From positions 1 through 32,245 of IMG/VR virus record IMGVR_UViG_3300028548_005718: a stretch of DNA of 32,245 bases; one strand, given 5' to 3'. The notes under the pieces are model-generated. The model was not told the DNA's origin. It saw only the letters and a list, made by a program, of their open reading frames with translations, and searched no databases. The translations under genes and the position numbers were made by a program. The stretch's first letter is position 1, and each line of letters starts with the position of its first letter. Of the stretch, positions 1 through 32,245 are shown piece by piece. This stretch comes from a virus.

Positions 1-717
1 ATCAGCCAACCTCGTTACTGTACTACCTTGTGTTGGTATGTAAGATGTAGCGTAGCTTCCTGCTTCTAGTTGTGCTCCGTAGATAAGTATATCTGCATCA
101 TCTGATGTACCGTAAGTACCTCTTAATATCAATTGTATTTCATTTAGAGATGCTTGATTGTTAAATTCAAACCTTTGCCATTCAGGCGTTACATCACAAA
201 CAACAAAATTCAAATGCCTTAAAGCAACTTGATACGTATTACTGTCATTACTTTTCATCCATATAGATATTGAACCTGTACCCACACTTACAACAGTTTC
301 GTAAACTAAAGACAAATCCCCTGTCGTAGTACCTGAACCTTTATCTAATTGTAATCTTGATGCATTTTGACTACCATCAGGCGAAATTGCATAATTACCT
401 GTCACAATTGGTGTGCTTCCTGTACCTGTAGCTAATTTTGACCAACCCGACCAAGTAAATAGATTTGAATAAGTTAAACTGTTCGTCCTAGCTGGTTCAA
501 GTTTCAAAGCCCCTTTAGTATTATCTGTATAATCTATTCTTGCTTCACCTTTTCCTGCGTTCTTTATAAGTCCATCACTGTCTACATAAGTTGCAGTAGA
601 AGCCCTAGTGAAATCAAATGGCAAAGGTTTAAAGTTGTTGTTCTCGTCATTGTAAGCAAGCACAGAACCCTTTTGAGTTGCCCAGTTTCCGTTTCCGAAT
701 TTTAATGTATTTGCCAT
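1..717 (-). CDS. Tail appendage/structural protein, 3' end cut by window
   Basis: Open from ATG at 717 to the window edge (239 codons seen, no stop). The N-terminus (MANTLKFGNG) leads into a segment with FDFTRAST and an EPARTNS motif near residue 80. It ends with a beta-rich, galactose-binding-like stretch and the motif TSYIPTQGSTVTR. The same EPARTNS ... TSYIPT-GSTVTR frame is found in the upstream neighbour, so the two are paralogues. Proteins of this build are common among Bacteroidetes phage tail or receptor-binding appendages, but I cannot name a specific function. The start lies 2 nt after the neighbour's stop, so both are in one late operon. If the window ends are joined, the frame would stop after eight more codons. 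Confidence 0.7.
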   Translation of the reverse strand, partial: MANTLKFGNGNWATQKGSVLAYNDENNNFKPLPFDFTRASTATYVDSDGLIKNAGKGEARIDYTDNTKGALKLEPARTNSLTYSNLFTWSGWSKLATGTGSTPIVTGNYAISPDGSQNASRLQLDKGSGTTTGDLSLVYETVVSVGTGSISIWMKSNDSNTYQVALRHLNFVVCDVTPEWQRFEFNNQASLNEIQLILRGTYGTSDDADILIYGAQLEAGSYATSYIPTQGSTVTRLAD

Positions 718-719
718 AA

Positions 720-1973
720 TTATTGTATTGAGTATTCTTGTCCTGTTGCCATTTCGTTAAATGAAGTCCAAGATGTTAATGCTTCTAGTTCGCTGTCGGT
801 AAGTGCTGTTTTGAATACTGCTACTTGTTTAGTCTTTCCGTAGAAATCACCATTCACACTATCTCCAAAATCAAAGTTTAATGTATTAAGTGTGCCAGTT
901 GGCAAAAGATTTGTGTCAGAAGTTTGACCTATTTTAACCCCATTTACCCATAAATTAAAGCTACCTGAACTATATTTAAAAGCAATTTTGTTAACTTGTT
1001 TTATATCTAAATTTGTATCAGTAATTAACCTACCACCTGCACTTGAATTAATTGAATAAAAGCCTCTCAATAAGTTAGAGTTATTAAAATCAATAACAAT
1101 TCTATTGTCAGTTCCACCATCGGATATAGCTATTGCTCTGAAAGTATTATCATCAGCCAAAGCAGCTATCTCCGCAAACAACACCCCTTCTGAATCGTTA
1201 AACTCTGCTGCTGTTCCTGCTGCATTTGCTGTTTCTGCCGAGCGTGTAACTGTTGAACCTGATGTAGGGATGTAGGAGGTAGGGTATGTAGCACTTGGCT
1301 CATTTTGTAAACCAAAAACTAAAATATTTTCACCTACGATACCACCTGCAATTCCATAATTAACAAAACTGCCACTTGTTACGTTAAAAACAAATCTAAA
1401 CCACCCATTTCCGTAATCGACACCATTTGTAGCAGTACCACCACTAAATGAATTCAAAGTCCCATCTTTATTCCAAGAAGCAGACCCAACATTATCAACT
1501 GAAATTTTAAATTTACCAATAGATAAATCAATATCTTTAGCAAAAAAAGATAAAGAGCCACAAGTAATTCCACCTTTATAAAGAACTGAATCACTTGTGG
1601 CGGATGTTGTAAAAGTATCTGCATTTAAAGTTCCATCTGGAGAAATAGATGTATTAGCTGTTATTGTACAATTTGACTTTAACCAGTAAGCATTATCTAC
1701 TTCTTGTGAATGAAAAACGCTATTAGTTCTAGCAGGCTCTAAAATTAAACTAGGAGAATCCTGTACTACTCCATCAATAAAAGGATAGTTTAGTCTTGGT
1801 ACGTCTGCCGCTACCGTTTCAATATATCCATCTTTGTTAACCCTAGTAGCTGTGTTTAGGTTTCTATCAAATGTAAAATCTCCATTTCCGTTACTCGGCT
1901 TTTGACTGTGTATCTTATCGGTTTTAACTCCCGAAGGTGTTAACATTAAACTTGCTTTGTCAAATAAACTCAT
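720..1973 (-). CDS. Tail appendage protein with LamG-like C-terminal domain
   Basis: 417 aa. The N-terminal part carries FTFDRNLNTATRVNKDG, the LEPARTNS motif (about residue 78) and, near residue 240, TSYIPTSGSTVTRSAE. After that comes a segment with EGVLFAEIAAL, ISDGGTDNRI and FNLWVNGVKIGQ, which reads like a concanavalin A/LamG-type jelly roll that often binds carbohydrate. Inference: a virion appendage that contacts the host surface. The start codon overlaps the stop of the upstream tail-fibre gene (TAATG), so translation is probably coupled. It shares its N-terminal two thirds with the next gene, which suggests a tandem duplication. Confidence 0.72.
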   Translation of the reverse strand: MSLFDKASLMLTPSGVKTDKIHSQKPSNGNGDFTFDRNLNTATRVNKDGYIETVAADVPRLNYPFIDGVVQDSPSLILEPARTNSVFHSQEVDNAYWLKSNCTITANTSISPDGTLNADTFTTSATSDSVLYKGGITCGSLSFFAKDIDLSIGKFKISVDNVGSASWNKDGTLNSFSGGTATNGVDYGNGWFRFVFNVTSGSFVNYGIAGGIVGENILVFGLQNEPSATYPTSYIPTSGSTVTRSAETANAAGTAAEFNDSEGVLFAEIAALADDNTFRAIAISDGGTDNRIVIDFNNSNLLRGFYSINSSAGGRLITDTNLDIKQVNKIAFKYSSGSFNLWVNGVKIGQTSDTNLLPTGTLNTLNFDFGDSVNGDFYGKTKQVAVFKTALTDSELEALTSWTSFNEMATGQEYSIQ

Positions 1974-3433
1974 TATGAAAGTATTAGTTTTTCTGTGTTA
2001 ATCATTACTTGTTCCATCCCTTCAACCTTTCCACCGTCATCGTGAACTCTACTCATATAGTCCATTGCTAAACCAATAGCTTTGTAATTCATAACCCCAG
2101 GCGTTGCGGTCACATAATCAACAACCGCTGCACTTGTTGGAATTGTTGTATCGTTATCGTTGTTTGCTAAACCATCAGCTTCATCTACAAACTTTGTAAT
2201 TGTTATATCTTCTGCGGTATCTTTTAAAGAGCCAAATGAGATAGTACCTCCTGAAGATACAGTTGAAAAACTCGCACCTGTTCCAATTAAATTTCCAGTT
2301 AAAGTACCACCGGCAAGAGGTAAATAATTAGCTGCTGAAGCTGCCACCGCTGCATTCGCAAAGGCAGTCGTTGCTATTGTAGTGTTATTAACCGAAGGCA
2401 ATTGAGTCGCTCCGGTTGTTGCTGTGTTTATTGTTCCATTTAGTGCACCTAAAAAAGATGGTGCTGTTAAATTTCCACTAACAATTAAAGCTGTGTTGGA
2501 CAGAGTCATAGATTCTGTAAGTGTTCCATCTTTCATTGTTTCGAAAGTCAAAGAACCATCTTCAGTGCCATCCGTTACGTCTTCAGCTTTTGCTTTTATT
2601 TGCACATATTGAGTATCTTGATTAGCGTTGTTAAATCCTGTAAAATTTACAACCCCTATTTCTTCACCGTCAACTGGCACAGCATTGTGTGAAAACCACA
2701 TAGAAGGCAAATCACTAGCAGCTCCGTTAAAAGTCATTTGAGCATTACCAGAAACTACATCAAGCGCAGCAGTTGGACTGAATTGTGTGCCTATTCCAAC
2801 TTTACCAAAGAAATTTGCGTCTTGTAAGGCGTCTATGCTTAAAGCAAGAGTGTTATCGGTAGATATTGTAGCGGTATATGACTTTAAGTTTAATTGTCCC
2901 TCTGTGTTAACTATCTCTGCATTCGTTCCATTATGAAAGATCTCTAAGTCTCCTCCAGTTCCAAATATAGCTTTACTCGTGTCAGTAAACGTAATGTCGT
3001 CGGCCGCTGAAACTGCAAGATCTGAACCTCCTGTGGTGTTTCCTAATGCTAATACCTCGGCCAGAGTGTCGGCCGGATCTATCCAGCTCATTGTACCATC
3101 GCCGTCAGACTTTAAAACTGCTCCATTCGCACCGTTTCCATCAACATTTAACGCAAGAGCTCCGACTGAGTTGTTAATTAATTCGTCAGCACCAACAGAG
3201 TCATCCGCCATTTTTGAATTAATAACTGAATTAGTTAAGAGATATTTATTTGTTGAACCTTCAGTAACAACGTCAGAAGAAAAATCAACTCCGCTAAGAT
3301 CTTGAGTGTCGCTAGTGTAAGTTATGCCAAAAATTTCAGCAAGATTTTTTCTAACGCTTATAAAGCCATCCCTTAGGGTTTGCCCGTTTCCGTCGTTGCT
3401 TTCATTACCTACATTAATGTTATTGGAAGCCAT
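1973..3433 (-). CDS. Tail fibre-like protein
   Basis: 486 aa, rich in Gly, Ser, Thr, Asn and Asp with no membrane segment. It holds motifs typical of trimeric phage fibres: LEIFHNGTNAEIVN (known to me mainly from marine phage fibres) and VGIGTQFSPTAALDV, a version of the GIGT-x-P-x-LDV unit seen near fibre knobs. The N-terminus (MASNNINVGNESNDGNGQT) probably anchors it to the tail. The C-terminus, after TPGVMNYKAIG, is a short, more charged segment. It heads the final tail block and overlaps the downstream appendage gene by one base. Role (inference): host recognition. Confidence 0.7.
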   Translation of the reverse strand: MASNNINVGNESNDGNGQTLRDGFISVRKNLAEIFGITYTSDTQDLSGVDFSSDVVTEGSTNKYLLTNSVINSKMADDSVGADELINNSVGALALNVDGNGANGAVLKSDGDGTMSWIDPADTLAEVLALGNTTGGSDLAVSAADDITFTDTSKAIFGTGGDLEIFHNGTNAEIVNTEGQLNLKSYTATISTDNTLALSIDALQDANFFGKVGIGTQFSPTAALDVVSGNAQMTFNGAASDLPSMWFSHNAVPVDGEEIGVVNFTGFNNANQDTQYVQIKAKAEDVTDGTEDGSLTFETMKDGTLTESMTLSNTALIVSGNLTAPSFLGALNGTINTATTGATQLPSVNNTTIATTAFANAAVAASAANYLPLAGGTLTGNLIGTGASFSTVSSGGTISFGSLKDTAEDITITKFVDEADGLANNDNDTTIPTSAAVVDYVTATPGVMNYKAIGLAMDYMSRVHDDGGKVEGMEQVMINTEKLILS

Positions 3434-3484
3434 GTTGTTGATTGTTAAACAATTGAATTTTAATTCTTTTGTTTTAGTTAATAG

Positions 3485-3631
3485 TTAAACCATATCTATT
3501 GAAACGCTGAGAGCGTTGAAAGTTTTTAAATCAGTCCGGTCAATGTTGATATTGTTGCAAGATGGATAAAAGTTTTCGTGTTTTTTATCCTGTGACCAGT
3601 CCTCATAATATATCGATCCTAATCCGATCAT
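3485..3631 (-). CDS. Small hypothetical protein (48 aa)
   Basis: ATG at 3631 overlaps the stop of the connector gene as ATGA, and the frame runs to TAA at 3485-3487. The protein starts MIGLGSIYYEDW and ends SVSIDMV, with one Cys and no membrane segment. Coupling to the connector gene and filling of an otherwise empty gap support it. I do not recognise it; by position it could be a small head-tail joining or virion protein. The remaining stretch 3434-3484 shows nothing I can name. Confidence 0.5.
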   Translation of the reverse strand: MIGLGSIYYEDWSQDKKHENFYPSCNNINIDRTDLKTFNALSVSIDMV

Positions 3632-4149
3632 AAAACCCAACCGATTGAATAAGATTCATAATTTGGCGAAATTTCATCATTTGAATTTGAATACCATTCT
3701 GGAAACTTGCTTGACGCATTGAATGCCATGTGATCCAAAAATCTTTGAGTATAGCTTTCCGCCCGGTCTCTCTCAATCTGAACAATGTCTTTCATTTCAT
3801 CCAGGCTAATCTCGCTTGAATTTTCTGAGCTATGTTTGTAAACGCCTTTATTTGACACCGTAATTGATGCAGTCTTTAAGAATTCACTAGTTGCCAGGTG
3901 AATTAATATAGGTTGAATATAGTCGTCTAAAAGAGCCTTGTAATCCGTCGGAATCTGTGTTCCGTTTGCCACTAGTGCCGCAATTGCAGAAACATAATAG
4001 TCATATAAATCACTGCCGATAATCTCTTTTAGATATTGAACTTGGGCCAAGTGTAAAGCCGGCACTATTTTGTCCGCATCAAGATTTCCATCTAAAATTG
4101 GGCTTCTTCTAATAATATCGTCCTTACTACAAAATAATATATCTGCCAT
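3628..4149 (-). CDS. Probable head-tail connector/adaptor (DUF6712-like)
   Basis: 173 aa, mostly helical. It opens with MADILFCSKDDIIRRSPILDGN and holds ALHLAQVQYLKEIIGSDLYDYY, a pattern I associate with a Bacteroidetes phage family (DUF6712-like) found directly after the portal and resembling gp6-type head-completion adaptors. A charged helix (EMKDIVQIERDRAESYTQRF) lies in the C-terminal half. It begins immediately after the portal stop (4150-4152), so it is co-translated with the portal. Family placement is from memory; the adaptor role is inferred from position and fold pattern. Confidence 0.6.
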   Translation of the reverse strand: MADILFCSKDDIIRRSPILDGNLDADKIVPALHLAQVQYLKEIIGSDLYDYYVSAIAALVANGTQIPTDYKALLDDYIQPILIHLATSEFLKTASITVSNKGVYKHSSENSSEISLDEMKDIVQIERDRAESYTQRFLDHMAFNASSKFPEWYSNSNDEISPNYESYSIGWVL

Positions 4150-6153
4150 TTATCCTGGGTATTTTCCTTTATCTGTTCTATTGAATGGAGCTTGTCCAAC
4201 TTCCTTTGGTTGTTTAGGTAATCTAAAACCTTTCCTCAACGCTTCCTGTACACTAATCTTACTAGTTCCTACTAAAGCAGCACCGCCCCAAGGTTTGCCC
4301 TCTGAGTTTAATCGCTTTTGATACAGTCGCCTTTCGAATATATGTTTGCAGTAGATTCCGCCTTTAAGCTTAAAAATAGAATAGGGTTTGTTTTTGTGTC
4401 TAAATTCTTTGTTAGCCCCTTTAAAACTTAACATATCAATGTCTTCCTTTCGGTAAATTTTACCAAGTTTCATCATTTCCTCGCAAAATGGTCTGCTCTT
4501 ATTTCCGCTTTCGTTTGGCTTAACACCTCGAGCCCTTGCATATTTATAGCGAACTTTAAACATATCGGAGTCTAGCTTTGAATCAAGTTGCGGCTTACTT
4601 AATTTTAAACCATTGAGATAGTTCTCAGCGTGAAAATCTTCTGGTTCGTCTGCTGAATCTTCAACAGAGATCAATTCATATTGTGACAATTCGCTTTCAT
4701 CTTGCCCAACAGTTTTTAGGAAATCCAGTATTTCGATTGCTAAGTCTTCAGACAAATCCTCCTCCTTTTCCATCTTAGAAAAAAGCTCTTGAGTTCCTGT
4801 TCCGTTAAACATTGACTTAGCAACATTGATATCAAACTGAAGCATTTGAACAAGGAAAACGATTGCTTGGTCCGTTGTGATAATTCCCTCTTTTACATTT
4901 TCCAATATAGACAGCGCTGAAGCTATCTGAGCCCCGTTGTAAGAGGCTTTGTTGTCTTCGTCGGCTTCTGCTGTTGGAGTTGTTTTTTCGGCCACCTCTT
5001 GGACTGTATCGGTTTCGATTTCCTCTCCGGTCTCTTCCTCAATCTGTTCCTTAGTCACTAGGTCTTCCGTGTCTGTAAATTCAATCGGAGTCAGTGTTTT
5101 AAAATATAGATCAAGAGCAATTCCGTTGTGGCCCAAGATGTTGTTTACAGCGTCAAGGATTAACTCCTGGAATGGCTTAATGGTAATATTTTCAAACAAA
5201 TTTTGAGCGTTTGAAATTTCTTCGGAGTTTGATCCAAGGCCCGAGTTTCCATCTCTTATTCCAACCAATAAAGGAGACGTCACTGAGTTTGCAAGCAAAA
5301 GTTTACGGCTGCATTCTTCAGCTATATAAGAATAAATATCCGCTGCATCGCTGACGGTAATATCTTCAATCTGTGTTTTGTTGTCTGGTGAATCTGAAAA
5401 TGAAACGATCACCTTTTCGCCATTTGCTCCCGTTAATTTGTTTTTAATTTCAGAGGCAATCATTTGCTGCTTTTCAACTGTCGGCAAACCATTTGTAAAT
5501 GATACGAGTTTGGTCCCAGAAAAAGAGTTGTTAACCTCATTTACCAAGTATTCTGAGATTTCGCACTCAAGCTTTGAATAGTTTAAAGCCGAGATCCATG
5601 ACGGTGGCGAGTAGTAATGCATTGAGGGAATAAACTTTCTAATTATATAAACCTCATTATTTGCTCCAGATCCAAAAACTGGAATCCGTGTCAGCTCATC
5701 GGGGTCGTTATACTCAGGCCAATTCGGGTGATAATAATAAGCGTTGATTACTCCTTTGGCGTCGCATTTTTCAGCTCTTAAAGTTTCACGGTTAAAATGT
5801 GAAACGCTAGAAATCTTTTTTCCTTTGTAGGTTATTTGGAAGGCCGCCTCACCCAATAGTTTTAAATCAGTTGAAACTCTTTTAATACACTCACTTTTGA
5901 AAAGGCTTTTGAATTGTGCATACTGGTCCGGCTTTCTTGATGCGTCGTGAGCTGCAAGTCCCTTTCCTGCAATTTGGTTTGCTATTCCAGTAATGATTGA
6001 GCTTGTAGTCGGTGAATTGAGAAAGGCGTCGATAATCTCTTTGTAAAAATCATTGTCCTCACCGTATGCAATAAAATCCTCTCTTGGGTCTTCTACAATC
6101 TCGGGCGTTTGATAGGCCGCCAGGTTTAAAATGTGAAAATCGCTATTATTCAT
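4150..6153 (-). CDS. Portal protein with extra C-terminal domain
   Basis: 667 aa. Residues about 1-350 have portal features: an N-terminal YGEDNDFYKEII stretch, SSIITGIANQIAGKGL, and the later CSRKLLLANSVTSPLLVGI. The portal forms the twelve-subunit ring through which DNA is packaged. Residues about 350-400 are an acidic Glu/Thr linker. A separate domain from about 532 to 615 has SRPFCEEMM, KIYRKEDIDML and GGIYCKHIFERR, which resembles the C-terminal part of MuF-type minor head proteins. The protein is longer than typical portals of about 400-500 aa. It overlaps the upstream gene by 8 nt and touches the connector downstream. Confidence 0.8.
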   Translation of the reverse strand: MNNSDFHILNLAAYQTPEIVEDPREDFIAYGEDNDFYKEIIDAFLNSPTTSSIITGIANQIAGKGLAAHDASRKPDQYAQFKSLFKSECIKRVSTDLKLLGEAAFQITYKGKKISSVSHFNRETLRAEKCDAKGVINAYYYHPNWPEYNDPDELTRIPVFGSGANNEVYIIRKFIPSMHYYSPPSWISALNYSKLECEISEYLVNEVNNSFSGTKLVSFTNGLPTVEKQQMIASEIKNKLTGANGEKVIVSFSDSPDNKTQIEDITVSDAADIYSYIAEECSRKLLLANSVTSPLLVGIRDGNSGLGSNSEEISNAQNLFENITIKPFQELILDAVNNILGHNGIALDLYFKTLTPIEFTDTEDLVTKEQIEEETGEEIETDTVQEVAEKTTPTAEADEDNKASYNGAQIASALSILENVKEGIITTDQAIVFLVQMLQFDINVAKSMFNGTGTQELFSKMEKEEDLSEDLAIEILDFLKTVGQDESELSQYELISVEDSADEPEDFHAENYLNGLKLSKPQLDSKLDSDMFKVRYKYARARGVKPNESGNKSRPFCEEMMKLGKIYRKEDIDMLSFKGANKEFRHKNKPYSIFKLKGGIYCKHIFERRLYQKRLNSEGKPWGGAALVGTSKISVQEALRKGFRLPKQPKEVGQAPFNRTDKGKYPG

Positions 6154-6511
6154 AAACTAAATAATCGTTTGACTGCGTTGTGTTTGTTGTATAGATTCCA
6201 GCATTTAAAGAATAATCGGCAACAGTTTGATTTGTACCCAAGATTTTGTCTCGGTACAGTATTGATCCTGTTGCTGTGTTTGTTATTTCCAGTAAGTAGG
6301 TGAAATCTTTTGTCTGGTCTTGCCCTAAGCCTGCCGTATATGTATAATAATAATCGACTGCTGGAAATGTGCTCACTGTTGCGCTGTGAACCTCTTTGTT
6401 TTGCTCTTCGTTTTTTATCACCACTTTAAAAATATTTGATCCCGTAGGATTGAAAGTTTTAGGTATAAAATTCAAGGTATTGTTTGTTTGTGTTCTGTCA
6501 ATAACCTGCAT
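6146..6511 (-). CDS. Conserved phage protein of unknown function (121 aa)
   Basis: 121 aa, beta-rich, rich in Thr and Asn. It contains NTLNFIPKTFNP, then alternating strands (YLLEITNTATGSILYRD) and ends NDYLVYE. It looks like a single Ig-like or beta-sandwich domain without signal peptide or membrane segment. It lies between a 52-aa protein and the portal and overlaps the portal start by 8 nt, so it is probably a virion or assembly protein. I do not recognise a named family. Confidence 0.65.
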   Translation of the reverse strand: MQVIDRTQTNNTLNFIPKTFNPTGSNIFKVVIKNEEQNKEVHSATVSTFPAVDYYYTYTAGLGQDQTKDFTYLLEITNTATGSILYRDKILGTNQTVADYSLNAGIYTTNTTQSNDYLVYE

Positions 6512-6512
6512 T

Positions 6513-6671
6513 TTATTGTAGTTTAAAAGTCCCTATTGCTGTGTTGTATAGCTTTTTAATTTTTAAAGCCTTGAATCCTAATTCTGTTAAGGCGTTTTCT
6601 GCTTCTTTTTCGGTGACGCTGTTCCACTCTAAAGAATCAAAGGGTTTAAAGGTGTATTTTGTTTTAATCAT
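6513..6671 (-). CDS. Small hypothetical protein (52 aa)
   Basis: ATG at 6671, TAA at 6513-6515, leaving one base before the next ATG at 6511. Sequence features: MIKTKYTFKPFDSLEW, then a helix with KEAENALTELGFKALK, then a basic end. The shape (strand, then an amphipathic helix that starts with TEKEAENAL) resembles many small phage proteins, but I cannot assign one. Tight spacing to the next gene supports it as real. Confidence 0.55.
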   Translation of the reverse strand: MIKTKYTFKPFDSLEWNSVTEKEAENALTELGFKALKIKKLYNTAIGTFKLQ

Positions 6672-6733
6672 GTGTTTGTATTATATGCTTTGAAGGGAGC
6701 AGCAAAACCACCCCCAAACAAAACACAATGTTA

Positions 6734-7285
6734 TTAACTGTTTGTCCCTGCTGTCACTGTCACACTCGCTGAACTCATTGCCGCCAATGGATTGGCTGTT
6801 GTAGCTCCATTGATAAAGTCTGGTGCTGAAATTTCCTCCGCTAGAAATTCGAGTACCATTCCTGAGAGATCACCGAATGCGCCTCCGGTTTGAATAGTAG
6901 CCGACTCCAAAGAACAGCCGTTTACTGTTCCTAAAAGGAAAGCATTATTATTACGATCAACCACTATAACTGAAGGGTGACCGTAAGAAATTAATTTTAA
7001 TTCTGCCGTCTGCTCTTTTGAGAGTTTAGGTAGTGTCACGCTTAATGATGTACTGTAAAAAGTAGTACCATTTTCTTTTGAACTTGTAAGCGTTGTTGTC
7101 ATTGCATTTGCGGATCCATTAAGCTCGTACTTGAAAATTACGATGGTCCCGGTCATGTCACTGATTTGGTCTCCTGATTTGGTGACTGTTGCGATTGATC
7201 CTTTATTGCATAGAAAAATCGCAGAAATTCCTCCGCTTATATCCTTACACGGTATCGCAAAGCCCTTTGATAGATTGCATGCCAT
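6734..7285 (-). CDS. Probable major tail tube protein
   Basis: 183 aa. The N-terminus MACNLSKGFAIPCKDISGGI followed by a hydrophobic strand, IVIFKYELNGSANA, NGTTFYSTSLSVTLPKL, then VVDRNNNAFLLGTVNGCSLES, GGAFGDLSGMVLEFLAEE. This matches, strand by strand, a widespread Bacteroidetes phage structural family that I know as tail-tube-like. The tube subunit polymerises around the tape measure protein. It lies directly downstream of the major capsid gene, separated by a strong hairpin, which fits a need for high and separately tuned expression. An alternative is another beta-sandwich virion protein. Confidence 0.55.
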   Translation of the reverse strand: MACNLSKGFAIPCKDISGGISAIFLCNKGSIATVTKSGDQISDMTGTIVIFKYELNGSANAMTTTLTSSKENGTTFYSTSLSVTLPKLSKEQTAELKLISYGHPSVIVVDRNNNAFLLGTVNGCSLESATIQTGGAFGDLSGMVLEFLAEEISAPDFINGATTANPLAAMSSASVTVTAGTNS

Positions 7286-7306
7286 TCGTCTGGTTTTTAG
7301 ATAGTT

Positions 7307-7326
7307 AAGGGGGTTTTACCCCCCTT
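7307..7326. terminator. Strong hairpin after the major capsid gene
   Basis: AAGGGGG and CCCCCTT face each other over a loop of about six bases. It sits in the 57-nt gap between the capsid stop (7343) and the next ATG (7285). No long T tract follows on the minus strand, so it may be a partial terminator or a 3' mRNA-stabilising hairpin rather than a full stop. Confidence 0.5.
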
Positions 7327-7342
7327 TACTAATGATTAATTT

Positions 7343-8281
7343 TTAGCTGTAAAAAACAACTTGAGAAGGCTGAACAATTGCAACCGCAGCAGAGCCTCGA
7401 AGCACTACTCTTGAATTTTGAGACCCGTCAATCGTTGACATGTCCAAAATAGATGCTTGTAAAAGCTCGCTATATAGCGAAGATCCGAACACTAGGTCCT
7501 CTTTTCGAGCTGCAAACATATCCGTACTTGTTAAGCCTGGACAATGAACAACTGGAATTCCTAAAAAGAATAATTTTTGTGAGCCGTTGTACCACATTTG
7601 TCGCTTTCCGTCAATTCCCTCAGTTGCATTTGAAGAGTTAACAGCTCCAAAACCTGCTAATTGAGCGATGTATGATTGATAAATTGATGTGCTTACAAAA
7701 ATTGAAAGACTTTCGTCACCATATACAGCGTTTGGAATTGCAGAAACTACCTTTTGTAATTCAGTAGTGACATTAGCTTCAGTAATTGCAGATTTTGCTA
7801 CATCAATAATATCATTGTCTGCTGCTGCTAAAGTTTCAAATCCGTCAAAGGGTAAATTTCCGGCAGTTGTTCCCGTCCAGATTGCAGATTCTACGGCCTC
7901 AGAAGTTTTTTCAACTACGTGCTCAAGGATAAAGTCACCAAAAGTTTTTGGAAGACCAGATTTTACTCCTTTCATTTGTAAACTTTCCCATCTGCTCAAG
8001 AAATTTTTGCTGCAAAGTTCCATGTTTATTTGGATTTCCTTTGGCTCGAGAATTACTTCGCTTGTTGTGAGAGTTCCAGTACTTGTAAAATCACAAGTTC
8101 CCGGCTTTAAAAGATTATTATTGGAGCCAATAACTTGAATTACTTCTTTATATTGAATGTTGTCTCTGATGTCGATTGCTCCAGAGGCTAGAGTTTTTCC
8201 AGAAAGCAAAGCTGCCGATACGTAACCTGACGCGGCCTTCCCCGTGAATGAACTATTTATTGTATTGTTACTAGTTGCCAT
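7343..8281 (-). CDS. Major capsid protein (HK97-fold)
   Basis: 312 aa, the usual size for a processed or short HK97-type capsid subunit. Features: a flexible N-terminus (MATSNNTINSSFTGKAASGY), an E-loop-like strand region around NIQYKEVIQVIG, a helix-rich centre (FGDFILEHVVEKTSEAVESAIW, the spine-helix type), and a C-terminal P-domain-like end with FGSSLYSELLQASILDMS and RVVLRGSAAVAIVQPSQVVFYS. The order upstream is protease, scaffold, decoration-like protein, then this gene. This identifies the head-shell gene even without a database match. A hairpin follows the gene. Confidence 0.82.
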   Translation of the reverse strand: MATSNNTINSSFTGKAASGYVSAALLSGKTLASGAIDIRDNIQYKEVIQVIGSNNNLLKPGTCDFTSTGTLTTSEVILEPKEIQINMELCSKNFLSRWESLQMKGVKSGLPKTFGDFILEHVVEKTSEAVESAIWTGTTAGNLPFDGFETLAAADNDIIDVAKSAITEANVTTELQKVVSAIPNAVYGDESLSIFVSTSIYQSYIAQLAGFGAVNSSNATEGIDGKRQMWYNGSQKLFFLGIPVVHCPGLTSTDMFAARKEDLVFGSSLYSELLQASILDMSTIDGSQNSRVVLRGSAAVAIVQPSQVVFYS

Positions 8282-8306
8282 AGTATTTTTTTTATATTAT
8301 TATTAA

Positions 8307-8726
8307 TTATGCTTGAGACGCCCAGATTCCAACTCCGCCGCTCACGTACCACTCAGTTAAGGCTACCGCTTTAATTGTGACAAAGTCGCCTTTGTTCGCA
8401 GTTGCTTTAGTGTTGATGAAATCTTTGTTTACAACACCGCTAGCCACTACGTCCGCCGCTGCGTTTGCAATAGTTCCGTGGAACGCATCCGCTGCGTCAG
8501 GGGATAGGGTGATAATATTGTTCCCATCTGCTCCGGTGTTTCTGAATGTATATTCAGCACCTATGTTGTGAGCTTCAATTTTTGGTAGCGATATGCTTAA
8601 TGCATCCGTTGCCACATTGTACTCCTCACCAGCTCCATTTGAATCTACTGATACAGAAACTGCAATTGTATTTTGCTTTGAGCGAGCTCTTAGCACATCG
8701 TTTGATGTATATTTTAAATCTGACAT
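8307..8726 (-). CDS. Possible capsid decoration protein
   Basis: 139 aa, small, Ala/Thr/Asn-rich and predicted all-beta (NTIAVSVSVDSNGAGEEY, IGAEYTFRNTGADGNNIITL, NKGDFVTIKAVALTEWYV). It has no membrane segment. Its position between scaffold and major capsid genes is where many phages place the head-stabilising decoration protein. The role is inferred from size, fold and position only. It is separated from the capsid gene by 25 nt and from the scaffold gene by 11 nt. Confidence 0.55.
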   Translation of the reverse strand: MSDLKYTSNDVLRARSKQNTIAVSVSVDSNGAGEEYNVATDALSISLPKIEAHNIGAEYTFRNTGADGNNIITLSPDAADAFHGTIANAAADVVASGVVNKDFINTKATANKGDFVTIKAVALTEWYVSGGVGIWASQA

Positions 8727-8737
8727 TTTTTTAGTTT

Positions 8738-9316
8738 TTAGTTTTTGTAAATCATTTCTCGTATTCTCTGCAATTGAGAGCTTACATTGTCATTGTGATG
8801 ACTTCTGTGAGACGACAAAGCCTCTGGGTTGTGTGCTATGGGCTCAACTACTTCTGAACTCATTTCAACCTCTTCAACTTTTTCAACCTCTTTAGGAGCT
8901 TCCTCTTTGCTTAGATCTTCTTTTTCGAGAATCGATTTCATTTCCTCGATCATGGCTTTCACTTCTTCAAGCTCTTCCTTTGTTGCGTATTCTTTTTCAT
9001 CTGCCGCTTCGACTTCTTCCTCTGGAGCTTCTTCTGCTGGAGCTTCCTCTGCTGGATCTGCGTCTTTGACTTCTGAAATAATACCCTCACTTTCCACAAC
9101 TAGAATTCTAGAGTCTTCAAGAATGTACTCTCCTTCGGGCATTGGAATAGCCTCCCCGTCTTCGCTTTTGATGAATACCTCTGAATCTTTTTCAAGGCTT
9201 TCAAATTCTATCTCGGTCCCATTTTCAAGCTTCATGCTTGCCAATTGGACCTTTTCCTCCGACATCTCGATTCCGAGAACGTCTTTGATTTGGTTTACAA
9301 TTTCGATTGCTTTCAT
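8738..9316 (-). CDS. Probable capsid scaffold protein
   Basis: 192 aa. The N-terminal third is a small ordered domain (EIVNQIKDVLGIEMSEEKVQL ... GEYILEDSRILVVE). Then follow an acidic Ala/Pro/Glu repeat (EEAPAEEAPEEEVEAADEKE), a coiled coil (KEELEEVKAMIEEMKSILEKE) and a short basic tail (SQLQRIREMIYKN). An acidic linker, coiled coil and basic C-terminal hook are the usual build of phage scaffolds that chaperone shell assembly and are later removed by the head protease. It precedes the capsid gene. A 26-bp element found only twice in the window ends 25 nt upstream of its start. Confidence 0.7.
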   Translation of the reverse strand: MKAIEIVNQIKDVLGIEMSEEKVQLASMKLENGTEIEFESLEKDSEVFIKSEDGEAIPMPEGEYILEDSRILVVESEGIISEVKDADPAEEAPAEEAPEEEVEAADEKEYATKEELEEVKAMIEEMKSILEKEDLSKEEAPKEVEKVEEVEMSSEVVEPIAHNPEALSSHRSHHNDNVSSQLQRIREMIYKN

Positions 9317-9341
9317 TTTTTAAAATTTGTTATATGTATAT

Positions 9342-9367
9342 AACGAATCAGGAAATCGATTTGGGTC
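9342..9367 (-). promoter_or_regulatory. 26-bp late element, copy 1
   Basis: Perfectly identical to 18703-18728 in sequence and orientation. It contains the 10-bp palindrome AAATCGATTT (9352-9361 region) and ends 25 nt before the scaffold ATG. I see no vegetative Bacteroidetes -7 box (TAnnTTTG) next to it. Best reading: a phage late promoter or activator site. Confidence 0.6.
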
Positions 9368-9383
9368 ATATTTTATGAACTTT

Positions 9384-9524
9384 TTACACTTTTCCAACTC
9401 CTTGGGCCTGCATTTGTCCAGTGCAACACTTAGGGTGATATTTCTTTTTATCTTTACATAAACAGCCCCTGTTCCCTCCCTTGGGTGTTAACCTGGACAT
9501 GGACTCATATTTTTTATTCGACAT
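9384..9524 (-). CDS. Small Cys-rich conserved phage protein (46 aa)
   Basis: ATG at 9524 lies inside the end of the protease gene, and TAA is at 9384-9386. The motif GNRGCLCKDKKKYHPKCCTG followed by QAQGVGK (C-x-C ... C-C) matches a tiny family I recall from many Bacteroidetes phages. Four cysteines in this spacing suggest zinc binding or a disulfide knot. It lies between protease and scaffold, so a head-assembly or virion role is possible; no function is known to me. Confidence 0.72.
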   Translation of the reverse strand: MSNKKYESMSRLTPKGGNRGCLCKDKKKYHPKCCTGQMQAQGVGKV

Positions 9525-10116
9525 CTTTCAATATTTTAGTGATTGATTTAATAAAGTCCTGGGCTGCCGTTTCTTCTTTTAAGGTCTTGTCTTTTGGCCT
9601 CGATGACATACGGTCCGAAAAAAATGCCTCAATACTAAAACCGGAGACCTCTTTGTTTTGCACTTTTTCCCAAACGTCATCATTAGAACACTTCACGGAA
9701 ACCATCCAAGTCCCAACAGGAACGTCAAGGCCGTAGTGCCTGCTTTTATCAACTTCACTTTCCACGATCCAACTTTCGCAAACCGTAAGGCCTTCGAGTT
9801 TTATATCATGTTCGAGCGTGCTTTCTGATTGGTTGCCGTTTATAAAAAACAACTCCGATGCTTTGCGAATGGTCTCCTTTGAAAAGAAAATGTAATAATC
9901 TTCATCTTCATTCTGACCTTTGCGGAAAATTGGCTTGTTCGGGACTAGGGCTGCGCCGAGTAGCAATCTTTTTTCTTTGTCTTGTTCGGCGAATTTAAAC
10001 TCCTGGCTTTTTAAGGCGATGAATTTTTCCTCAGTGGCTGGACTTGAGACTACCGAAATGGCAGTGATGCCCATGTCTTCACCGTTTTCATCTAATACTA
10101 GTTCTACTATTTTCAT
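9514..10116 (-). CDS. Prohead protease, XkdF-like (peptidase S78_2)
   Basis: 200 aa. The pattern fits the XkdF-like serine protease domain: GAALVPNKPIFRKG (54-67), DYYIFFSKETIRKA, LEHDIKLEGL with the likely catalytic His103, CESWIVES, YGLDVPVGTWMVSVK and VSGFSIEAFF with the likely nucleophile Ser161. Such enzymes cut the scaffold and capsid N-termini during head maturation. It sits just upstream of scaffold and capsid genes, as expected. The C-terminus (after 170) is a short helical tail. It overlaps the 46-aa Cys-rich gene by 11 nt. Confidence 0.82.
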   Translation of the reverse strand: MKIVELVLDENGEDMGITAISVVSSPATEEKFIALKSQEFKFAEQDKEKRLLLGAALVPNKPIFRKGQNEDEDYYIFFSKETIRKASELFFINGNQSESTLEHDIKLEGLTVCESWIVESEVDKSRHYGLDVPVGTWMVSVKCSNDDVWEKVQNKEVSGFSIEAFFSDRMSSRPKDKTLKEETAAQDFIKSITKILKDVE

Positions 10117-10127
10117 GTTTTTTTATT

Positions 10128-11828
10128 TTATCCTATTGATGCACTTTCTATTATTCCACGATCCAGAGCCTGACCGGTTGAAACGTCACCGCTTACAACA
10201 TAAGCCCGTGTTGGTGTTTTATCTTGGCCGTTTATGGCTTGAGCAATTTGACTCCCTTGAGAGCTTCCCACAACATTGAACGCAGGTGGAGCAGAGGCCG
10301 AAGCTGAGACCCTTGGCATTGATACATTTCCACCGCCACCGCCGCCAACTCCTTTTGTTGTTCCTTTAGCCGCTTTAACTGCTGACTTAATAGCTGAGAA
10401 TATCCCAACCGCTTGACCTGCAAAAGCTAATAAAAGAGGAACGTTTTGTGGAAAACCTGCCGCTGCTGTTTTGGCGAAACCTGCTGAAGTATCAACTCCA
10501 GCCTCTGCGGCTTTCATTGTAATCTTTTGAATGGTTTCTTTGGCTGCTGCAATCTGTTCTTTTATTCTCATTGCCTGCTTTGCTATAAATAAAGCCTTTC
10601 CGATTGCGGATTCTTTTCCGGCGATACTTATTATAGCGTTAAGGTTTTCGTACATAGCCGCACGCTCTGCCGCCTTTCGGGCTAACTCTTTTTTATGGGC
10701 TACGTCTCTCTTTATTTCATCTTGACCTTCTTGATCGTCTTTAGTTTTCTTGTCTTTAGCTGCATCATCTATGATGGCTTGAAGCCCGTCTTTCCGTTCT
10801 TGTTCTAGGGCGTTTGTGTTTGTTAGTTGTTCCGCTCTAAAGCCCGTCACAGCCGCCTCAACGTCTGCAATCTCTCGTTTTTTGTCTATTACTGCGATTT
10901 GAAGATCAAGGTTTTCCTTATCTAAAGCAAGGGCCGCCTCTGCTGCGTTGAGCTGCGTTTGAGCGTTTGACTTCATGGCTTTCTCTTGTCTGTCTAAAAC
11001 AAGACCCAGCTCTTTGTTGGCTGCAATCCTTTCGTCTATTCCAAGAGTGACGTCATCTCTGATCGCTCTTTGGAGTTCCGCTTCTTTATCGTATTGCTGA
11101 AGTAGTAAAGCATTTTGAGCCTCTGCAAGTTTAGATTGTTTGTTTAATTGGGTTAGGCTTGCCGCTGCCTTTAATGTGTTTGATGAATAATCTGAAATTG
11201 ATTTTCCTGCTTTGACTGCTGTATCTGCTATTTTATCAAATGATCCATCGACTCCGGTCAAAACGTCGACGTATTCTTTGCCGGCCATCTTTGCGGCTTC
11301 TATTGCACCTTCCCAATCTCTTTGAAATGCCTTTTTAATTGCTGTACCTAAAAACCCAAGCATATCAAGAGTACTCTGAATCCTCTCAATAAAATTCTTT
11401 TGTATTGCTTTGCCTAGATTTTTAATTGATTGCAAAGGGTCATCAAATATTGATTTAAATGAGCTAACAATTCCGCCGACATTGGTTTGAATAAACCCAA
11501 AGAAGTCATTAAATACAATTTGAAGCGAGTTCATGGCTGTGTCTAAAGCATCAACCACTTTCTGGTTGCCTCTAAAAAGTTCAATTACTTTCTCTAGGAT
11601 AATAGACCCAAGTTTAAAAGCTCCACCAGTAAGGACCGCACCAACACCGGTGAACGCTTTACCTAAGCCCTGGACGCCTTTGCTGGTTTTCTTGGCTTCT
11701 TCTTCAAGTTTTTTCATTGAGGCCGCCGCCTCTTGTTTTATTTGAGAGAGCTCCGTTGTGACATTTTCAAGATCCTTTCTAAGTTTTCCGAACTCAGCTT
11801 TTAAATCAATTGTTATTTGTTCAGCCAT
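10128..11828 (-). CDS. Tail tape measure protein
   Basis: 566 aa. It has an N-terminal coiled coil (about 5-50: LRKDLENVTTELSQIKQEA), a hydrophobic Gly/Ala-rich region (about 55-90), and long heptad helices (about 225-400, QNALLLQQYDKEAELQRA and similar). An Ala-rich hydrophobic patch (about 410-490), a poly-Gly linker and the tail RAYVVSGDVSTGQALDR complete it; this last motif is typical of Bacteroidetes tape measures. The protein sets tail length. By the lambda rule of about 0.15 nm per residue, a tail of roughly 80-90 nm is implied. No lytic transglycosylase or peptidase motif is visible. Confidence 0.8.
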   Translation of the reverse strand: MAEQITIDLKAEFGKLRKDLENVTTELSQIKQEAAASMKKLEEEAKKTSKGVQGLGKAFTGVGAVLTGGAFKLGSIILEKVIELFRGNQKVVDALDTAMNSLQIVFNDFFGFIQTNVGGIVSSFKSIFDDPLQSIKNLGKAIQKNFIERIQSTLDMLGFLGTAIKKAFQRDWEGAIEAAKMAGKEYVDVLTGVDGSFDKIADTAVKAGKSISDYSSNTLKAAASLTQLNKQSKLAEAQNALLLQQYDKEAELQRAIRDDVTLGIDERIAANKELGLVLDRQEKAMKSNAQTQLNAAEAALALDKENLDLQIAVIDKKREIADVEAAVTGFRAEQLTNTNALEQERKDGLQAIIDDAAKDKKTKDDQEGQDEIKRDVAHKKELARKAAERAAMYENLNAIISIAGKESAIGKALFIAKQAMRIKEQIAAAKETIQKITMKAAEAGVDTSAGFAKTAAAGFPQNVPLLLAFAGQAVGIFSAIKSAVKAAKGTTKGVGGGGGGNVSMPRVSASASAPPAFNVVGSSQGSQIAQAINGQDKTPTRAYVVSGDVSTGQALDRGIIESASIG

Positions 11829-11964
11829 TTTTTAATCGTGTTAATTTTACCATTTCCTTAAAACTTTCTGGAATCTTGTTTTTGCCTAAAGCGACATCAA
11901 TATGCTCGCCTTTTATTTTGTTTTCTGATGCTATCTCTAGCAGTTCAATGATCTGTTTTATCAT
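11821..11964 (-). CDS. Small hypothetical protein (47 aa) upstream of tape measure
   Basis: ATG at 11964 overlaps the upstream stop as ATGA; TGA at 11821-11823 overlaps the tape measure start by 8 nt. The product begins MIKQIIELLEIASENKIKGE and is a short charged helical protein with KIPESFKEMVKL near the end. The double overlap makes translational coupling likely. Position before the tape measure suggests a tail-assembly helper, but this is inference. Confidence 0.55.
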   Translation of the reverse strand: MIKQIIELLEIASENKIKGEHIDVALGKNKIPESFKEMVKLTRLKNG

Positions 11965-14126
11965 ATAATATCAATTGAGGTGTCTATTGTGATTCTGGTG
12001 CTGTCTATTGTGGCTAAAGTCATGTCAATAGTTAGGGCCAAATCATTGTCATTATTTACTGCCTTGAGATTTGAAACAACATTTATAAGCTCAAGCTCCG
12101 AAAGACCAGTTTCAAAGTTTGTTGTTATAGAATTAATCTTGTAAATGTTTTCAAACACAATGATTTTATCCTGAAGCTTTAAGTTTAATATGATGCTTAT
12201 AGGTAAATAAGCTTTAAACTTTGTTAGGCGTCTGCTTAGGCTAAAGGTTTCAACTATATAGTTTTTATAGTACTGATTAAAGAGTGTTTTATCGAAAACG
12301 CCTCCAGTGTATTCGTTTGGCTCGGCTGCAAAGTTTAAATTTTTAGAGTCCGTTAATGCAATTGAATTTGATGGGACGTAATAATTAGAAAGGGATTGCT
12401 TTGTCGAGGCAGTTGGTAGGACCGAGATATTGTTTCCGGTGTTTTTAATTGGATAAAACAAAAGAGGCTTTCCAATTAAACTGTTTTTGTCTTTATCTAC
12501 CGACCAGCCCCATTGTACCGATGTAGCTGTGGAACCATTGTAAAGGCGTTCATATTTCTGATGCTCAAAAGGAAGTTTGACAGTGTAAACACTACCGTCA
12601 TATTTTGCTCCTGCATTATACTGCTCACGACCCCAATCTTTATAAAAACGTGCTAAGTGATCCGCTGCTAAAAATGTGCTAGTTCCCTCATATTTAAAAT
12701 CGATTTCTTTAAATGGGAGTAATGCCTCGACCTGACTGGACTTTTTATCAAGGTGCTCAGTAATATTGTAAGTTTGTGTACTACTCTGATAGTAAGAATC
12801 TAGAGTCATGACCTTGATTTCTTCTGTTAATTCATCATAATAGGCTGTTAAATTGAACATTTTAAAAAGGCCGGTTAATAGGTCTAGGACACCAATGTCG
12901 GGAACTTGATTCCCAGTAATAAAGTTAAATTCAGATGCTACATTGCAAGACCCTGCAAACGAAATGACATCTCTGTCCTGGTCGCCTCTTAATCTTTTAA
13001 CTACTCCTGTTAAATTGTAGCTTGACACTGTTGCGGAACTGATCTCAAACTGAAAGGTGCCAGCTCCTATGTCTGGAATTTCGTCATTCGTTAAAACTGT
13101 TTGAGTGCCTGAAAGGTTTTCCTTTCTTAAATAGATCACTCCATTTCTATACATTGTGAAAGTGTATCCGCTCGAGGATGTTTCAATCCTTAAATTCATT
13201 CTATAGTCAAAAATCTGGGCCTGTGTTCCAAGGGATATATCAGAAGCCGAAAAGCCCATCCCTGCAATTGCTGGAGCGTTTACTGAGCTGAAGCTTGGGA
13301 CCATGTTATTAAAAATAGAGGCAGAAAGTTCGCCGTCTTCTTTAACGCCTCCCTTTTTCTTATGCAGCCACAAATAAAGATTATAATAATCTAGGTTTGT
13401 TTTATTGAAAAAGTCGGTGCTAAACTTTATACTTTTAAAAACATCGTTTGGCCTTGTCGCTGTGTTGTAATAGTTTTCAATTGCTTTGATTATTACGTGA
13501 ATCCTCACAGCCGGCTTTAGCTGGTCGTATAAAACGCCGTGAACGTTAGATCCATAATTGAGATTAAAACTCCCTGTGGTGTCCTCATTTGAATTGTAGT
13601 ACAGTCGATCGGTGTGAGTTATTAGCGGCACAATAATAGCGTCGTCGATTTCCTCTCCTAGATAAACATCCTTTCCGTCTTGTAGGTAGTTTATTATATT
13701 GGTTGAATTGTAGCTAAATTGTAGCTGTTCCTTTGATAGAAAATCTAAAGTGCTGAGTTTATCATTTCCGATAACATCTTTTAGGTTGATCGTGTTGCCG
13801 TAAAAGGTTATTTTATATGTGTTCCCTTTGTTATTGTTTAGGTCCGCACTCTCTAGCTTGATTTTTCCCTTTTTAAAAAGCTTATAATTCAAATGGATCT
13901 CAGCTTCCTTTTTTGTTCGGCCGTCAAAACCTTGAATTGAGCTATTATAAAAGTGTTTAAAAATTTTATTATTCTGCTTCGAACATGGCAGAGAAAATGA
14001 ACGGCTATAGTCTGCAAATATTTTAGAGAAATCTTTAACATTTTGAATGGTCTGAGTAAGTGAAACACTTTCATCCTTAAACATTTCAACCTGTTCGCCT
14101 TCTATATATAATTGGATGCCAATCAT
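11961..14126 (-). CDS. Tail tip/baseplate-like structural protein
   Basis: 721 aa. The N-terminus has the pattern VSLTQTIQNVKDFSKIFADY followed by SRSFSLPCSKQNNKIFKHFY and GFDGRTKKEAEIHLN, a signature shared by large structural proteins of many flavobacterial phages. The rest is beta-rich with ISNTTNF-type repeats (KINSITTNFETGLSELELI). It may be a distal tail or tail-associated hub protein, because it follows two other tail proteins and precedes the tape measure in transcription. No enzymatic motif seen. The start overlaps the upstream stop (TAATG). Confidence 0.65.
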   Translation of the reverse strand: MIGIQLYIEGEQVEMFKDESVSLTQTIQNVKDFSKIFADYSRSFSLPCSKQNNKIFKHFYNSSIQGFDGRTKKEAEIHLNYKLFKKGKIKLESADLNNNKGNTYKITFYGNTINLKDVIGNDKLSTLDFLSKEQLQFSYNSTNIINYLQDGKDVYLGEEIDDAIIVPLITHTDRLYYNSNEDTTGSFNLNYGSNVHGVLYDQLKPAVRIHVIIKAIENYYNTATRPNDVFKSIKFSTDFFNKTNLDYYNLYLWLHKKKGGVKEDGELSASIFNNMVPSFSSVNAPAIAGMGFSASDISLGTQAQIFDYRMNLRIETSSSGYTFTMYRNGVIYLRKENLSGTQTVLTNDEIPDIGAGTFQFEISSATVSSYNLTGVVKRLRGDQDRDVISFAGSCNVASEFNFITGNQVPDIGVLDLLTGLFKMFNLTAYYDELTEEIKVMTLDSYYQSSTQTYNITEHLDKKSSQVEALLPFKEIDFKYEGTSTFLAADHLARFYKDWGREQYNAGAKYDGSVYTVKLPFEHQKYERLYNGSTATSVQWGWSVDKDKNSLIGKPLLFYPIKNTGNNISVLPTASTKQSLSNYYVPSNSIALTDSKNLNFAAEPNEYTGGVFDKTLFNQYYKNYIVETFSLSRRLTKFKAYLPISIILNLKLQDKIIVFENIYKINSITTNFETGLSELELINVVSNLKAVNNDNDLALTIDMTLATIDSTRITIDTSIDII

Positions 14127-15118
14127 TATCTTATGTTGTTGATTTTGTCAAACGCAAAGGCAAAGTCTACTGTGTGATTGATCAGATTATCATTTAATGA
14201 GTTTTTAAATGTGAACGATTTGCTGTTTGGAATTACAGAGAGGGTTTTCCCCTCGTATCTGATCCACACGTTTTCACTCAAAAACATCTCTTCGATTGCT
14301 GAGTTGAAATCCTCAAGAACAAATCCGGTGTTTAATGTGATGGTAGTGTTTGCGTTTACATTATACCGTTCCCTTTGCCCTTTGCTAGTTGAATAGGTAA
14401 GGTTTGCGGAATCAATTATATTTCTGTTGAACGAACTATCAGAAACATTAAAGCTTTCAACAGACTTCTTAAAAAAGTAAATGTCCTCAATGGCCCCGTA
14501 ATGATTTATGAAGGAACATTTAATCGGTGTGAAGGTCGGCTCACATACTTGGACAACCTTGACCGTTTTGACAACGGTTGAGTCATTTGTTGCATATATT
14601 ACAACATCATTAGTTGTGTTGGCCGGTACATTTATATACTGAATTTTTTGGTTTGAATTTCCATTGTCAGTGACCTGAGTTGTTGCTCCACCGATTACAT
14701 ATTTTCCAACACCCTCGGCAAAGATTGGAATCTTTCCAACCGTTCCCTCCGGAAGATAGATTGTACTTTTTGTCATTAAGGCCCCAGTGCTTAATTGTGG
14801 ATTGATGCCGTCCTCAAATTCACCATATCCATCAAAGGCCAAATAGGTGACTGGTGTTTCTGTTTGTGAAATCGGATCGTCGTTTTCGTCATAATATCTA
14901 ATTGATACAGTGACCCAAACCGTGCTAGATGAATTCTGATAATTATTATTAAAATCACTAGAAATGTAATCCCTCACAAGTTCAGCGATTTCAATTAAGA
15001 TGTTTGCTCTGTTTGAAATTCGCTCCCTTTGTATTGTGTATTTTTTATCTTCAGAACTATAGCTGTCTGCTGTTCCTTTATAAATATATAAGTCTACAAT
15101 TACTCTATTTAGTGCCAT
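14126..15118 (-). CDS. Tail structural protein (330 aa)
   Basis: 330 aa. It begins MALNRVIVDLYIYKG, with ANILIEIAELVRDYI and a VTVSIRYYDENDDPIS strand region, then a central beta domain. The C-terminal third carries CSFINHYGAIEDIYFFKKS and WIRYEGKTLSVIPNSKSFTF, which is a pattern I know from Bacteroidetes phage tail genes paired with the 721-aa type protein. It has no membrane segment. Lying between the adhesin-like gene and the baseplate-like gene, it is probably part of the tail tip. Confidence 0.6.
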   Translation of the reverse strand: MALNRVIVDLYIYKGTADSYSSEDKKYTIQRERISNRANILIEIAELVRDYISSDFNNNYQNSSSTVWVTVSIRYYDENDDPISQTETPVTYLAFDGYGEFEDGINPQLSTGALMTKSTIYLPEGTVGKIPIFAEGVGKYVIGGATTQVTDNGNSNQKIQYINVPANTTNDVVIYATNDSTVVKTVKVVQVCEPTFTPIKCSFINHYGAIEDIYFFKKSVESFNVSDSSFNRNIIDSANLTYSTSKGQRERYNVNANTTITLNTGFVLEDFNSAIEEMFLSENVWIRYEGKTLSVIPNSKSFTFKNSLNDNLINHTVDFAFAFDKINNIR

Positions 15119-15127
15119 GTTTAAAAA

Positions 15128-16645
15128 TTAAAGTTGAATGTCTCCTTGTGGTCCAGTGCCTGAGGTTTGACATGTTTTACTGTGTACCTCTGTGACTGTT
15201 CCGTTGTTGTTTATTCTTACAACTTTAAAGGTCATCCCTGGACCAGCCATCGGATTTTGAGTTGCTGCTGTAATTGCATAAAACAAACCGCCTCCTGGAA
15301 ATTTTCCTCCACCTCTGCAAATGATTGTTCCATTTAAAGAGGATCCAATCCCATTTGATAAATTGATTGTTGTAGTTGCTATTACAGCTGGACCATAATT
15401 TCCATCACATAAAGCTCCGATTGATGAAACTCCCGACGATAAATGAGCTTCAAATGAACCACATGGATTTACTGATGGTTCCTGTTTTATTGATAGCGTG
15501 CAACTTTTTGATCCTGCATTTGAGTAGCCACTTGGAACAGTAAAGGTGATTACTACATTTCGACCATCAAAACTCGGGGACGTGTTTGCTGGAAAATTAG
15601 TTGTGAAATTTGTGATTGCTAAATTTGTGCTTGAGAGCCTAACGTTGCCCTTTATTGTTGTACCGTTAGCCAAAATCCTCCAGCCGCTAAAGACTAAAGT
15701 CTCGGCGTTGGTGACTGACTCTCCTGGACATGCTGCCGCTTTCAAGCCTGTACCATTTTGTACAATTGAAACTGGACACCTACTTGATAAAACTCCAGAG
15801 TTTGAAAACCCGTTTGGGATTGTGACGTCAAAATATAAAGTGATGTTTTGGTCTGCTGTTCCTGTGTTGGCCGCTACTGTTGTAATTGCTGACCCTCCTG
15901 CCGATGCTGCGTAAATATTTCCAACGATACCAAGACCGGTTGGTTTGACGATTGTTTGTCCGTTCTGAGAGATTGACCCCCCAGATAATCCGGCCGTTGT
16001 ACAGCTAAAAGTCGTGCAGTTGTTTATAGTGATTGAAACGTCCTGTACTGCCGTGCAACTGTCAGCGGCTTGAAATGCTTCGACATAAATCTTTTTGGTC
16101 CCGCAGGTGCTAAGTGCCGAAAGAATCAAATTATTCCCAGAGATTGAGGCATTTATGAAACTAGGATGGTTGTTTATTACTCTATAGCCTGAAATTGCTG
16201 AGTCATCACCAGGGTTAAACTTTCCATTGACTGCAATCGTGGCCGTCCCTGTTGAGTTGGTTAATGTCTGAGCTGAGATCGTTCCAGAAGCAGTTGGGCA
16301 ATTGTCGTTTGATGAAGGGGTGTCTACAGCTGCTTGTTTGGGCTGGGTGAAAGTCACATCACATAGAATGGTCCCAACTAATGTATTGCTGTAATCTGCT
16401 GGAATTTGTATTGTAAGTGTAAGTGTTCTATTTGTTGGCGTTCCAGTTGGTCCAATTGCTGCGAAATTGTCAACACTTTGGCCGACAATAGTTCCTTTTG
16501 ATAAGGTTGGAAGGGTAATAATACCACCACTAGAAACAACAAAGCCCGATGCTCCAGCAATTGCACAAGTAAACAACTCGGATGGCTGTACTGGCTCAGT
16601 AAGATTTAAATAAAAGGGACTGCGGGCGTTTATTTTTGTGCTCAT
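15128..16645 (-). CDS. Repeat-containing Ig-like tail/adhesin protein
   Basis: 505 aa, all-beta. It starts MSTKINARSPFYLNL, an opening I associate with flavobacterial phage tail proteins. Three related units end with an IP/VP-x-G/D-Y/F-SN motif followed by a Cys and a hydrophobic strand: about 81-100 (IPADYSN), 276-296 (IPNGFSN) and 370-389 (VPSGYSN). Between them lies a Cys-containing domain (CGTKKIYVEAF). Such tandem Ig-like domains often decorate tails and bind surface glycans. The start overlaps the upstream stop (ATGA). Confidence 0.62.
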   Translation of the reverse strand: MSTKINARSPFYLNLTEPVQPSELFTCAIAGASGFVVSSGGIITLPTLSKGTIVGQSVDNFAAIGPTGTPTNRTLTLTIQIPADYSNTLVGTILCDVTFTQPKQAAVDTPSSNDNCPTASGTISAQTLTNSTGTATIAVNGKFNPGDDSAISGYRVINNHPSFINASISGNNLILSALSTCGTKKIYVEAFQAADSCTAVQDVSITINNCTTFSCTTAGLSGGSISQNGQTIVKPTGLGIVGNIYAASAGGSAITTVAANTGTADQNITLYFDVTIPNGFSNSGVLSSRCPVSIVQNGTGLKAAACPGESVTNAETLVFSGWRILANGTTIKGNVRLSSTNLAITNFTTNFPANTSPSFDGRNVVITFTVPSGYSNAGSKSCTLSIKQEPSVNPCGSFEAHLSSGVSSIGALCDGNYGPAVIATTTINLSNGIGSSLNGTIICRGGGKFPGGGLFYAITAATQNPMAGPGMTFKVVRINNNGTVTEVHSKTCQTSGTGPQGDIQL

Positions 16646-17226
16646 GAGGTTGTGAATTCTTTGAATTTATCTTTGATATCCAAGGCAAAAGCTTGAACTA
16701 GTTTTGGAGGGAGTTTTTTAAAGGCGTTATCAAATGACTTTGTAAAAAAGAACTTGGCCGGTATTCCTGAGAGATATACGCTCCTGGATATTACATATAT
16801 CAAACCCTTTCTTTTTTCACCAACGCCTCGAATTCCTTTCTTGACTAGATATTTATTTATTCCGCTTTTGATGTACCCTTTTCCAGTTCCAGATCCATAC
16901 TTAAAAGGGCTTTTTGTGTTCTTGTTTCTTTGTTTACCATACCAAAGAGCACCCTTAGGAAGATCAAAAGGATCTTTCCCGGTGACACCCTGGTCAATGT
17001 ATTTGGCATAGTCTACATCTTTCATAAATGGAAACTTGACCGAGATGCTGTTTTCCATTGTCTCAACCTCGTACTTAATCGAATTGTAAAGATTCCCTTT
17101 TGATGGCTTGTTGCTTTGAAACATGCTTTTTCTTAGGAGTCTTTTTTGAGACTGCTTAACAACATCCTTTCCAAACTGATTTAGTGCCTGGTCTGTAAAC
17201 CTCATAAAGTCGCTGAGCTTTCTCAT
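16642..17226 (-). CDS. Neck/tail-completion protein (HK97 gp10-like)
   Basis: 194 aa from ATG at 17226, which overlaps the previous stop (TAATG). A GTG two codons upstream (17232) is less likely. The protein is basic: MRKLSDFMRFTDQALNQFGK, then a helix QKRLLRKSM, a strand region SISVKFPFMKDVDYAKYIDQG, the loop with DLPKGALWYGK, and ISRSVYLSGIPAKFF ahead of a C-terminal helix. The order helix-strands-YAxYIDxG is typical of gp10-like or virion-morphogenesis proteins that complete the head-tail joint. Placement by pattern, not by search. Confidence 0.6.
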   Translation of the reverse strand: MRKLSDFMRFTDQALNQFGKDVVKQSQKRLLRKSMFQSNKPSKGNLYNSIKYEVETMENSISVKFPFMKDVDYAKYIDQGVTGKDPFDLPKGALWYGKQRNKNTKSPFKYGSGTGKGYIKSGINKYLVKKGIRGVGEKRKGLIYVISRSVYLSGIPAKFFFTKSFDNAFKKLPPKLVQAFALDIKDKFKEFTTS

Positions 17227-17681
17227 TAGCACTTAGTCATGTTATTACTTAGGTTAACTGTGAAATCACAACTCAAGCCGCTAAGATTGTTTTCAAACCG
17301 TTCCTTGAATGGAGTGCACGAAAACGATCCGGCTAGTTCATAGGTTCCGGAATAACTGTTCGACCTTGACATTACAGCCTGAAGCCTTGCAGCTAGATTC
17401 AGCATGTTGTTTATCACATCCATTTCATTATCGTTGCCTCTTAAACTATCGACAACGCTGTCCTTTGAGAAATCAACAATGTCCATGAATAGTATGCTCA
17501 TACCTAAAGAGATCTGATTTGTTTGAATGTCAATACTCTCAATCATTATGTGGGCCAGTGGGAAAATGGTGATCTTGTTCAAATCAACCTCATAGATGTC
17601 TCCTTGGGTCACTGTATTACAAAAAGGCTCTGCAATGAGTGAGGCTTTTATGTCATCAATTACTTTAAAATATGTGTTCAT
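17226..17681 (-). CDS. Putative tail terminator/neck protein (151 aa)
   Basis: 151 aa. It begins MNTYFKVIDDIKASLIAEPF and contains IFPLAHIMIESIDI, GMSILFMDIVD and NMLNLAARLQAVMSRS, ending with a strand pair (LSGLSCDFTVNLSNNM). This alternation of a first helix, strands with a conserved P-LAH-IME, and a central helix fits a small tail-completion protein known from Bacteroidetes phages. Its place between the chaperone and the gp10-like gene supports a neck function. Confidence in the exact role is low. Confidence 0.55.
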   Translation of the reverse strand: MNTYFKVIDDIKASLIAEPFCNTVTQGDIYEVDLNKITIFPLAHIMIESIDIQTNQISLGMSILFMDIVDFSKDSVVDSLRGNDNEMDVINNMLNLAARLQAVMSRSNSYSGTYELAGSFSCTPFKERFENNLSGLSCDFTVNLSNNMTKC

Positions 17682-17956
17682 ACTGTTTTAATAAATATAG
17701 GTGTGAGACTTTCATCCTCTTCAATTTTTATTTCGATAAACCTTTCGAGCCATTCGAGAGCCTGGTCGAAATCAAATCTTGGCTCGGCTTCAATAACACA
17801 ATCCAGGGCAATAAAAAAATCATATATCGCAACCTTTGGCTCTGAAGCTGTCACGCCAATTAAAGCCCTCTCAAATCCCTCTGATAAAACAATCGACTCG
17901 TTTTCATTTAAAAAAGATCTATCGTAAAGCGAATCAATTATCTGTTCTTTTTGCAT
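17678..17956 (-). CDS. Small acidic hypothetical protein (92 aa)
   Basis: 92 aa, acidic, helical: FERALIGVTASEPKVAIYDF, then DQALEWLERFIEIKIEEDES. ATG at 17956 lies inside the end of the frameshift extension of the tail chaperone, and its own stop overlaps the next ATG (ATGA). The pattern is usual for a co-translated assembly protein. I do not recognise the family. Confidence 0.6.
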   Translation of the reverse strand: MQKEQIIDSLYDRSFLNENESIVLSEGFERALIGVTASEPKVAIYDFFIALDCVIEAEPRFDFDQALEWLERFIEIKIEEDESLTPIFIKTV

Positions 17957-18197
17957 TGTTCATTTGTCTTTCTAATTCATTTTTTTCCTTTTCAAACACC
18001 AACCATGTGAGGCAGGTCTGAAGGTTTAGTTTTTCAACAGCATCAAACTTTGTCACATCGCCTGAAGCGAGGCTATACAATGACGAATAGAATCCCCATT
18101 TTTCGGCGAATGCTTGACTATTTGATAGTAATCCTGTTTGAGTTTCTCCTGCGAATAATTGAGGATACGACTCGTGAGTTCGTCTTTTAAATTCAAC
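17934..18197 (-). CDS. Frameshift extension of the tail assembly chaperone
   Basis: An open frame in the -1 register relative to 18053-18682. It enters at the T10 run (minus strand) and stops at 17934-17936, giving 87 codons after the shift. It holds FAEKWGFYSSLYSLASGDVT and LTWLVFEKEKNELERQM, which I recognise as a conserved Bacteroidetes phage sequence. The frame is open back to 18257 but has no ATG before the conserved part, so independent initiation is unlikely. The fused protein would be about 249 aa (162 + 87), the counterpart of lambda gpGT. Confidence 0.68.
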   Translation of the reverse strand, partial: VEFKRRTHESYPQLFAGETQTGLLSNSQAFAEKWGFYSSLYSLASGDVTKFDAVEKLNLQTCLTWLVFEKEKNELERQMNNAKRTDN

Positions 18198-18682
18198 AAA
18201 AAAAAAACAGCACCCAAAGCCACATCCAAAGGCATTAAAGCCATGAAGGTTTCCTTGTCAGCATTATAGTCCTGCAATAGATATGATCCTTTAAACTCCT
18301 CCTTAATGGGTCTGTATAGCACCCCAAGGGCCTTGTCCATCGTATCCCAATCGTTAGCATAAGAATCAACATCTAAAAACTCCCCGAAGGTCATATCGGA
18401 TAGCTTAGGATGAAACCCGAACTTGATTCCAGCCATCTCAAATGTATTGGTGAGCTTTGGCGTTTGATCAAATAGCTCGGTCAACATCCCGGTCACTTTT
18501 TTAATTGAGCTGTACTTGAAATTATCAACGTGCTTTAGTGGAACACCGCAAAAGATTTCAATCATTTTCTTATGTAGGAAGTCCTGGTCAATGTCATCCG
18601 TTAGGATTTTACTAAAGCGCTGGTATTGTCCGAGCGTTATCTCAGATAATTTGTTCGGCACTGTTAATTTAAATTCTTGCAT
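18053..18682 (-). CDS. Tail assembly chaperone, unshifted product
   Basis: 209 aa. N-terminus MQEFKLTVPNKLSEITLGQY then QRFSKIL, followed by EIFCGVPLKHVDNFKYSSI, FEMAGIKFGFHPKLSDMTFG and YRPIKEE. These match a Bacteroidetes phage family I know next to tail genes, best read as the gpG-like chaperone. Before the end lies VFFLLNL, encoded by GTT TTT TTT TTG; slipping back one base there leads into the 17934-18197 frame. The unshifted end (NYSQEKLKQDY ... IRHCIASLQAM) also looks native. The 26-bp late element lies 20 nt upstream of the start. Confidence 0.65.
   Translation of the reverse strand: MQEFKLTVPNKLSEITLGQYQRFSKILTDDIDQDFLHKKMIEIFCGVPLKHVDNFKYSSIKKVTGMLTELFDQTPKLTNTFEMAGIKFGFHPKLSDMTFGEFLDVDSYANDWDTMDKALGVLYRPIKEEFKGSYLLQDYNADKETFMALMPLDVALGAVFFLLNLKDELTSRILNYSQEKLKQDYYQIVKHSPKNGDSIRHCIASLQAM
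18197..18208 (-). other. Programmed -1 frameshift slippery site
   Basis: On the minus strand this reads G-T10-G, with zero-frame codons GTT TTT TTT TTG. The heptamer T TTT TTG lets both tRNAs re-pair after a -1 slip. A sequencing error in the homopolymer is the main alternative. Confidence 0.6.
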
Positions 18683-18702
18683 TTTGTTTGGTATATATTA
18701 AA

Positions 18703-18728
18703 AACGAATCAGGAAATCGATTTGGGTC
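18703..18728 (-). promoter_or_regulatory. 26-bp late element, copy 2
   Basis: Identical in all 26 positions to 9342-9367 and in the same orientation. It lies in the 54-nt gap between TerL (stop at 18737) and the tail chaperone start (18682), 20 nt upstream of that ATG. The flanks differ from copy 1 apart from general AT-richness, so the identity is confined to the element. Confidence 0.6.
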
Positions 18729-18736
18729 TAGAAATG

Positions 18737-19960
18737 TTATAAAATGTGATATTGTCCAGCATTTGGATTCTTTAATTGATAGCTGACGGCGTATCGAATT
18801 GCATCGATTGCGTGATTATATTTATCCATCGGCGTCGAGCTCTTCTTTTCAAGCCAGGCATAGTTGTTCAGTTCTCGAACTAAAGGAACGCTCTCCGGCC
18901 CGTCGTCAATTATTAGATCGTAATCCTGGAGCAGTGAAATCCCGTAGGTAATTGAGCCCGGACCTTTTATCGCTGGGACAATGTTGCAGGTTGATTTGAG
19001 TTCATGGATCAGTCTGGGCTCTGCGCTATCTGCCACCAATAGGGATTGGCCCACATGCTTGGAATAAAGCTCTCGGAGTTGTGACGTTGTTAATCCAGGC
19101 AAATAGAAACACATCTTTAGATATATGATCCTATTGTTTTTATCAATGCTAGTTTTAACGCAACTATTTTCATCCTGCGAGAATCCAAAATCTGCTCCAA
19201 AAACAGGCGGCGAAACCTCTTTAAACTTTCCGAGCTTCCAATTGCTGAAGATTATACCCTCGGCCTTTTCAATCCAATTCCCTTGAATAACGGCGGCGTA
19301 TCTCTCAGGCCTCCTAAGACGCATTTGTTTTATCTGGTTGACATAACTATCCGAAAGATTCTCAACGTTGTCTAGATACGTTGTGTGGATGTATGAGGTG
19401 TCTCCTTTGCTTGTGTTTGCTCCAGCCTCAACGCCTCGGTCCTCATAAAAGCGTTTATAAATAAAATGCTCTTTTGTGCTTGGGTTTAATAGCAGTATAA
19501 TCCTGTTTTGCCTTTGCTTGCTTCTGACTGATAGATCAATTTTATCAAACGAATCCTGGTCGATCTCTTCGGCTTCCTCCATGCACCAGGTAGTTACGCC
19601 CTGCAATGATTTTAAATTTGCTGTCTGGTCCCCGGAGCTAGTCTTGATGCCTCGAAATATTATCTTGCTACCGTTCTCAATGTTGACGATCTCGTCCCTG
19701 GTAATCCTGAACTTATGATGGAGGTTTAGCATTTCAATCTTTTCCTTAAACTCGGGAATAATTGAAACCGATGCAGATCTCAGCGTGTATCGTGTGAATA
19801 AAATTGTATGTCCAGGTTCTTCATGAATAAGGCCCAAAAGAAACACCCCGGCAAAGAATGACTTTCCTGATCCTCGGCCACCTGTTAAAATAGTGTATCT
19901 AGTATCATTCCAAAAACCTTGATACTTCTCACTAAAATCAATCTTAATCTTCTGATTCAT
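18737..19960 (-). CDS. terL: Terminase large subunit (TerL)
   Basis: 407 aa. The ATPase domain has Walker A GGRGSGKS (27-34), the adenine-side ILFTRYTLRSAS, Walker B WCMEEAEE (125-132) with the catalytic Glu pair, and the coupling motif LLLNPSTKEH. The RNase-H-like nuclease domain has ADFGFSQD (Asp257), LLVADSAEP (Asp311) and HAIDAIRYAV (Asp386). It pumps DNA into the prohead and cuts it. The length and motifs fit the PBSX/Terminase_3 type. It overlaps TerS by 17 nt. Confidence 0.93.
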   Translation of the reverse strand: MNQKIKIDFSEKYQGFWNDTRYTILTGGRGSGKSFFAGVFLLGLIHEEPGHTILFTRYTLRSASVSIIPEFKEKIEMLNLHHKFRITRDEIVNIENGSKIIFRGIKTSSGDQTANLKSLQGVTTWCMEEAEEIDQDSFDKIDLSVRSKQRQNRIILLLNPSTKEHFIYKRFYEDRGVEAGANTSKGDTSYIHTTYLDNVENLSDSYVNQIKQMRLRRPERYAAVIQGNWIEKAEGIIFSNWKLGKFKEVSPPVFGADFGFSQDENSCVKTSIDKNNRIIYLKMCFYLPGLTTSQLRELYSKHVGQSLLVADSAEPRLIHELKSTCNIVPAIKGPGSITYGISLLQDYDLIIDDGPESVPLVRELNNYAWLEKKSSTPMDKYNHAIDAIRYAVSYQLKNPNAGQYHIL

Positions 19961-20294
19961 TTTTCTTGAAGTTGAACAGCGTTCTGAAATCGACAGAGGG
20001 AGCGTCTGAGTTCACGTCGACTGTTTCTTTTGGTTGGCCATATGCTGAATCGAGTATCGCTTTAGTAGCTGCGACGTCCCCTTGTCTGGCCTTTTTAAGT
20101 AGAGCGAAATACATGAGATGCTCTTGACTCATCTGTTGCTGTTCTCTAGTAACTGGATTTGTACCTTCAGAAATTAGATTTAGGATTTCTTTGGCAACAG
20201 TACTTCGATTTCTTGTTCCCTTTGGTCTTCCCTTTGGATTACCAGATTCACCCTTTTGAAATTGATGTTTTTTTATTGGTTGATCTTTACTCAT
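19944..20294 (-). CDS. terS: Terminase small subunit (TerS)
   Basis: 116 aa. The N-terminus FQKGESGNPKGRPKGTRNRS is the DUF5681-type basic motif of many phage small terminases. The centre is helical (LMYFALLKKARQGDVAATKAI) and the end is acidic. TerS recognises the packaging site and hands DNA to TerL, whose gene overlaps its 3' end. It starts 24 nt after the 56-aa gene stop. Confidence 0.85.
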   Translation of the reverse strand: MSKDQPIKKHQFQKGESGNPKGRPKGTRNRSTVAKEILNLISEGTNPVTREQQQMSQEHLMYFALLKKARQGDVAATKAILDSAYGQPKETVDVNSDAPSVDFRTLFNFKKNESED

Positions 20295-20317
20295 ATGGCT
20301 GTATTATGGCTGTTCTT

Positions 20318-20488
20318 TTATCTTAATGTTTCACAAACCCTGTTCAATGGATAGGGGTTTTTTTTTAAATGAAATCCGATCATTTCTTGGATGTATATCC
20401 TGTGAGTTTCCTTTTTAGTTTTGTATAAAACCCCTAGGTAATAATTGACCATTTCTTCGGGGGTTGGTTTAGCTCTTTTAATTATCAT
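20318..20488 (-). CDS. Small basic hypothetical protein (56 aa)
   Basis: ATG at 20488 and TAA at 20318-20320. The product, MIIKRAKPTPEEMVNYYLGV then YKTKKETHRIYIQEMIGFH, is helical and basic. It overlaps the end of the 49-aa gene by 11 nt and ends 24 nt before the TerS start. It is not recognised. Its position next to TerS is compatible with a role in packaging or early-to-late control, but this is only context. Confidence 0.55.
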   Translation of the reverse strand: MIIKRAKPTPEEMVNYYLGVLYKTKKETHRIYIQEMIGFHLKKNPYPLNRVCETLR

Positions 20489-20627
20489 ATATAGTCAAGC
20501 ATAAATCGATTAGTGGTAAGTAAAGCACATAGTCCGTGCAGTTTTTTTGTTCATATTCCCGAAACCCGAAAAGTATTCCATTGTAAAATCCAAGTGTCAA
20601 CTCCCAATCATTTTCCACAATACTCAC
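20478..20627 (-). CDS. Small conserved protein with GTG start (49 aa)
   Basis: GTG at 20627 lies in the end of the ParB-like gene (20-nt overlap); TAA is at 20478-20480. The peptide includes NDWELTLGFYNGILFGFREY then NCTDYVLYLPLIDLCLTIYD. I recognise this as a small conserved family of Bacteroidetes phages (often W-L-x-G-F-Y-x-G-x-L-F-G and Y-L-P). An in-frame GTG at 20618 is a shorter alternative. It has no ATG, so most gene callers would miss it. Function unknown. Confidence 0.7.
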   Translation of the reverse strand: MSIVENDWELTLGFYNGILFGFREYEQKNCTDYVLYLPLIDLCLTIYDN

Positions 20628-21054
20628 ATTTTAATTGTTCAACTCCGGCTCTCTCTGTGTCAAAATCTAATTCATCAAACACGTTGTCGTTTGGAAGATC
20701 TAGGCTCCAATTATAAAGATCCTCTTCATTCCAGTCATTTGCTAAAAGATCATGATCCCACTCTCCAAGAGAATTGTTGTCTTTGATCATGAACTCCCTT
20801 TGTTTTTGCTCTGACCAGCCAAAAACTTTTTCAACCCAAATTTCTTTGTGTCCTAAATAAATAGCGGCCTTGAGTCTCATATTACCTCCGATCACCTGCA
20901 TTTTTTCATTTACTACTAATGAGCGAACTTTTAGCATTTCCGGAAAGCCTCTAATACTTTCAACTAAGGCCCTAAACTTATAGTCTTTTATTACCCTAGG
21001 ATTTCCTGGGTATGTTTTAAGCTTATATACTTTTTCAAGTATTTTATCCTGCAT
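20608..21054 (-). CDS. ParB/Srx-like N-terminal domain protein
   Basis: 148 aa from ATG at 21054; the frame also has a TTG at 21063, which I judge less likely. Motifs follow the ParB/sulfiredoxin fold found next to phage terminases and methylases: LKTYPGNPRVIKDYKF, SIRGFPEMLKVRSLVV, the GGNMRLKAA box and KDNNSLGEWDHDLLANDW, with a C-terminal CEYCGK that resembles half of a zinc ribbon. Relatives are often fused to DNA methylases; here no methylase follows. It may bind or modify nucleotides or DNA. The real role is unknown. Confidence 0.72.
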   Translation of the reverse strand: MQDKILEKVYKLKTYPGNPRVIKDYKFRALVESIRGFPEMLKVRSLVVNEKMQVIGGNMRLKAAIYLGHKEIWVEKVFGWSEQKQREFMIKDNNSLGEWDHDLLANDWNEEDLYNWSLDLPNDNVFDELDFDTERAGVEQLKCEYCGK

Positions 21055-21409
21055 AATCTTCAAGCTTTTGTTTTAGGTTTTGAACAATCCCAGCCAAACA
21101 CGGGGCGCAATTGCTAGGCTTTTGATTGCTTGAGTTTACTCGGTTATAAATTGCAAAAATCATGTCTCGCTGTTCGAATGAATCAAGCTTGGTGTTGTTG
21201 TATGTTTTAAAAAAATCAACCAGGAAATTGTATTCGTCTTTTTTTAGCATACCCTTTGCCGGAAACCATTCATTGAGGGTCTCCTGTCTTTTGTCACAGT
21301 TGCAAGGCTTTTTTGTTAAATGCGAAACCTTGTCGACTAATGTTTTGATCCCGGTCGCTTTGGTGAACTCTGCAACTTTATCACCGAGACCCTTTATTTT
21401 TTTGCTCAT
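21044..21409 (-). CDS. Conserved Cys-rich phage protein (121 aa)
   Basis: 121 aa. Signature: GLGDKVAEFTKATGIKTLVD, then CNCDKRQETLNEWFP (C-x-C-D-x-R), then NCAPCLAGIVQNLKQ. The GLGD ... TGIK ... CxCDxR ... LNxxFP pattern is a small family I know from Bacteroidetes phages. Four cysteines in two pairs suggest a metal site. It overlaps the sigma-like gene (29 nt) and ParB-like gene (11 nt). Function unknown; context is the early-to-late boundary. Confidence 0.68.
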   Translation of the reverse strand: MSKKIKGLGDKVAEFTKATGIKTLVDKVSHLTKKPCNCDKRQETLNEWFPAKGMLKKDEYNFLVDFFKTYNNTKLDSFEQRDMIFAIYNRVNSSNQKPSNCAPCLAGIVQNLKQKLEDYAG

Positions 21410-21959
21410 AGTATTTATCTTTAAATTTTCTGTTAATCTTCACTTTGCACCTCTTTACTGTTCTGTATATGGTCGACAGAGAAAGTTTTGTTTTTTCCGA
21501 CATCAGACCCTTATGTGATTTGAAATCATATCTGTACAGGTTGAAAAGGTTTTTATCAAACCAGTAAAAAGTATCGACATATTTATCCATGTCTTGTTGA
21601 ATGGTCTTGTCAAAGTCATCGTCTTTGGATTCATTGACTATGTATTCAAGTTGACTATTAGACAACTTTTCGAGTTTTACAACCTTATTTTCTCGCCTTA
21701 TCATATCGACAAACATATTTTTCACGACTTTATATATACTTAACGAATGACCATCCCAATATCGGTCTAGAAATTTTTTGACTTCGGTTGGATTTTCTTC
21801 AATTTTATCGATCTCATTTTGAATTTTGATGTACAGATCGTGAGTTATATCCTCGTGATACATTCCTTTGTGATTGTACCTAGATTCTATATTTAAAATG
21901 GTTTCCTTTATTTGATCGTAATTGCTCCAAAGGATTTTGAGGGCTTCTTTTTTAGTCAT
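21381..21959 (-). CDS. Sigma-factor-like transcription regulator
   Basis: 192 aa with an ECF sigma plan. The region 2-like part has YHEDITHDLYIKI (34-46), IYKVVKNMFVDMIRRENK (75-92) as in 'LYRIARNLAIDYLRR', then a linker. The region 4-like HTH near 154-180 is SLSTIYRTVKRCKVKINRKF. It would guide RNA polymerase to phage promoters. It is the last regulator before the late genes and is joined to NinG upstream by an ATGA overlap. The duplicated 26-bp late element is its candidate target (inference). Confidence 0.7.
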   Translation of the reverse strand: MTKKEALKILWSNYDQIKETILNIESRYNHKGMYHEDITHDLYIKIQNEIDKIEENPTEVKKFLDRYWDGHSLSIYKVVKNMFVDMIRRENKVVKLEKLSNSQLEYIVNESKDDDFDKTIQQDMDKYVDTFYWFDKNLFNLYRYDFKSHKGLMSEKTKLSLSTIYRTVKRCKVKINRKFKDKYYEQKNKGSR

Positions 21960-22354
21960 GATTTTTTATTTAAAGCTTTGTACTTTTCAATTATTTCAAT
22001 GAGGAAAAAGCGGTCCCATTTATAGCCGGTCTGTTTTGCTCGTGAAACTTTGTCTTGGAGGGCAATGACTCGTTCCTCTCCAATGCGGTTGATTAGTTCA
22101 ATGTGATATGGAATAAGATTTCCAGCAAGAAAGTAATTGCACTTTCTACAACTTAGATGAACATTGTCCTCATTGAATCTTACTACTGGATTCATTCCAG
22201 CAGAATGGAAGTGAGAGGCGTCCGAGGTATTGAAGGACCCACACGAAACGCATGGCTGTCCTTTGTCCCTTTCTCTAATGAATTTGTGAAAATGTCTAAC
22301 TGCTGTCGCCTTGAGTTGGCTGAGAGTTTTACTTTGATATTTAATATAGTCCAT
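21956..22354 (-). CDS. ninG: NinG/Rap-like recombination nuclease
   Basis: 132 aa. The zinc-finger/HNH-like pattern is CVSCG (Cys35, Cys38), ASHFHSAG (His48/His50), NVHLSCRKCN (Cys69, Cys72) with an N-terminal basic helix. Lambda NinG (Rap) has the same C-x2-C ... H-F ... H-x2-C-x2-C plan and cuts branched recombination structures. The C-terminal helix FFLIEIIEKYKALNK is also typical. It starts after a 100-nt gap and is coupled to the sigma-like gene. Confidence 0.8.
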   Translation of the reverse strand: MDYIKYQSKTLSQLKATAVRHFHKFIRERDKGQPCVSCGSFNTSDASHFHSAGMNPVVRFNEDNVHLSCRKCNYFLAGNLIPYHIELINRIGEERVIALQDKVSRAKQTGYKWDRFFLIEIIEKYKALNKKS

Positions 22355-22478
22355 CCTCTTCGATTTTTAGGTCGATCAAATGGCATTGTAAATTTAAAAA
22401 GGATCTTTATATATTAAACTATATTTTTATTAACAAAACCCTTCAGTTTTATGTAAAAAAAAACCCTAACTATTTAAG

Positions 22479-22577
22479 TCAAGGTTGTTTTTTTGTTGTC
22501 TGTCTCTCCAGTCTGTCAATCTTATCGCAATTGAAAAGGTAAAATTTATTACCGACAGGCTCCTTTTTGTGGTCCAT
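22479..22577 (-). CDS. Possible 32-aa protein
   Basis: ATG at 22577 preceded on the minus strand by AATT, stop TGA at 22479-22481. The product MDHKKEPVGNKFYLFNCDK then IDRLERQTTKK is short and charged. It occupies part of the 240-nt gap 22355-22594. The rest of the gap (22355-22478) is very AT-rich with poly-A/T runs and no complete promoter that I can define. Evidence is an open frame only. Confidence 0.3.
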   Translation of the reverse strand: MDHKKEPVGNKFYLFNCDKIDRLERQTTKKQP

Positions 22578-22594
22578 AATTGCGACGGCCTACA

Positions 22595-22843
22595 TTATTG
22601 ATTTGATAAGGATAATGAAATGCTAGTCGGCTCATTTATTTTTTTAAGTATTTTCTTTGTGCTATTGTAGAAAAAATGAATTTCCTCTTCTCTTGCTAGA
22701 TCTTGTTTAAGTAATTTAATCCTTTCAATATGATAATCTTTACCTAAACCATTAATGAAAAACCCATTGGGCAAACTATCAAATTGATACAAGGACATTT
22801 GTTCCTGATCTATCCAGTGTTTTAAATATTCTATTTTATTCAT
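22595..22843 (-). CDS. Hypothetical early protein (82 aa)
   Basis: 82 aa: MNKIEYLKHWIDQEQMSLYQ, then a loop with LPNGFFINGLGKDYH, then a charged helix and a Ser/Leu-rich end. It is a small helical protein with no motif that I recognise. It sits between two other early genes with a 44-nt gap upstream and a 17-nt gap downstream to the 32-aa frame. Confidence 0.55.
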   Translation of the reverse strand: MNKIEYLKHWIDQEQMSLYQFDSLPNGFFINGLGKDYHIERIKLLKQDLAREEEIHFFYNSTKKILKKINEPTSISLSLSNQ

Positions 22844-22887
22844 GTGATTTATTTAAATGGTTTGCCCTATGTGCCTAAAAACAGTTT

Positions 22888-23142
22888 TTAAATAGCCTCT
22901 GTTAGATCTTTCTCGTTCATGTGAGCCTCTAGCATGTAGCCCTCAGATGGATTGATTAAAGAAATCGCCTTGTATATCTTCCTGCTTATAGCTTTTACTT
23001 TCTTTTTTTCTGAGTCCTTAGATTCTAGACCGAGATTGCAGTAAAGTAGAGCGTCAATTTTAAGTAAAGTGTCGAGTTTCCTTGTTTCGCTCCACGTTTT
23101 GAAGCCTACAATTTTAGCTGTGTCCTGGTGAGTGTATTTCAT
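22888..23142 (-). CDS. Conserved early phage protein (84 aa)
   Basis: 84 aa: MKYTHQDTAKIVGFKTWSET, KLDTLLKIDALLYCNLGLES, then KKVKAISRKIYKAI. I recall similar short proteins (Y-T-x-x-x-A-x-x-V-G-x-x-T-W-S and a single Cys-N-x-G) next to SSB-like genes in flavobacterial phages. It begins 1 nt after the DUF3127-like gene stop. Function unknown. Confidence 0.6.
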   Translation of the reverse strand: MKYTHQDTAKIVGFKTWSETRKLDTLLKIDALLYCNLGLESKDSEKKKVKAISRKIYKAISLINPSEGYMLEAHMNEKDLTEAI

Positions 23143-23143
23143 A

Positions 23144-23533
23144 TTAAAAAGGTAAATCAGTATCTTCAGGAGGCATGATCTTATTCAACTCAGCGACCAC
23201 AGCTTCTTGATGTGTGCTTGTTGAAGCGTCCCAGTTGTGTCCAATCTTCTCAATAGAGGCTAGCTTATCGGTATTAAAATATTTAATTTCACCCTGTGGA
23301 CTTTTCCACTCCCGGCCCTCAGGCCAGAAATCTACTTTCACCTTATCGCCTTTAACATATCCGTCGAAATCAGAACATTTGTCTTGAGTTGCCTCAATAA
23401 CTCTAAAGTGTTGCCACTTGGCGGTTTTATCTGTGATAACTAGTTCACGCTTTTGGAAGCCTTTATCTCCGTACGTTTTTGTCTCTCCGACAGTTTCGAC
23501 CGTCCAGTCTGTAATTGTAAAAGGTTTGCTCAT
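23144..23533 (-). CDS. DUF3127-like ssDNA-binding protein
   Basis: 129 aa. A five-stranded OB-like pattern: FTITDWTVETVGETKTYGDK, FQKRELVITDKTAKWQHFRV, the D-G-Y-V-K-G-D-K-V-K-V-D turn and EIKYFNTDKLASIEKI. It ends in the acidic tail EDTDLPF, as do bacterial SSB proteins, which use that tail to recruit partners. DUF3127 genes replace or accompany SSB in Bacteroidetes phages. It probably coats single strands during phage replication and recombination. Confidence 0.78.
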   Translation of the reverse strand: MSKPFTITDWTVETVGETKTYGDKGFQKRELVITDKTAKWQHFRVIEATQDKCSDFDGYVKGDKVKVDFWPEGREWKSPQGEIKYFNTDKLASIEKIGHNWDASTSTHQEAVVAELNKIMPPEDTDLPF

Positions 23534-23543
23534 AATTATTTAT

Positions 23544-23702
23544 TTAGTTTATATATACTCGTTCGCATTGCTTGCTGCAAAAGTCTCCGTCGCATGGTGT
23601 TAAACACTCAAGGCATTGGTCTTCTAAGACCTCTGGAGGCACTAACTCCCTGTCGGGGATATAGTAGTTGACTTTAATTATTTGATTGCTATAAAGGGCC
23701 AT
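23544..23702 (-). CDS. Small Cys-rich, zinc-finger-like protein (52 aa)
   Basis: ATG at 23702 overlaps the end of the 45-aa gene by 25 nt; TAA at 23544-23546. The C-terminal half holds QCLECLTPCDGDFCSKQCER, that is C-x2-C-x3-C-x4-C-x3-C, enough for one or two zinc sites. The N-terminal half (IIKVNYYIPDRELVPPE) is a strand region. Too short for typical gene callers. Function unknown; perhaps nucleic acid binding. Confidence 0.6.
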   Translation of the reverse strand: MALYSNQIIKVNYYIPDRELVPPEVLEDQCLECLTPCDGDFCSKQCERVYIN

Positions 23703-23815
23703 TCTGCATTCTCTTTTAAATATTCAATTCTTAAATCAAAAACGGTTTCACAGTCTTCAAATTCACATATAAAATTATCTGGATGTTGAAACCCTCCGCA
23801 GTTCTCGCAAGTCAT
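23678..23815 (-). CDS. Small Cys-rich protein (45 aa)
   Basis: ATG at 23815 overlaps the stop of the upstream gene (ATGA), stop TAA at 23678-23680. MTCENCGGFQHPDN then FICEFEDCETVFDLR: two Cys pairs (CxxC and C-x4-C) as in a small zinc ribbon. It is coupled on both sides by overlaps. Not recognised otherwise. Confidence 0.55.
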   Translation of the reverse strand: MTCENCGGFQHPDNFICEFEDCETVFDLRIEYLKENAEWPFIAIK

Positions 23816-24318
23816 CCTCTTTGCTCACTGGTCCGCTCTCCAATGTATGTGTTGGACTTCAGCTCTGCGTGTTTGTCTGCGCTGTGTTTCATTGCTGTTG
23901 TCATTCTAGTCTCGTCGTATTCTCTAAAGGCAGTTAGTAGTTTTGCGAGGTCCCAGCTCCCGTACATTTTCCCGTATTTTCCTTTAATAATGTCCTTGAA
24001 AATCACAATCAGATCGCTGACGTTTAAAGATTTGTGATCCTCCATGATGAAAGTGGCGGCTAATTGGATCTGGTCCTCGCTCATGTTGTCCTTTACGCTT
24101 ATTGATCTGTTAACCTCCATCAACCATTTGATTAAAATAGCGTGAATCTTGACCGGTGAAAAGTCCTTTGCCATGCGTCCGATACTTGGGAGCCCTTTAA
24201 TATTTAAAGCATCCTGGACCGTTGAGATGTTTGGGTTTCTTAATGAAATTCTGGGCTCCGATATTGCAACCGTGTTTGTTTTTTTTGAAACCTCATGAGT
24301 TTTTAAATATATTTTCAT
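23812..24318 (-). CDS. Replication accessory protein (DUF6633-like)
   Basis: 168 aa from ATG at 24318, four nt after the replisome organizer stop and with a GAAGG element upstream. An ATG at 24396 in frame would add 26 residues but overlap the upstream gene by 74 nt. Helical: IHAILIKWLMEVNRSIS, FIMEDHKSLNVSDLIVIFKD, IIKGKYGKMYGSWDLAKLLT. The KGKYGKxYGS motif with a following helix recalls a Bacteroidetes phage family (DUF6633-like) paired with DnaD-like organizers; perhaps a helicase-loading partner. Confidence 0.6.
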   Translation of the reverse strand: MKIYLKTHEVSKKTNTVAISEPRISLRNPNISTVQDALNIKGLPSIGRMAKDFSPVKIHAILIKWLMEVNRSISVKDNMSEDQIQLAATFIMEDHKSLNVSDLIVIFKDIIKGKYGKMYGSWDLAKLLTAFREYDETRMTTAMKHSADKHAELKSNTYIGERTSEQRG

Positions 24319-24322
24319 TTGC

Positions 24323-25012
24323 TCAGAGGCCTTCGGTGTTTGCGAGTATCCTTTCAAGGTTCGAGTAGTCTGGTTGATTGTTTTGTTGTCTTCCATTAGA
24401 GTTGTGTTTTATGAGTTCATCTTCCCAGGCTTTATTATTTAAAAATGTTTGAGGGTTTTTTCTGTATGCCTTATCTGGTGTGGATTCAATGTAAGCAGGC
24501 AGATAGTTGAGTATTTCTTCTTTTACTTTTTGAGGTAGCTTATCAAATTTTGGTTTGATCAAAGTCTTGTTTCCTGTTTTCTTATCGTACAAATCCCAAA
24601 AATCTTCAAAGCTTGGATATATTTCAACTTCAGTTTTAGTTATAGTTATAGTTTCAGTTTCAGTTTCAGTTTCCATATGTTGATCATATGTTTTAGATAT
24701 GTTTAAGACAGGTGTTTCATTATTTGTTTTTTTCTTCCTGTTGCTTCTTCTTGACTCACTATATTTTTTACGTCTGTTTACTTCTGACTCTAATCTCTCA
24801 TTGAAATAAAGACCGTTTTCATCTTGAGTAAATAGATCGAAGATGTCTTTATCATATGTTAAACATATCTTTAACATATGTTCTTTCGTTAATCTTCCCT
24901 TTTGATGGTGAAAGCATAGAAGCCGAATAAATTTTCCGACTTGGTTATCATTTAGAAAATAAGTTCCAGTCAGAAAATCAGAACTATAAAAAAGGAATGC
25001 AGGATCTTTCAT
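24323..25012 (-). CDS. Replisome organizer / DnaD-like replication protein
   Basis: 229 aa. The N-terminal winged-helix part (DPAFLFYSSDFLTGTYFLND then GKFIRLLCFHHQKGRL) is the DUF1376-like domain of phage replication initiators. Residues about 83-95 are basic (RRKKYSESRRSNRKKK). A low-complexity ETETETETITITKT tract follows. The C-terminal part (PSFEDFWDLYDKKTGNK ... RKNPQTFLNNKAWEDELI) is a DnaD-associated type. The gene itself carries two iteron arrays and an AT-rich hexamer array (24632-24706 and 24853-24885), so it likely encodes the protein that opens its own origin, as lambda O does. Confidence 0.7.
   Translation of the reverse strand: MKDPAFLFYSSDFLTGTYFLNDNQVGKFIRLLCFHHQKGRLTKEHMLKICLTYDKDIFDLFTQDENGLYFNERLESEVNRRKKYSESRRSNRKKKTNNETPVLNISKTYDQHMETETETETITITKTEVEIYPSFEDFWDLYDKKTGNKTLIKPKFDKLPQKVKEEILNYLPAYIESTPDKAYRKNPQTFLNNKAWEDELIKHNSNGRQQNNQPDYSNLERILANTEGL
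24632..24673. repeat. Seven AGTTNN hexamers, possible unwinding element
   Basis: Plus strand: AGTTTT, AGTTAT, AGTTAT, then four AGTTTC in perfect tandem (42 bp), ending exactly where the first iteron array begins (24674). AT-rich direct repeats beside iterons are a common origin layout. In protein they encode the ETETETET-ITIT-KT tract. Confidence 0.6.
24674..24706. repeat. Iteron array 1 (three 11-bp repeats)
   Basis: CATATGTTGAT, CATATGTTTTA and GATATGTTTAA follow each other with 11-bp spacing (24674, 24685, 24696). Eleven is not a multiple of three, so codon use does not explain it. Likely initiator binding sites. Confidence 0.6.
24853..24885. repeat. Iteron array 2 (three 11-bp repeats)
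   Basis: CATATGTTAAA, CATATCTTTAA and CATATGTTCTT at 24853, 24864 and 24875, again with exact 11-bp spacing. The same 8-bp core CATATGTT is absent elsewhere as far as I could find. Includes the palindrome AACATATGTT at 24873-24882. Confidence 0.6.
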
Positions 25013-25094
25013 TGTTTTTAAGTTTTAGTCATCACCCGGCATGGATACCGGGCTTTGACATTTTAGCGTGATTTCAGGGTCGACGCTTATTTGT

Positions 25095-25529
25095 TTATTT
25101 TTGGATTAGTGGGTTTTTATATAAAAGATTAAAAACATAATTAACTTGTTCTTCGTCTGCCTTAAATAGATCTTGATCCATGATTCTTTTTTTGATATTA
25201 TATTTCTGCTTACTCGTAACAAAACCCTTCACATTGTCGAGGTCACAGCTCACATTTTTAAAGTCTTCTTGGTATGCTTTATCGTAGATCATAAACTCTA
25301 AAAATCTTTTATGTGTGTTTATTAAAGTTGCATGATGTAAATCCATATAAATAGACAACTGATAAAAAGAATAATTATAATTTTCATTAACATACCCTAG
25401 AAAAAATTGTCTCGCAGTTACGTAATCTTTAAACCTGGGTTTGTCAAATATTTTAATATTATATTTTTTATTTAAAGCTCTTTTGATTGGACCTAATATT
25501 TCCGAAATTTCTTTTTGTATTTTAGTCAT
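25095..25529 (-). CDS. DnaA domain IV-like DNA-binding protein
   Basis: 144 aa without any AAA+ domain. Residues about 37-80 follow the DnaA domain IV signature: VTARQFFLGYVNENYNYSFY (compare AR-x-x-x-Y-L) and LHHATLINTHKRF (compare H-T-T-V-x-x-A). This is the part of DnaA that reads DnaA boxes. An orphan copy next to an iteron-bearing organizer gene suggests a phage origin-binding protein or a decoy for host DnaA. The N-terminal helix (KEISEILGPIKRALNKKY) may dimerise. Not verified by search. Confidence 0.65.
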   Translation of the reverse strand: MTKIQKEISEILGPIKRALNKKYNIKIFDKPRFKDYVTARQFFLGYVNENYNYSFYQLSIYMDLHHATLINTHKRFLEFMIYDKAYQEDFKNVSCDLDNVKGFVTSKQKYNIKKRIMDQDLFKADEEQVNYVFNLLYKNPLIQK

Positions 25530-25582
25530 AGAGTTTTAAAATGGGGCCACACAAAGCCATTTGATCAGACCCCCGGTTTAAA

Positions 25583-26179
25583 TTATTTTTTAGATTTTGT
25601 TATCTGGATAGATGCCGCTGAGTACTTAATTGTTGGTGCAACTAAAAGCTGTGAGTTGTTATCCAAAAAGACTTGAACCTTTTTCCCGTTCGGCATTAAA
25701 TGAACATCCGAGTAAGCACCATTATCAACGGAATCCCTTCCGATCGAATACATTTTCTTTTTATCCTTCAGCTCTTGAGTAAGCCTCACAATTTCCTCAC
25801 AATCAGAATAATCATAGCTTTTGCGTCCGTCTATGTTTCTAATCTCAAAGCCCTGGAAGTTGAAAGTTTTTCCGTGCTTGTTAGATTCATCCATTGCCAG
25901 TTCCTTAATATTGTTTTTAAATCGGCCAATTGCCTTCTCCAGTTGATTAATAATAATAATAGAAGTAATCGGACACAATTCACCTTCCATAACATTCTCT
26001 TCAGCTACCTCAATAGCCATTTCGTTTTTGGATAGCCATGACCTTAAATTCATAGCTTTATCGACTGCGTTTTCTTTTTCTTGTTCCATGTACATTTCGT
26101 TTTCTAATTGTTGGAAAATCACTTCTTGCTGGTCTGCGTGCGTTGCTTCATAAGGATAAAGCTCTCTGACCCGTCCCAT
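25583..26179 (-). CDS. Recombination-associated conserved phage protein (198 aa)
   Basis: 198 aa. A coiled-coil N-terminal half (QQLENEMYMEQEKENAVDKA) leads into NVMEGELCPITSIIIINQLE, an amphipathic helix, then FNFQGFEIRNIDGRKSYDYS, which is a helix-then-wing pattern seen in proteins beside phage annealing genes. It overlaps the upstream annealing gene (TAATG). Possibly a Gam-like or annealing partner protein; I cannot decide. Confidence 0.55.
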   Translation of the reverse strand: MGRVRELYPYEATHADQQEVIFQQLENEMYMEQEKENAVDKAMNLRSWLSKNEMAIEVAEENVMEGELCPITSIIIINQLEKAIGRFKNNIKELAMDESNKHGKTFNFQGFEIRNIDGRKSYDYSDCEEIVRLTQELKDKKKMYSIGRDSVDNGAYSDVHLMPNGKKVQVFLDNNSQLLVAPTIKYSAASIQITKSKK

Positions 26180-26718
26180 TATGATACTTTTTTAATGGTC
26201 CATAGCTTGGCCAGTTGATCAACTTGTTCATTGCTAAGTCTATAATGATCTTGAGCAAATCCTATAAACGTTGTCCACTCTGGATATTTATCTTTCCAGT
26301 CGTCGAGTCTTTCAAGGATAGAATTAAAACCTGCATCAATAGATTTTGTTTGCGCCTGGGCTTTATGGATTTCATCACCTGAAGCGGTTCCGTGTTGTAT
26401 TCCAATGCCGGCCGCCGTGAATGCTTTACCTAAAGCTGAAGTGTAAGCGTTTTCAAGTGCCGAGGATTTGTTGATGAATCCGTCTCCGATAACCTCTTGA
26501 GCGATGCCATCGTATGAATTGTATTTATCGCTTGACTCATCAAATCTTATTTTGAGTTTAATGTGAACGGTCCAGGTTTTAATCTCTGCGTAATACTGTA
26601 CCTTTTTAATCTTCACATCGTAGTCAAAATTTGATGCGCAGTGTGAGATTCTTTTATCAACCATGACATAGGGTTTGCCTGAGATGGTGACAGTGTCTAA
26701 GTTTAATAATCTTTTCAT
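26179..26718 (-). CDS. Rad52-like single-strand annealing protein
   Basis: 179 aa. VTISGKPYVMVDKRI and a strand region are followed by the motif INKSSALENAYTSALGKAFT then AAGIGI (residues about 82-106). This matches the N-x-T-S-x-x-E-x-A-x-T-S-A-x-G-R-A-x-x-x-G box of ERF/Rad52-type annealing proteins. It would pair complementary strands in recombination-dependent replication. The C-terminal part (SILERLDDWKDKYPEWTTF) is a separate helical tail. It lies early in the operon, typical for such genes. Confidence 0.7.
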   Translation of the reverse strand: MKRLLNLDTVTISGKPYVMVDKRISHCASNFDYDVKIKKVQYYAEIKTWTVHIKLKIRFDESSDKYNSYDGIAQEVIGDGFINKSSALENAYTSALGKAFTAAGIGIQHGTASGDEIHKAQAQTKSIDAGFNSILERLDDWKDKYPEWTTFIGFAQDHYRLSNEQVDQLAKLWTIKKVS

Positions 26719-26733
26719 TGTGTTTTGTTTTTT

Positions 26734-27024
26734 TTAAAGGATGCCGTTCAATCGATCCAATTCAGATTGTGGGATGTAGTTGCGTCCTCCCAAAGACGTT
26801 GTGTTAATTTCTTCATTCCTAATTAGCTTGTGCATTGTGGTAGTGCTCAAGCCTAGTATTTTTGTGGCTTGGCTAATTTTATATAGTTTCCTATTGCTAT
26901 TGATGACCCTATTTTGTTTTTCAATAGAATTTATTAACCTATCGAATTTTCTTTCGAGTTCAGATAATGGAGTCATTCCGTAATGTTCTTCCAACTCCCT
27001 AATTTTGACGGTATTATTGTTCAT
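26734..27024 (-). CDS. HTH regulator, excisionase/MerR-like fold
   Basis: 96 aa. A coiled-coil N-terminal half (LERKFDRLINSIEKQNRVIN) precedes the winged HTH KLYKISQATKILGLSTTTMH then KLIRNEEINTT and GGRNYIPQSELDRL, the helix-turn-helix-17 (excisionase family) plan. It is the first gene after the leftward early promoter, where lambda has cro and where excisionases are also found. It may be a directionality factor for the integrase or a Cro-like control protein. Confidence 0.65.
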   Translation of the reverse strand: MNNNTVKIRELEEHYGMTPLSELERKFDRLINSIEKQNRVINSNRKLYKISQATKILGLSTTTMHKLIRNEEINTTSLGGRNYIPQSELDRLNGIL

Positions 27025-27062
27025 ATATTTATAATTATGCTTATATTTAACTAATTAAATCC

Positions 27063-27097
27063 CTGAATAATATTCAAATTTATACATTTAAATTCAG
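27063..27097. promoter_or_regulatory. Operator-like inverted repeats in the switch
   Basis: TGAATA-A-TATTCA at 27064-27076 is a perfect 6-bp inverted repeat with 1 base between. CTGAAT (27063-27068) is also matched by ATTCAG at 27092-27097. Both overlap the leftward promoter, as expected for repressor sites. Confidence 0.5.
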
Positions 27098-27104
27098 TTT
27101 ACAA
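27075..27104 (-). promoter_or_regulatory. Leftward early promoter (Bacteroidetes type)
   Basis: On the minus strand TTG (27104-27102), 19 nt, then TAAATTTG (27082-27075) match the Bacteroidetes sigma consensus TTG-N19-21-TAnnTTTG exactly. Transcription would begin near 27068, giving a leader of about 45 nt before ATG at 27024. Confidence 0.68.
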
Positions 27105-27213
27105 CATAAATATGCATATAAACGCAATTATTTAATGTAAACCTATGATTAGTACAGCTTTAGGTATTTAAAAATAATGCCTTAATCTGAAGTAAAATGA
27201 ATAAAAAATACAA

Positions 27214-27900
27214 ATGACTACTCCGAACGAAAGATTTTTAGAGCTTTTTAAGAATTTAAACTTATCGATTCCAGAATTTGCAAAAGAATGCGGAATGGAT
27301 TCAAAGGTTAGAACCATTTATAAAATAATTAAAGACAGCCACAAGCCTTCAATTGCAATAATAAGGGAGGTTAGTTTAATTTTTCCAGAGTTTTCTATTG
27401 AATACATACTTTACGGAAACAACAAAAAAGATCATAAAGCAGCACAAATTCAGCAAAAAAATGTCTTGTTTAATGCAAGTTTGACACAACATAACACTAA
27501 CTTTGAAGAGAAGGAACAAAATATGATCAACGGTTTTATTAAGCTAGAGCATGAACTAGTAAGAACATCAAACGCATTGCAGACCACTTTATTGAATTGT
27601 ACAAATCAAATTCAAGAAATGGTTATTCAAAACGCAAAAACAAAAAATGACTTTGAAACTCACCTCGTAGAAGTAAATAAACAGATTGGAGCTCTTGCAA
27701 CCTCACATTTGAAGCTGTCTAATCAGATCATAAAAGTAGAGGCAAAGATTCAAGAAATGCACCACGACAATACAATGGTCGCAATTCAGGCAAAAGAATA
27801 CATCGAAGAGTCGCAAGCATCACATAAAAGAAACCACGCTTTTCAACAGCAAATAATTCCGGATCTCGGAGAGTTTAGAAAGACTAAGAAAAAATCTTGA
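27214..27900 (+). CDS. Lysogeny repressor candidate: HTH plus long coiled coil
   Basis: 228 aa, one of few plus-strand genes. The N-terminal XRE-like HTH (about 5-65) is FLELFKNLNLSIPEFAKECG then VRTIYKIIKDSHKPSIAIIR and FPEFSIEYILYG. Residues about 80-210 are a long coiled coil (LVRTSNALQTTLLNCTNQIQ, KLSNQIIKVEAKIQEM). There is no S24/LexA-type self-cleavage domain, so RecA-driven cleavage is unlikely. It is divergent from the early operon, which supports a repressor role. Its last 17 bases overlap the end of the integrase gene on the other strand. Confidence 0.65.
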   Translation: MTTPNERFLELFKNLNLSIPEFAKECGMDSKVRTIYKIIKDSHKPSIAIIREVSLIFPEFSIEYILYGNNKKDHKAAQIQQKNVLFNASLTQHNTNFEEKEQNMINGFIKLEHELVRTSNALQTTLLNCTNQIQEMVIQNAKTKNDFETHLVEVNKQIGALATSHLKLSNQIIKVEAKIQEMHHDNTMVAIQAKEYIEESQASHKRNHAFQQQIIPDLGEFRKTKKKS

Positions 27901-29083
27901 ACGCTGACGCTGTAATTGATTCCTTATTAATTTTCTTATATTTATTTAATGTCTTCGGATCTCTGATCCCTGTGATCGACATTATTATGTGATCTGGCAT
28001 TGATTTTTCTGCCGCTATAGTTATAAACGTTCTCCTTGCTGTGTGAGATCCTACCATTTGCCAGCGTTGTTTTATTACAACCTCTTTTTTTGCACCATAA
28101 TAGACCGTGTTTTTTATTTCTTCAGTAAAGCCAGCCATCTTACAAATCTTTTGAATGTTTTTATTAAATTTCTGACTTCTAATACTGTTTAAATTCCAAT
28201 CATATTTGTCCAGTAATGTTTTAAGTTTTGGATGTAATGGAATAAAAGAATGGGTTTCCGTTTTTTCTGCTCTCTTAATTATCATGTCGCCCTGTACATC
28301 TGATTTTTCAAAGACTGAGTAATCCGAATAACGTTGCCCCGAATAACAACCAATCAAAAACAGATCCCTGTGTTTTTCTAGCCTTTCATCGAGTTCAAGT
28401 CCCGTTAAGGTGTCAAGGTCCAACTCTGTTAAGGCAATGTCATCAGTCTCAAAAGGTGAGATTTTAATATCTTTAAAAGCCAAGGGAACTTTTACACCTT
28501 TTTTGATGCACCAATTTAAAAACGTTTTGAAAAATCCGAAATTTCTATAAAGTGTATTATCATTTAGTTTGTATTTGCTTCTTAAAAAGACAATAAATTC
28601 CGTTAAAGTATCATTATTTAAATCCGTTAATAATATTTGTTTACCCTTTTCGAATTTTTCGAATTTATCAAATATTCTTGTATAGCTTTTAATCGAATTC
28701 CATTCTATCTCACCAACATTCAAAAGCTCGTCAATGTAAAGATTGGTATAATAATCAACAGATAGATCAACTGGGGCCTTTTCTTCAACATGAAAATATT
28801 CGTTGAGTTGTTTTTTAAGGATAGAAGCCGTCAAAGATTTGCCGTAAAAATCCTTTATTTGTTGGACCTGGTATTCGTATTCTCTTAAAGCCAGAGTTAA
28901 ATCCCTGTTTCTGTCACCTTCTTTTCCTCGCATTACTCGAGGGAAACATTTTTTTTTGTCCCAATTCTTTGGATTTATATTTCGCCCTGTATTGTATTTA
29001 AATCTAGAGGTTTCGCCTGGGATATAAACCTCAAGTCTAATTTGTGCGTTCTCTCTTTTAGGGTGGTCCAATCTAAATGCCAT
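27884..29083 (-). CDS. int: Tyrosine integrase
   Basis: 399 aa. An arm-binding N-terminal domain (about 1-80), SAM-like core-binding domain (about 105-205) and catalytic domain. Catalytic residues: Arg251 in GCYSGQRYSD, Lys274 in RAEKTETHSF, His347-x-x-Arg350 in GSHTARRTF, and Tyr382 in TLNKYKK. The usual second His/Trp in the TGH motif is replaced (TGIRD, Ile373). It should recombine attP with a host site. Its start lies 3 nt from the first of the arm-type repeats, so Int may shade its own promoter. It converges with the repressor. Confidence 0.9.
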   Translation of the reverse strand: MAFRLDHPKRENAQIRLEVYIPGETSRFKYNTGRNINPKNWDKKKCFPRVMRGKEGDRNRDLTLALREYEYQVQQIKDFYGKSLTASILKKQLNEYFHVEEKAPVDLSVDYYTNLYIDELLNVGEIEWNSIKSYTRIFDKFEKFEKGKQILLTDLNNDTLTEFIVFLRSKYKLNDNTLYRNFGFFKTFLNWCIKKGVKVPLAFKDIKISPFETDDIALTELDLDTLTGLELDERLEKHRDLFLIGCYSGQRYSDYSVFEKSDVQGDMIIKRAEKTETHSFIPLHPKLKTLLDKYDWNLNSIRSQKFNKNIQKICKMAGFTEEIKNTVYYGAKKEVVIKQRWQMVGSHTARRTFITIAAEKSMPDHIIMSITGIRDPKTLNKYKKINKESITASAFKIFS

Positions 29084-29085
29084 GC

Positions 29086-29109
29086 GTGGGTCGATATGTG
29101 GGTCGAAAA
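29086..29109. repeat. attP arm-type repeats, left pair
   Basis: GTGGGTCGATAT and GTGGGTCGAAAA in direct tandem with 12-bp spacing, just upstream of the integrase ATG. The same pair recurs at 29271-29294. Candidate arm-type integrase sites. Confidence 0.55.
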
Positions 29110-29227
29110 TATAGCGTAAATATACATTTATTCGAATACTTACATTATATTAGCCCTCAAAATATCAATAAACACCTATATACGGTCATAAAGCACGAGA
29201 GCCTTCCTCTCTGCACCAATAAACCTT

Positions 29228-29250
29228 AACTAGTTATATGCTAACAAGTT
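29228..29250. other. Candidate attP core site
   Basis: AACTAGTTA-TATGC-TAACAAGTT: 9-bp inverted arms with one mismatch around a 5-bp centre, flanked by the two 12-bp-spaced repeat pairs. The layout fits a tyrosine recombinase core. A wider hairpin (AACCTTAACT/AGTTAGGGTT) with a T-rich plus-strand tail could instead be a terminator. A second core candidate is CTCTCTGCACCA near 29207-29218, which resembles a tRNA 3' end. Confidence 0.45.
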
Positions 29251-29270
29251 AGGGTTTTTATATTTTTAAT

Positions 29271-29294
29271 GTGGGTCGGTATGTGGGTCTAATG
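29271..29294. repeat. attP arm-type repeats, right pair
   Basis: GTGGGTCGGTAT and GTGGGTCTAATG, same orientation and 12-bp spacing as the left pair. The core candidate ends 20 bp to the left. The rest of 29084-29350 is AT-rich with no gene that I can support. Confidence 0.55.
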
Positions 29295-29350
29295 TTAAAA
29301 GTTAGCTGAATACTCCCCATTTAAAAAGGTATAGTGTTTTATAAATATAA

Positions 29351-30418
29351 TCAAAAAATATGACTGATCCGAGCGATCTGTCCATGAGTTGGGTGATGTA
29401 AGAATCCCTCGATCGCTTTTATGCTTCGATAACCGTTTCTATCATGCCAGGAATCCGTTCCAGAAGCCGAGCGAATAGATTCAATGTTTACCTTTCCGAT
29501 GTCCTTAGATGTCTTGTGATGGACGTGGTGAGTGTATATGTGTCGATGCTTTGTTCTAGCCCAGTCCTCGGTTGACTCTTCGGCCATTAATAAAGGGAGA
29601 TCGTTTTGCTTTGCTCCGTCTCCATGAGTTGCTCCAATGAGGTTGTCGTGATATCGGAAATACTTTCGGTGTGCAATTGAACAGTCGAAAGTTATATTCT
29701 CATTTTTATGAAACCAGGTCTTGATCACGTCGGCCAAAAAGAATCCTGAAGCGTAATCGTGATTTGAAGGGCAAAAAAGAAAATGTACATCTGCGACAGT
29801 GAGCAGTTTCTCAATGGCCTGGATCATTACATCCTTTGCACTGAGAAAGTTTTCGTACCACATCCCGTCAGTGTCTTGAGGGGTTCCTGATGTAGTCTGC
29901 CGCTTGGGCGTGTCTGTGTGAAGGATGTCATTCCCTCCAATAAAAAGAATCTTATCAATATTAAAAGAAGCTGTTTTGTCGAGTATCCCCTGGACCCCTT
30001 CGATAACTCTAGCCGATGCGATCTCAACATTGTATGCGTCCCCGGTTTCGTATGCCGTGGCTAGTTTACCGAAATGAATATCTGCCGGATCTACAACTAA
30101 CAAATGAGGCTCTTTTGATTGGGTCCTTTCAATCTTTGGATATACTGGAGCAGCCTCAAGCATTTCATTTTTTAAGTCTTCAAATATTTCTTGATAAGAT
30201 TTGCCATTGTTTTTGACAAACATTGAAATGTGTTTTGACTTATGCCAGTAGTGTTTAATATCCTTTACCGGAATACCTAGCCGATCTGATTCCTCCTGGA
30301 GGACTTTGTGGTCGTCTCCAAATAAAACGCCAAGATCTTTCTCGGTGAGCTGTTTTATTTTTTTGCGGTACTTATTGAAATATAATGGCAATCTGTAAAC
30401 TTTTGAATTTTTCTGCAT
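29351..30418 (-). CDS. Calcineurin-like metallophosphoesterase
   Basis: 355 aa. Metal-binding motifs in order: PADIHFGK (Asp113, His115), GGNDIL (161-166), PSNHDY (Asn219, His220, Asp221), THGDG (His265) and YTHHVHHK (His298/His300). This is the full dinuclear set, so it is probably active on a phosphate ester or nucleic acid. The N-terminal about 100 residues are helical with a possible HTH-like region (VLQEESDRLGIPVKDIKHYW). Related genes are common in phages, but the substrate is unknown. It ends the lysis-side operon near attP. Confidence 0.75.
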   Translation of the reverse strand: MQKNSKVYRLPLYFNKYRKKIKQLTEKDLGVLFGDDHKVLQEESDRLGIPVKDIKHYWHKSKHISMFVKNNGKSYQEIFEDLKNEMLEAAPVYPKIERTQSKEPHLLVVDPADIHFGKLATAYETGDAYNVEIASARVIEGVQGILDKTASFNIDKILFIGGNDILHTDTPKRQTTSGTPQDTDGMWYENFLSAKDVMIQAIEKLLTVADVHFLFCPSNHDYASGFFLADVIKTWFHKNENITFDCSIAHRKYFRYHDNLIGATHGDGAKQNDLPLLMAEESTEDWARTKHRHIYTHHVHHKTSKDIGKVNIESIRSASGTDSWHDRNGYRSIKAIEGFLHHPTHGQIARISHIF

Positions 30419-30420
30419 GT

Positions 30421-30831
30421 CTATTTGTTTAATTTAAACCCTGTTTTGTCAACTGTTCTCGCTCCGAAATATCCACAGAGGACCCAAGTCACTAGGTCGG
30501 AAGTGTCAGAAGTATCAAGACCCATAAACCAGCCGACAATATAAGCGGAGGTAAGGGCCAACAAAACCATTGGCCTGATATTGCGGGCTAAAAATGATTG
30601 GCTTTTTGAGTCGGCAACCCATCGCTTTGTGATGCCGTCAAATTCGTGAATCTCTTGATCTAGTTTTTTGAGTGCGATTTCTTTGTCTTTGTCTGACATA
30701 TCAGATCCACCGATCAAAGCTTTTACAACACTACCGACAGGCGTGTCTCCAGCTATAGAGCTGACAATGTTTGGAATTTTTTCAAGTAGAAATTTTCCTA
30801 CGTTAGTTTGACTGAATTTTTTTTTGCTCAT
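30421..30831 (-). CDS. Holin candidate (3TM, GTA-type)
   Basis: 136 aa. The amphipathic centre with TKRWVADSKSQSFLARNIRP, then a hydrophobic segment (PMVLLALTSAYIVGWFMGL) and a second one (VTWVLCGYFGARTVDK). I associate R-W-x-x-D-x-x-S-x-S-x-L-A/S-x-N-I-R-P with the GTA_holin_3TM family. It would open the inner membrane to time lysis. It is 39 nt from the endolysin stop and 2 nt before the phosphoesterase start. Confidence 0.72.
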   Translation of the reverse strand: MSKKKFSQTNVGKFLLEKIPNIVSSIAGDTPVGSVVKALIGGSDMSDKDKEIALKKLDQEIHEFDGITKRWVADSKSQSFLARNIRPMVLLALTSAYIVGWFMGLDTSDTSDLVTWVLCGYFGARTVDKTGFKLNK

Positions 30832-30870
30832 TATCTTTTTTTAGATTAATAAGCGGCGACCCTGCAATCA

Positions 30871-31293
30871 CTATTTTAGTCTAATGTATTTTAGTAGTCT
30901 TGATTTTGAATAAGGTGCAATCTGTACTTTATTACCTTGATTGCCTCCTAGCATGTAAATGTTTGTTTCAGATTCACGAACATAAAAACCGACGTGGCCT
31001 TTCCATCCGTCTCGATCCCCTCTCCATAAAACAACAATGTCTCCCTGCTCTGGGCTGTCTGTTTCCTTTCCAATATCTAACCAGCTTCTGGCGTTTAGTT
31101 TTTTAGTATATGGCAAATCACACATCATGCAAACCCAATTAACAAAAGCAGAACACCAAGCCGTCTCATCTTTTAATGTTTTACCATCAAAGCCAATGTC
31201 ATCAAAGTATTTTATTACCTCTGGATTATCGATGTTGCCTTTCCATTCCTCAATTCCGTATTGAGTTAAAGCTGTTTTTATTAGCTCACTCAT
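30871..31293 (-). CDS. Endolysin, CHAP/NlpC-P60-like peptidase
   Basis: 140 aa, a single catalytic domain. ETAWCSAFVNWV has the nucleophile Cys47, WKGHVGFYVRES the His100 and LGGNQGNKV the third residue near Asn118, the TIGR02594/CHAP pattern of cell-wall amidases and endopeptidases. No signal peptide or binding domain is present, so it needs a holin to reach the wall. The start overlaps the stop of the 37-aa membrane protein (TAATG). Confidence 0.82.
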   Translation of the reverse strand: MSELIKTALTQYGIEEWKGNIDNPEVIKYFDDIGFDGKTLKDETAWCSAFVNWVCMMCDLPYTKKLNARSWLDIGKETDSPEQGDIVVLWRGDRDGWKGHVGFYVRESETNIYMLGGNQGNKVQIAPYSKSRLLKYIRLK

Positions 31294-31406
31294 TAATATT
31301 TAAAAAGAGTAATTGTGATATGGAGTAAAGAAAGACCCATAATAATTAAAAGCATTTGACCCTGTGGGGAGTACGATTTCCATCTCTTAGCAATGTAATT
31401 TTTCAT
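31293..31406 (-). CDS. Single-pass membrane protein (37 aa)
   Basis: ATG at 31406 follows the neighbour's stop directly; TAA overlaps the endolysin start. A basic N-terminus (MKNYIAKRWKSY) precedes a hydrophobic helix (GQMLLIIMGLSLLHITITLF). Its place between two lysis genes suggests a small antiholin, pinholin or holin partner. Too short for usual gene calling. Confidence 0.6.
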   Translation of the reverse strand: MKNYIAKRWKSYSPQGQMLLIIMGLSLLHITITLFKY

Positions 31407-31769
31407 TTAGTCTCTTTTTTTAAATAATGAATCAAAAGCAACAGTTCCAGCTAAACTAAGCTTATCTATTACCTCGCTTTGTAGTGCTATTATTTGCGCC
31501 TCATAGGCATCTTTTTGCTCAACTAAGGTTTCAATGTGTCTTTGCTGAGATTCGACCTTAGCCTGCAATTGTGCTTCTGTTTCAGGATTCTTACCCAGTA
31601 TGGAGTAGATCACCACAGCTAAACTGGCTGTTAGTGTTCCAACGATACTCACGAATATATCTTTGTTTTCTAAAGGTATTGAGTTATTAGCCAGATACAT
31701 GAGTAAAAGTATTACTACTATAAAGATTCCAGCCGCTCCGCAATAATGTATTAAATCTTTTTTCTTCAT
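31407..31769 (-). CDS. Two-TM protein with coiled-coil tail, lysis-related
   Basis: 120 aa. Two hydrophobic helices (about 10-27 GAAGIFIVVILLLMYLA and 40-58 VSIVGTLTASLAVVIYSI) are followed by a long charged coiled coil (AQLQAKVESQQRHIETLVEQ) and a short basic end. The plan recalls an inner-membrane spanin-like or holin-accessory protein. It has ATGA overlap upstream and zero spacing downstream within the lysis cassette. Role inferred. Confidence 0.6.
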   Translation of the reverse strand: MKKKDLIHYCGAAGIFIVVILLLMYLANNSIPLENKDIFVSIVGTLTASLAVVIYSILGKNPETEAQLQAKVESQQRHIETLVEQKDAYEAQIIALQSEVIDKLSLAGTVAFDSLFKKRD

Positions 31770-31912
31770 TTATTAAATTGCTTGTAGATGTTTACTGCTG
31801 TGTAAATTATTGTCAGAATTAACACCACGGTTTGAAGTACAGGGTTAAACTCGTTTACAACACTAAAAAGCATCGCTCCAATATTCAATCCGTATATCTT
31901 CAAATCTTGCAT
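31766..31912 (-). CDS. Small membrane protein (48 aa), holin-like
   Basis: ATG at 31912 overlaps the upstream stop (TAATG); TGA at 31766-31768 overlaps the downstream ATG (ATGA). MQDLKIYGLNIGAMLFSVVN then NPVLQTVVLILTIIYTAVNI are two hydrophobic segments, with a final KQFNK. I recall the same M-x-D-L-K-x-Y ... IIYT-V-x-I-x-K pattern in many flavobacterial phages, where it is a small holin-like protein. Confidence 0.68.
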   Translation of the reverse strand: MQDLKIYGLNIGAMLFSVVNEFNPVLQTVVLILTIIYTAVNIYKQFNK

Positions 31913-32235
31913 TAGTTAAAGTTATGTCCTGCGAACGTGTGAACTCCATTTCCTGAAGGTGATACCTCTTTATTTCCCCATCCAGTAGGTGAAGCCGTTA
32001 GGTCTTTCCATAATACGTCAACAGCATATTCAGTCTTTGCTACTCCTTCCGTTTCAATTTCGCCTTCTTCGTTGTATGTAGGTTCTGTAATCCACAAATG
32101 ACCTAGTTTAACGATAGTATGCCTGTGACTTGGCACATTGTTACCGTCTTCATCTTGAACGTGTGGGAGAGCGGCTATTTTTGTATCTGCAGCGGCTTCT
32201 GTTGTAAATTCGTACTTTTTAAATAGTGTTGCCAT
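31912..32235 (-). CDS. Conserved phage protein upstream of lysis cassette (107 aa)
   Basis: 107 aa: MATLFKKYEFTTEAAADTKI, HTIVKLGHLWITEPTYNEEG, then YAVDVLWKDL. The H-x-I-V-K-L-G ... T-E-x-x-Y-N-E-E-G-E pattern is one I recall from flavobacterial phages, always between tail fibre genes and lysis genes. It has no membrane segment and looks like a small beta protein. It may belong to the tail tip. It is the last gene before the window end. Confidence 0.62.
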   Translation of the reverse strand: MATLFKKYEFTTEAAADTKIAALPHVQDEDGNNVPSHRHTIVKLGHLWITEPTYNEEGEIETEGVAKTEYAVDVLWKDLTASPTGWGNKEVSPSGNGVHTFAGHNFN

Positions 32236-32245
32236 AATTGTTTTT

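What the first reader, a model, noticed from the sequence alone, without database searches (positions are those of the whole stretch)
17934..18682. Probable programmed -1 frameshift making two tail assembly chaperone forms
Seen: a T10 run on the minus strand (18198-18207) in the reading GTT TTT TTT TTG. The -1 frame after it is open to 17934, lacks any ATG before the conserved part, and encodes KWGFYSSLYSLASGDVT and FEKEKNELERQM, which look like real protein. The zero frame also ends in native-looking sequence. Known: lambda G/GT and many siphoviruses make this pair by a -1 slip. Here the site lies far from the tape measure gene and no chaperone was previously obvious.
Basis: partly seen in the sequence, partly recalled or inferred. 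Interest (0 to 1): 0.85.

Follow-up and report, generated by a model that had tools for sequence, protein, structure and literature searches.

The report
Conserved T-run frameshift in phage gene
A run of ten Ts in a gene of a virus that probably infects marine Flavobacteriia lets one gene make two proteins with different ends; the same trick is kept in over a hundred related viruses, and the pattern suggests that RNA polymerase, rather than the ribosome, does the slipping.

Summary
T10 (18198-18207, minus strand) joins a 209-codon zero frame to a -1 frame ending at 17934. In all 114 homologous loci examined, including the isolate Nonlabens phage P12024L, N-part and C-part lie in the same -1 register with T9 or T10 at the junction; a further scan and a distant clade agree. 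Both frames are coding across the overlap: in 74 non-redundant homologues the zero frame stays open a median 57 codons past the run (about 13 expected), and synonymous divergence roughly halves. So one gene makes two C-terminally different proteins; it is neither sequencing error nor decay. Mechanism: a ribosomal slip is possible, but evidence leans to RNA polymerase slippage. The run is never shorter than nine Ts though a ribosomal heptamer needs seven; no synonymous C interrupts it; no RNA structure or Shine-Dalgarno excess is seen; and in 593 other genes of these phages coding-strand T8+ runs are almost absent in every phase (1 seen, 26.7 expected) while the ribosome-shifty T7 is tolerated. 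Function: tail assembly chaperone-like by architecture, with weak fold support; no detectable homology to lambda G or T. New variant of a known kind.

The parts
18053..18682 (-). Zero-frame ORF, 209 aa, short form (stop 18053-18055)
   Evidence: homologues; PHROG 32199, unknown function, E 3.2e-11
18208..18682 (-). N-terminal domain shared by both forms
   Evidence: conserved in A1/A4; AlphaFold2 model mostly pLDDT 80-94 here
18198..18207 (-). T10 slippage run, GTT TTT TTT TTG in the zero frame; contains the heptamer T_TTT_TTT
   Evidence: T9 or T10 in all 114 homologous loci, in 120 of 120 loci of a degenerate scan and in all 204 distinct site sequences
17934..18207 (-). -1 frame C-terminal part (FFFVEFKRR...KWGFYSSLYSLASGDVTKF...FEKEKNELERQ), end of the 249-aa long form
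   Evidence: AlphaFold2: helical domain, mean pLDDT 76.8
18053..18197 (-). Dual-coded overlap: zero-frame tail of the short form read over the -1 frame part of the long form
17678..17956 (-). Next gene (92 aa); its ATG at 17956 overlaps the end of the -1 frame by 23 bases
18737..19960 (-). Large terminase subunit, directly upstream (context)
   Evidence: Pfam Terminase_3, E 3.3e-34

Best explanation
[quoted passage not shown] The shift most likely happens when RNA polymerase slips on the T9/T10 run and adds one U to a fraction of the transcripts; normal translation of those transcripts gives the long form. The two forms most likely act as a tail assembly chaperone pair, as lambda gpG and gpGT do. 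Shown here: the two-frame architecture, its conservation, dual coding of the overlap, and conservation of a run of at least nine Ts. Inferred: that the slip is transcriptional, the proportion of the two forms, and the chaperone role.
For: 114/114 loci have N- and C-part in the same -1 register with T9/T10 at the junction. Zero frame open a median 57 codons after the slip against 12.8 expected when the -1 frame is recoded synonymously; -1 frame open through the overlap in 74/74 against 0.43 expected. Fourfold-site divergence 0.53 upstream, 0.22 in the overlap. Run length: a scan that allowed 16 synonymous spellings of V-F-F returned 120/120 loci with GTTTTTTTT, all homologues, while GTT is only 34% of Val codons and TTT 78% of Phe codons in these genes. 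204 distinct sites, none under T9; two sites that lost a flanking T have the run moved by one base in the other direction but still T9 (L025, L250). No excess RNA structure up- or downstream (mean z about -0.2 to +0.1); no Shine-Dalgarno-like excess (12/74 against 18% background). In 593 other genes coding-strand T>=9 0 seen, 11.8 expected; T8 1 seen, 14.9 expected, in all phases; T7 in the ribosome-shifty phase 38 seen, 55.5 expected; A-runs much less depleted at length 8 (46 seen, 66.5 expected). Literature: a 9T run conserved among homologues is taken as a sign of purposeful transcriptional slippage (PMC1088944); transcriptional slippage at a U-run yields the long MxiE product (same paper). 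Chaperone role: terminase upstream and tail-type genes downstream; fold similarity to an annotated tail assembly chaperone (prob 0.99, E 8.9e-3) and a tail assembly protein (prob 0.60).
Against: No transcript or protein data. The heptamer T_TTT_TTT is present in every site, so a ribosomal slip is always available, and UUY codons are shifty in E. coli (PMC4066793). Part of the run-length conservation follows from the amino acids of the two frames (I estimate about 9% of lineages would carry a C at the last Phe codon if only codon usage mattered). Avoidance of T8+ runs could also reflect premature termination or pausing. No sequence homology to lambda G/T; the gene is not between tail tube and tape measure genes.
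Confidence: 0.58

Rival explanations
1. Programmed ribosomal -1 frameshifting: two Phe tRNAs slip on T_TTT_TTT, giving the long form from an unchanged transcript, as in lambda G/GT.
For: An in-phase T_TTT_TTT is present in every site; tail chaperone genes of many phages use ribosomal -1 shifts (PMC5009743). UUY codons are good shifters (PMC4066793).
Against: Nine Ts kept where seven suffice; no T_TTT_TTC in 204 distinct sites; no conserved stimulatory structure or Shine-Dalgarno-like element, whereas motifs without stimulators gave only 2.1-10 times background in E. coli; the same in-phase T7 is tolerated in other genes of these phages (38 seen, 55.5 expected).
Confidence: 0.33
2. Assembly or sequencing error in a homopolymer, or a decayed gene.
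For: Homopolymers are error-prone.
Against: Same register and T9/T10 in 114/114 loci and in the sequenced isolate P12024L; both frames under selection.
Confidence: 0.01
3. The C-part is made as a separate small protein by internal or coupled initiation, as the P12024L annotators assumed (gp41).
For: Annotated as a separate gene in P12024L.
Against: No start codon before the conserved part in the window; the -1 frame is conserved right from the run; would not need the T-run.
Confidence: 0.03
4. Phase variation by replication slippage: the run length changes in the DNA and switches forms.
For: Long homopolymers mutate readily.
Against: All sites sit in one register; no locus was found with the C-part in the zero frame.
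Confidence: 0.03

Closest known systems
Phage lambda G/GT tail assembly chaperone pair and similar pairs in other tailed phages
   Same: One gene, two products sharing an N-terminal part, long form made by a -1 shift; sits among tail-type genes
   Different: No detectable homology; located directly after the large terminase gene, several genes before the tape-measure-like gene; slip lies 141 bases before the zero-frame stop codon in the window (about 26 nt on average in the SEA-PHAGES set and 36 nt in the Xu phages, PMC10274946); the overlap is dual-coded; homopolymer T9/T10 and no stimulator
Programmed transcriptional slippage at T9/A9 runs (Shigella mxiE, Thermus dnaX, IS elements)
   Same: Conserved run of nine or ten identical bases; longer product in the frame reached by one extra nucleotide; no stimulator needed
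   Different: Phage structural-type gene; slippage itself not yet shown
PHROG 32199 and PHROG 38404 (Nonlabens phage P12024L gp40 and gp41)
   Same: Direct homologues of the zero-frame protein and of the -1 part
   Different: Held as two unrelated families of unknown function; the junction with T9 shows they are one frameshift gene
Elizabethkingia phage TCUEAP1 gp3
   Same: C-terminal 46 residues match the -1 part (hhalign E 4.4e-5, probability 69%), directly after the large terminase gene
   Different: One uninterrupted frame, 180 aa, no T-run

Membership tests
[quoted passage not shown]
   Comparative sequence evidence only
Lambda G/GT-type tail assembly chaperone | Gene lies between the major tail protein and the tape measure gene | tested here: not met
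   Directly after the large terminase gene, seven genes before the tape-measure-like ORF 10128-11828
Lambda G/GT-type tail assembly chaperone | Sequence relationship to lambda G or T | tested here: inconclusive
   hhalign against single lambda sequences: probability 0.2% and 0.1%; such pairs diverge beyond detection, so this does not exclude membership
Lambda G/GT-type tail assembly chaperone | Fold shared with known chaperones | tested here: inconclusive
   BFVD: annotated tail assembly chaperone, prob 0.99, E 8.9e-3, TM 0.38; tail assembly protein of phage Wanderer, prob 0.60; nothing significant in PDB
Lambda G/GT-type tail assembly chaperone | Short form binds tape measure protein, extension binds tail tube protein; neither in the virion | not testable with these tools
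   needs biochemistry
Programmed transcriptional slippage site | Run of about nine or more A or T, length conserved among homologues | tested here: met
   204 distinct sites, all T9 or T10
Programmed transcriptional slippage site | Such runs otherwise avoided in coding sequence of the same organism, regardless of frame | tested here: met
   T>=9 0 seen against 11.8, T8 1 against 14.9, all phases
Programmed transcriptional slippage site | Transcripts with non-templated bases | not testable with these tools
   no RNA data
Programmed ribosomal -1 frameshift site | X_XXY_YYZ heptamer in phase | tested here: met
   T_TTT_TTT in phase in the sites
Programmed ribosomal -1 frameshift site | Downstream stem-loop or pseudoknot, or upstream Shine-Dalgarno-like element | tested here: inconclusive
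   No excess over shuffles in 74 clusters and no SD-like excess; pseudoknots were not modelled

The most novel reading that the evidence does not exclude
A large family of phages of marine Flavobacteriia makes its tail assembly chaperone pair by programmed transcriptional slippage on a T9/T10 run instead of by ribosomal frameshifting, and in most members the short form carries its own selected C-terminal tail encoded on top of the long form's C-terminal domain.
Probability: 0.4. Interest if true: 0.75.

Novelty: new variant of a known kind. Interest (0 to 1): 0.62.

Why it matters
Two-form tail chaperones set the ratio of assembly factors in tailed phages and, as far as the held literature and my own knowledge go, are made by ribosomal frameshifting. 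A wide family that seems to set the ratio at transcription would be a second way to the same end, as dnaX shows for cells. It also joins two orphan protein families (PHROG 32199 and 38404) into one gene, gives hundreds of environmental phages a candidate chaperone, and supplies a clean natural test of how RNA polymerase of Bacteroidota behaves on T9 runs.

Tried and rejected
Pfam, NCBIfam and PDB sequence searches named no family. Foldseek against PDB and the VIA re-alignment gave nothing significant for either model. One alignment mixing N- and C-fragments (A3) misaligned and was dropped. Flavobacterium phage 6H gp10 (a fold match) has no matching -1 extension at its T-run and was not counted. 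The quick closure of the +1 frame (median 2 codons) looked like support for polymerase slippage but follows from the two coded frames, so it is not used as evidence. Literature searches for a tail chaperone made by transcriptional slippage found none in the held library, nor any paper on frameshifting in phages of Flavobacteriia.

Full report
Observation. The minus strand carries T10 at 18198-18207 in the zero-frame reading GCT GTT TTT TTT TTG TTG AAT. The zero frame runs from ATG 18682 to a stop at 18053 (209 aa); the -1 frame is open from upstream of the run to a stop ending at 17934; the fusion is 249 aa. The window is a 32,245-base virus record.

Relatives. A search with the fusion protein found 30 viral contigs; a profile of the -1 part found hundreds more, of which the best 80 were kept, and three contigs in Bacteroidota genome bins. 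Of annotated phage isolates only Nonlabens phages P12024L and P12024S match over the whole length. In P12024L the two halves are annotated as separate hypothetical genes, gp40 and gp41, and T9 lies at the junction.

Register. In all 114 loci where both halves could be placed by profile, the C-part lies in the -1 frame of the N-part and a T9 or T10 run lies at the junction. Among 74 clusters under 90% identity 63 have T9 and 11 T10. The distant P12024 clade adds 13 loci, all T9. Over 204 distinct site sequences there is none below T9. This rules out an assembly error or a dying gene.

Both frames code. If only the -1 frame mattered, synonymous recoding predicts a zero-frame stop after about 13 codons; the observed median is 57 (range 25-79). 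If only the zero frame mattered, 0.43 of 74 loci should keep the -1 frame open; all do. In pairs of moderate identity, fourfold third positions differ at 0.53 upstream of the run, 0.22 in the overlap and 0.28 after it. The short form's own tail is therefore selected in most of the family. In the P12024 clade the zero-frame tail is only 15-25 codons, so the long dual-coded overlap is a feature of part of the family.

Which machine slips. Both a ribosomal heptamer (T_TTT_TTT, in phase) and a polymerase slippage run (T9 or more) are present. Five lines separate them in part. (1) Length: seven Ts suffice for the ribosome, yet nine or more are always there. In L025 the codon after the run no longer starts with T and the run has gained a T in front; in L250 the codon before has lost a T and the run has gained one behind. 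(2) Purity: a degenerate scan that accepted GTN TTY TTY returned 120 loci, every one GTT TTT TTT and every one a homologue. The last base is the telling one: TTC there keeps Phe in the zero frame, Leu in the -1 frame and a shifty heptamer (UUY codons are good shifters in E. coli, PMC4066793), but cuts the run. From the codon usage I estimate that about 9% of lineages should carry it; none does. Lineages are not independent, so I give no p-value. (3) Stimulators: no excess of structure before or after the run, no Shine-Dalgarno-like excess; without stimulators, E. coli motifs gave 2.1 to 10 times a background near 0.05%. Pseudoknots were not modelled. (4) Avoidance elsewhere: in 593 other genes (545 kb) of these phages, coding-strand T8 occurs once (14.9 expected) and T9 or longer never (11.8 expected), irrespective of phase, while T7 in the ribosome-shifty phase occurs 38 times (55.5 expected). 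A-runs are less avoided at length 8 (46 against 66.5), so mutation by replication slippage, which does not know the strand, cannot be the whole reason. Premature termination on long U-runs remains a possible reason. (5) Precedent: Baranov et al. (PMC1088944) argue that a 9A or 9T run conserved in length among homologues is very likely used for slippage; mxiE of Shigella makes its long product by an added U in a U-run. I put transcriptional slippage at about 0.6 and the ribosome at about a third; both could contribute.

What the protein is. No Pfam, NCBIfam or PDB sequence family matches; PHROGs hold the two halves as families 32199 and 38404 of unknown function. The gene follows the large terminase gene. 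By the window's own proteins, terminase lies upstream in 80 of 106 loci with enough sequence and the 151-aa ORF lies downstream in 81 of 83. AlphaFold2 gives a confident N-terminal domain ending in a long helix in which the slip site lies; the zero-frame tail is of low confidence from residue 170 on. The -1 part is a small helical domain. In BFVD the N-domain matches many unnamed phage proteins, an annotated tail assembly chaperone (prob 0.99, E 8.9e-3) and, weakly, a tail assembly protein. Six BFVD proteins of 226-267 aa match both models, which suggests one-frame relatives (inference from lengths). TCUEAP1 gp3, an isolate's protein in the same place, carries the C-terminal motif in one frame (hhalign E 4.4e-5). 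Lambda G and T show no detectable similarity.

Reading. The best reading is a two-form tail assembly chaperone-like gene. The architecture is that of G/GT, in which the short form coats the tape measure protein and the extension recruits the tail tube subunit (PMC5009743). It is not filed as a member of the G/GT family, because the usual gene position is not met and homology is not shown. A side point: the end of the -1 frame overlaps the start of the next gene by 23 bases (17934-17956), so the amount of shifting could also affect that gene, as reported for spa13 and spa32 in Shigella (PMC5009743); this was not tested.

Novelty. The two-form gene itself belongs to a known kind. New are the conserved T9/T10 run as the device, the evidence for slippage at transcription, the long dual-coded overlap, and the joining of two orphan families.

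Noticed in passing
4150-20294: Unusual gene order on the minus strand: terminase, then tail-type genes, then protease (Peptidase_S78_2, 9514-10116), capsid-type protein and portal (4150-6153); the tail module lies between terminase and capsid/portal genes.
   Followed up: partly
L033:2164-2703: Elizabethkingia phage TCUEAP1 gp3 looks like a one-frame relative of the C-terminal part, in the same place after the large terminase gene.
   Followed up: partly
L120-L235 and other loci, other genes: Coding-strand runs of eight or more Ts are almost absent from genes of these phages, while A-runs of eight are only mildly reduced.
   Followed up: yes
22455-22463: A T9 run on the minus strand in the gap between two ORFs, the only other one of that length on that strand in the window.
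   Followed up: no
27884-29083: Tyrosine integrase gene (Phage_int_SAM_5, Phage_integrase) next to a divergent regulator-like ORF at 27214-27900, so the phage may be temperate.
   Followed up: no
17934-17956: The end of the -1 frame overlaps the start codon region of the next gene by 23 bases, so shifting could influence its translation.
   Followed up: no

Follow-up and report, generated by a model that had tools for sequence, protein, structure and literature searches.

A probable iteron-type replication origin inside the initiator gene of a family of phages

Introduction

Replication origins that lie inside genes are known from a few cultured phages. In lambda and the Stx phages, the iterons bound by the initiator sit in the middle of the initiator gene O with an A+T-rich tract adjoining them (PMC7466680), and binding of lambda O opens about 40 bp of A+T-rich DNA (PMC5043065, a paper that also covers the helical phasing of iterons). 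SPP1 harbors direct repeats and a DUE inside its initiator gene 38 and a second origin about 13 kb away; this oriL/oriR system comprises loader and DnaB-type helicase genes (gp38/gp39/gp40) (PMC6316719). The winged-helix initiators TrfA (RK2) and RepE (F) bind phased direct repeats and hold a single strand of the repeats within the unwinding element, the RK2 iterons being located in a separate origin region (PMC4081077).

The window analysed here is a 32,245-nt IMG/VR virus record, and the family loci compared with it are designated by L-numbers. Judging from its sequence, the window most likely contains an iteron origin inside an initiator gene (Table 1) and, by analogy, this origin would most likely work like lambda ori and SPP1 oriL. 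As in lambda ori, the iterons are in the gene and an A+T-rich tract adjoins them. However, lambda has four 19-bp iterons and the Stx phages six, whereas the window has 11-bp iterons, grouped in two arrays whose starts are about 180 bp from each other, and a zero-gap 6-bp tract; as iteron length and array number differ from those of lambda ori, the window origin is not classed with the lambda family. The likeness to SPP1 is one of arrangement: one contig of the family (L078/L105) recalls oriL/oriR, its two copies, one inside the gene and one distant, lying 18.7 kb from each other, whereas the window has one copy only. In comparison with RK2, whose strand repeats are 13-mers, those of the window are 6-mers. 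From the profiles matched by relatives and the predicted fold, the DUF1376/Lin1244-like phage replication proteins appear to share the same N-terminal domain family; the literature consulted, in which few subscription papers were covered, contains neither a described origin for these proteins nor an experiment on, or account of, the present origin family.

Table 1. Features of the putative origin and its surroundings, in window coordinates
Feature	Coordinates	Strand	Basis or description
Initiator (replisome organizer) gene, 229 aa	24323..25012	-	ORF; PHROG/Pfam profile matches
N-terminal winged-helix-like domain, residues 1-93	24734..25012	-	AlphaFold2; weak winged-helix matches
Basic tail segment YSESRRSNRKKK, residues 84-95, SRxxN motif	24728..24763	-	Motif comparison across the family
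C-terminal domain, residues 131-202	24407..24622	-	Variable in the family; helicase/loader contact probable
Iteron array A	24853..24880	.	CATATG N5 CATATC N5 CATATG; cores at 24853/24864/24875
Iteron array B	24674..24701	.	CATATG N5 CATATG N5 GATATG; cores at 24674/24685/24696
Seven phased hexamers	24632..24673	-	Proposed site of unwinding or strand capture; abuts array B without a gap
Downstream DUF6633-like gene	23812..24396	-	PF20338 1.1e-5, just under cut-off; phrog_35728 4.4e-15
Upstream gene, putative DnaA domain IV relative	25095..25529	-	BLASTP 1e-12 to the same-place gene of L410

Architecture of the Locus

The preliminary description reported two arrays of three repeats at 11-bp spacing and, abutting one of them (array B), seven AGTTNN hexamers; both observations hold, and the arrays contain the sole such pairs of the window. 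Among the six cores, four read CATATG exactly and the other two deviate by one end base. The 32-kb window has four 11-bp-spaced [CG]ATAT[GC] pairs, all in the two arrays of three, and scanning its whole length for 11-bp pairs found no second array elsewhere; a triple arose in 0 of 3000 gene-length Markov simulations and a pair in 2 of 3000, and simulations of the whole window produced none. Array A comes first on the coding strand, followed by array B and then the hexamer tract: array A overlaps the codons of residues 45-54, within the winged-helix domain, array B falls in linker codons, and the two also constitute an imperfect inverted repeat (37 nt, 81%). The hexamers, read as AGTTTT, AGTTAT, AGTTAT and four AGTTTC, are GAAACT (four times), ATAACT (twice) and AAAACT on the coding strand; they compose an A+T-rich tract, adjoining the iterons without a gap, that is the top 6-bp repeat of the window (33/36 matches; runner-up 22). 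When stability is compared across the window, the tract is not its least stable stretch; its fixed position and 6-bp phase are better evidence than its stability. A GC-skew check over the window shows no inflection and is uninformative, as nearly all genes lie on one strand.

Such repeats in coding DNA raise the question as to whether they are a by-product of a low-complexity linker and codon choice, since the linker has a repetitive sequence (ETETETITITKT) and the codons of the arrays (HMLKIC..YD, KTYDQHME) show partial conservation at the protein level. In 3000 synonymous-codon shuffles of the window gene, 2813 contain no triple, 183 contain one and 4 contain two or more; with a triple in 187 of 3000, the amino acids carry part of the pattern, the test on this gene is only moderately significant and a family-level test is stronger. 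In the family, synonymous shuffles and the use of three codon phases argue against a by-product. This explanation, already refuted by the non-coding copies described below, retains practically no probability.

Selection on the Repeats

The loci of relatives were picked by initiator residues 1-37 alone, a region without array overlap, and CATATG density and spacing were counted for a dereplicated set of 46 genes. The density is 4.71/kb within the gene compared to 0.13/kb for the flanks, a 36-fold difference; pairs at 11 bp number 58, compared to 7.8 +/- 2.7 in synonymous shuffles, pairs 12 bp apart occur 15 times, and the iterons occupy all three codon phases. Autocorrelation rises above that of synonymous shuffles at 11 bp (z 16.9), 22 bp (z 11.5) and 33 bp (z 4.5) and, owing to the hexamers, at multiples of 6. 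The check proposed in the preliminary description, whether the repeats are kept as DNA while codons vary, thus has a positive answer in these 46 genes: the repeats are selected at the DNA level, beyond the protein. From the core proposed there, CATATGTT, CATATG is retained and the trailing TT is dropped, as the bases past CATATG vary across the family. As for how the arrays arose, the variable spacers between CATATG cores rule out simple tandem duplication.

Array and tract are joined at a fixed place. The 6-bp A-rich tract begins right after the last CATATG in 75 of 76 linker-array genes, its units in relatives being mostly GAAAAT, ATAAAT, GAAACT and ATAACT, and tract-like sequence is found in 0.5% of control 36-mers; the junction occurs at a single place in 19 of 21 junction-bearing records. 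The array-to-array distance among relatives is about 137-168 bp. In IMG/VR, 92 of 120 CATATGN5CATATGN5CATATG arrays lie inside genes with the N-terminal domain of the initiator.

The arrays also survive outside coding DNA. The initiators of L021 and L119 are about 119 aa long, ending past the DNA-binding part, and eight [CG]ATAT[GC] iterons at 11-bp spacing follow 3' of the stop codon, in non-coding DNA, and an ATAAAT/ATAACA tract adjoins them with no gap; comparable arrays occur downstream of the gene in L069, L086 and L094. In L050/L019 and in the L128 contig, the initiator gene has array A but neither array B nor the tract; an array with its tract is located in non-coding DNA elsewhere in the contig (6.6 kb off in L050). 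L105 and L078 belong to a single contig of 31.4 kb, in which one junction, at 4.5 kb, lies inside the gene and another, at 23.2 kb on the opposite strand, is non-coding. These non-coding copies are decisive evidence for a function at the DNA level over a protein by-product. An array-plus-tract without a surrounding initiator gene is also seen in L036 (near 296) and L078 (near 3787), in both just 5' of one gene family (M.NPIELLAQVKKLVF...).

A function at the DNA level could also be that of operators for transcription of the replication operon, bound by the initiator or another regulator, the tract being incidental. Transcription regulators fit phased palindromic repeats as well, and Rhodobacteraceae genomes hold similar CATATGN5 arrays at many loci with the tract absent; scanning a genome collection with the array pattern returned mostly unrelated arrays (Rhodobacteraceae loci, 11-bp minisatellites), the hexamer tract being present in just 7 of 119. 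In the phage family, however, the arrays are in the gene or past its stop codon and not at a promoter, the tract has a fixed position relative to the array, and one non-coding copy is 18.7 kb off, all of which makes operators quite improbable. The Rhodobacteraceae genomes (L138, L147, L136, L145, L177 and others, from Rhodovulum, Marinosulfonomonas, Actibacterium and relatives) carry many CATATGN5CATATGN5CATATG arrays with neither tract nor initiator, possibly the sites of a regulator.

The Initiator and Its Neighbours

Based on its profile matches, the initiator gene is a member of the phage replication-initiation families, namely PHROG_270 replication initiation protein (1.3e-11, covering residues 93-220), phrog_9327 primosomal protein (2.2e-6) and phrog_9474. 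Among 75 relatives, 38 match the DUF1376 Pfam model at E<=0.01 and 7 the phrog_678 'replication initiation O-like' profile; neither is matched by the window member. The AlphaFold2 model, with a pLDDT of about 83-96 over residues 11-90, predicts an N-terminal domain made of helices 22-38, 43-50 and 55-58, then a wing and finally a long helix (72-93), followed by a disordered linker and a helical C-terminal domain. The PDB folds nearest to this N-domain are weakly similar winged helices, among them ORC2, MarR and, with the highest score (Z 5.3), an IclR regulator; searching the PDB by sequence and by fold with the initiator returned nothing significant. The nearest predicted viral structures (BFVD) include several DUF1376 proteins and replisome organizer proteins. 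The C-terminus differs among relatives, which have unrelated domains, such as Phg_2220_C, Rep_Org_C and DUF7833, at this end; it probably provides the contact with a helicase or loader.

In the window, the start of the downstream gene overlaps the 3' end of the initiator gene, and its DUF6633-like product is a candidate helicase loader; the gene after the initiator matches DnaB_C (DnaB-type helicase) in 20 of 63 relatives and DnaC- or G39P-type loaders in others. This context, the initiator family and the conservation support the earlier proposal of an iteron-type origin within a replisome organizer gene. The upstream gene appears to be a divergent relative of DnaA domain IV, the DnaA-box-binding part: its counterpart in L410 matches PF08299 at 1.3e-4, with equivalents in L339 (2.2e-15) and L272 (2.7e-14), and the link runs only via these relatives, a direct Pfam DnaA_C profile search of the window having given no match. 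Elsewhere in the window, whose genes are mostly on the minus strand, an integrase is present, and 21381-21959 (-) encodes a predicted sigma-70/ECF-like factor (sigma70-ECF 1.6e-8, under cut-off).

The upstream neighbour bears on the identity of the binder, as the locus could be an origin whose arrays are recognised by a protein other than the initiator, for example this DnaA-domain-IV-like product or a host factor. While such a gene immediately precedes the initiator gene, both in the window and in some relatives, it is recognised in just 7 of 164 family loci (by regex only, many loci being short), and it is the tail motif of the initiator itself that tracks the arrays; another binder is thus unlikely.

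At the end of the long helix, [ST]RxxN is present in every one of the 76 genes whose linker carries a CATATG array; of the 25 genes lacking this array, 23 have an RW-type segment without SRxxN and one, L050, has SRxxN. L050 is the sole discordant gene, and its CATATG array is elsewhere in the contig. The tail of L308 is CESRRKSA and its iterons are altered, (G)CGTATG. Over residues 1-73, the genes of L007 and L008 show synonymous changes only, yet their tails and linker arrays differ; L008 (2980-3705) is an apparent natural hybrid, whose N-domain and array A belong to the CATATG type and whose tail and linker repeats (GGTAATAC) belong to another. Such correspondence suggests that the initiator tail may take part in iteron recognition. 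The tree contains just 3-6 independent switches and, with so few, the near-perfect association of tail motif and iteron type cannot be significant after kinship correction.

Homologous genes without the repeats, which the preliminary description had named as counting against an origin, do occur, yet they have other iterons in place or the array elsewhere. The iterons at matching positions in CATATG-less relatives are mostly about 11 bp and include TACGAACGTAT, GCGATTCCA and ATCGTAT types: TACGAACGTAT repeats occupy both array positions in L343/L339/L338/L341/L340/L344, and the linker, ahead of an A-rich tract, contains GCGATTCC-like repeats in L355/L359/L350/L351, ATCGTAT-like repeats in L370/L395 and TGCGAACGCAT in L376. 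This change of iteron sequence at constant position fits co-evolving initiator-iteron pairs. Two further groups were noticed. L010-L012 share only the C-terminal domain, and their linker AAAGCA repeats at 11-12 bp suggest the same design with another N-domain; in the GC-rich phage contigs L016, L055 and L135, a gene devoid of a DUF1376-like domain (GAYEKHMDTICKPYGF) contains four CATATG spaced by 11 bp, possibly by convergence.

Discussion

The anatomy of the locus, selection at the DNA level, the fixed junction, non-coding survival of the arrays and the gene context are shown by the sequences. The whole reading that we consider very likely is a theta-type phage origin inside the gene of its own initiator, bound at the iterons and opened at the tract. 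The N-terminal winged-helix domain of the initiator and its basic tail would bind the 11-bp-phased CATATG iterons cooperatively, on one helix face; binding would strain the adjoining A+T-rich hexamer tract, one strand of which would open and be held, perhaps in 6-nt steps, and a DnaB-type helicase would be brought in by the variable C-terminal domain together with the product of the neighbouring gene. We infer that the initiator does the binding, that the tract is melted and that replication begins at this site; by analogy with described systems, loading of the initiator on the phased iterons and opening of the phased tract are the most likely events.

A modular specificity code can be envisaged in which tail (SRxxN vs RW) and iterons would change jointly and swap between phages, making incompatible replicons, the array-plus-tract cassette would shift as a unit into and out of coding DNA, and the tract would act as a ladder for strand capture in 6-nt steps, with the last iteron as the fixed point from which it is read. 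We hold this proposal tentatively, giving its three parts, taken together, somewhat less than an even chance.

The fixed array-tract junction, the exchangeable iteron types and the SRxxN motif that tracks CATATG iterons are new. A single architecture of the putative in-gene origin is shared by many uncultured phages and by some assemblies of bacteria (Clostridia, Oscillospiraceae, Bacilli, Saccharibacteria). The sequence rule (CATATG N5)n immediately followed by RWAANT hexamers may serve to locate likely origins in metagenomic phages, and the family offers a natural series of initiator-iteron pairs, including L007/L008 with their near-identical N-domains, for the study of initiator specificity.
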